From a virus, in IMG/VR virus record IMGVR_UViG_3300042868_001758, positions 1-37,059 of that record: a DNA stretch of 37,059 bases. The stretch is one strand, 5' to 3'. Position 1 is the first letter of the stretch. The number at the start of each line of letters is the position of its first letter. Of the stretch, positions 1 through 37,059 are shown in pieces. Below the pieces are notes generated by a model. The model worked only from the letters and a program-made list of their open reading frames with translations, searched no databases and had not been told where the DNA came from. A program made the position numbers and the translations under genes.

Positions 1-1902
1 ACGGAAGAATACATCCGCGACAACCGGTTCAAAGCCTTCGGCCTGTGCGTGCATGAGCTGGGCAGCAACGATCCCGTTGTGTGGATCAAGGGCCGGGACA
101 TCTCAGACTGGGCAGCCACCATCGACTGGAACCGCACAGCGGTGCTGGCCCATAACGCGCAGTTCGATGTGGCGATCCTGGGCTGGCATTACAACGTACA
201 CCCCGCGTTCATCTTTGACACGCTCTCGATGGCCAGGGCGCTGCGTGGGGTGGAGGTCGGCAACAGTCTGGCTAAGCTGGCCGAAGACTTCGGCCTCCCC
301 GCCAAGGGCAATGCCATCAACAGCACGGACGGGCTGATCGAGTTGTCACCACGGGTTGAGCGGGAGCTTGCAGAGTACTGCGCCCATGATGTGTATCTGT
401 GCGAGCACGTCTTCGAGCGCCTGGGCAAGGGCTACCCCAAGAGCGAGCTGCGCCTCATCGACATGACGCTCAAGATGTACACCCGCCCGCTGTTGGAGCT
501 GGACTCGGACATGCTGACCGATGCGCTGTATGCAGAGCGTGAACAACGCGAAGCCCTGCTCAAGCGGCTGAACATTACAGACGGCGCGCTGGCCAGTAAC
601 CCACAGTTCGCAGAGCTGCTGCGCACTCTCGGGGTGGATCCCCCGATGAAGAACAAGCGCCCGACAGTGAAGACGCCTAACCCAGAAGGCAAGACCTTTG
701 CTTTTGCAAAAAACGACGCGATGTTCCAGGCGCTGCTCAACGGCGCTAACGAGGATGTGGCGCTGCTGTGCGAGGCCCGGCTGAAGGTGAAGTCAACGAC
801 TGAGCGCACACGGGCACAGCGGTTCCTGGAGATATCGAAGCGTGGGCGGCTGCCTGTGCCGCTGTCTTATTACGGCGCGCTGTCTGGCAGGTGGACGGCA
901 TCGAAGGGGTCTGCGATCAACATGCAGAACCTCAAGCGTAAGAGCTTCCTGCGCAAGGCCATCATGGCGCCCGAAGGGCATGTGCTGGTGGTCGGTGACC
1001 TGTCTCAGATCGAGCCGCGTGTGCTGGCATGGCTGTCTGACTATGACGAGATGCTCGACATTTTTAGAGCAAAAGGAGACCCCTATGCGCAGTTCGGTGC
1101 TCAGATGTTCAATATACCGGGGCTCTCGAAAGAAAGCCATCCCGACTTACGCCAGTCTGCAAAGAGCGCGTTGCTTGGCGCGGGGTATGGGCTGGGCTGG
1201 GCCAGCTTTGCAGCTCAGTTATTGGTCGGCTTCCTCGGTGCGCCGCCTGTTCGGTACGACAAGGACTTCGCCAGGAGGCTGGGCGTTACGGCGGACTACG
1301 TGGAACGGTTTCTGGAGTGGGACGAGAACATCCTCCGCATGCAGGAGATTCCGCATGTATGCACTGCGAAAGAGCTTCTCGTCCACTGCGTCGCAGCGAA
1401 GAAGATCATTGATATCTATCGTTCGACCGCGTACCCGGTTGTCGGCTTCTGGGAGCTTTGCAGCGGTCTTATCCAGCGCTCACTGGCAGATGGCGAAGAG
1501 TATCGCCACAAGTGTTTGGTCTTCCGCAAAGAAGAGATTGTTCTTCCCAACGGCATGAGCCTGTTGTATCCTAACCTTCGTCAGCAGAAAGATGCTAGTG
1601 GGAGGCCGCAGTGGGTGTACGGCTCAGACGCCACGAAGCTATACGCAGGAAAGATTACGAACAATGTGACGCAGGCGACTGCACGCATTGTGATGACGGA
1701 CGGCATGCTCAGGACAGCTAAACGCTACCCTGTGGCAGGCACCGTACATGATGAACAGATTGTTGTAGTACCTGAACAAGAGGGTCAGGACGCTCTGCCG
1801 TGGGTGCTGGAGCAGATGACTATGGAGCCGAAGTACATGCCGGGGATCCCCCTGGCCGCTGAAGGTGGCGTTCACCGTCGTTATGGCCTTGCAAAAGGCT
1901 AG
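1..1902 (+). CDS. DNA polymerase I-like family A polymerase with 3'-5' exonuclease (5' end missing)
   Basis: Replicative phage DNA polymerase. The frame is open from the first base, so the N-terminus, including exonuclease motif I, lies outside the window. Exo II is visible as AHNAQFD near nt 148-168 and Exo III as YCAHD near nt 376-390. The polymerase domain has motif A (GDLSQIEPR, nt 994-1020), motif B (RQSAKSALLGAGYG, nt 1150-1191) and motif C (VHDEQ, nt 1744-1758), so the catalytic Asp, Lys and Asp/Glu residues are present. In motif B the residue equivalent to E. coli Pol I Phe762 is Leu (codon at 1174-1176). No intein or frameshift was seen. It heads the plus-strand replication operon and ends 10 nt before the next start. 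The family call is secure; only the start is unknown. Confidence 0.96.
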   Translation, partial: TEEYIRDNRFKAFGLCVHELGSNDPVVWIKGRDISDWAATIDWNRTAVLAHNAQFDVAILGWHYNVHPAFIFDTLSMARALRGVEVGNSLAKLAEDFGLPAKGNAINSTDGLIELSPRVERELAEYCAHDVYLCEHVFERLGKGYPKSELRLIDMTLKMYTRPLLELDSDMLTDALYAEREQREALLKRLNITDGALASNPQFAELLRTLGVDPPMKNKRPTVKTPNPEGKTFAFAKNDAMFQALLNGANEDVALLCEARLKVKSTTERTRAQRFLEISKRGRLPVPLSYYGALSGRWTASKGSAINMQNLKRKSFLRKAIMAPEGHVLVVGDLSQIEPRVLAWLSDYDEMLDIFRAKGDPYAQFGAQMFNIPGLSKESHPDLRQSAKSALLGAGYGLGWASFAAQLLVGFLGAPPVRYDKDFARRLGVTADYVERFLEWDENILRMQEIPHVCTAKELLVHCVAAKKIIDIYRSTAYPVVGFWELCSGLIQRSLADGEEYRHKCLVFRKEEIVLPNGMSLLYPNLRQQKDASGRPQWVYGSDATKLYAGKITNNVTQATARIVMTDGMLRTAKRYPVAGTVHDEQIVVVPEQEGQDALPWVLEQMTMEPKYMPGIPLAAEGGVHRRYGLAKG

Positions 1903-1912
1903 TGGAGTTCAC

Positions 1913-2194
1913 ATGCAATACAAACCAAGCAGTTTCAAAGTAGGTGCCTCGCCGTACAAAGTGCATTACGTCAATGAGGACAGGGGCCGCGAGTACGGGG
2001 CGATCTATTACGGCACCAAGGCCATCGTCATCTACACAAAGAACCGCGCTGAAGAGAGCGTATCCGAGACGTTCTGGCATGAGATGACCCACGCTGTTCT
2101 GCATGAGATGCAGCACAAGCTGTACAACGACGAGAAGTTTGTGACGCAGTTTGCAAAGCTCCTCAACGAAGCAATCAACAGCGCGAGGGAATGA
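1913..2194 (+). CDS. Small HExxH zinc-metallopeptidase-like phage protein
   Basis: A 93-residue protein with the motif WHEMTHAVLHEM in its second half, an HExxH zinc-binding signature like that of ImmA/IrrE and SprT-type peptidases. It is followed by a DEKFVTQFAKLL helix that could supply the third ligand. I chose ATG 1913, preceded by GGAG at 1904-1907. A longer reading from 1865 lies inside the polymerase gene and adds residues unlike the family. It lies between polymerase and nuclease genes, so it travels with replication genes. Its substrate is unknown. It could act on a host regulator, or it may have kept the fold without peptidase activity. Confidence 0.75.
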   Translation: MQYKPSSFKVGASPYKVHYVNEDRGREYGAIYYGTKAIVIYTKNRAEESVSETFWHEMTHAVLHEMQHKLYNDEKFVTQFAKLLNEAINSARE

Positions 2195-2195
2195 C

Positions 2196-2327
2196 ATGAG
2201 CGACGAGTTCAAGCAGTGGGTGTGCAGTATCGAGAGCGGTGTCCCGCACGGCGTAGCCTGGGACAGCACGCTGGTGAAGATGTTGTGGAACTGCTGGCTC
2301 GCATCGAGGGAGACGGCCAATGTCTGA
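2196..2327 (+). CDS. Small hypothetical protein, 43 residues
   Basis: A short ORF starting one base after the previous stop and ending 8 nt inside the next gene, fitting a translationally coupled chain. The product begins MSDEFKQWVCSIESGVPHGV and is rich in Trp and Cys (three Trp, two Cys), with no recognisable domain. The AGGGA at 2186-2190 is a reasonable ribosome binding site for ATG 2196. The tight overlaps on both sides are the main argument that it is real. No function can be given. Confidence 0.55.
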   Translation: MSDEFKQWVCSIESGVPHGVAWDSTLVKMLWNCWLASRETANV

Positions 2328-2991
2328 AAAAATCATCCGGTGGTCGCACAGCGCGCTGAAGGACTACGAAGGCTGTGCGCGGCGGTATCACGAGGTCAAG
2401 GTGCTGGGCAAGTACCCGTTCCAAGAGACCGATGCCACACGCTACGGCGTGGAGGTGCACAAGGCCCTGGAGGAGTACATCAAGGACAACAAGCCAATAC
2501 CGCCCGCCTACGCGCAGTTCCAGGCGGTGGTGGACGCGATTCTCAAGAAGCCTGGGCGCAAGCTGGCCGAGCATGAGATGGCGCTGAACAAACAGCTACA
2601 GTCCTGCGATTGGAAGGCTCCAGATGTGTGGGTGCGCGGCATTGCCGACATCTTGATCGTGGATGATGACGGGCTTGTGGCCTGGGTGGGTGACTGGAAG
2701 ACGGGCAATGACCGCTACCCCGACAGAGATCAGTTGGTGCTCATGTCGATCATGGTGTTCGCACACTTCCCGCACATCCGCAAAGTGAACAGCGCTCTGT
2801 TGTTCATCGTCAAAGAGACGATGGTGAAGATGCAGATGATGCGTGAGCAGGCCGATGCCGCGTGGTGGAAATACCGCGAACGAACCGCCCGCCTTGAGAA
2901 CAGCTTTGCAAACAATGTATGGAACCCCACACAGACGCCGCTGTGCCGCTGGTGCCAAGTGACGGGGTGTGAATTTAACCCTAGACATTAG
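2320..2991 (+). CDS. PD-(D/E)XK nuclease, Cas4/RecB-like
   Basis: A 223-residue nuclease of the PD-(D/E)XK superfamily. The N-terminal SHSALKDYEGCARRY segment, H47 in VEVHKALEEY, D110 in RGIAD, the GDWKTG core (D125, K127) and Q138 in DQLVLMS match the RecB/Cas4 nuclease motif order. One Cys at residue 19 and three near the end (C209, C212, C217) are spaced like the four iron-sulfur ligands of Cas4 and AddB enzymes; a cluster is inferred, not shown. The gene starts inside the end of the 43-residue ORF. A role in DNA end processing or recombination during replication is likely. There is no CRISPR array or other cas gene nearby, so this is not a CRISPR locus. Confidence 0.88.
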   Translation: MSEKIIRWSHSALKDYEGCARRYHEVKVLGKYPFQETDATRYGVEVHKALEEYIKDNKPIPPAYAQFQAVVDAILKKPGRKLAEHEMALNKQLQSCDWKAPDVWVRGIADILIVDDDGLVAWVGDWKTGNDRYPDRDQLVLMSIMVFAHFPHIRKVNSALLFIVKETMVKMQMMREQADAAWWKYRERTARLENSFANNVWNPTQTPLCRWCQVTGCEFNPRH

Positions 2992-3000
2992 GGGCAGCAA

Positions 3001-3243
3001 ATGCGTTTTCACCTGACAGACGGAACACAGCTAGACCTGAATGTTAGCGGCAGCATGCTGGGCTACCGCATTTCGTGCGTGACGCTAGACGCAAAGGATA
3101 TTAGCCAGATGTTAGCGGCCGCTGAAGCAGAGCGTGTTTTATTTCTGCAGCATTTGCTAACGCGATTCGCTCCTGACATCGAGACCCTCAACAACTTGGC
3201 ACACGTAAGTAAAGGATTGAAAGATGACCCAGAAGAATGGTAA
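3001..3243 (+). CDS. Hypothetical protein, 80 residues
   Basis: Starts 9 nt after the nuclease gene with a good ribosome binding site (AGGGGCAGCAA before ATG 3001) and overlaps the next gene by 20 nt. The product opens with a predicted strand-rich stretch (MRFHLTDGTQLDLNVSGS) and continues with a helical segment (SQMLAAAEAERVLFLQHLL). No motif or family is recognised. Its position between two nuclease genes suggests a DNA-metabolism setting, but nothing in it shows a function. Confidence 0.7.
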   Translation: MRFHLTDGTQLDLNVSGSMLGYRISCVTLDAKDISQMLAAAEAERVLFLQHLLTRFAPDIETLNNLAHVSKGLKDDPEEW

Positions 3244-3463
3244 GCGCGACTTCAAGCATGCCTACGCCTTGCAGAAGGCCAGTGGCGAGACCAAGGATCA
3301 GCTTGAGCGCCAGAAGGCTCGACAAGCTTACGACAAGGCCGGCATAGACCGCACGGGCAAGCACATCGACCACATCAAGCCGCTGCGCGCTGGGGGCAAG
3401 ACAACCAAGGGCAACCTGCGCCTGCGCAGTCCGAAAGCTAACGTGAGCGATAACGGGAAATAA
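3224..3463 (+). CDS. Small HNH-type nuclease-like protein
   Basis: A 79-residue basic protein. The C-terminal half has HIDHIKPLRAGGKTTKGNLR followed by LRSPKANVSDN, which is the His-Asn-Asn/His layout of an HNH beta-beta-alpha metal nuclease (DH dyad, central NL, and a late Asn where the last ligand normally is). The N-terminal half is a Lys/Arg-rich helix (KARQAYDKAGIDRTGKH) suited to DNA contact. ATG 3224 overlaps the previous gene, and the stop is one base before the helicase start. It is small compared with mobile HNH endonucleases and could be a resolvase-like or nicking accessory of replication. The nuclease call is from motif only. Confidence 0.75.
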   Translation: MTQKNGKRDFKHAYALQKASGETKDQLERQKARQAYDKAGIDRTGKHIDHIKPLRAGGKTTKGNLRLRSPKANVSDNGK

Positions 3464-3464
3464 G

Positions 3465-5897
3465 ATGGAGATTCTGGACAACAAGGCTGTGCTCATCAAG
3501 ACGCGCAACCCTGCGAAGTACACCGTAATACCCAAGAGCCGCATCGTTGAGGATCACGGCAATGGCGGCTACACCGTCGCTGTTTTCTTCGGCCTCGACG
3601 AGATGCGGGTGCTCAAGAACCTGGGCGTCAAGAAGGTACTCTCGCCGATCACGCGCAAGTACAACTGGCCCGGGCGCTACCGCCCGATGGAGCACCAAGT
3701 AGACACCGCGTCGTTCCTGACGCTGCACCGCCGAGCCTTCTGTTTCAACGAACCTGGGACCGGGAAGACCCTCTCAGCGCTGTGGGCGGCTGACTACCTG
3801 ATGACGCGGGGTGAAGTGCGTCGCGTGCTCATACTGTGCCCGCTGTCGATCATGCACAGTGCCTGGATGGGGGACATCATGAACTCGGTGATGCACCGCA
3901 GCGCTGTCGTAGCCCACCATGCGCAAGCCTCGCGCAGAATAGAACTGGTGCAGGGGGACTATGAGTTCGTCATCACCAACTATGAAGGGCTGAACCTTAT
4001 CAACCGCGAGGTGCTCAACGATGGCCGGTTCGATCTGATCATTGTTGATGAGTGCTTTGTAGCAGGGACGCTAGTGTCCACCCCGCAGGGGCGACGCCCG
4101 ATTGAACAGCTAGAAGCCGGGGACGCGGTCTTGACTTCTGACGGAGTAATGCGTATAAAAAGACTTGTACGCAACACTGCTACGCAATTGGTTGAGGTCA
4201 AACTTGGAAACGGCAAAATCGTCCGGTGTACCCCTGAGCATCCCTTCTTTACTGATGTCGGTTGGGTATGCGCCAAAAATCTTGCGGGAAGACGGCTTAT
4301 ATCTGGCGCTGAGCTGTCCCGTTTGCGGGACGGAATACCGCCGCAAAAAAGCGCAGATGCTTTGGTTTCTATCGAAGGGGATTCCGACTGGGGTTACCTG
4401 TTCCAGATCTTGCGCACGGAAGAGGTGGCATCTAATGAATCCCGGAGCCAGCTACTTCAACCATATTTTGCCGGATCAACGGGGGAAAACGTCGGGGCCG
4501 AAGACGCCAGAACATCGGGCGAAGTTGTCAGCAGTAGCGAAAGCCAACGGGTACAAGCCGATTGTGCGCGGGGGGAACGGTACGGGCATGACGCCGATGG
4601 AACAGTTGATTTCCGAGGTCTTACCTGTGGGGTGGGCATGGAACTACCCAGTAGCGTTGGGCAAGAGGCAGCAAGGCTTTCCTACGAACTACAAGCTCGA
4701 CTTTGCGTGGCCGCACCTCAAAGTGGGGCTGGAAGTGGACGGGGGCAGTCACACCCTGTTAGCGCGGCAAGCGCAGGATCGGAAGAAGGAAGCCAAGCTG
4801 GCGGAGCTTGGGTGGAAAGTGTTTCGTATATCGAATGCCCAAACGGGGAGCCTGTATACAACCTCGAAGTTGAAGGAACACCTAACTACTTTGTTGGGAA
4901 TCATTGGCTAGTCCACAACTGCAACGCATACAAGAACCCCACGACACAGCGCTGGAAGTCCCTGCAGTCGATCATTCATCCGCACACCTACCTGTGGATG
5001 ATGACGGGAACACCTGCATCGCAGTCGCCTGTGGACGCTTACGGTCTGGCCAAGCTGGTGAACCCCAACGGTGTGCCGAAGTTCTACACGGCATGGCGGG
5101 ACAAAGTGATGAACAAGATCACGCAGTTCAAGTGGGCACCCAAGCCAGAGTCCAAGAAGCTGGTGCACGAGGTCTTGCAGCCCGCCATCCGGTTCACCAA
5201 GGAGCAGTGCCTGGATCTCCCACCCGTCACGACAGTCACCCGCGAAGTCGCGCTCTCACCGCAGCAGACGAAGTACTACAAGCTGCTCAAGGAACAGATG
5301 CTGGTGCAGGCTGCCGGCGAGACGATCAGCGCAGTGAATGCGGGCGTGATGGTCAGCAAGCTCTTGCAGGTGTCGTGCGGATCGGCGATCACAGACGACA
5401 AGGAGATTGTGGAATTCGATGCCTCAGCACGGCTTAAAGTCTTGATGGAGGTCATCGAGGAGACCAACCGCAAGGTCATCATCTTCGCAATGTTCCGCTC
5501 TAGTATCGACACGATCACCACGTACCTGGAGAAGAATAACGTCAAGACTGCGCAGATTCACGGCGACGTGAGCGCGACAAAGCGAGGGGCGATCATCAAC
5601 GACTTCCAGCACACGCCCAATGTTCAGGTCTTGGTCATGCAGCCCCAGGCGACGGCACACGGGATCACGCTGACTGCTGCCGACACGGTAGTGTTTTATG
5701 GCCCGCTGATGAGCGTTGAGATGTACCTGCAATGTATTGCGCGAGCCGACCGCAAGGGGCAGAACTCCGACAAAGTGACTGTGGTGCATATACAAAGTAG
5801 CCCCATCGAGCAAAAGATGTTCAAGGCTATGGCGTCCAAGGTAAGTGACCACGCACTACTCGTCGACATGTTCGATAGCGAGGTTAAAAATAGTTGA
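3465..5897 (+). CDS. SNF2/superfamily 2 DNA helicase interrupted by an intein
   Basis: An 810-residue precursor. The extein is an SNF2-type ATPase of about 521 residues. Motif I is NEPGTGKT (about residues 95-102), motif Ia LILCPLSIMHSAW, motif II the DE at 195-196, motif III MMTGTPAS, and the C-terminal lobe ends with motifs V/VI (QATAHGITLTAADTVVF, then QCIARADRKGQ). The intein covers residues 197-485 and splits motif II: DE is separated from Cys486-Asn-Ala-Tyr-Lys-Asn. After splicing this restores DECNAYKNP, the expected DExx-KN motif. Without splicing the ATPase should be dead. The helicase probably acts in phage DNA replication, recombination or remodelling. The start ATG 3465 follows GGGAAATAAG and lies one base after the HNH gene. 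Confidence 0.93.
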   Translation: MEILDNKAVLIKTRNPAKYTVIPKSRIVEDHGNGGYTVAVFFGLDEMRVLKNLGVKKVLSPITRKYNWPGRYRPMEHQVDTASFLTLHRRAFCFNEPGTGKTLSALWAADYLMTRGEVRRVLILCPLSIMHSAWMGDIMNSVMHRSAVVAHHAQASRRIELVQGDYEFVITNYEGLNLINREVLNDGRFDLIIVDECFVAGTLVSTPQGRRPIEQLEAGDAVLTSDGVMRIKRLVRNTATQLVEVKLGNGKIVRCTPEHPFFTDVGWVCAKNLAGRRLISGAELSRLRDGIPPQKSADALVSIEGDSDWGYLFQILRTEEVASNESRSQLLQPYFAGSTGENVGAEDARTSGEVVSSSESQRVQADCARGERYGHDADGTVDFRGLTCGVGMELPSSVGQEAARLSYELQARLCVAAPQSGAGSGRGQSHPVSAASAGSEEGSQAGGAWVESVSYIECPNGEPVYNLEVEGTPNYFVGNHWLVHNCNAYKNPTTQRWKSLQSIIHPHTYLWMMTGTPASQSPVDAYGLAKLVNPNGVPKFYTAWRDKVMNKITQFKWAPKPESKKLVHEVLQPAIRFTKEQCLDLPPVTTVTREVALSPQQTKYYKLLKEQMLVQAAGETISAVNAGVMVSKLLQVSCGSAITDDKEIVEFDASARLKVLMEVIEETNRKVIIFAMFRSSIDTITTYLEKNNVKTAQIHGDVSATKRGAIINDFQHTPNVQVLVMQPQATAHGITLTAADTVVFYGPLMSVEMYLQCIARADRKGQNSDKVTVVHIQSSPIEQKMFKAMASKVSDHALLVDMFDSEVKNS
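4053..4919 (+). mobile_element. Class 1 intein in helicase motif II
   Basis: A 289-residue intein. Cys1 starts block A (CFVAGTLVSTPQG). Block B is RCTPEHPFF, with the Thr-x-x-His that activates the N-terminal splice junction. The C-terminal half has block F (VYNLEVEGTPNYFVGN) and block G (HWLVHN), ending in His-Asn and followed by Cys+1 of the extein. All residues needed for standard splicing are present. The N-terminal splicing part is about 88 residues and the C-terminal part about 37, the sizes of natural split-intein halves. The 160-odd residues between them, in this frame, are a Ser/Gly/Glu/Ala-rich stretch with no LAGLIDADG or other endonuclease motif. That DNA encodes an endonuclease in the +1 frame. 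Confidence 0.93.
4255..4911 (+). CDS. Vsr/DUF559-type homing endonuclease nested out of frame in the intein
   Basis: A 218-residue reading from ATG 4255, in the +1 frame relative to the helicase-intein ORF and wholly inside it. It contains a CPVC...CSRSC zinc finger (cysteines at nt 4315-4413), a NUMOD3-like segment (SGPKTPEHRAKLSAVAKA, about nt 4492-4545) and a nuclease core NYKLDFAWPHLKVGLEVDGG, then SH, then RQAQDRKKEAKLAELGWKVF. The Asp, Glu-x-Asp and His pattern matches the Vsr-like 'EDxHD' homing endonucleases linked to fractured split-intein genes. The stop TAG (4909-4911) lies inside the codons of intein block G. The start is uncertain: a TTG at 4165 gives 248 residues and ATG 4435 would drop the zinc finger. 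None has a clear ribosome binding site. The likely role is to spread the intein by cutting intein-free helicase alleles. Confidence 0.85.
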   Translation: MSVGYAPKILREDGLYLALSCPVCGTEYRRKKAQMLWFLSKGIPTGVTCSRSCARKRWHLMNPGASYFNHILPDQRGKTSGPKTPEHRAKLSAVAKANGYKPIVRGGNGTGMTPMEQLISEVLPVGWAWNYPVALGKRQQGFPTNYKLDFAWPHLKVGLEVDGGSHTLLARQAQDRKKEAKLAELGWKVFRISNAQTGSLYTTSKLKEHLTTLLGIIG

Positions 5898-5978
5898 AAA
5901 AGAGGGCATACAGGCCGCAAAATTACGGCTATGATTGTCAAAGGTTAGACAAATAAAGACTAAGGACAGGAGAGAAAA
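5898..5978 (+). promoter_or_regulatory. Intergenic leader with strong ribosome binding site
   Basis: An 81-nt gap, one of the few real gaps in the replication arm. It is AT-richer than its surroundings. It ends with AGGACAGGAGAGAAAAATG, a strong Shine-Dalgarno site for the gene at 5979. A TATGAT at 5930-5935 resembles a -10 box but has no fitting -35 hexamer, so I do not call a promoter with confidence. Confidence 0.4.
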
Positions 5979-6395
5979 ATGACGCAAGACATCGAATCCG
6001 CCAGCATCCCTATGGACAAGCTGGCCCGGGTGTATCGCAAGATGCAGGCCCGGATTCAAGAACTGACGACGGCTTACGAGACCGAGGTCGAGACGCTCAA
6101 AGCACAGCAAGAAGCTGTGAAGACGGCGCTCAAAGACCAAATGCTGGCTCTTGGGCTCAAGTCAGTTAACACGGCGGAGGGGGTCGTCATCCTATCAACC
6201 AAGACGCGCTACTCGACCCAGGACTGGGAAGCGCTTGGGCAGTTCATGATTGAGAACGATGCGATTGACTTGTTGGAAAAGCGCATCGCGCAGACCAACA
6301 TGGCGTCCTTCCTGAGAGATAACCCCGGGGTAGTTCCACCCGGACTTAACAGTAACTCTGAGTACGCGATCAGCGTAAGAAAGCCCACAAAATGA
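5979..6395 (+). CDS. Conserved-type phage protein with N-terminal coiled coil
   Basis: A 138-residue protein. Residues 12-55 form a heptad-rich helix (KLARVYRKMQARIQELTTAY and onward). The C-terminal part has a compact motif: NTAEGVVILSTKTRYSTQDW, then DLLEKRIAQTNMASFL, then a late PPGLNSNSEYAISVRKP. From memory this order, in which an aromatic/Asp-Trp turn, a 'dLLekR' helix, a 'vPPGLN' turn and a terminal 'VRKP' strand follow one another, recurs in many phage genomes beside single-strand-binding or recombination genes; its function is unknown. The stop overlaps the next start (ATGA). It could be an accessory of replication or recombination. Confidence 0.8.
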   Translation: MTQDIESASIPMDKLARVYRKMQARIQELTTAYETEVETLKAQQEAVKTALKDQMLALGLKSVNTAEGVVILSTKTRYSTQDWEALGQFMIENDAIDLLEKRIAQTNMASFLRDNPGVVPPGLNSNSEYAISVRKPTK

Positions 6396-6553
6396 ACATG
6401 AACTTCACATTCACCCAGCAGCAAGCCCAGGTCTTGCTTAACGCTTTGGCACAGCGCCCTTACGCTGAAGTCAGCGGCCTGATCGAGACGCTTATCGCAC
6501 AAGCCCGTACACAAGAAGAAGCCGCAGCAAACACTAAGGAGGAACAACAATGA
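6392..6553 (+). CDS. Small phage protein, 53 residues
   Basis: Linked by 4-nt ATGA overlaps to the genes on both sides, which strongly supports translation. The product starts MNMNFTFTQQQAQVLLNALA and continues QRPYAEVSGLIETLIAQART. Similar short 'LLNALAQRPYAEVxxLI' proteins are common next to phage replication genes, from memory. It is probably all-helical. The function is unknown, and coupling to the SSB-like gene suggests a partner or assembly role. Confidence 0.72.
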   Translation: MNMNFTFTQQQAQVLLNALAQRPYAEVSGLIETLIAQARTQEEAAANTKEEQQ

Positions 6554-7536
6554 GCAACGTAACCGTTTTCAACCCATCCAACGTCCCAGCCTTCGCCCGT
6601 AAGGGTGAACTGTCGGACATGGCCAAGGCACTCGCTGGCGGCGCTGCCGGTGGCAAGCGTGTCTCTATTAAAGGCGGCGTGTTCCGCTTGATGTCTGGCG
6701 GCAAGGAGGTTGCCAACATCGAGGACAGGCACCTGGACATCGTCATGGTCAAGGCAGCCTCCAAGGTCAGCCGCGTGTTCTACATGAAGAGCTATGACGC
6801 TGAGTCCGTGTCCGGCCCTGACTGCTGGTCAGCAGACGGCGACAAGCCTAGCTCCGAGGCAGCCAGCCCCCAGGCATCCCGCTGCGCTGAGTGCCCCAAG
6901 AACATCGCAGGCTCTGGCCAAGGTAACAGCCGCGCTTGCCGCTATCAACAGCGTCTGGCTGTGGTGCTTGAGAACGACATCAGTGGTGATGTGTTGCAGT
7001 TGGCCCTGCCCGCTACGTCGATATTCGGGAAAGCCGAGGGGGATAACCGCCCACTGCAAGAGTATGCTCGGTGGCTGGTGGCCCAAGGCATCAACCCAGA
7101 GGCAGTCGTTACCCGTATGAAGTTCGACACCAAGTCCGAGTCGCCCAAGCTGCACTTCAAGGCGATGCGTTGGTTGAGCGATGAGGAGTACGAGATCGTT
7201 GAGCAGCAAGCCGCTTCTGACGACGCCCTCAAGGCCATCACGATGACCGTGGCTAAGATGGACGCAGCGCCCGAGGCTCCTGCAGCTCTGGCTGGTAAAC
7301 CGCCTGCTAAGGTCAAGCCTGCCCCTGCACCCGCTCCTGCAGTTGAGGAAGAGGATGAAGAAGTTGCCGCAGTTGCAGCGCCGAAAGCACGTAAGGCCAA
7401 GGCAGCACCTGCTCCGGTAGTTGAGGAGCCGGAAGAAGTCGAAGAACCTGCCGTGCGTAAAGAAGCGCCTAAGAAGCCCGCTGTGGAAGGCAAGAGTACC
7501 CTTGCTGACATGGTGAGTGACTGGGACGACGAGTAA
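6550..7536 (+). CDS. Putative single-stranded DNA-binding protein with acidic tail
   Basis: A 328-residue protein. The N-terminal 235 residues are a folded domain with four cysteines (C92, C112, C115, C130) that could bind zinc. Residues 250-315 are a low-complexity Ala/Pro/Glu/Lys linker. The last residues, DMVSDWDDE, form the short acidic tip typical of SSB and gp32-type proteins, which recruits replication partners. The SSB role is inferred from architecture (domain, disordered linker, acidic tip) and from its position just before the primase-helicase; there is no clear OB-fold signature by eye. A good ribosome binding site (AAGGAGGAACAAC) precedes ATG 6550. High expression would fit an SSB. 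Confidence 0.65.
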   Translation: MSNVTVFNPSNVPAFARKGELSDMAKALAGGAAGGKRVSIKGGVFRLMSGGKEVANIEDRHLDIVMVKAASKVSRVFYMKSYDAESVSGPDCWSADGDKPSSEAASPQASRCAECPKNIAGSGQGNSRACRYQQRLAVVLENDISGDVLQLALPATSIFGKAEGDNRPLQEYARWLVAQGINPEAVVTRMKFDTKSESPKLHFKAMRWLSDEEYEIVEQQAASDDALKAITMTVAKMDAAPEAPAALAGKPPAKVKPAPAPAPAVEEEDEEVAAVAAPKARKAKAAPAPVVEEPEEVEEPAVRKEAPKKPAVEGKSTLADMVSDWDDE

Positions 7537-7559
7537 GGTTTTGGGGGGAAGGAGGACTT

Positions 7560-7778
7560 ATGGCCCTCACTTTTAAACGCTTCAAACACACGAACGCCCC
7601 CCGCCACGAGTGCTGCCATGTATCACCCCAAGTTTGTTATCCAGATAAAGGATCAGCCGCTTTCACTCGGAACACGCCTAGCAAAGTGGGCCATATTCCT
7701 GGATGTACCAGTCGCCAAGATCGCACGAGCCGTAGGATCTACGCGCCAGTCGGTCTACAACTGGATGAAAGGCGGTGA
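7560..7778 (+). pseudogene. Possible 5' remnant of a MazG-like gene with perfect Shine-Dalgarno
   Basis: ATG 7560 has the strongest ribosome binding site in the window (AAGGAGG at 7549-7555, five bases before ATG). The first residues, MALTFKRFKHTNAPRHEC, resemble from memory the N-terminus of phage MazG-like nucleotide pyrophosphohydrolases. The sequence then loses any protein-like character and stops at 7778. The helix-turn-helix gene starts in another frame at 7618 and uses the same DNA. The simplest reading is that a gene start survived while the body was replaced. The ORF may still serve to load ribosomes for the next gene. The resemblance rests on under 20 residues. Confidence 0.35.
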
Positions 7779-7893
7779 AGTATTCGTCGCCTACCGCCCT
7801 GCGGTAGAGCGGATCGTTGAAATATTACAGACGTCGAAAACGTCTGAAGAAGCGTGGAGCAAGATATGCAAGGCATTCAACCTACATCCCTGA
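7618..7893 (+). CDS. Small helix-turn-helix DNA-binding protein
   Basis: A 91-residue protein. Residues about 30-52 (VPVAKIARAVGSTRQSVYNW) form a clear helix-turn-helix of the kind found in small phage regulators, with the recognition helix STRQSVYNWMKG. A C-terminal helical part (AVERIVEILQTSKTSEEAW) may dimerise. The frame is open back to 7537 but has no start codon before ATG 7618, so that start is fairly firm; it lacks a good Shine-Dalgarno site of its own. It overlaps the next ORF by 28 nt. It probably regulates phage genes, perhaps early-to-late switching; its target is unknown. Confidence 0.8.
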   Translation: MYHPKFVIQIKDQPLSLGTRLAKWAIFLDVPVAKIARAVGSTRQSVYNWMKGGEVFVAYRPAVERIVEILQTSKTSEEAWSKICKAFNLHP

Positions 7894-8024
7894 GTAACGA
7901 AGAATTGCTTAAGTACAGTTGGCTAACCGGCGCCGACAAACTTTCTGCGCAGTGGGTATCGGAGCTGATGCTCCGACTAGAGGAGTACGTCGACGCTGAA
8001 GCCAGAGACGCCGCCTCCGAATAA
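7866..8024 (+). CDS. Small hypothetical protein, 52 residues
   Basis: Begins inside the end of the helix-turn-helix gene (28-nt overlap) and ends 21 nt before the primase-helicase start. The product has a helical, acidic C-terminus (QWVSELMLRLEEYVDAEARD) and an N-terminal NEELLKYSWLTGADKL segment. It has no recognised domain. The gap-free packing supports it, but its ribosome binding site is weak. It could be an adaptor or inhibitor peptide; nothing shows which. Confidence 0.5.
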   Translation: MQGIQPTSLSNEELLKYSWLTGADKLSAQWVSELMLRLEEYVDAEARDAASE

Positions 8025-8045
8025 CCCAAAAGAAAAGGCCCGTAC

Positions 8046-11000
8046 ATGAAACCGCTTGAGTTTCTAGCGGAGGTGCTTCCGTCGCCCGGTCATGGGTATT
8101 ACTGCGTTGCGGAACTCAGCTCAGCTAAAAAAGAGCACGCTTTTGTAAGTGACCTGCCCGACATCCGCCCCAAGGTTAAGGCGTGGCTAGGCGCATCCAG
8201 GGACATCTACTTCGCCCTGTCTACGTTCAAAGAAAACAAAAGCCGCAAGGCAGAGAACGCTCAGTTCATCAAGTCGATTTTTATCGACATGGATGGGTAC
8301 ACGACCAAGCGTGATGCCGCCGTTGCGCTGGGGACGTTCCTTGAGAAGACGGGCCTCGACTCTTTTGGCGTTCCGTGGATGGTCAGTTCTGGTGGCGGTC
8401 TGCATTGCTACTGGCCATTGACTGAGGAAGTCGACATCACCAGTTGGAAGCCCATCGCCGAGAACTTCAAGCGCCTGTGCAAGCAGGAGGGGCTGGAGAT
8501 CGACATGACGGTGACGGCTGACGCTGCGCGAGTCTTGCGCATACCGGGTACGTTCAACAACAAGGCCAAGTACGAGACACCCCGTGCGGTCAAGGTGCTG
8601 TTTGAGGGTACGGCCAAGGTAGACATCCGCCATTTTGGGGCGGCTATTCGAGGGGTGCTTAAGGCGGAGAACGCTCCGATCAGCAACAACTTCGTAGCGA
8701 CCAGTGTTGATCTGGCGGGCACACGGCCTAGTAAGGCTGCGGCTAAGCGATCGGCTGCGGCAGAGGCTTTGCTGAACAACAGCGCTACGCGATTCGAGAC
8801 GATCTGGCTCAAGTCTGAGAAGGGCGTGGGCTGCGGTCAGTTGGAGTTCTACCAGAACAACGCCAAACAAGACGGTATGGAGCCGCTGTGGCGTGGGCTG
8901 CTGTCCTGGGCCAAGGTGTGTACGGATGCCGGGCAGTTCACCCACAAGCTCTCCGAGCTGCACCCGTATACGCCTGAGCGTATGAACCAGAAGCTCGCTG
9001 AGATCAAAGGCCCCTACGCCTGCATCAAGATGGACAGCGAGAACCCCGGTATCTGCCCGAAGTGCCCGTTCTGGGGCACCATCACTAACGCCCTGGCGCT
9101 GGGGCGGGAAGTCATCACCGACAACCGGGCCAAGGAACTGGTGATCCCGATCCACAACAGCACAGACGACGCGCCTGAGCAAAGCAAAACCCATATTGAG
9201 GATGAGTTCCACGTCGATGACGGGTTGCCTGAGAACCTTAAGACCTGCACGGTTCTGCGCCCACCACCCCCACGCGGGTTCGACTACGGCAAGCACGGGG
9301 GTGTGTACCGCAACGTCAAGGAGAAAGATGCTACAGGCGTAGAGATCAAGACGCAGATTCAGATCCTGCCGCACGACCTGTTTGTGGTGGACATGCTGCG
9401 CCAAGAGCAAGAGCACCAAGTGCATCTGATTGCCATCCGCCCCGTAGGCCCAGCGCCTGAAGGTCGTGCAGCAACGATGGAGCATCGTCAGGTCATCATG
9501 CCCAGCAAGGCGGTGGTGTCCAAGGATGAGCTGCTCAAGTGCCTTGCGTCGAACAACATCTACGCATCGTTTGGACAGGCGACAGACCCGCATCTGTACG
9601 CTTACGTTCGGGCCTGTGTAGAGAGCGCTGCGCAAGAGCGCAAGGTGGTGGACGTACCGCTGCAGTTCGGGTGGCAGAAGGACAAGTCCTTCGTCTACAA
9701 CAACCGTGTCTTCAAGCCTAACGGCTCAGAGATCGTGGTGCCTATGCCCGGCATGGAGAACATCAACCGCAACACCAACAGCAAAGGATCCCTTGATAAC
9801 TGGCGCAAGCCTTGGGAGTTGTTGATTGGCCGAGGCATGAACACGATGCTGGCGCTCTGCATGGACTCGTTCGGGTCTGCGCTCATGCACTTCTCCGACC
9901 ACAAGGGGTTTGTGTGGCACATCGGCTCGACATCGAGCGGCACGGGCAAGTCGCTGTCCCTGAGTTTGAAGGCCGGAGTCTGGGGACATCCTGTGCATTA
10001 CCGCACAGGTAAGGGCACCTCGTTCGTGGCACTGCAGCAGCGTGCGGGTCTGCTCAACAGCCTGCCTTTGTTGATCGACGAGATCACCACCAAGACTCGT
10101 AACGACACGGAGTGGGCGCCTGAGCTGATTTTCGATATCTCTGAGGGCCAGGGCAAGGAGCGCATGGAGGCTGGCACGAACCGGGAACGGGTCAACAACA
10201 GCACCTGGGCGCTGACCTGCACGATGACGGCTAACACGCACATGGTTGACCTGTTGGTGGGTGGGCGCAAGCACTCCTCTCACGGTGAGCTGATGCGTAT
10301 GCTGGAGTGGAACCCAACGCGAGAACTGTCGTTCGACAAGGCTGAGCGCGAGATCCTGCGTGAGTTGAGCCTGAATTACGGCGTGGCGGGTGAAGCCTGG
10401 GTGCGGTGGCTTGTGCGTAACTATGACGTGGCCAAGGAGATGTGGAGCAAGGTTCACGAGCGGCTGCGCGTGGCGATGGACTTCGCCGATGAGGAGCGCT
10501 TCTGGCATGCTGGCTGCACGTCCACTGTGACCGCCGCTATCCTGCTGGGGCCGAAGTACGCCAACATCATTGAGTCGCCTGTGGCGGCGGTGATGGACGC
10601 ACTGAAGGATCTTGTGACTCTTGCACGTTCTTCGCACAAGAAGTCTGTGCGCACGGCTGAGGATGTGCTCAACGAGTACACCCGTGAGTTCTACGGCAAG
10701 TTCGTTGTGCTGCGCTTCGACACGATGGGCCAGCTTATCGCTGACCTGGGCAAAGACCTGCAGGGCAAGACCAGCACCAAGAACACGGTGATGGGCCGTA
10801 TTGAGCATGGGACGCACCACAGCAACTACGTCGAGTACTTTGTGGAGGAGTCACTGCTGCGTCGGCACTGTTCGTCTATGAGCTTTGGCTACACGGACTT
10901 CAAGCGTCAGTTGGAGAACATGCAGAAAGGCCCACAGCAGTTCCGCATTCAGTACCTGCGCAAAGACATGCTGGCCAAGACGGACGGCCCCGCGATGCGC

Positions 11001-11069
11001 GTGAAGGTGATGCAGATCAGTGTCCCGAAGGAGCTGCTTGATGGAGAGGGTACGATTTCCGTGGAGTGA
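8046..11069 (+). CDS. Primase-helicase: archaeo-eukaryotic primase fused to DUF927-like helicase
   Basis: A 1007-residue two-part replication enzyme. The primase part has IDMDGY (D81, D83) as the metal-binding motif, SGGGLHCYW (His120) as the nucleotide-binding motif, and AARVLRIPGTFNNK near residues 160-175, the pattern of RepA/primase-polymerase proteins. A middle region includes a short CPKC zinc-knuckle-like motif near residue 335. The C-terminal ATPase has Walker A GSTSSGTGKSLSLS at about residue 625 and Walker B LPLLIDEIT at about residue 673, followed by GQGKERM and a TCTMTANTH sensor-like segment; this fits DUF927-type helicases. It should make primers and unwind the fork for the family A polymerase. 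It is the last plus-strand gene. Its stop is followed by two hairpins. Confidence 0.85.
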   Translation: MKPLEFLAEVLPSPGHGYYCVAELSSAKKEHAFVSDLPDIRPKVKAWLGASRDIYFALSTFKENKSRKAENAQFIKSIFIDMDGYTTKRDAAVALGTFLEKTGLDSFGVPWMVSSGGGLHCYWPLTEEVDITSWKPIAENFKRLCKQEGLEIDMTVTADAARVLRIPGTFNNKAKYETPRAVKVLFEGTAKVDIRHFGAAIRGVLKAENAPISNNFVATSVDLAGTRPSKAAAKRSAAAEALLNNSATRFETIWLKSEKGVGCGQLEFYQNNAKQDGMEPLWRGLLSWAKVCTDAGQFTHKLSELHPYTPERMNQKLAEIKGPYACIKMDSENPGICPKCPFWGTITNALALGREVITDNRAKELVIPIHNSTDDAPEQSKTHIEDEFHVDDGLPENLKTCTVLRPPPPRGFDYGKHGGVYRNVKEKDATGVEIKTQIQILPHDLFVVDMLRQEQEHQVHLIAIRPVGPAPEGRAATMEHRQVIMPSKAVVSKDELLKCLASNNIYASFGQATDPHLYAYVRACVESAAQERKVVDVPLQFGWQKDKSFVYNNRVFKPNGSEIVVPMPGMENINRNTNSKGSLDNWRKPWELLIGRGMNTMLALCMDSFGSALMHFSDHKGFVWHIGSTSSGTGKSLSLSLKAGVWGHPVHYRTGKGTSFVALQQRAGLLNSLPLLIDEITTKTRNDTEWAPELIFDISEGQGKERMEAGTNRERVNNSTWALTCTMTANTHMVDLLVGGRKHSSHGELMRMLEWNPTRELSFDKAEREILRELSLNYGVAGEAWVRWLVRNYDVAKEMWSKVHERLRVAMDFADEERFWHAGCTSTVTAAILLGPKYANIIESPVAAVMDALKDLVTLARSSHKKSVRTAEDVLNEYTREFYGKFVVLRFDTMGQLIADLGKDLQGKTSTKNTVMGRIEHGTHHSNYVEYFVEESLLRRHCSSMSFGYTDFKRQLENMQKGPQQFRIQYLRKDMLAKTDGPAMRVKVMQISVPKELLDGEGTISVE

Positions 11070-11077
11070 AGTGTTGC

Positions 11078-11107
11078 CCGGGCAGGGGTTTTTCGTACCC
11101 TGCCTGG
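11078..11107 (+). terminator. Hairpin after the replication operon
   Basis: The arms CCGGGCAGGG and CCCTGCCTGG pair over 10 bp with one G-T wobble around a 10-nt loop, 8 nt after the primase-helicase stop. No T-run follows, so it is not a textbook intrinsic terminator. Its place just downstream of the last plus-strand gene makes a transcript-end role likely. Confidence 0.5.
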
Positions 11108-11168
11108 ACACAGAAAAGATGCGCTTGCTCGGGTTACGAGCAGCGCTTCACCACGGTGTTGAGGCCGA

Positions 11169-11194
11169 GGCCACCGCAGGGGTATGCGGTGGCC
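11169..11194. terminator. Perfect 10-bp hairpin between convergent operons
   Basis: The arms GGCCACCGCA and TGCGGTGGCC pair perfectly around a 6-nt loop. It sits 19 nt beyond the end of the minus-strand giant gene and about 100 nt past the end of the plus-strand operon. The rest of the 143-nt gap holds no ORF I would defend. No U-tract follows on either strand. It may slow polymerases coming from both sides or protect RNA 3' ends. Confidence 0.45.
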
Positions 11195-11212
11195 GGTTCG
11201 GTCTGTGGTTCT

Positions 11213-14200
11213 TCAGGGTGCGCTAGACATCTGCCGGATCATCGTTGCTAGCTGGATCTGCATTTCCTTGACGCGCTTGATCTGCGCTTGCTTCTGCTCT
11301 GAAGACATCCCAGGCGCCATTTCGATCTGGCGTCGGAGAGCCGCCAACTCACCCATCTGCTGCCGGAATGCTCCACCTGTCGAGTTCAGCGCAATCTCAC
11401 GGGCGTACTTGTCAGCGAAAGCTGCGGCATCTGCGCGGTTGCCTGATTTGAGTAGGCTTTGATACGTCCCTGCCGCTTTGCGGAACTCCTCGACGTCCTT
11501 GAATGCTGCGTCCACAATGCCCCGGCCCGTAGCAGGCTGGAACAACGACCCGATAGCCGGCATCTCACTGAGCGCCCGTGCAGGTTTATCTGTCGCGTTG
11601 GGGCTGACCAATGGGCGCAGAGGGTAGTTGGCCATGCTGGCAAGCAATATCCCCAGGCCGCCTGTGTAGCCGCGAATCAAGTGGTCAACGCTAACGGGAG
11701 AGATAGCGCCCGTCTTGCCCAGAATCTTGGCAATCTCCGTGGTGTTATTGCGGAACTGCTGCGCCGTTGTCAGTCCTGACTCTCGCTCGGAAATGATGGG
11801 TGCGTCGGTGTAGAAGTTGTAGTTGGCCGCCAGCTCAATGAGCGGTTTGACGCCTGCTGGGAGTCCGATTGGTTGCGACATTGCGAGCATCTTGCCGAAG
11901 GCATCCATGGCATCGCGCGCCTTAGTGTCACCAGCCGCTGTGTTGAAGATCATCTCGGGGATGACTTTGAACATAAGCCCCGGCTCGAATGGGATCGGGA
12001 TGCGCAGCGGCTCATCAACGCCTGGAATACGCAAGAACCAGTACTGCGCACGCTCCAGCGGTGTAGCGGTCTTGTATGCCTCATCATCCTGCATCAGCGC
12101 CGCATACGCGAACGTCATGCCGAACATCAGTGCGCCACGTTTCCAGAGCTTGGCACGCGCATCCAGCTTTGCTTGGAACGCGGTGTCGCCAGTAATAGCC
12201 GCACGGTAGACCGCATCCAGACCCTGGATCTGCGAGTTGAAGAACGGGATCATCGTGGAGAGCCAGTGCAGGCTGGCGGATGTCCCACGACGCGAGAAGT
12301 TCATGGACTCTGCAGCGCCGAGCACCGCTTCGAGGTGCGACATACCTTTCTTGCGGAAGTTGTTGTACAGCGCAGCGCGTGTGGCCGTGTCGGCCTTCAA
12401 CCCCAGCGCGTCTAGCTTGGCCAAGACGCCGTTGATATTCCAGCCGTTCTTGCCGCTCGTAACGTCGCGCAGCGCGTTGGCCATTTCTTCTTGGCTGCCC
12501 GGATAGATGTCGCTGCTGATCGCCCCGGCCTGCTTAAGGCTCAGACCTGCAGGCGTATCGCCTTTGAGAGACTTGGCGAATTCACGGTACGTATCAATCA
12601 CCGCCGAGAAGTCACCGCCAGTGGTCATGTACGCATGGATCGGGTCGCGAATAAGCTGACGATAAGCGTAGGTCGGCAGGCGCGTAATGCCCTTGCGCAA
12701 AATGTTGGCCGGGAGCCCCATCAGCTTCACGGTTGCGGGGATAGCCGTCTTGATGCCTTGCAGCCCCATGATGACGACATCGGCGGGGATGTCTGGTGGG
12801 AACGCGGTCTCGTCTAAGCGAACATAGTACTTCTCGCCTTTGGAACTGAACCGTGCGGTAAACACATCCCGAGGCCCTTCGCCCTGGATGATCTTGGCCA
12901 GGCCCATGTCTTGCAGCATGTTTCCGACGTCACGCATTTGCATGTTTCGCACAGCCGAGCGGACGATGAGCGACGTGTTCTGCACCATGCCGGAGAAGAC
13001 GGGCAGGATCTTGTCTTCACCGCCGACAAGCTCTTTAAGCTGGGGCTGGTCAATGATGCTGCCAATAGTAATAGGTTTGCTGCTGCCAACATATAGTTGC
13101 ACAAGCCCTTTGGTAATGCGGTAGTACGGCACGTAGTCGCCGGCGGTCAGCGCGTTGGCCTTCTCTTGCGTCATGCTGCCGGAGTCAACAAAAAACTGCA
13201 GCAAGTCTTTGTTGTACTGGCGATAGATGGCGCGCGCGTCTTCGAAGGCCTTTTTAGTGTCAGCGTCAGACTCGACAATCGCTTTGACCGCCTTGGCTTT
13301 CTCGGCGTTAAGGATCGGGTTGCCTTGCTTGTCGTTGCCGTAGTTCAGCTTGTCGTAGCCGATGCCGTCACGCTCCGCGCGAAGGATAGCCATCCAACTT
13401 GTCCACAAGTCTTCCACAAAGTGCGCATTGCCGAGCTTGGATCCGCTCAACGCCTGGGCCATCTTCTTTGCGCTGGGGCCATCTGTCTGCCCCTCGATGA
13501 CTTTCACGCCATCGGCGTTGCGTGTGATTTTCGGCGGGCCATCACTAAGCGATCGTTGGGCCAGGCGGCTGGTGTCGTCGTAAACACGCATCAGGAGCCG
13601 CATTTGCAGCGCCTGGGCTTCCGACAGTTTTCCTTTTGATACGCCGAGTTTGATCAGTGCTTCGCTCGGTGCCCAGTTGTCGGCAGCTATTGTGCGCATG
13701 CGCAGCCCCATCGCGGAGGCGGTGATCTTGTCTCCTAGAGAAGCGGATCTACCCACCAACGCGTTGACCGTGGCGACGGCACCTGGATCGACGTTTGCTG
13801 CTGCAACGGCCTTGGTACCTGAGAACACGCCGCGCATGATCGACGGCAGCATCACCGAGTCTTTGGCCATAGGGCTGGGCGGCTGGAAAATCTTGAGCGC
13901 TGAAGCCATCGCTTGTTCAGACAGGCTCTTTGGCTCCATGCCCAGCATGCGCATGATGGCTTGATAGAAGCGCTGCAAGAAGCCCGGCTTAACAGCGTCG
14001 ATTTTTTCTCGCAGATTCGCGTTTGTCATGAGTTCAGCGACGAACTCTTCGACGTTCTTCTTGCCGTATTCTCTGGCAAAGGCGGGATCGTCTTTGAGCT
14101 TGGCGTACAGGGACTCCAGCTCAGAGCGGGCAGCGCGTTGCTCTGCGGTGAGGGTGTTTGGGTCTGCGCGAAGCACGCCCAGGGTCACTGCGTGAACCGC

Positions 14201-17200
14201 CTCGTGCAGTACTGTCTCCTCGTGCATCGAGCGATTGTCGATGTAGATACGGTTCTTAACAGGGTCGTAGAGACCCGCTACGTTCACGCCCTTATCTTTG
14301 AGGTTCTCAACAAGGATCAGCTTAGGACGACGCCCCACTGCCCTAAGCGTATCTTGGAGGTTCTTTACCAACGCCCTGTTGAAAGGCGTAGAACTCTCCC
14401 CGATAGCTTCAAGCAACCCCATCAAGTTCCCGTCTTCCGCTGCCGATACCCCATCAGGGTTTATCAGGTTGGTCGGGAAAGCGTCGTAGAGGTCATTGTT
14501 CTCGCGCAAGGCAACGTCGTTGTCTGTGTCCGTATCCGAGTCGAACTTGTCATCTGAGAACAGATCCGGCTGCTCTTCCATGAGCCTTCTAGTCTCGGTC
14601 TCAGCTTTGGCTACTTCTTCAGCCTTGGTTTCTGCTTTAGGCGCGGCTTTAGGCTCTGCTTTAGGCTTTGCTTTTTCCGATTGCGCCCGCTTTGCCGCAG
14701 CACGTTTTTCTTCAACGGCTTTTTTTGCCGCCGCTTGTTTCTCTACCGCAGCTTGCTTGGCTTCTTCCCGTTTTTCTACAGGTGTCTGAGGCGTTTTTGG
14801 TGCGGGTGCAGGCGCTGCTGTAGGAGCCGCTTTCTCTTTTACAGGAGCCGTCTTGGCTGCTTTAGCGGCGCGCTCAACCGCAGTGTTTAATGGCCGGAGA
14901 CCTCTTGTGGCGGCATTCGCTGCAGCCGTGCGTTGCTTCATAACGTTGCGAGACTGTGTGATCGACTTGAGCAGCGCTTCGGCTCTGGCATCATCGGCGG
15001 CAGATGTGAATACCGACGGGCTCTCGTCTTCAAACCGATCAATGTCTCGAAGGGCCTGCCGAAGATCTTCCGTTTGCTTGGCTGCAGGCATCTTCGGCGT
15101 CACAGCGCCTGGGCCTTCGGCCTCGAACTGCGCAAGCTCACGCTGCTGTTGCGTGATGTCTTGCTGCTTACCAACACGGGCTTCTTGAACCAACGGGGCG
15201 GTCTCGGACGTGCCCATCAGTGCTTGGATGTCGGCCTTGGCCTTTGCCAGCGCAACATTGGCTGCCCGTTGACCTTCAACCGACTGCTCACGACCTGCGG
15301 CAATCTTTTCCGCCAGTGCCGTTTCGTATGCCTGCAGCACGGCTGCGCCTTGTTCAAGATTGACCTGTGGAAACTCTGCAAGTTTTTCTTGGAGTTTTAA
15401 GACCTTGGCGTACTCAGCGTCCGCCATTTCTCGATCGCCGACGGCTTGCGCTCTTTCAAACCGGCGCTGGGCCTGCATCATTTTCTTTTCGATACCGGCC
15501 CTCTGCATGTCTTCCGTTTTTTCCGGAATAACGGCGGCCTGGGCTTTTAGATCTTCCACCTGCTTGCGCATCGCATCAACTTCTTGACGCATTTCATCCG
15601 CTTTTTTCCGCTCGGCATCGGCGGCTTTGCGCACCCCTGCATACGACGCAAACGGTGCCGTAGACGCCTTATCGTCGAGGTCGGCAACAACCGCTTCTTG
15701 CTTTTTAAAAAGCGCCTCTTTGCGATCCGCCATTATCGACAGCTTGCGGGCTTCTTCCTGTGTATCAAACGCTGTTGGTTCAGCCTCGGCCTCAACATCA
15801 AACTTGCGCGTGGGGAGCACGGGCTCCGTTAAACCAGGAATAAGCGTCTGCTGCATCGGCCCGGCGCCGCCTTCCAGCGCTTCTTGTTTCTGGCGTTCAG
15901 CACGCGCCGTTTTGTCAGCCGCAATCTCCTGAGCTGTGGGCTTAAACGCCAGCGTGCCTTGGCCTTCAACGGTAGGCGCTGCAAAGGTAGCGATCTGCTG
16001 ACGAACCTCTACGAGCTTGCCCAACACCGCCTGTTTCTGTGGCGCTGTCTTGGCTTTTTCTGCGAGATTGGTGAGTTCCACCTCTTTCTTTTGCAGCGCC
16101 TCAAGCGTAGGCAATTTACCGCCAAGATTCTTGAGCTGGGCATCGGCTTCTGTCAGCGCGGTCTTGACCTGCACCGCCTGATTGAACAGGGCGCGTTGCT
16201 CTTCAGGGACGGCACTCTTCATCGCCCGCCCAGAGATTTCGGTGTAGGCTTTAGCGAGCGTGTCCCGTTGCTGCATTAGCTCTACGCGCTGCTGTGTAGG
16301 CGTCAAGGTGGCCGGGGCTGGGGTAACTTCCGCAGGCTGTTGGAAGTACTGCTGATTCTCTTGTTCAGCCGCAAGTTGTTCAGCAGCACCGGGTTGTGCA
16401 GCGCCAAGCTCAAACCCAGGCAGCATGGGCTGCGCCATCGGGCCAGCACCGCCTTGCAACGCCTCTTGCGTCTGGTCTGCTACTTGCAGCGCCTGGATGT
16501 CATTGAACCGTTCTTTGTACTCTTGCTTGACAGGTTTGTACCGCTCAATAAAATCCTTTTTGGCAGCTACGGCGGCTTCGTAAGTCTTCAGCGCGTCTTC
16601 GTACGCGAGTTCCTGTTCAGCAGAGGCGTCCTTGACCTTCTTGGGCTTTTCTATCTTCGGCAGCGTCTGCTTTTCCCGCTCCAGCGCTTGGTACTGCGTG
16701 TTTAGTTCCCGAAGGTACTCAGGCTGCTGCTTGCGCTCCGCTTCCGCTGCGTCAGCCTCGGCTTGAGCGGCTTGGGCCGCAGTACGTTCCTCGGCTTGCT
16801 TAGCCTCGGCAACCGCACGCTCTTCGCCTAGCCGTTTTTCTTCTAGCTTCTTGCCCTGGGCTTTGATACTTCCGCGATCAACAGCGCGACCAAAGGGGCC
16901 TAAGACAAAGGCCAACGCGGCGCCGCCTTGGAGGCTCTCAAGGTACTCTTTACGGGCTTCGGGGTCGCTGATGTCCAACCCGGCTTGAGCGCGTTCCAGA
17001 AGCTGCTGTGCTGCTTCGGTAAGCCCTTCGGCGGTCATAGCCTGACTGGTGGCTTTTGTGTAGTCCCAGGCAATCTGTTTCAGCGTCTGGTTAGCCAGCG
17101 CTTTAGCGCCCGCTTCCGTGACTTCCCGGCCTGCTGCGCCCAGCAGTTTCCCGAGCCCAGGAGCCAAGAACATAGCGGCTGTATCAAGCGCTGCCTGCGG

Positions 17201-17755
17201 AACGGCAGTTAACGCGGCTTTACCGAGATCGGCTTCTTCCAGCGTCTTGCCCGTCTCCATTTGCGCGGCCAAGTTCGAGCCTGTGAACTGTCCGGTAGAC
17301 ACTGCGCCAGCACCCAAAGCACCCAGCGCTGCCGCCGACAAAGCTCCAGACACCGGCAGTGTGGTTGCCGCAAACCCCGCCGCTAGTGGTGCCGCCATAT
17401 AGGGCAACGAGCCGCCTAGCGTCTCTTTGAACTTCAGCCAAGGAGACGTAGACCAGTCATCTTGCGTTGGGGTGAACCGCTGTGCAGCAGCGGCTTCCTG
17501 CTCCTTGTAGTACTTCTCCGCTTCGGGCAGGCCCATCAAGCCCATCTTGCCTAGAGTCAGCGCCCCTTCACCCTTCAGGCGCTTGAGCCCTGCGCTTGCA
17601 GCAGCAATCCCGCCGGAGGTGTCTTCTTTAGGTTTCGACGGGGCAAAACCGAAGGCTTCGGGGTACTGCCGCAGCGCAGCCGACATAGCCTCCTGCGGTG
17701 ACTGCCCTTCTTGAATAGGATATCCAGAACCGTCAGGAAGAATTACGTAGGCCAT
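11213..17755 (-). CDS. Giant polyvalent/internal virion-type protein with HExxH motif
   Basis: A 2180-residue protein, the largest gene here. The N-terminus (GYPIQEGQSPQEAMSAALRQ) is followed by Gly/Ala-rich hydrophobic segments around residues 110-185 that could insert in membrane. Residues about 280-1070 are Ala/Glu/Lys/Gln-rich, disordered or coiled-coil, with Pro/Ala/Lys tracts. An HEAVH zinc motif lies near residues 1184-1188, followed by an EEFVAEL helix that could give the third ligand. The C-terminal 700 residues resemble the LPD38-type domain of large polyvalent phage proteins (RLPTYAYRQLIRDPIHAY and onward). Such proteins are thought to be packaged and ejected with the DNA. The start ATG 17755 has no clear ribosome binding site and follows a strong terminator. 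It is the last gene of the minus-strand operon. Confidence 0.85.
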   Translation of the reverse strand: MAYVILPDGSGYPIQEGQSPQEAMSAALRQYPEAFGFAPSKPKEDTSGGIAAASAGLKRLKGEGALTLGKMGLMGLPEAEKYYKEQEAAAAQRFTPTQDDWSTSPWLKFKETLGGSLPYMAAPLAAGFAATTLPVSGALSAAALGALGAGAVSTGQFTGSNLAAQMETGKTLEEADLGKAALTAVPQAALDTAAMFLAPGLGKLLGAAGREVTEAGAKALANQTLKQIAWDYTKATSQAMTAEGLTEAAQQLLERAQAGLDISDPEARKEYLESLQGGAALAFVLGPFGRAVDRGSIKAQGKKLEEKRLGEERAVAEAKQAEERTAAQAAQAEADAAEAERKQQPEYLRELNTQYQALEREKQTLPKIEKPKKVKDASAEQELAYEDALKTYEAAVAAKKDFIERYKPVKQEYKERFNDIQALQVADQTQEALQGGAGPMAQPMLPGFELGAAQPGAAEQLAAEQENQQYFQQPAEVTPAPATLTPTQQRVELMQQRDTLAKAYTEISGRAMKSAVPEEQRALFNQAVQVKTALTEADAQLKNLGGKLPTLEALQKKEVELTNLAEKAKTAPQKQAVLGKLVEVRQQIATFAAPTVEGQGTLAFKPTAQEIAADKTARAERQKQEALEGGAGPMQQTLIPGLTEPVLPTRKFDVEAEAEPTAFDTQEEARKLSIMADRKEALFKKQEAVVADLDDKASTAPFASYAGVRKAADAERKKADEMRQEVDAMRKQVEDLKAQAAVIPEKTEDMQRAGIEKKMMQAQRRFERAQAVGDREMADAEYAKVLKLQEKLAEFPQVNLEQGAAVLQAYETALAEKIAAGREQSVEGQRAANVALAKAKADIQALMGTSETAPLVQEARVGKQQDITQQQRELAQFEAEGPGAVTPKMPAAKQTEDLRQALRDIDRFEDESPSVFTSAADDARAEALLKSITQSRNVMKQRTAAANAATRGLRPLNTAVERAAKAAKTAPVKEKAAPTAAPAPAPKTPQTPVEKREEAKQAAVEKQAAAKKAVEEKRAAAKRAQSEKAKPKAEPKAAPKAETKAEEVAKAETETRRLMEEQPDLFSDDKFDSDTDTDNDVALRENNDLYDAFPTNLINPDGVSAAEDGNLMGLLEAIGESSTPFNRALVKNLQDTLRAVGRRPKLILVENLKDKGVNVAGLYDPVKNRIYIDNRSMHEETVLHEAVHAVTLGVLRADPNTLTAEQRAARSELESLYAKLKDDPAFAREYGKKNVEEFVAELMTNANLREKIDAVKPGFLQRFYQAIMRMLGMEPKSLSEQAMASALKIFQPPSPMAKDSVMLPSIMRGVFSGTKAVAAANVDPGAVATVNALVGRSASLGDKITASAMGLRMRTIAADNWAPSEALIKLGVSKGKLSEAQALQMRLLMRVYDDTSRLAQRSLSDGPPKITRNADGVKVIEGQTDGPSAKKMAQALSGSKLGNAHFVEDLWTSWMAILRAERDGIGYDKLNYGNDKQGNPILNAEKAKAVKAIVESDADTKKAFEDARAIYRQYNKDLLQFFVDSGSMTQEKANALTAGDYVPYYRITKGLVQLYVGSSKPITIGSIIDQPQLKELVGGEDKILPVFSGMVQNTSLIVRSAVRNMQMRDVGNMLQDMGLAKIIQGEGPRDVFTARFSSKGEKYYVRLDETAFPPDIPADVVIMGLQGIKTAIPATVKLMGLPANILRKGITRLPTYAYRQLIRDPIHAYMTTGGDFSAVIDTYREFAKSLKGDTPAGLSLKQAGAISSDIYPGSQEEMANALRDVTSGKNGWNINGVLAKLDALGLKADTATRAALYNNFRKKGMSHLEAVLGAAESMNFSRRGTSASLHWLSTMIPFFNSQIQGLDAVYRAAITGDTAFQAKLDARAKLWKRGALMFGMTFAYAALMQDDEAYKTATPLERAQYWFLRIPGVDEPLRIPIPFEPGLMFKVIPEMIFNTAAGDTKARDAMDAFGKMLAMSQPIGLPAGVKPLIELAANYNFYTDAPIISERESGLTTAQQFRNNTTEIAKILGKTGAISPVSVDHLIRGYTGGLGILLASMANYPLRPLVSPNATDKPARALSEMPAIGSLFQPATGRGIVDAAFKDVEEFRKAAGTYQSLLKSGNRADAAAFADKYAREIALNSTGGAFRQQMGELAALRRQIEMAPGMSSEQKQAQIKRVKEMQIQLATMIRQMSSAP

Positions 17756-17777
17756 AGCTGTGGTGTCTGTTAGGTGT

Positions 17778-17805
17778 AAAAACGCCGGTACGTACCGGCG
17801 TTTTT
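17778..17805. terminator. Perfect 28-bp bidirectional intrinsic terminator
   Basis: A perfect palindrome: AAAAACGCCGGTAC followed by its reverse complement, ending in TTTTT. The GC core plus A-run and T-run make a classical terminator on either strand. On the minus strand it sits 32 nt after the stop of the 17838-19448 gene and only 22 nt before the start codon of the giant gene. Confidence 0.88.
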
Positions 17806-17837
17806 AGTTTAAACGTTCGTGGGCAAAAAACCCCTGT

Positions 17838-19448
17838 TTAAGGTTTTGGGGGACGAATAACCGGAGGAGGCGTTTCTGAAACCGACGCCTTGTTCATTGC
17901 GGCAAAGGTTGCCCGCATCGCTCTGTACTGTTCAACCGCTTCTTGAGGTTTTAGCAGTGGGTTTGCCTGCGCAAACTTCATGAGCCCCTCTACATCCTCC
18001 GCACCAAGCTTTGCTTGTGCTGCTGCGTAACGTAAATTATCGGCACGCTCTTCCGCTTGCAGACGCATCTGAGTAGCCTGAAGCGTCGTTGCGTTCCCCG
18101 CTGCAGCAATTTCTTTTTGAGACGTTATCTGCATTTGCGCAAGCAACATGTCGTGCGCTTCTTTATGCGTTATTCCATAAGCGGCTGCAACAGCATCAAC
18201 CTGGGCCTTCATGCTGTTCTCGCTACGGGCAGCCATAGCGTCTCTACGCGCTTGCGCCTTCTCGAAGTCTCCGGCTTTTGCTGAGCGTTCCGCTTCGGCA
18301 AGCGCGGCCAAGCCCATCTTGCGTTCTTTCTCGGCTTTCTTGAGGTCTTTCTGCGCGCGCGAGTACTGCTCGCCTCCAGCAGACGCCCCTTCAACAATCG
18401 CTTGAATGGCGTTCTTACCGGGCTGCACAACCTTGGATGCGAACGTCAGCCAAGCCAAGCCTTCGTTTGTTCGCTGCTCTTTCTCTACATCGGCACGGTC
18501 TTCTTCGAGCGCGGCCTTGCGTTCTTTGAACGACTCGGACTCAGGGCGGTTTGCGAGATATTCCATCTCCCGCTGCGCATCGCGCTTTGCTTGCGCTTCT
18601 TCAGCGTCTGCATACACTTTGCGTATGCTTTTTATGAAGCTGTCATCCGCCGCCACGGGTGCGGCTCCGGCAGGAGCGCGAGGGATTGCACCTAGCCCTG
18701 CGCTAGGTTGTGCTGCTCCAGGGCCTCCGGGTGAAGTTGGGAGAGGGGGCATGGATGCACCACCGCCAGTACGTGTTGCGTAGTCGGTTGGAAGGGGGCT
18801 AACGGGGCTAACGGGGGGTGCAGTACGATTCTTAAGTTTTGCGTATGTCCAATCCCCTTCGGGGTTCCCCTCGTTAGCTTTTTGCATCTCAGCAGACGTC
18901 TGCACGGAACGCACGAGAGGGATATTTCTAATATCTTCTTCGCCAATTAGCGGCGTGTCTCGAACCGGGTTCGGTGCTGTCCAGTGCCGGCGTTTAGTGG
19001 GCGCGAACACGCCTTCTGGCCAATACTCGGAACCCGGTACGCTGCCTCGGTTCTGAAACCGAATCGCTCCGCCATCTGCGTAGGCAACACCGCCAGTGCC
19101 GAAATCGCGATCATCGGCGTGGGCATACGGGCCGGCTGTGGACTCACCACCGCCTGCAAACGCGACCAAGCCGCCATCAGCAAACTGCATGTTGGGGTTC
19201 AGCGCACCAATACCCTGGTCTTCTGGCAACTGAGCGGGCTGCATTGCAGCCAAGGCTTGCTGGTTCACTGGCGCCTGGGGAGCCGCGCCTTGCCCTTGCG
19301 GAGCAGAGCGCAGCTCTTTGCGCATGTTGCTCTCGTTGAACGCCAAGGGGAACATGTACGGATCCTGCTTGTGCATCTCAGCGAAGCGCTGCAGTTCCTG
19401 GTCGCTCATCATCCGAAGACGGGACGTGATCTGGTTCGCGTTAATCAT
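17838..19448 (-). CDS. Virion-associated coiled-coil protein, 536 residues
   Basis: The first 60 residues are helical (LRMMSDQELQRFAEMHKQDP). The next 200 are Pro/Gly/Ala-rich and probably disordered, with two 'ADGG' motifs (FADGGLVAFAGGG and YADGGAIRF). Residues about 260-520 form long charged helices (AQAKRDAQREMEYLANRPES, KKAEKERKMGLAALAEAERS). The tail is proline-rich (ETPPPVIRPPKP). No enzyme motif was found. I chose ATG 19448, with AAGGG nine bases upstream; the longer reading begins with TTG 19454 inside the previous stop. Its place before the giant protein and after the repeat protein suggests an internal or tail-associated virion component. Confidence 0.72.
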   Translation of the reverse strand: MINANQITSRLRMMSDQELQRFAEMHKQDPYMFPLAFNESNMRKELRSAPQGQGAAPQAPVNQQALAAMQPAQLPEDQGIGALNPNMQFADGGLVAFAGGGESTAGPYAHADDRDFGTGGVAYADGGAIRFQNRGSVPGSEYWPEGVFAPTKRRHWTAPNPVRDTPLIGEEDIRNIPLVRSVQTSAEMQKANEGNPEGDWTYAKLKNRTAPPVSPVSPLPTDYATRTGGGASMPPLPTSPGGPGAAQPSAGLGAIPRAPAGAAPVAADDSFIKSIRKVYADAEEAQAKRDAQREMEYLANRPESESFKERKAALEEDRADVEKEQRTNEGLAWLTFASKVVQPGKNAIQAIVEGASAGGEQYSRAQKDLKKAEKERKMGLAALAEAERSAKAGDFEKAQARRDAMAARSENSMKAQVDAVAAAYGITHKEAHDMLLAQMQITSQKEIAAAGNATTLQATQMRLQAEERADNLRYAAAQAKLGAEDVEGLMKFAQANPLLKPQEAVEQYRAMRATFAAMNKASVSETPPPVIRPPKP

Positions 19449-19450
19449 TT

Positions 19451-21613
19451 TCAACCCTTCATCCGAGACAATGCCAACTCATTAAGGCCAGCCGCCTTAA
19501 CTCTACCGCCTTTGGCCATGCCTGCCATCTTGCTGACACCGTAAGCTGCCGAACCAAGCCCGATAAGATTCTGCGCGGTGGTTGGCGGTGCTTCGTAAAT
19601 TGAGCGGGTGGTGCCTTGCGTACCGCGCAAAATGTCGGACAAGAACCCGAGCTGCTGCGTTGGGTAGTTCCGAGCCGCAGAGAAGTCAGCGTATTGCCGG
19701 TTGAGGATGTCCTGGATCTGCTGCTGTTGGAACCCGCCGAATCCGGCTTGCTGGCCCGTGATGGCCTGCTCTTGACCAAACTGTTGCTGGCCGAGCTGCC
19801 CAAGTTGCCCCGCGCCTTGCAGCGCCGTCTGTAACCCTTGCTGCCCGAACCCTGCGCCGTACTGCCGAGACTGCTCAGACAACCGCTGTGCTTCAAGACC
19901 GGCTTGCTGGTTCTGCTGCTGGGCCTGCATCATGGCTTGCAGGTTTGCCTGCCCCGCCGTCAATCCGGCCTGCTGGTTAAGCTGTTGCGCCTGCATGTAT
20001 GCGCCAAGCCCGGCTTGACCTGTGGTAAGACCCGCCTGCTGATTGGCCAGCGCAGCGCGCTGCGCTTCTTGTTGGTTAGCCTGTTGCGCTTGCATGCTTG
20101 CTTGCTGATTGGCCAACCCCGCCTGCATATACGACTGCAACCCCGCCTGTCCGGTCGTCAAACCTGCTTGCTGATTAGCCAGCGCTGCGCGTTGCGCTTC
20201 TTGTTGGTTAGCGAGCTGAGCTTGCATGCCGTACTGCTGATTGGCCTGCTGCGCCTGCATCATGGTCTGCAGGTTTGTTTGCCCCGTAGTAAGTCCAGCC
20301 TGCTGGTTGGCCAGAGCCGCACGCTGTGCTTCTTGCTGGTTAGCAAGCTGCGCTTGAATATCCGTCTGCTGGTTGGCTTGTTGCGCTTGCATAAATGCGC
20401 CCAACCCCGCTTGACCCGCAGTGAGTCCAGCCTGCTGATTGGCTAGTGCTGCGCGTTGGGCTTCTTGCTGGTTAGCAAGCTGCGCCTGCATGCCGTATTG
20501 CTGGTTGGCTTGTTGCGCTTGCATATAGGACTGCAATCCAACTTGACCCGTAGTGAGTCCAGCCTGCTGGTTGGCTTGCTGAGCCTGCATCATCGCTTGC
20601 TGGTTGGCTTGCTGTGCTTGCAGCGCTCGCGCCTGATCGGACGTGAACATGCTCTGCGCTTGCTGATACGCCGACTGAAGACCTTGGGACTGGATATCAC
20701 CCTTCTGCATCGCCAGATTACGTGCGGCTTCGGCCTCCATGATGGCTTGGCGAGACCCGCCAAAAGCACCAGCGCCTACAGCCTGGGCACCACGCTGCGT
20801 ACGCGCAATATCTGCCTGACGCTGTGCTTCGCGTTGCTGGGTATTGACCACGTTCTGCATGTACGGAGACATGTACGCTTCAGCAGCGCCTGGGGCAGTG
20901 AACCCTTGCGTACCGACCTGCCCAGCTCCAACCCGCTCAAAACCGATTTGGCCCCCAGAAATGCGATCCGCCTGGACTTGTGGGCCACCGCCTACGCGCT
21001 CAAAACCTAGATTTCCTGCACTAATTTGTTGGGCGCTAACTTGTGGGCCACCGCCTACGCGCTCAAAACCCATCTGGCCTGCTGCAATGCGATCCGCCTG
21101 GACTTGTGGGCCACCGCCTACGCGCTCAAACCCGAACCCACTTGCGCCTACTTGCGGTGCGTACACCTGCGGCCCAGCGCCTACACGCTCAAAACCGAAC
21201 TGACCTGCGCCGACCTGCTGTGCGCCAATCTGCCCAGGACGAATCTGCTGTGCAAAGAACTGGTTCGGTTGGTACTGTTGCCCCATCGCACGCGAAGCAG
21301 CGCCGTATGCAATATTTGAAGCATCCGTAAGCTGGGGTGCGACTTGCTGGTTCTGCGCGGACTGGAATGCCTGCTGCTGCATAGGGGTGAACTGTGCAGC
21401 CCGCTCTCCTGTGTACTCTTGATAGGGTGCATTAGCGACAGCTTGCGCTTGCCCCACCAACTCCATGTACGGTTTTTTTGCGTACTCAGGAATATTGGTC
21501 TGATAAGACGTCGCTGTTGACCCGCTGCTACTACTGCCACCGCCATCGCCCAAGAAAACGCCAAATACGCCAGACTCTTTAAGGCAGCCTAAAAGAAACT
21601 TAATTACGCTCAT
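19451..21613 (-). CDS. Gln/Ala/Gly-rich repeat virion protein, 720 residues
   Basis: A low-complexity structural-type protein. Residues about 135-245 are five 21-residue repeats built on GFERVGGGPQV. Residues about 330-580 are 44-residue repeats built on QAGLTTGQ, MQAQQANQQ and EAQRAALANQ. Between them lies a conserved-looking stretch, EAYMSPYMQNVVNTQQREAQ, then a Gly-rich turn and AIMEAEAARNLAMQ, seen from memory in many phage virion proteins. The C-terminus has a short hydrophobic helix (TAQNLIGLGSAAYGVSKMAG). It overlaps the preceding gene by 14 nt. It may form extended, glutamine-rich helical fibres in the particle interior or tail; the function is not shown. Confidence 0.78.
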   Translation of the reverse strand: MSVIKFLLGCLKESGVFGVFLGDGGGSSSSGSTATSYQTNIPEYAKKPYMELVGQAQAVANAPYQEYTGERAAQFTPMQQQAFQSAQNQQVAPQLTDASNIAYGAASRAMGQQYQPNQFFAQQIRPGQIGAQQVGAGQFGFERVGAGPQVYAPQVGASGFGFERVGGGPQVQADRIAAGQMGFERVGGGPQVSAQQISAGNLGFERVGGGPQVQADRISGGQIGFERVGAGQVGTQGFTAPGAAEAYMSPYMQNVVNTQQREAQRQADIARTQRGAQAVGAGAFGGSRQAIMEAEAARNLAMQKGDIQSQGLQSAYQQAQSMFTSDQARALQAQQANQQAMMQAQQANQQAGLTTGQVGLQSYMQAQQANQQYGMQAQLANQQEAQRAALANQQAGLTAGQAGLGAFMQAQQANQQTDIQAQLANQQEAQRAALANQQAGLTTGQTNLQTMMQAQQANQQYGMQAQLANQQEAQRAALANQQAGLTTGQAGLQSYMQAGLANQQASMQAQQANQQEAQRAALANQQAGLTTGQAGLGAYMQAQQLNQQAGLTAGQANLQAMMQAQQQNQQAGLEAQRLSEQSRQYGAGFGQQGLQTALQGAGQLGQLGQQQFGQEQAITGQQAGFGGFQQQQIQDILNRQYADFSAARNYPTQQLGFLSDILRGTQGTTRSIYEAPPTTAQNLIGLGSAAYGVSKMAGMAKGGRVKAAGLNELALSRMKG
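19880..20640 (-). repeat. 132-bp coding tandem repeat
   Basis: About four full and two partial imperfect copies of a 132-bp unit (44 codons). The phase is visible from the GCTGATTGGCCAGCG-type segment recurring at about 20034, 20166, 20298 and 20430, exactly 132 bp apart. It encodes the Gln-Ala-Asn-rich part of the 720-residue protein. The copies differ mostly at synonymous positions, so the array is not brand new. Confidence 0.88.
20936..21240 (-). repeat. 63-bp coding tandem repeat
   Basis: Five copies of a 63-bp unit. The CTCAAAACC core starts at 20936, 20999, 21062, 21125 (as CTCAAACCC) and 21188. It encodes 21-residue units built on GFERVGGGPQV, followed by alternating spacers such as QADRIAAGQM and SAQQISAGNL. 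Central copies share the 20-bp core CCGCCTACGCGCTCAAAACC, so they are recent or homogenised. Confidence 0.88.
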
Positions 21614-22055
21614 CTAAATGCTCCTTGCGATAGTCGTCAAAGCGTTCATGCACTACGCTTTTCCATACGTCTGGTAAAAATTTCTGTGCTTCTTGCGGCC
21701 CAAGACACACGTGCACGGCATACGCAACAATATGGCCAGCAGCGTAACGCAAATTGTGCGAAATCTCGATTCCGTGCGGGTCTTTGTCTTGCTCGAACTT
21801 ATTAGCCGTTTGATACGCAGAAACTACCATCAACCACATTGGCATTATCTGCGACTGGATTTTTTGATAGAACGGGTTCAGCGGTAAATAGACAAGACAA
21901 ATGAGAAACGCATTGTTGATAGCGTCTGCGGCCACATCTTTGTCCTTGTCTACTAGGTCGTCCCATGTGTGCGCCAGATCGACAAACATGCGGTACATGG
22001 CCAGTGCGTCTTGGTTCCCGCCGAACCACTCCAGTTTGCCTTCGTTGCTGTACAC
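21600..22055 (-). CDS. Conserved-type hypothetical protein, 151 residues
   Basis: Starts with GTG (22055), preceded by AAGGAT, and overlaps the next gene by 14 nt. The product is helical with aromatic-rich stretches (GKLEWFGGNQDALAMYRMFV; PLNPFYQKIQSQIMPMWLMV; LRYAAGHIVAYAVHVCLGPQ). It has no signal peptide or catalytic motif that I recognise. It follows the methyltransferase gene by 3 nt, so the two are probably co-translated. A fold of packed helices is likely; its function is unknown. Confidence 0.68.
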   Translation of the reverse strand: MYSNEGKLEWFGGNQDALAMYRMFVDLAHTWDDLVDKDKDVAADAINNAFLICLVYLPLNPFYQKIQSQIMPMWLMVVSAYQTANKFEQDKDPHGIEISHNLRYAAGHIVAYAVHVCLGPQEAQKFLPDVWKSVVHERFDDYRKEHLDERN

Positions 22056-22058
22056 GGG

Positions 22059-22721
22059 CTATCCTTTAGTGAACACAAAAACGATCGTTCTCGTGTCCGG
22101 CGTTTCGTGACCGTGCCAAGAACCCATACGCGATTTTTGCATGAACTCGCTCCAGTGCTGCGTAAATACTTCGGGGTGCACCAGAGCTTCGCAGCGTAGG
22201 CCGGCATTGGCTGCCGAGAACAGCACACTGTGCATGGGGTGCGCACGGTACTCCCACTCTGGAACGTACACGTCTTTGAGCAACTGCTTTCTAGACGCAA
22301 AATCTTTTATTACCAGCCGACCGCCAGAACGAAGCAGCCGTGCAGATTCGATCATCAACGCCGTGAGGTCACCATAGCCCAACGACTCGTTGAACATTAC
22401 GTAGTCAGCCACTGCGTCAGGAATGTCCTCGACATGGTGATAGTCCGACAAGATGCAGTCGCGCCCTAAGTAGCGCATGATTCCTGCTTGCGTTGGGCTG
22501 CTAGTAATGTTCAGCGTGCGGGTGATCTCTGGCGACACTGCTTTAAGCCCCGCGCACATAGTGCCAATACCAGCGCCCATGTCGATCACGAACCCACGGG
22601 GCTTAAAGTGTTCGTTGTAGAAGTGAACGTGCGCGTCTTCTGAAGACCCAAACAGGGTGCACTGGAACAGGTTTAGCCCGTGCTCCAAATACTCCGCTGT
22701 TTCGATCTCGTAGTCGTTCAT
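22059..22721 (-). CDS. Class I SAM-dependent methyltransferase
   Basis: A 220-residue Rossmann-fold methyltransferase. VIDMGAGIGTMCAGL (about residues 45-59) is the S-adenosylmethionine-binding motif I. DYVMFNESLGYG is in the place of motif IV, and LLRSGGRLVIKDF matches the later beta-strand of the core, followed by a residue pattern typical of small-molecule or protein methyltransferases. There is no DNA-methylase (DPPY/NPPY) motif. The start overlaps the preceding stop (ATGA). It lies among virion genes, which hints that it modifies a virion component or a host small molecule during late infection. The substrate cannot be told from sequence. Confidence 0.8.
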   Translation of the reverse strand: MNDYEIETAEYLEHGLNLFQCTLFGSSEDAHVHFYNEHFKPRGFVIDMGAGIGTMCAGLKAVSPEITRTLNITSSPTQAGIMRYLGRDCILSDYHHVEDIPDAVADYVMFNESLGYGDLTALMIESARLLRSGGRLVIKDFASRKQLLKDVYVPEWEYRAHPMHSVLFSAANAGLRCEALVHPEVFTQHWSEFMQKSRMGSWHGHETPDTRTIVFVFTKG

Positions 22722-24823
22722 CCCATCGCCTTATTGGGATTGATCTGGCGCTGTTGAGAAGTCTTGCCGTGCGCGTTCTGGCGAATGCGGTCAAGCATGG
22801 CGTACAACTTCTTCGTTCCGCCAGCCTGTTTAACTTGCTCTGGAGAGAGGTACGCTTCGCCGCGTGCGACACGCGCCTTCTGCTTACCCTCGATCGTGGT
22901 TGGGATCGAGTCGCTCATGCCGTCACCAGGGCCGTCGATAGGCTGCGCGTTGTACTTGCGCATGAGGGCTTCCAGCCCTGCATCTGTGCTGCCGTTACCA
23001 AGTGCAGAGACAACGTCCGCAGGAATAACGAACCCACCTGTGCGCAGCATGCCGCCAGCCTTGTTGCCACCGCCGTAGTCACGCTCACGCTCTTGGCGGA
23101 TCCGGGCTTCTTCCTTTGCCTGCTCAAACGCCAGACCTTCGGGACTCTTTTCACTTCGACCGTAATTGACGTAGTGACTCCACGCAAACATCTCCGGATC
23201 CATGCCGCTTTCTTCTGCGGCAGCAAGTACGTCGGGCTTTGACATCAAGTACGCACGGGCAGCGGGCGATATCGTAAACCGTTGCGCCTGCTCATCAAGC
23301 CAGCTTGACGATGCCGCCTTTGCGGTCTCCGCAGCTTTTGGAGCGTTGGCCTGCACCATCTCGTCCAGCGTCAACGGCTTGCGAGAGGGGGCGGTCGTAC
23401 CGGGCCCGGCAGGATTGACTGGCATCGCAGTAACACGATCACTACTTTCAGGCACTCCGTACCGCTGTGCGTAACCTGCGTTCGTGCGTGAACTAGAAGA
23501 CGGTAACTGCCCGTACAAATACATCATGGCGTCGGCACTAGGGCCGCTCATTCCTTGCGCAGGGCCGCGTGCGTAACGCCCCATTGCGCCGGGGTAGTAT
23601 GCGGGTGCGTTTGCTTGCACAGGAGCTTGTACTGGAGCTTGTACGGGCGTAGGTGTACGTACTGGTGCTTGTACTGGAGCTTGTACTGGAGCTTGTACTG
23701 GAGATTGTACTGGAGCTTGTACTGGAGCTTGTACTGGAGCTTGTACTGGAGCTTGTACTGGAGCTTGTACTGGAGCTTGTACTGGAGCTTGTACTGGAGC
23801 TTGCACAGGCGTAGGTATACGCACAGGAGCTTGTACTGGAGCTTGTACTGGAGCTTGTACTGGAGCTTGTACTTGGCGTCCCGTGGGAACAGGCTGTCCT
23901 GCTTGCGCGAAGGCCGCATTGTACGCAGCCTTGTTTGCTGCCTCTTTTGCTGCTATTTGCTCCATGACAACGCGCCCGCCGCCGGCCAAACTTACGAGCC
24001 CGCCTTCAGCCAATCGCGTGTAGGTGGGCCGGAAATAGCGCTTCTCGCCCGTGTAAGCAGAACCGGGCAAGTACTCTCCGCCGGTATAGCCCGCGTCATA
24101 GCGGTAGCGCGGCGCGTCGCCGTACTCGTCTTCAGGGTTACTGAACGGCTCGGGCGGAGCCATGACGACCGGAGCCGCAGCCATAGACGCACTTCTGATA
24201 AGGCCGGACGTATTACCCACGCTCTTCATGAACTCCGCTGGGTTTTGCGCGGCAGCATCAACGCTCTGCAAGAACGTCGGCTTCGCAACGGGCGAGGTGG
24301 CTGTTTGCGGCCAAAACTCTTGACCTTGCCCTAGCTCTGCGGTTGGTAACGAAGGTGTAACTGGCGGCGCAGCCGCAGCAGCATCGGCAGCAGCCTGCGT
24401 CCATTCAGAACTCAATGTCTCCTGGAAGGGTACTACGGGCGGGGTAACCGCAGCCGTGCCCGCCGCTTGCAAGCCAGCACCAATATTGGCACCACCATAT
24501 GCACCCAGGCCGCCAGCGATAGCGCCCATCAGGGGGTTCTCTTTATTGGATAGGGCACCGACACCTGCGCCGAGAGCCGCCGCGCCTGCTGCCGTAATAC
24601 CTGGAACGATAAAGTTCGCGCCAATCCCAATCAGCGTGGGGAGGATGTTCTTCAGGAACCCGGCTTCAGGCAATCCTGTGTCAGGATTGCGTGTGAGAGA
24701 GCCGCCATGAGCCATTGCAAGAGATTGCAACCCGCTGACTTCGCCGGGGGTCATGTGGACGAGCAACGAGTCTTCACCCCTCCCTCTAGACGCAAGATGT
24801 TGTGCAGCAGCTTGAAGGCTCAT
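22718..24823 (-). CDS. Virion-type protein with QAPV repeat tract, 701 residues
   Basis: The N-terminal LLVHMTPGEVSGLQSLAMAH segment is followed by a Gly/Ala-rich hydrophobic stretch (about residues 58-120: ILPTLIGIGANFIVPGITAA and onward). Residues about 278-290 carry AEGGLVSLAGGG, like the motif of the 536-residue protein. Residues about 318-404 are a VQAP repeat. The C-terminal domain has GGFVIPADVVSALGNGSTDA and a conserved-looking ARGEAYLSPEQVKQAGGTKK end, seen from memory in other phage virion proteins. It may span the membrane or reside inside the capsid. It starts at ATG 24823, with a weak GAGG upstream. No enzyme motif was seen. Confidence 0.75.
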   Translation of the reverse strand: MSLQAAAQHLASRGRGEDSLLVHMTPGEVSGLQSLAMAHGGSLTRNPDTGLPEAGFLKNILPTLIGIGANFIVPGITAAGAAALGAGVGALSNKENPLMGAIAGGLGAYGGANIGAGLQAAGTAAVTPPVVPFQETLSSEWTQAAADAAAAAPPVTPSLPTAELGQGQEFWPQTATSPVAKPTFLQSVDAAAQNPAEFMKSVGNTSGLIRSASMAAAPVVMAPPEPFSNPEDEYGDAPRYRYDAGYTGGEYLPGSAYTGEKRYFRPTYTRLAEGGLVSLAGGGRVVMEQIAAKEAANKAAYNAAFAQAGQPVPTGRQVQAPVQAPVQAPVQAPVRIPTPVQAPVQAPVQAPVQAPVQAPVQAPVQAPVQAPVQSPVQAPVQAPVQAPVRTPTPVQAPVQAPVQANAPAYYPGAMGRYARGPAQGMSGPSADAMMYLYGQLPSSSSRTNAGYAQRYGVPESSDRVTAMPVNPAGPGTTAPSRKPLTLDEMVQANAPKAAETAKAASSSWLDEQAQRFTISPAARAYLMSKPDVLAAAEESGMDPEMFAWSHYVNYGRSEKSPEGLAFEQAKEEARIRQERERDYGGGNKAGGMLRTGGFVIPADVVSALGNGSTDAGLEALMRKYNAQPIDGPGDGMSDSIPTTIEGKQKARVARGEAYLSPEQVKQAGGTKKLYAMLDRIRQNAHGKTSQQRQINPNKAMG
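23612..23872 (-). repeat. 12-bp minisatellite encoding VQAP repeats
   Basis: A 261-bp in-frame array of the 12-bp unit GGAGCTTGTACT (plus-strand reading). On the coding strand it encodes (VQAP)x4, VRIPTP, (VQAP)x8, VQSP, (VQAP)x3, VRTPTP, (VQAP)x2 and VQA. Most units are identical at DNA level. The two VR(I/T)PTP spacers are near copies of each other, so a larger block was duplicated. Confidence 0.95.
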
Positions 24824-24881
24824 TGGTGCCTCGCAGAAAAGGGGTTGTTAAAGTTTAGCATGTCGGGTGTCAAGGGCAAAG
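24824..24881. other. Short intergenic gap
   Basis: 58 nt between two minus-strand virion genes. It is AT-richer than its surroundings (GTTGTTAAAGTTTAGCA near the middle). I see no hairpin or clear promoter. It carries the start region of the 701-residue gene with a weak ribosome binding site. Confidence 0.4.
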
Positions 24882-26255
24882 TTACTGTGTGAGGTCGTAG
24901 AACGACATTGCGCCCCATCCGCCACCAGTACTGGCAAGTGTCCGTGCGCATAAGGTGTAAGTGTCGCTTACACCCGCTAAGGAAACGCCGAGTTGCAAAT
25001 CCCAGTTGTACGGGCTCGTGCTGTTTAGCGGGATTCTCCCGGACTTGCCCGAGGTGTATCCACTAGAAACTATCGTGCCGCCAGTTGTTGCCGTGGCGGT
25101 GTAGTCCACCTCGACGTTTGCGTCAGTGTCTGACGCTACCCAAGCTGCGCCCGTAAGCGTGGTGTTCTTGAGCAACGCGACTTCGTAGCTATCCGTAGTT
25201 GTCGGCAAGAAATCATAGCTGATGGGGATAACGACAGCGCCCAAAGCGGTCGAGGCAATTCGGATAGACGCCAACGGGTAGAACGCGGTTGTGATGAAGT
25301 TGCCGCCAGGGATGCTAGTTCTTCGAGCCATATGCTCGATAGATGTCTGCTCATAGCCCCCGTCAGAAATCACGGTTGAGCAAATCTGGCGCATGCTGGA
25401 TGCGGTCGTAGTAGCGGCGGTGTTGGTGATCTCGTACCGGACGGGAAGGATGGCCGTGGTCATATAGACCGTAGCGATGCTGTTGGCGTTATGGAACGTA
25501 TGGCACAGGATGAACTGGCCGTCGATGATGAAGCCGCAGCGCACAGAGCCAACGCCAAGCCACTCAAAATCCATCCACAGAATCTGGGCCTTGGACGCAT
25601 CGAGCACGAGCCCACTGTCACCCGTGCCGTCTAGCTTGTCGCCGTTCCAGTTCGCCTGAGTAACCGTGCGCGCATCGGAAGTGGCGCCGCTAATGTAGGA
25701 ACGCAGTACGAACGACTTGGTGGAATCCGCCTGCTGGAAGAACACGCCGTTCTGCGTGTTGAAGTAACCCACGCGCTGCCGCAACCCCGTCTTGGCCGCA
25801 TTCATGGCGAAGGTGGCCATCAACATCAACCCTTTTCCAGGCTGATACGGGAAGCTGCGGAAGGTCTGCCGCACAACCGAGGATCCAGACGACGTGATTA
25901 CATTTAGCTGAACTGACGACTCGTTTGGTAGGTATGTCGTCGTGCCACCCGTGGTCAGTGTGGTGTCGAACTGATTGTCGATTGCGTACCGATTCTGACT
26001 ATCAAAGAGCGTGTATGGCTGGCTGACTTGGAGCCGCCCGAAAGCATCAAGACTCGTGCTTTTGAAAGTGATGGGTATAGACGTGTTAGCAGCCACGAGT
26101 TGTCCTAAGATGTTGTCGAGTTGCCTGAAGTACAGCCGCAAAACATTGGCGAACTGCTCTTGATAGCGCGAGTCGTACTCGCCTGGGGCGGAGGGCAGCC
26201 GAGGCGCCACCACTTGGTTGATGGGGTACTCCGACGTGACGATTAGAGACGTCAT
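24882..26255 (-). CDS. Phage virion protein, possible tail/adhesion component, 457 residues
   Basis: Starts with the segment MTSLIVTSEYPINQVVAPRL and EYDSRYQEQFANVLRLYFRQ, a short helix that may anchor it to the virion. A beta-rich body follows, with the motif DAFGRLQVSQPYTLFDSQNR (about residues 70-89). That motif recurs, from memory, in phage structural proteins annotated as tail or adhesion proteins. There is no catalytic motif. The ribosome binding site (GGAGATAACT) overlaps the stop of the preceding gene. A beta-sandwich of the tail or baseplate type is possible, but the exact position in the virion is not shown. Confidence 0.7.
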   Translation of the reverse strand: MTSLIVTSEYPINQVVAPRLPSAPGEYDSRYQEQFANVLRLYFRQLDNILGQLVAANTSIPITFKSTSLDAFGRLQVSQPYTLFDSQNRYAIDNQFDTTLTTGGTTTYLPNESSVQLNVITSSGSSVVRQTFRSFPYQPGKGLMLMATFAMNAAKTGLRQRVGYFNTQNGVFFQQADSTKSFVLRSYISGATSDARTVTQANWNGDKLDGTGDSGLVLDASKAQILWMDFEWLGVGSVRCGFIIDGQFILCHTFHNANSIATVYMTTAILPVRYEITNTAATTTASSMRQICSTVISDGGYEQTSIEHMARRTSIPGGNFITTAFYPLASIRIASTALGAVVIPISYDFLPTTTDSYEVALLKNTTLTGAAWVASDTDANVEVDYTATATTGGTIVSSGYTSGKSGRIPLNSTSPYNWDLQLGVSLAGVSDTYTLCARTLASTGGGWGAMSFYDLTQ

Positions 26256-26257
26256 AG

Positions 26258-28414
26258 TTATCTCCTGCGCCCATCAGGACGGATGTTTATGCGCGTCGCA
26301 CCCATCTGCCACGTTGTGCCCAGCGCGGTGGACTCCACCTTGAACGCCATCTGCCGACCGCGAACCCGAACGTAAACGAACTCAGTGAACCGCTGCACGA
26401 GGTAGTTGTTCTGCACAGAGTAGTCGTTGACGCTGGCCACATCGGGGTTTGACGGCGCAGCGTTGTAAGCAGCGCCTGGGTTCTGCCGAGGTTTAACAGT
26501 CAGCGTTATCTCCGGAGACACGGCGGTTGAGCCGTCAAAACAAACGTCCGGAATGAGTGAATCAACGTATGCGTAGTGGTCGCCCTCACCGATGTCAAAG
26601 TCGGCGGATTGCACGTAGGCCGCCAGTGGGGAGGGTGGGTTCGTCGATCCGTCGTCGTTGCCGTTCTCGTGGTACAGGATCTGGCCATCGTAGTTCAGCG
26701 CAATAGGCGCAGCGAGATACGGCGAGTCAAGCCAAGCAGTACGAGCTAGATTGCCATACGCCCACACGCCTTCGAGGTAGTTGTAAATGGCGTAGCGGTC
26801 GATCGTGGTGGAGTTCGCAGAGCAGTAGAACCACCAGATTTCGTGGAACCCTTCATTGGTACCGGCAAAGAACTGGTAGCGCTGGCTCAGATTCAGATCG
26901 CCAAAGATGTACTGCCGAAGCGTGCAGCTCAAGGACTCCACCCGGCCCGAGTAGATGTAGAACTTGTCTACGCCCATCCAGTACGTGATGTTGTTGGCCA
27001 CTGCCGTCGAGTTGGGCGAGGCGATTGAGATGTTGTCGGCCAGGATGTCGAACTTCCAGACATACGGCGGGCCAAGGTACTGCATGGAGTACAGCGCGGC
27101 ATCCGTCCACACCAAGACTTCTTGACGTGTTTGTTGCGATGTCTGGATCTCGCTACCCCGGCTGAGTCGGAAGCTGCCAGCCTGATTAGTGATGGCCGGA
27201 GTCCAGATGTTGTAGTTCTCTTGGTCTGACCACCGCACCAGCATGGGGTCACGCACACTCGCGTTGTAGTCGTTGACGCCAAAAGTCAGAATGAACCGCG
27301 AACCATCAGACACAGTGGCGTGTGTACACACGGTCGGGCAATCGGCAACGGTCAGTGCGTGAGTACCCGTTTGGGTACCCGCAGTAGTGTTTATCGGGGC
27401 GCCAGCAAATGTCGCTGCAAAGTTCGCCGTCAACCCAGACACGTTAACTAAGTAGTACGTAGTGCCGGGAACCAAATTGGTCGGCAGCGCCCCGTTGGTT
27501 GTTGCAACGAATGTCGTGTTTTCTTCGAGCGCCGTCGTCAGCGTGATGACGCCGGGGTTAGCGTTCGTAACGGTAAACGCTTGCTGCGTAAGCAGCGTGG
27601 CGCGGTTGATAAGCGCGGGGTTACCCGGATCCGGTGACCAGATATACAGCCCCGAGTACCGGGGGTTCGAGATCAGTGCTTCGCCATAGTTGCACCCGCT
27701 CCACAGTTGCGCGTTTGAGCTGGCGTAGTTGGACGCAGTGTTGCCCCAAGCGCCGTCGCCCCAAGCATTCGTACCCCAGCCGGCAACGGGGAGGGTGTAG
27801 GTCGGGCCTGCATGTACCTGAAAGTACCCAATAACGCCCGCTCCGCCTGTGCCCGTATCGGCCACCGTCGCATTGACGCCCACGTTGATGGTGAACGTGT
27901 TGGTGGTGATTGTCGTTACGAGGAACTCGGAGTTCAGCACCGTGGCCGTGATCGCACCCCCCAACCCAACAGCGCCTGAGAAGGTCACGAAGTCGCCCAC
28001 GATACAGCCGTGGTTCGTGCAGTTGACCGTGACGATGGCCGTCAGGCCGATCGTGTTAGCCGTGAATGTGACGTCGCCTGCCTTGGTGGTGTAACGCAGG
28101 GGCGTGATGTCGGTGATTGCCCCACCCGTGCCGGTCTGCAGGTACAGCTTGGAGTTGGTACCATAGACAATTGGCGTGGTACCGGCCAGCGTCTGCCATG
28201 TGAACATCCAGCGCCCGACGCCCCAGAACGACCCGTTGTTAGTCGGTTTGAGGGGCTCTTCGGTAACGGTGAAGTCGCGTGTCCAGCCGCCGATCTTCTC
28301 GGGCACGCCTGATCGGAAGCGGATCTTGTCGCACTCAAACCACCCGCCCTTAGCAGTGAGCGCCGTGTTGTCGCGGTTGATGCCCGGCTTGAATAGCAGT
28401 TTTTGAATGGTCAC
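26258..28414 (-). CDS. Large beta-rich virion/tail protein, 718 residues
   Basis: Begins with GTG 28414. The opening FKPGINRDNTALTAKGGWFE and IRFRSGVPEKIGGW segments resemble the start of phage tail-hub or stabilisation proteins in podoviruses, from memory. The body is beta-rich with repeated Trp/Gly segments (AGWGTNAWGDGAWGNTASNY), an inserted Thr/Val-rich domain (about residues 110-205) and a C-terminal VRGRQMAFKVESTALGTTWQ. It is likely a structural protein at the tail or neck. It lies directly after the lysozyme gene, with five bases between them. An alternative would be a tail-tube or nozzle protein. Confidence 0.72.
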   Translation of the reverse strand: MTIQKLLFKPGINRDNTALTAKGGWFECDKIRFRSGVPEKIGGWTRDFTVTEEPLKPTNNGSFWGVGRWMFTWQTLAGTTPIVYGTNSKLYLQTGTGGAITDITPLRYTTKAGDVTFTANTIGLTAIVTVNCTNHGCIVGDFVTFSGAVGLGGAITATVLNSEFLVTTITTNTFTINVGVNATVADTGTGGAGVIGYFQVHAGPTYTLPVAGWGTNAWGDGAWGNTASNYASSNAQLWSGCNYGEALISNPRYSGLYIWSPDPGNPALINRATLLTQQAFTVTNANPGVITLTTALEENTTFVATTNGALPTNLVPGTTYYLVNVSGLTANFAATFAGAPINTTAGTQTGTHALTVADCPTVCTHATVSDGSRFILTFGVNDYNASVRDPMLVRWSDQENYNIWTPAITNQAGSFRLSRGSEIQTSQQTRQEVLVWTDAALYSMQYLGPPYVWKFDILADNISIASPNSTAVANNITYWMGVDKFYIYSGRVESLSCTLRQYIFGDLNLSQRYQFFAGTNEGFHEIWWFYCSANSTTIDRYAIYNYLEGVWAYGNLARTAWLDSPYLAAPIALNYDGQILYHENGNDDGSTNPPSPLAAYVQSADFDIGEGDHYAYVDSLIPDVCFDGSTAVSPEITLTVKPRQNPGAAYNAAPSNPDVASVNDYSVQNNYLVQRFTEFVYVRVRGRQMAFKVESTALGTTWQMGATRINIRPDGRRR

Positions 28415-28419
28415 TGTTT

Positions 28420-28875
28420 CTACCCCAATAGTGCGGCTTCTGCAGCCCGGCGACTAACCAATCCTGGAAGCACCCGACCACCGCCTCGAACCCATTTACG
28501 CAGTTCTTGTTTTGCGGCTTCTGGATCGTTTGCGTTGATTTTCTTGCGCAGCGTGGATGATTGCAGGTTACCAGTACCGAGGTTGAAAGCAAAATCCAAT
28601 ATCGCAGCAATCGCCCCAGGCCCCCAGTCTTTAAGGACTGGGCAAAGACTCAACACCCTCGGCTGTACAGCGCGAAGCTCGTGCATCAGCAGTTCTTCTG
28701 CGCGTTGCTTGGTAATTGCCGGGTCACTCAGCGTAACCCGTGCCCCGTTCTCATATCGAGTGGAGCCATAACCGATCGTCGCCACATTGGCCGGGCACAA
28801 ATAAGGCTTCAAAAACAGCCCTTCAAAGCGCCTGCACAGGCCCGCAGCAATGATCAGTTGCGGCTCATTTTCCAC
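28420..28875 (-). CDS. GH24 lysozyme (endolysin)
   Basis: A 151-residue muramidase of the T4/lambdoid lysozyme family that cuts peptidoglycan at the end of infection. The catalytic Glu18 is in RRFEGLFLKPYLCPANVATI. The second position of the Glu-8-Asp/Cys-5-Thr triad is Cys27 and the third is Thr33. TIGYGST and ILDFAFNLGTGNLQSSTLRK are the other family signatures. There is no N-terminal signal anchor, so export should rely on the holin. It begins with GTG 28875 inside the end of the holin gene (11-nt overlap), so holin and endolysin are translationally coupled. Confidence 0.93.
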   Translation of the reverse strand: MENEPQLIIAAGLCRRFEGLFLKPYLCPANVATIGYGSTRYENGARVTLSDPAITKQRAEELLMHELRAVQPRVLSLCPVLKDWGPGAIAAILDFAFNLGTGNLQSSTLRKKINANDPEAAKQELRKWVRGGGRVLPGLVSRRAAEAALLG

Positions 28876-29332
28876 GTTTTCCCAAGCTCCGGTCAGCGAA
28901 GAAGAACCCGAGGATGGCGCCTACCAGCTCCATGTCCCAGTCACCCATCTGGAAGTTCTGTGAGACCAGCTTACACACCCACAGGGTCAGCGCGATCGTA
29001 GCGGCTGCGGGCCGCACAACGCCGTTCCAGATGTCCACTACAGAGTAGCCGGTCGGTGCAAAAGCACGGGCCATCGCCGCGCCAAACGCATCAGCATCGG
29101 TTTTATCCACCATCGCCTGGGACTGCGCTTCGATGACTTTGATGCCAAGCTGGGCTTGCAGTTGCAACGTCTCTTGGTTGCGTGCGTGAGCGCGGTCGTC
29201 GATATCGCTTTGCAAGCGCAGCATTTCCAACTCGTGTGCGTTGTCTTGGCGCTTGTTGATGAAGGACGAGATTTCGCCCCACAGCATGCGAAAAACTGAG
29301 CCGCCAAGGAATGAAATCAGGGCACTGAGCAT
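28865..29332 (-). CDS. Holin, three-transmembrane GTA-type
   Basis: A 155-residue membrane protein next to the lysozyme gene. It has hydrophobic segments at the N-terminus (ALISFLGGSVFRMLWGEI), at about residues 105-122 (RPAAATIALTLWVCKLVS) and near the C-terminus (MELVGAILGFFFADRSLG), separated by a long charged helix (ELEMLRLQSDIDDRAHARNQ). This layout matches the three-TM holins first seen in gene transfer agents. It should form the membrane lesions that release the lysozyme. The ribosome binding site GGAGG before ATG 29332 is strong. Confidence 0.85.
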   Translation of the reverse strand: MLSALISFLGGSVFRMLWGEISSFINKRQDNAHELEMLRLQSDIDDRAHARNQETLQLQAQLGIKVIEAQSQAMVDKTDADAFGAAMARAFAPTGYSVVDIWNGVVRPAAATIALTLWVCKLVSQNFQMGDWDMELVGAILGFFFADRSLGKRGK

Positions 29333-29340
29333 AGGGCCTC

Positions 29341-29700
29341 CTACTTAAACCGGCGGAGTTTGAAGAGCGTGTGCAGGTACAGGGCCACGAGCTCGTCCAC
29401 AATGTTCTGGATCGGCGTGTCGGTCTTGTCGAAGGCTTTGTACCGAGCGCTCTCGATCTCGCCCATCTGGTACTCAAGTTCGTCGGCCACGTTGGGCTCG
29501 CCTTCAGGCTCCAGATATGGAATGGGCTTCATCATCCCGTGACGAACTTGGCAGACTTCTGCCAGCCTATCGGCGGCCTCGATGATGCCCTCATAGAACT
29601 CTTGCAGCGCGATGTGCGCAGCGTAGGACGTTGTCCTTAAGTGTTCCCGGTGCGCGATGTCCCGCGAGAGGAAGAGGATGGCGATGATTTCGTGACCCAT
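29341..29700 (-). CDS. Ferritin-like/Dps-like helical phage protein
   Basis: A 119-residue all-helical protein. The segment LRTTSYAAHIALQEFYEGII with EAADRLAEVCQVRHGM, and the later IQNIVDELVALYLHTLFKLR, resemble the four-helix phage proteins described as ferritin-like (DUF5856 type), from memory. The His/Glu residues could bind metal. It lies between a small membrane protein and the holin. In phages such proteins are of unknown role; metal storage, DNA protection and packaging have been suggested. A good ribosome binding site (GAAGG) precedes ATG 29700. Confidence 0.72.
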   Translation of the reverse strand: MGHEIIAILFLSRDIAHREHLRTTSYAAHIALQEFYEGIIEAADRLAEVCQVRHGMMKPIPYLEPEGEPNVADELEYQMGEIESARYKAFDKTDTPIQNIVDELVALYLHTLFKLRRFK

Positions 29701-29711
29701 AGGTGCCTTCG

Positions 29712-29957
29712 TTAAATCCGTGCGGTTGCAAGAGCGCCGAGGACGGCGCCTGCAATTGTCGCCAAAGCGTCCAGCAGTTCTGGGTTGCCCTTGTTTGATA
29801 CCTTGTCGTAGACCTCTTTAGCCACAGCCGCCACGGTGCCCGCCAGCAAGCCCGCAACCACGCCGAAGAAAAAATGCACGAGGATGAAGATCACCAACCC
29901 GTAGATCAGGTGGTTGGCTTTGTCTTGGGGGAGTTGTGGGGGTTGTGGGAGGTTCAT
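29712..29957 (-). CDS. Small membrane protein, 81 residues
   Basis: Starts with a Pro/Gln-rich tip (MNLPQPPQLPQDKANH) followed by two hydrophobic segments: LIYGLVIFILVHFFFGVVAG (about residues 17-36) and LLDALATIAGAVLGALATAR (about 61-80), joined by a charged loop (KEVYDKVSNKGNPE). It may be a second holin, antiholin or spanin-like lysis helper, given the lysis genes just downstream. AAGGAACACGC before ATG 29957 is a good ribosome binding site. Confidence 0.72.
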   Translation of the reverse strand: MNLPQPPQLPQDKANHLIYGLVIFILVHFFFGVVAGLLAGTVAAVAKEVYDKVSNKGNPELLDALATIAGAVLGALATARI

Positions 29958-29966
29958 GCGTGTTCC

Positions 29967-32591
29967 TTAAGCCGGAGCAATGGTTGTGACGGTGCCCGAT
30001 GAGCCTCGGAACTTGAGAGCGCCGCCTTCAACGTAGAGCTGACCCATACCCGCTGGGCTCGTTGTTGGGGCCGTTGCGTTGGCCATGCCGATGACTTTGG
30101 CGGCCGTAGTCCCTGCTGCGGTTACACCGACTAAGAGGTTGCCGGAGGCATCCAGCGTCATCGCCTGCGTGAAGCTGATCGCGTTGCCTGCGGTGCCGGA
30201 GGGGGCGGTCAACCACTGGTGTTGACCGTTGCCAACAATGTATTGCGCGGCGGTGTTTGTGTCTTTGTATCTGTAGCTACCACTGGCGTAGTAGGTGTTA
30301 CTGTTCAGCCATGTCGCATTACCAGAAAGACCCCAGTTACCAACGCCTCCGCCACCGGGGAAATCAATGCCGCCTGCGGCACTCCAAGCACTCGGCGTCA
30401 CCCCCAAACCGAGGTTGCCGGAGGAGTCGAGGCGCATGCGCTCGGTCCCTGCCGGGGTGCCGCCAGTAGTAAACGTGATGGCGTTTCTACCGTTTAGCGT
30501 CAAAAATGACGCTCCCGTGCCCTGAGCCGACACAATCGCCGTGCCGGGGTCGTCAAAGATCAGGTTGCCGTTACCACTCCCGATTCCCTTGACGGTCAGC
30601 GTCCCACTCGCATCCAGCGTCATCGCCTGCGTGAAGCTGATCGCGTTGCCTGCGGTGCCGGAGGGGGCGGTGTACCACTGGTGTTGTCCAGCGGTTTGAA
30701 TGTAAGTTGTGGCCGCTCCCGTTGCGGTGTATGTGGAACCTGTGCCTGCTGCTACATACGCATTGCCAGAAAGACGAATACTTGTAGATGCGCCAGTAAG
30801 ACTACCGTATGTGGTTTGGAACGCTTTGTATGTGCTATCCCACGCACTCGGCGTCACCCCCAGACCGAGGTTGCCGGAGGAGTCGATGCGGGCGCGTTCG
30901 AGCATTGTGTCACCGCGCCTATACGAGCTAAAAGTTAAAGACTGTCCGTTAGCATCGCCTGAGGTTTGAACTCTCCACGCATACGTCGCGGAAGAATTAA
31001 CACTGTCAGAATTACTTGCACCAATATCAAAGCGAACATCAGAAGATGAGTTGTAGCCAGTGTTTACAAGCGCCCTTATAGAGCCAACAACATCCAACCT
31101 CGCCCCCGGCGAACTCGTCCCAATACCCAGTCCTGTGGAGGTCAGGCGCATTTGTTCGGAGCCGCCAATCGTCCAAAGCGACTGCGTACCAGCGACATAG
31201 CCCATCGTCGTAGAGCCGCCGACACGACCATAGGCGGTTGCCGTGGTGTCTACCTGAAGAACTGATCCTCCGGCGTCAGTAGACGATGCAATTAGACGAA
31301 GACCCGTTGATGTGCCAGTAGTTGCTAAATTCGTCCCATCAAACGTCAGCGCAGACCCAGTGGTCAGGACTTTGCTGCCGTTGAGGTAGGCCACGCCGTT
31401 GGCTGTGCCGCCGGACAAGGTGACAGCACCAGAGATTGCAGCAGTTCCTGTTACATCCAGCTTCGCTCCCGGCGAAGTCGTACCAATCCCAAGGTTGCCG
31501 GAGGAGTCGAGGCGCATCCACTCAAAGGTGTTCAGCGTACCCGTGGTTGTGTTTGCCCCTGTTACGCCCGTGTAGAACGTAATGCCACGGCTGAAGTCTT
31601 GGATGATTGCGTTGCCGTTGTCGTTGGTTGTCTTGGTGTAGGTCATTGTCCCGGCAGACTCCGCCGAGACAAACAGGTTGTTGGCAACGTAATCGCCAGC
31701 GTTCTGCTGTGTTTCACCAAGCGTTCCAGCCGTACCAAAGTAGGCCTTGACGCCACGAGTTGTGTTGAGATCAAGCAACCCTCGGGGCGAACTCGTCCCA
31801 ATACCCAGTCCTGTGGAGGTCAGGCGCATTTGTTCGGAGCCGCCGTAGGTGAACAGCATGCCACCCGACGAAGCAAGGATAGAGCTAGTGACCGTCGTCG
31901 CGTTGTTGGAATAGAGCTCGATACCGCCGCCCCAAGCGTTGTCGCCAGATGGGCCGCTAACACGTATCCCGGAACCTGCAGGAACTTCGGCAACATGCAG
32001 CAATTGCGCAGGTGCTGTCGTAGCAATCCCAAGCCTACCGGCAGACGTTACACGAAGGCGCTCAACGCCCGCAGTGCTCAAGGCAACGGTAGACGTAGTC
32101 GGAAGCCAGAAACCTGTAGTTGTGTTGCCGACGAACGAAATCGAAGGAGCGCTGACCGAGCCCGCATCAAACAGCAGAGACGTGAAGCCCGTCGTTGCAT
32201 CCAGCACGTTCGTGCCGTCGCAGTACAACATCTTGCGCTGCCCATTACCGACCGTAATGCCTGAGCCCGCCGCAGTCTTAAAGACGATCGACTGGCTACC
32301 CGTCGTGCTGTTCGTCACCACATACAGCTTAGACACCGAGGGGCAGATCACGTTGCGCGAGACCGTCAGAGTGCCCGTCAGCGTGATGAACATGTTCCGA
32401 GCTTGGTCGGTCGTGCCGTTAGCGACAGTCAACGTGTAGTTGGCGTCTGTCATGGCCACCGCAGAAGTGCCCGCAATCGCCGCTTCAGCCAGAGACGTCA
32501 CACCCGTGTTGACCGTAGACCCCCAGGAACCGGCAAGCTCGCCCGTAACGGGCAGCGTCAAGCGTAGCGATGGTGTGTATGAACTAGGCAT
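29967..32591 (-). CDS. Tail fibre / receptor-binding protein built of repeats, 874 residues
   Basis: The N-terminus ([20 protein letters not shown], then [14 protein letters not shown]) is the conserved anchoring domain found in many phage tail fibres. The body is a series of beta repeats around [20 protein letters not shown] and [16 protein letters not shown]-type motifs, typical of trimeric fibre shafts. It ends with [20 protein letters not shown] and no self-cleaving peptidase chaperone domain (S74) is visible. It should bind the host surface and set host range. The strong ribosome binding site AAGGAGG precedes ATG 32591. Confidence 0.87.
30149..30671 (-). repeat. 61-bp identical direct repeat pair in tail fibre gene
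   Basis: 30149-30209 and 30611-30671 are identical over 61 bp. They encode the [13 protein letters not shown] shaft segment and its flank twice. They could recombine to drop or duplicate about 462 bp (154 codons, in frame). Confidence 0.9.
31108..31844 (-). repeat. 59-bp identical direct repeat pair in tail fibre gene
   Basis: 31108-31166 and 31786-31844 are identical over 59 bp and encode [20 protein letters not shown]. The 678-bp spacing is a multiple of three, so recombination would keep the reading frame. Confidence 0.9.
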
Positions 32592-32624
32592 GACGCCTCC
32601 TTGTGTGCCCGGTACGCAGGCTTA

Positions 32625-33041
32625 TTAAGCAAACCGCAACAGCGCCGTACTAGCACCGTTTGCCGGCATCTGAATCGTGAATGTGTTGATCGCGGTCTTG
32701 TCGGCGCCGAAGTCCAGAACGGCAATTGCGCGGTTGGCCTTGCTGGAGTTGTAAATCAGCGCGCCGCGAGCCGTGAAGTTAGCCCCAGTCCAGGCCGTAT
32801 CCGCAAAGTCAACGTAGGCGGTTGTCCCGTCCGTCGTGAGCGTAACTCCTGTCAGCGTATTGCCGCCTGCGGTGTATCCAGGCCCTGTCGTCTCGCCCGT
32901 CACGGTGTACGCCGTTGTGCTCGCACTAAGTGTGGCCGCGCCCGTATACAAGGCGATCTTGAGGACGTCTGTTTCCAGGTTGTGAATGGCTTGCCAGCTC
33001 TCTTTTTTGAAGCTGGTGACGAGGGTTTGCGTAAGCGCCAT
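32625..33041 (-). CDS. Phage virion-type beta protein, 138 residues
   Basis: The N-terminal KKESWQAIHNLETDVLKIAL segment leads into a Thr/Gly/Ala-rich beta region: YTGAATLSASTTAYTVTGE, GPGYTAGGNTLTGVTLTTDG and AFTI-like strands near the end. From memory, similar 130-150-residue proteins are common next to tail fibre genes in environmental phages. They may be a minor capsid decoration or tail-tip protein. No enzymatic motif is present. The ribosome binding site is weak and overlaps the end of the preceding gene. Confidence 0.7.
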   Translation of the reverse strand: MALTQTLVTSFKKESWQAIHNLETDVLKIALYTGAATLSASTTAYTVTGETTGPGYTAGGNTLTGVTLTTDGTTAYVDFADTAWTGANFTARGALIYNSSKANRAIAVLDFGADKTAINTFTIQMPANGASTALLRFA

Positions 33042-33042
33042 G

Positions 33043-33699
33043 TCAGTTTACCGGCTGTCGATACTGCCCAGAACGGTAGGCGTCTTGACGCTCCATACCG
33101 TCCCCCAGGCGTTTGGCCAATGCCAGAGCTTCCTTGTACTTGCCGTCGTAGAGCGCCAGCAAGTCAGCCTCACCCTTGAGGAACGTGTACGCTTCGACCA
33201 GACATCCGTACAGCAGCACCGTGTCGAAGTTATCCCCAAGCCACGTTGTAGAGGCCGTGACGATCGAATCTGGGTAGAAGAAGTAGTTAAGCTCGATGGC
33301 GTAGGCCGAGGTCGGTGTCGGGCCAATGATCAACTGCAACTCCGTAGTGGCCACGGTCTGTGGCCCGTACAGCGCGTAGTACTTCGGCAGCCCCGTGCTT
33401 GATACCGTCGGGTAAGCCTCACGAATGAAGTTAACGTCCTTGTTGAGCAGGAAGTTATACCGACCAGTGTCATCCACAACAGCAAGCGCGTAGGGCGCCA
33501 AGAAGTCATTCGGCGCATTGAGGTACGGACTCCCGCCCGTCAGATTGCCCGAAAAATACTTACGCAGCGAAGGGAACTGCACCGAGTTGTAGATGCGCTG
33601 TTCCGCTTGTCTAACAAACGTAGGAATGTTCGCTACGAAGTCTGTCTCGTAGTTCTGCAAATAGCTACTAATGGTCGCAGACAGCGTAGCGTAGTTCAT
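33043..33699 (-). CDS. Head-tail adaptor-like protein
   Basis: A 218-residue protein. SYLQNYETDFVANIPTFVRQ, then AEQRIYNSVQFPSLRKYF, APNDFLAPYALAVVD and a long C-terminal helical part (EAYTFLKGEADLLALYDGKY) match, from memory, the pattern of phage adaptor proteins of the SU10/podovirus neck type. Such proteins form the ring between portal and tail. It lies just before the tail fibre genes in transcription order, which fits an adaptor. The ribosome binding site is weak. Confidence 0.68.
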   Translation of the reverse strand: MNYATLSATISSYLQNYETDFVANIPTFVRQAEQRIYNSVQFPSLRKYFSGNLTGGSPYLNAPNDFLAPYALAVVDDTGRYNFLLNKDVNFIREAYPTVSSTGLPKYYALYGPQTVATTELQLIIGPTPTSAYAIELNYFFYPDSIVTASTTWLGDNFDTVLLYGCLVEAYTFLKGEADLLALYDGKYKEALALAKRLGDGMERQDAYRSGQYRQPVN

Positions 33700-33705
33700 A
33701 GGTTA

Positions 33706-33906
33706 TCAAGCCATAGGGCCGCGTGCCATCTTGCCTTTGGTGGCTGCGCCGCATCCGCGAATCTGAATGCCATCAGTCTTGGTGGCTTTGTACTCAGCGC
33801 TTCGGTTGCTCGCAACGGAAATTGGCGTATCCCGCAAGACTTGCTTGACGGGCTTGTTCTCAACAACCGCAGGGGTTGATGCTTTAGGGGTACGGTAGGT
33901 GGCCAT
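33706..33906 (-). CDS. Small hypothetical protein, 66 residues
   Basis: A basic, mostly disordered-looking product (TPKASTPAVVENKPVKQVLR) with a conserved-looking end, DGIQIRGCGAATKGKMARGP. That end resembles the tails of the small basic proteins further right in the window (ATKGKM). It starts at ATG 33906, four bases from the next gene. The role is unknown; a minor virion or DNA-binding part is possible. Confidence 0.65.
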   Translation of the reverse strand: MATYRTPKASTPAVVENKPVKQVLRDTPISVASNRSAEYKATKTDGIQIRGCGAATKGKMARGPMA

Positions 33907-33907
33907 A

Positions 33908-34066
33908 TCAGCCTCCGCGTTTCTGAGCTGCGACTTTCGCCAAACCGCGTCCCATCTTGAGCATGTCCATGTTGCTCTTGCCCGTGTTTCCGCTGCGCTT
34001 TACGCCACCATCTTGCGGGGCCATCTTGTCGCCGGATCTTGCGGAGGGCTGTTTAGTAGTTGCCAT
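33908..34066 (-). CDS. Small basic protein, 52 residues
   Basis: Starts at ATG 34066 with a perfect AAGGAG site six bases upstream and ends one base before the next start codon. The product is Lys/Arg/Gly-rich (MATTKQPSARSGDKMAPQDG; KMGRGLAKVAAQKRGG) and probably disordered. It shares the MATTK/MATKG start of other small basic proteins in this operon. No function can be given. Confidence 0.65.
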   Translation of the reverse strand: MATTKQPSARSGDKMAPQDGGVKRSGNTGKSNMDMLKMGRGLAKVAAQKRGG

Positions 34067-34077
34067 GACTGGCTCCT

Positions 34078-34467
34078 TCACGTAGTGATTACTGAGACTG
34101 TACCAACAATTCCTTGACCAACCAAGGAATTAGCCGTATTGCCGCTGATAGCGCTGTTGCCGCCACCGACTGGTGCCCAGCCCCACTGGAAAATGCGGCT
34201 GCCTTCACCAATGAGACCGTTGCTGAGCACGCCGGATGTGACGTAGCTTCTATCAGGACGAGGGTTGCGAACCCCTTGCGGATCATCTACAGGGTACATC
34301 CCCAACTGCAACTGCGGATGATCTGGGTCATAACACGAGCGGCAGACCAACATGTTGATGTTCTTGGTCTTAACAACCAGACTTCTCAACAGTTTTAGCT
34401 TGAAGCGGAATGCGCACCGATCGCACTCGGCGATCGAGTTCTTGCCCGAGGAAAACCGATTCCCCAT
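34078..34467 (-). CDS. Zinc-ribbon phage structural-region protein, 129 residues
   Basis: CDRC at residues 15-18 and CRSC near residue 42 form a zinc-ribbon pair. A conserved-looking stretch follows, DHPQLQLGMYPVDDPQGVRN, then a Gly/Ser/Val-rich C-terminus (GIVGTVSVITT). From memory, this combination is widespread in phages beside head-tail genes. The start overlaps the previous stop (TAATG). The role is unknown; a small connector or capsid accessory is likely. Confidence 0.75.
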   Translation of the reverse strand: MGNRFSSGKNSIAECDRCAFRFKLKLLRSLVVKTKNINMLVCRSCYDPDHPQLQLGMYPVDDPQGVRNPRPDRSYVTSGVLSNGLIGEGSRIFQWGWAPVGGGNSAISGNTANSLVGQGIVGTVSVITT

Positions 34468-35165
34468 TAGAAGCCGCCACCTATGAACTGCTGTCGTGGC
34501 ACAAAGCGAACTGCGGCCTTTTCACGGTCTTCCGAACTTGCCAATTCCCACGCTTCGTCGTACTGCGCCTTGAGGATAGGCAAACGCTCTGCCCCGCCAG
34601 GAACCTTCAGCGCTAAGTAGTACGCAAGACCGGCCACCATCGAGGGCAAGAACCTGAACGGCACGTCCATCGTATTCACCCCATCACCAGCGTCTTGCAG
34701 ACGACGCAACCGCCAGTACACGAACGTGTAGGTCTGGCTGTCATCGGGCACGGGCCACACAGTGAAGGTAGGCGTAGCCTGCCGGTTGATGTAGACCTGG
34801 ATGGGTCGAGCTTGCTGGAGCTTGTTAGGCACGGTGGCGTAGGTGGAGACGCTGATCCGCGTGATTGTCAGGTCGGCTTGCGTAGATGCTACGCCTGCCC
34901 CTGTACGGATCACATGCTCTAACAAGTCCACAGTATCTGCTGGCAACGTGTAGGTGGCTGTACCAGGAGTCAGGACTTGGGAGCCCTGCTCGATCGTCCA
35001 CATATTCACGCCACGATTGGCGAAGTCTGCAAATAGGAGATTTAGAGAACGGCGCGCCGTTCTCAGGTCATATCCCGATCTGGCTTCAGAACCGCATCGC
35101 TCGAACGCTTCTTCGATGATTTCCGTTAAATCTAAGTTGAACGTCGTCGTACCCGATGTCGTCAT
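34467..35165 (-). CDS. Head-tail connector-type protein, 232 residues
   Basis: Starts at ATG 35165, overlapping the endonuclease stop by four bases (ATGA); a longer frame reaches back to 35186 but would begin inside the endonuclease gene. The N-terminus is TFNLDLTEIIEEAFERCGSE and TARRSLNLLFADFANRGVNM, and a beta region follows with TYTLPADTVDLLEHVIRTG and FTVWPVPDDSQTYTFVYWRL. From memory, this matches a common podovirus-type neck or tail-tube protein family. The mobile endonuclease gene directly upstream probably replaced its original leader. Confidence 0.72.
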   Translation of the reverse strand: MTTSGTTTFNLDLTEIIEEAFERCGSEARSGYDLRTARRSLNLLFADFANRGVNMWTIEQGSQVLTPGTATYTLPADTVDLLEHVIRTGAGVASTQADLTITRISVSTYATVPNKLQQARPIQVYINRQATPTFTVWPVPDDSQTYTFVYWRLRRLQDAGDGVNTMDVPFRFLPSMVAGLAYYLALKVPGGAERLPILKAQYDEAWELASSEDREKAAVRFVPRQQFIGGGF

Positions 35166-35818
35166 TTTACGTACTCCAAACGCCAACCTTTAGACCGAGC
35201 GCTTCGCCGAACAGCTTGTGCAACCGCTTGTAATGATACGTCAAGCTGTTGTGCAGCGGCCGTCGCAGTCTCCCAAACAAATACTCCGTACCAAGGGTGC
35301 AGGCCGACCACTTTCCGCGCCATATGGTTTAGCGCCCCCGCTTGTAGCGAACCTTTACCATACCCAGGGTTTTTGTCCCCGCGTATCAACCCTTTCTCGC
35401 GCATTAACGCCGCATGTTCAGGGCGCTTCTTCCCAGCAAATGCGCTGTAGCAGTGTTCTCGTAGCTTTTTTCGGACTTCAGGACGCCTGGACACATTCCG
35501 ATCCCCCCGCATGTCCTGCGCCATTATCTCTCGCGCGGCAGCGTAGTCTCGCCCTCGGCGGCGTGCTTGATCGTTGACCATCAGCTTAAACGATCGCGCC
35601 ATTGCGGGAGTCTTGTAGATGCGATACAAAAGCCAGTGCGCTAGAAAATGCTCTCGCGCCGTCAGGCGTACAAGGTTATCTGCTGTATCGGCTCCCCCCA
35701 TGCTACGGGGGAGAATGTGGTGCGCTTCGACATACGTACCCGCGTCGGTACGGGCTTTTGCTTTTGCAACAAGCGCTTCGTACCGAGTCTGCGAAATACT
35801 TTTGCCGGAGGTTGCCAT
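35162..35818 (-). CDS. Free-standing HNH homing endonuclease with NUMOD modules
   Basis: A 218-residue mobile endonuclease. HHILPRSMGGADTADNLVRL with AREHFLAHWLL (about residues 33-63) is an HNH nuclease core. FAGKKRPEHAALMREKGLIR is a NUMOD3-like DNA-binding helix, and GVFVWETATAAAQQLDVSLQ with AVAQAVRRSARSKGWRLEYV is a NUMOD1/HTH-like end that contacts target DNA. It sits between two small virion genes and has no partner in the same pathway, which marks it as a selfish gene. It probably cuts related phages lacking it at this intergenic site. Start ATG 35818, with GAGAT upstream. Confidence 0.87.
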   Translation of the reverse strand: MATSGKSISQTRYEALVAKAKARTDAGTYVEAHHILPRSMGGADTADNLVRLTAREHFLAHWLLYRIYKTPAMARSFKLMVNDQARRRGRDYAAAREIMAQDMRGDRNVSRRPEVRKKLREHCYSAFAGKKRPEHAALMREKGLIRGDKNPGYGKGSLQAGALNHMARKVVGLHPWYGVFVWETATAAAQQLDVSLQAVAQAVRRSARSKGWRLEYVK

Positions 35819-35820
35819 GC

Positions 35821-36063
35821 TTATCTCTTTGCGGTTTTTGCAGACTGCTTGAACGCGGCTGCGGTAGGCGCGCCAGGGGTGCCGGGCTTGCGCATCTTCT
35901 CACCAGAACCCGCCGCAATGCGCTTGCGCTTTGCATTGATGTTCTCGTAGAGACCGCCTTGAGCGTAGGAATCCACCGACTCGGGAGAATCCGTTCGGGT
36001 GATCTTCTTTGCCTTCGGCATCTTGCTGGGGGCGATAGCCCCCATGCCCCTAGACGCACGCAT
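35821..36063 (-). CDS. Small basic phage protein, 80 residues
   Basis: A Lys/Arg/Ser-rich product with ARKRIAAGSGEKMRKPG-like content (NAKRKRIAAGSGEKMRKPGT, then PGAPTAAAFKQSAKTAKR) and a central DSYAQGGLYENI motif. From memory, similar short proteins recur in virion regions of environmental phages. It may be a DNA-binding capsid filler or tail-fibre-linked peptide. The stop is 2 nt before the endonuclease start. The ribosome binding site is weak. Confidence 0.7.
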   Translation of the reverse strand: MRASRGMGAIAPSKMPKAKKITRTDSPESVDSYAQGGLYENINAKRKRIAAGSGEKMRKPGTPGAPTAAAFKQSAKTAKR

Positions 36064-36065
36064 GA

Positions 36066-36386
36066 TTACTTGCAGCGCCCGCCGCTGGCCATCGTGACCA
36101 TCTTGCCTTTGGTCTTGCCCTTGATCTCGATGCCACCGCCACGAGCGTACTTGGCAGCAGGCTTTTTCTTCATCATCTTCATTTCCTTGGCTTCTTCAGC
36201 CTTGGACTCTTTACCCATGAAGGGGGGCATTTTTCCTTTGGTAGCCATAGTAGTGCCTTTCTGTGCCTTATCGGCATTGACGAAATCTTTACCAACAGAC
36301 ATCGGGACACCCGCCTTCTTTGCGAATTCGGGGCTGTGCGCGATGGCCGCCATGAATTTGTGTTGCTTAGTTGATGAAGAAGGCAT
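36066..36386 (-). CDS. Small basic phage protein, 106 residues, with internal start
   Basis: The first 46 residues (KQHKFMAAIAHSPEFAKKAG, then VGKDFVNADKAQKG) look like one small phage protein. The rest (MATKGKMPPFMGKESKAEEA, then ARGGGIEIKGKTKGKMVTMA) looks like a second, with its own ATG at 36248 and an AAAGG site. Both are in the same frame. This may be a fusion of two genes that are separate in relatives, or a gene with two starts. The function is unknown; it is strongly basic. Confidence 0.68.
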   Translation of the reverse strand: MPSSSTKQHKFMAAIAHSPEFAKKAGVPMSVGKDFVNADKAQKGTTMATKGKMPPFMGKESKAEEAKEMKMMKKKPAAKYARGGGIEIKGKTKGKMVTMASGGRCK

Positions 36387-36395
36387 TTGCTTCTC

Positions 36396-36596
36396 CTACT
36401 CTTTCGAGCAAATTTTTGATCGAAGCCTGCGAACAACCGCCTGAACAGTCTCGGTCTCCCAAATGCGGATGACTGTCCAAACAATTGTAAACATGGCAGC
36501 AATCGCAGGTAGTTTATCCACGAGTGTCCCCACAACGGTTACAACTGAAACTACATCAACCACATGCTTTGTGGTTTCGTCGACATGCGTACTCAT
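36396..36596 (-). CDS. Holin-like small membrane protein, 66 residues
   Basis: Starts at ATG 36596, overlapping the previous stop (ATGA). One long hydrophobic stretch, VVDVVSVVTVVGTLVDKLPA then IAAMFTIVWTVIRIWE (about residues 11-46), is followed by a charged tail (VRRLRSKICSKE). It resembles the small class II-type holins of podoviruses, from memory. A second holin-type protein occurs beside the lysozyme. It could be a holin, an antiholin or a membrane protein with another role. Confidence 0.65.
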   Translation of the reverse strand: MSTHVDETTKHVVDVVSVVTVVGTLVDKLPAIAAMFTIVWTVIRIWETETVQAVVRRLRSKICSKE

Positions 36597-36865
36597 TTGC
36601 AATTCCACCGTTTGAGGCTCGCCGCTTTACGTGTAGGACGGCCTTGCTCGTCTTTCATCGGCCCAGGCATCCCGCTCATGCGGGCGCAAAACGATTTCCT
36701 GCGCGCAGCGTCGGACTTGCTCTTGGGATTGGGCGCGGGGGCTTTGAGGTTGGAACCTGTGGCCGCGTTGTACTTCGCACGACCTTTGGCCGTGAGACCT
36801 GCGCCTTTGCTGACCGGGAGTTTTTCTCCTCGACCGACCGCTAATGAGACAGGTTTTGTTGCCAT
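36593..36865 (-). CDS. Small basic conserved-type phage protein, 90 residues
   Basis: I chose ATG 36865 (MATKPVSLAVGRGEKL), which has AGGA eight bases upstream; ATG 36874 lies too close to its own AAGG. The middle is KGAGLTAKGRAKYNAATGSN and the C-terminus CARMSGMPGPMKDEQGRPTR then RKAASLKRWNCK. From memory, the LTAKGR-NxATGSNLK and ARMSGMxGPM motifs are typical of a small family found in many phage genomes near virion genes (DUF6321-like). The function is unknown. Confidence 0.75.
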   Translation of the reverse strand: MATKPVSLAVGRGEKLPVSKGAGLTAKGRAKYNAATGSNLKAPAPNPKSKSDAARRKSFCARMSGMPGPMKDEQGRPTRKAASLKRWNCK

Positions 36866-36929
36866 TATGCCCATCCTTGACCTAGATTTGGGAGAAATGT
36901 TCCCCCACCCGATTGTGCGCAGGAGTGCT
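36866..36929. other. Short gap with ribosome binding site
   Basis: 64 nt between two minus-strand genes. It carries AAGGATG, the ribosome binding site for ATG 36865. No hairpin or other feature was seen. Confidence 0.35.
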
Positions 36930-37059
36930 TCATAAGGTCAACGGTGGTGTTGGCGGAAACCACGCAGGATCAAACGGCTCAACCACAAAGCCAACCACAC
37001 CAACCATCACCGCATCCGACGGCTTAGGAAACACCCACTTACCGCTGACAGTTTCCTGC
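36930..37059 (-). CDS. C-terminal end of an unidentified minus-strand gene (5' end missing)
   Basis: An open minus-strand frame enters from the right edge and stops at TGA (36930-36932). The last 42 residues include ETVSGKWVFPKPSDAVMVGV and GFVVEPFDPAWFPPTPPLTL. This is protein-like (hydrophobic strand, then Pro/Trp-rich tail) and shows that the minus-strand operon continues beyond the window. Too little is present for a family call. Confidence 0.55.
   Translation of the reverse strand, partial: QETVSGKWVFPKPSDAVMVGVVGFVVEPFDPAWFPPTPPLTL

Follow-up and report, generated by a model that had tools for sequence, protein, structure and literature searches.

Inteins are usually described as single polypeptides with two jobs, splicing and cutting. 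The locus considered here raises the question of whether these two jobs can be assigned to two different reading frames of the same contiguous element. The window, i.e., the whole stretch of DNA analysed, comprises 37,059 nucleotides of the virus record IMGVR_UViG_3300042868_001758 and contains a helicase gene interrupted by an intein. The reading preferred here, with a probability of about 0.85, is that the homing endonuclease of a mobile intein in a phage helicase is encoded by a gene of its own, overprinted on the intein DNA in the +1 frame. The features on which the argument turns are the following (slashes mark the intein boundaries).

3465-5897, plus strand: SNF2-type helicase gene interrupted by the intein, with exteins at 3465-4052 and 4920-5897, stop included (ORF and Pfam)
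4053-4919, plus strand: intein of 289 residues in frame 0, within the Walker B box at DE/C (profile matches and AlphaFold)
4053-4328, plus strand: Hint-N, with Cys1, VEVKLGNGK (4191-4217) and block B TPEH (4230-4241); AlphaFold pLDDT >90 for residues 1-80
4782-4919, plus strand: Hint-C, with terminal VHN/C; AlphaFold pLDDT >90 for residues 251-289
4194-4197, plus strand: GAGG, probable Shine-Dalgarno (SD) sequence of the nested gene, six bases 5' of TTG 4204
4204-4911, plus strand: nuclease gene of 235 codons nested in the +1 frame, with putative start TTG at 4204 and stop TAG at 4909-4911
4315-4413, plus strand: zinc knuckle of the nuclease, CPVC...CSRSC (CPVC 4315-4326; CSRSC 4399-4413)
4588-4836, plus strand: DUF559/Vsr-like catalytic core of the nuclease, with MTPME, YKLD, EVDGGSH (4732-4752), QDRKK and GWKVFRISN

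The host frame has the features of a complete intein. A class 1 intein has Cys or Ser at position 1, a TxxH block B, a C-terminal His-Asn, and Cys, Ser or Thr at +1, adopts the Hint fold and carries out protein splicing. All these residues are present in the window (Cys1 at 4053, TPEH, HN/C at 4914-4922 with Cys+1), as the first-pass annotation had claimed, and the open helicase-intein frame of 810 codons that it described is indeed uninterrupted from 3465 to 5897. Hint-N and Hint-C therefore lie on one ORF, and not on separate ones as in fractured genes with split inteins. The translation matches SNF2-rel_dom, Helicase_C and Intein_splicing in Pfam, and both the N- and the C-terminal intein regions in NCBIfam; Intein_splicing, Hint_2, TIGR01445 and TIGR01443 all score above their own cut-offs. 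Among 128 distinct inteins of the family, Cys1 is found in 127 (the sole exception lies on a contig that is truncated there), the C-terminal HN in 127, the block B T..H pattern in 117, and Cys or Ser at +1 in all.

The +1 frame is open across 4159-4908, and the nuclease stop codon, which ends at 4911, is followed after eight bases by the end of the intein. The +1 ORF at 4165-4911 matches DUF559 (Pfam, E = 6.4e-7), and the CPVC...CSRSC motif and Vsr/DUF559 core attributed earlier to an endonuclease in this frame were recovered; the NUMOD3-like helix attributed to the same protein was not, with no NUMOD family among the profile matches up to E = 1. The nuclease is thus at +1 relative to the Hint domains, and not in the same frame as in canonical bifunctional inteins. 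Nucleases of the EDxHD type are named for their E-D-x-H-D residues, and in an alignment of 57 rows the columns of D140, E151, H157 and D166 are invariant; the motif's first residue, the catalytic Glu of TxxE, does not belong to the invariant columns, and some aligned relatives have Gln at this position. The best sequence match of the nuclease is 3hrl, a DUF559-like protein (2.9e-10), and there is a weak profile match to 3r3p (E 0.029).

AlphaFold predicts a Hint fold with a disordered middle for the intein frame and a folded nuclease for the +1 frame. Among solved inteins, the intein model resembles 2lwy (Z 18.0) and gp41-1 (Z 16.5). The modelled nuclease core appears to share its fold with the catalytic domain of I-Bth0305I (3r3p; Z 10.8 across 92 residues) and with Vsr (1cw0; Z 9.7 across 100 residues), from which the window nuclease differs in being encoded by a gene nested in an intein and in having an N-terminal zinc knuckle. 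These scores are to be read with the weak Foldseek E-values (6.2e-3 for I-Bth0305I) and with the mitoribosomal proteins that score nearly as high against the nuclease model (Z 10.4). As modelled, the nuclease has a Vsr-like catalytic fold, and a fold alone shows no function.

A census of related loci indicates that the arrangement is widespread. Both Hint halves, a nuclease at +1 and an intein frame without stops are found in 168 of 182 loci, and no nuclease at frame 0 or +2 is found among the 182. The other 14 comprise four contig-end cuts, two loci that represent one free-standing nuclease, seven weak matches and L170, the only family member in which the nuclease is kept and the intein frame is broken. 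A homologue with the DUF559 nuclease in the intein frame, which would have spoken for missing bases in the window, occurs in none of the 173 loci with a Hint match, in all of which the nuclease lies at +1. Moreover, the six named phages with a nuclease of the DUF559 kind whose records were examined all share the +1 layout, and out-of-frame nesting is present in eleven named phage records. A scan of bacterial genomes with alignment A1 gave 11 loci, namely three complete nested inteins (L179, L180 and L181), one Hint-C only at a contig end (L182) and seven weak DUF559 matches. One locus on a 61.8-kb contig is identical to the window over 2,400 bases and is not necessarily an independent sample. 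The proposal of the first-pass annotation, a nested and putatively separately translated homing gene in a contiguous intein, remains the best reading of these sequences, with the correction that the element belongs to a conserved family and is not a single oddity.

Both frames are conserved and under selection. When nuclease codons were permuted synonymously in 73 non-redundant loci, 5.3 intein-frame stops per sequence were expected in the shared middle, as against none observed in the 73 loci; for the window alone 3.4 were expected, with a probability of 0.014 of finding none. The third frame of the same loci contains 586 stops. The possibility that the +1 frame of homologues might be full of stops was not borne out, there being none over the nuclease ORF, a count that is partly a consequence of how this ORF was delimited. 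The +1-frame dN/dS is 0.14 in the middle of the element versus 0.78 in the main extein control (a short extein control of 40 codons gives 0.52, below the main one), and the intein-frame dN/dS in Hint-N is 0.10. According to the substitution classes, selection shifts along the element: it acts first on the intein frame, next on the nuclease frame and finally on the intein frame again.

In the proposed mechanism, ribosomes in the helicase frame would produce helicase-N, Hint-N, a disordered linker, Hint-C and helicase-C, and this product should splice. Other ribosomes would start within the Hint-N codons, probably at TTG 4204, and would produce a 235-residue zinc-knuckle EDxHD/DUF559 nuclease. 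A start codon is found at the Hint-N spot in 57 of the 71 loci whose +1 frame reaches it, compared with 24 of 50 loci whose +1 frame opens later (p 3e-4), and the SD energy is stronger at the former (p 1e-5). Across 125 loci, SD-like sites (at or below -6 kcal/mol) precede 59% of start candidates, versus 25% and 31% in controls. In the window the start is likely to be TTG 4204, judging from the sequence, and this candidate has only GAGG upstream; in Corynebacterium phage phi673 the candidate is an ATG that follows AAGG within the intein. Two further regularities did not hold: selection for a +1-frame ATG in the Asn-Gly (NG) codons of Hint-N is unsupported (22 AAT versus 22 AAC), and the start does not always fall just before the first Cys, being at most five codons away in 46 of 72 loci (29.7 expected); all 25 sequences listed for the window's clade share a TTG further upstream of it or, two codons later, an ATG.

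The same data bear on a different origin of the nuclease, programmed +1 frameshifting, by which it would be fused to helicase-N and Hint-N with no internal initiation. The offset in the DUF559 family is always +1, and at some loci, window included, the +1 frame is open far into Hint-N, as frameshifting would have it. At several loci, however, the start is preceded, at a distance of one or a few codons, by a +1-frame stop (in L055 the frame opens one codon before the ATG), so that almost no room is left for a shift; the enrichment of SD-like sites before start candidates and the +2 offset of the HNH kind also argue against frameshifting, which is considered unlikely.

The literature search, which reached few subscription papers, brought up no report of an out-of-frame nuclease within an intein that has splicing domains. 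The closest published precedent that it turned up, itself devoid of splicing domains, is the ShiLan domain, an HNH endonuclease 'hidden' out of frame within DNA methylases of phages (Arsenault, Gosselin and Gogarten, 2025; PMC11855218). There, as in the window, a homing-type endonuclease occupies another frame of a still-open phage gene; the ShiLan host frame is described as having no splicing domain and no detectable ribosome-binding site, whereas that of the window encodes a Hint intein, with enriched SD-like sites and a nuclease of a different fold. The same paper cites Gorbalenya (1998), 'Non-canonical inteins', beside its sentence on overlapping frames. This precedent, unspliced by prediction (PMC11855218), lends some weight to a reading of the window's element as a non-splicing, unspliced insertion with a hidden nuclease. 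The retained splice residues, the low Hint-N dN/dS and the modelled Hint fold all speak against it, and ATPase activity should be lost with 289 extra residues in the Walker B box; on these grounds a ShiLan-like insertion is very improbable. Long chance frames are frequent in high-GC DNA and the window has 128 ORFs of at least 80 codons, but it is scarcely credible that one frame is a chance ORF or that an assembly error has shifted what is really an ordinary intein nuclease in frame with its host, since synonymous permutation and the substitution classes with their extein control rule out chance open frames, the frame census of 182 loci rules out sequencing error or a recent frameshift, and the offset is identical across independent isolates and contigs.

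Mobility of the element is supported by its empty sites, which are many and differ in the +1 codon from occupied ones: 75 of 80 helicase relatives are empty exactly at the intein boundary, and in 74 of these 75 the +1 residue is Ala. The nuclease would cut the intein-free Walker B sites (GTYGAYGAR/GCN) of phages infecting the same cell, and the ensuing repair would install the intein along with the Cys+1 codon. Internal initiation, splicing, cutting and homing by the window element are what we infer.

Dassa et al. (2009) reportedly described fractured genes in which EDxHD endonuclease genes accompany split inteins. Like the window, they have a Vsr/EDxHD endonuclease gene between Hint-N and Hint-C that is read separately; unlike them, the window has one polypeptide spanning both Hint halves, with the nuclease overlapping at +1. 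The work of Dassa et al. (2009) is cited in PMC12350094. Canonical inteins are represented by the HNH intein of the cyanophage CL131 dCTP deaminase, with an in-frame endonuclease and demonstrated excision (PMC6293099); the nuclease region similarly lies between block B and the C-terminal block, nuclease and intein forming one protein, whereas the window would give two proteins from one DNA stretch. Terminase inteins encoding HNH have also been reported in mycobacteriophages (PMC3706429).

In other phage inteins, a scan blind to the nuclease detected nested HNH nucleases, at offsets of +2 and +1, and Vibrio phage 1.238.A has a fractured version, with a broken linker in the same layout. The earlier suggestion of an intermediate between fused and fractured states is not borne out for the DUF559 family, in which no in-frame member was found and the intein frame is broken only in L170; for the HNH kind, Vibrio phage 1.238.A does link the nested and fractured layouts. 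On balance, we lean towards regarding nested out-of-frame homing genes as a third general intein architecture beside the in-frame and fractured ones, with at least three phage origins (a DUF559 nuclease at +1 in Walker B boxes, an HNH_3 nuclease at +2 in terminases, and another HNH type, again at +1), in which Hint-N codons can supply the start, the intein's own frame needs only a disordered linker, and stops in the linker would lead to a fractured gene with a split intein.

In such a layout the same DNA would yield one protein for splicing and another for cutting, so that the dose of nuclease could be adjusted independently of splicing, with neither sequence free to drift. The nested state also makes a route to split inteins, themselves major tools of protein engineering, open to testing: its nuclease is already separate and its linker disordered. 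The two-in-one layout is found again in many other phages, and so looks like a design for such mobile elements that has been overlooked. Annotation misses these nucleases: in 11 of 11 examined records with a nested nuclease, the host gene alone is annotated. As for host genes, the gene that follows the free-standing nuclease of L068 has no PHROGs family, and the weak PHROGs terminase match of L054 may fall within an intein, so that 'terminase-like' is a reading of the sequence for the host cluster of these two loci; L040, from another host cluster, matches Terminase_6N.

In this virus record of 37,059 bases, a contiguous intein interrupts an SNF2-type helicase gene, and the same DNA is open in a second frame, offset by +1, that encodes a putative nuclease. 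The features of the locus are as follows:

3465-5897, plus strand: helicase-intein frame (SNF2-type helicase, intein, helicase), open for 810 codons
4053 (Cys1) to 4919 (Asn), plus strand: intein, interrupting the Walker B box (IIVDE/C...HN/CNAYK)
4159-4908, plus strand: +1 frame over the same DNA as the intein, open, with a DUF559 match (6.4e-7)

The first-pass annotation had described both the 810-codon frame and a coherent +1 endonuclease with CPVC...CSRSC and a Vsr/DUF559 core, and both descriptions hold: the +1 frame also matches MTES_1575 and Vsr, both below their cut-offs, and carries two cysteine pairs (CPVC and CSRSC) and the core motifs YKLD, EVDGGSH, QDRKK and GWKVFRISN. In the AlphaFold2 model of the intein product, the two ends form a Hint fold (pLDDT >90) and the middle is mostly at 20-45 (overall mean 60.5, pTM 0.57); the model is matched structurally by 2lwy (Z 18.0), NpuDnaE and gp41-1 (Z 16.5). 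The nuclease product is modelled with a mean pLDDT of 83.9 and a pTM of 0.50; its predicted core resembles in fold the catalytic domain of I-Bth0305I (Z 10.8, 92 residues, 3.2 A) and Vsr (Z 9.7), with further matches to 3hrl (Z 10.6) and a mitoribosomal protein (Z 10.4), the Foldseek E-values being weak (best 2.5e-3 for the mitoribosomal protein, 6.2e-3 for I-Bth0305I). Thus, the DNA behind the disordered middle of the intein model encodes a predicted folded domain in the other frame.

By tblastn, the nuclease matched 41 phage records, every one at less than 60% identity. In all six of those examined (Pseudomonas phage MR14, Vibrio phages 104E43.1, 159E43-1b, CP-T1 and 1.088.O, and Corynebacterium phage phi673) it lies inside a single long annotated gene, offset by +1, with both frames open. 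Two IMG/VR scans, the first limited to the best 80 of 204, gave 93 loci; when Hint and nuclease profiles were applied to 101 sources (the window, its own copy L001, and L002-L100), Hint-N was matched in 97, all 97 with the nuclease at +1, and there were no stops between the Hint halves wherever both were detected. After a wider scan (best 80 of 356) and a bacterial-genome scan (11 loci), the collection comprised 182 loci (L008-L189). In 168 of them, with 128 distinct intein sequences, both Hint halves are present, the nuclease lies at +1 and no stop occurs; five have only Hint-C, also with the nuclease at +1, and nine have no Hint match. The nuclease was found at 0 or +2 in none of the 182 loci (best 80 of 356 in the wider scan), rare exceptions having possibly escaped scans limited to their best 80 matches each. 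Homologues with the nuclease in the intein frame, which would have spoken for missing bases in the window, are therefore lacking in this set and the out-of-frame reading stands; a sequencing error or recent frameshift is ruled out by the +1 offset in 168 of 182 loci and in 6/6 named phages. Four of the five Hint-C-only loci start at a contig end, and the fifth (L170, 3830-4669), with an intact nuclease frame and a weak Hint-C match whose frame is broken by stops, is perhaps a decayed intein that retained its nuclease. Of the nine loci without a Hint match, L068 and L117 represent a single contig whose nuclease is free-standing, and the other seven are weak matches from bacterial contigs.

By their stop counts and substitution patterns, both frames are under selection. 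Over the shared middle of 73 non-redundant loci, the intein frame has no stops and the third frame 586; synonymous permutation of the nuclease codons introduces a mean of 5.3 intein-frame stops per sequence, and the converse permutation of intein-frame codons 2.2 nuclease-frame stops. Substitutions were classed by their effect in both frames among 17 gap-free relatives including the window (136 pairs), with intervals that are somewhat narrow because codons alone were resampled and the pairs share ancestry. Hint-N is constrained in the intein frame (dN/dS 0.10, 0.06-0.14) and almost free in the +1 frame (0.72, 0.51-1.05), whereas in the middle the nuclease dominates (0.14, 0.09-0.19, vs 0.54, 0.40-0.72, for the intein); the zinc knuckle (intein 0.54, nuclease 0.37) and Hint-C (0.47 and 0.31) are constrained in both. 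In the 3' extein controls, +1 dN/dS is 0.78 (0.67-0.91) over a 281-codon run, where eight of the sequences contain 10-17 stops, and 0.52 (0.39-0.72) over a 40-codon run. The per-frame comparison proposed earlier thus finds constraint passing from the intein frame to the nuclease frame and back, and it is the third frame, not the +1 frame, that is full of stops in homologues, although the lack of stops in +1 is partly a product of how the ORF was bounded.

The nested gene of the window likely starts at TTG 4204, six bases 3' of GAGG 4194-4197, both lying within the Hint-N codons for VEVKLG. All 25 clade sequences listed have TTG at this position or ATG two codons later. A start codon occurs at this spot in 57 of 71 loci whose +1 frame reaches it, vs 24 of 50 whose frame opens later (p 3e-4; five additional loci are intermediate), with mean Shine-Dalgarno energies of -4.4 and -1.6, respectively (p 1e-5). 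Of 125 loci, 59% have a Shine-Dalgarno-like site (<= -6 kcal/mol) 5' of the zinc knuckle; the control frequencies are 25% for exteins and 31% for the nuclease interior. Against this start spot counts the lack of enrichment of Asn codons able to form a +1 ATG. In other lineages the likely start is immediately 5' of the first Cys, e.g., GAGGTTTTACTTGATG in MR14.

When the window's C-extein was used for a scan, the best 80 of 595 loci comprised 75 empty precisely at the intein boundary, 4 occupied and 1 unclassified. The +1 residue is Ala at 74 of these empty sites and Cys at one, vs Cys or Ser at 169/169 occupied loci (window included, duplicates retained), which fits co-conversion of the codon required for splicing. 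At L192, one of the empty alleles, the 600 bases on either side share 93% and 92% identity with those of the window. The inteins reside in 12 host clusters, and the residues before the intein are DE in 121 of 128 distinct inteins. Among the hosts are helicases of several sorts, a helicase that also has a methylase domain, a protein matching Terminase_6N and, in a Bacteroides MAG, DnaX; one cluster looks terminase-like to us but lacks a firm match. In L068, the free-standing nuclease (3782-4435) lies directly 5' of an uninterrupted ATPase gene (4425-6245) that, in our reading, belongs to this terminase-like cluster. Since the nuclease tree places it inside that cluster's intein clade (100/97; bootstrap not fully settled), it probably left an intein. 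L342 is a 128-residue mini-intein without nuclease at a helicase DE/C site, and the Bacteroides MAG contig (L180) carries its +1 DUF559 member in DnaX beyond recognised phage records.

With just the window's Hint-N as the query, a scan that took no account of the nuclease but favoured similar Hint domains yielded 79 loci among the best 80 of 152 matches: 36 with a +1 DUF559 nuclease, 28 with an HNH motif at +2, 3 with HNH at +1, 2 resembling in-frame LAGLIDADG inteins, 5 mini-inteins and 5 without a Hint-C match, the HNH and LAGLIDADG labels being assigned by our own motif patterns. The 28 loci at +2 (L305-L347; 22 distinct) carry HNH_3-type nucleases in other phage inteins; across the middle, both the intein frame and +2 are free of stops, vs 298 stops in +1. 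All eight of the nested proteins compared with Pfam matched HNH families, the six of +2 type at 5.5e-12 or lower and the two of +1 type at about 5e-5. HNH at +2 was also found in Tetrasphaera phage TJE1 (L348), Acinetobacter phage Highwayman (L349) and Rhodobacteraceae phage LS06 (L353), in genes annotated as large terminase, and at +1 in Gordonia phage Clown (L351) and Synechococcus phage S-EIVl (L352), in genes annotated as terminase. The HNH_3 genes at +2 (L305-L347, L348, L349, L353) are a second kind of putative nested homing gene, independent origins being counted by nuclease type and frame rather than from a Hint tree. A distinct HNH nuclease with several CxxC pairs is nested at +1 in L332, L336, L340, L351 and L352. 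In Vibrio phage 1.238.A (L350, 2441-3428), the terL/Hint-N frame ends within the HNH gene, and Hint-C and the remainder of terL resume in the same frame, overlapping the other end of the HNH gene; this terL is a predicted fractured gene in the nested layout. This terL seems to contain a further intein upstream, in frame and LAGLIDADG-like. Pseudomonas phage PAE1 has a related nuclease annotated as a gene of its own, 3' of the large terminase.

Searches of open-licence papers turned up a single close precedent: phage methylase genes that contain HNH genes out of frame (PMC11855218). There the host frame lacks a splicing domain, and a ribosome-binding site was not detectable, whereas in the window the host frame is an intein; an announcement of phage Applejack describes the same again (PMC12613952). 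A contiguous intein whose nuclease is out of frame was not found described in the open-licence literature, which leaves out most subscription papers.

Elsewhere in the window, the minus strand carries a 2180-aa frame (11213-17755) and several frames of 450-880 aa (17838-32591), four of which, within 17838-28414, gave no Pfam match at 0.001. Directly 5' of the helicase gene, positions 3224-3463 encode a 79-aa HNH protein (Pfam HNH 1.6e-4).
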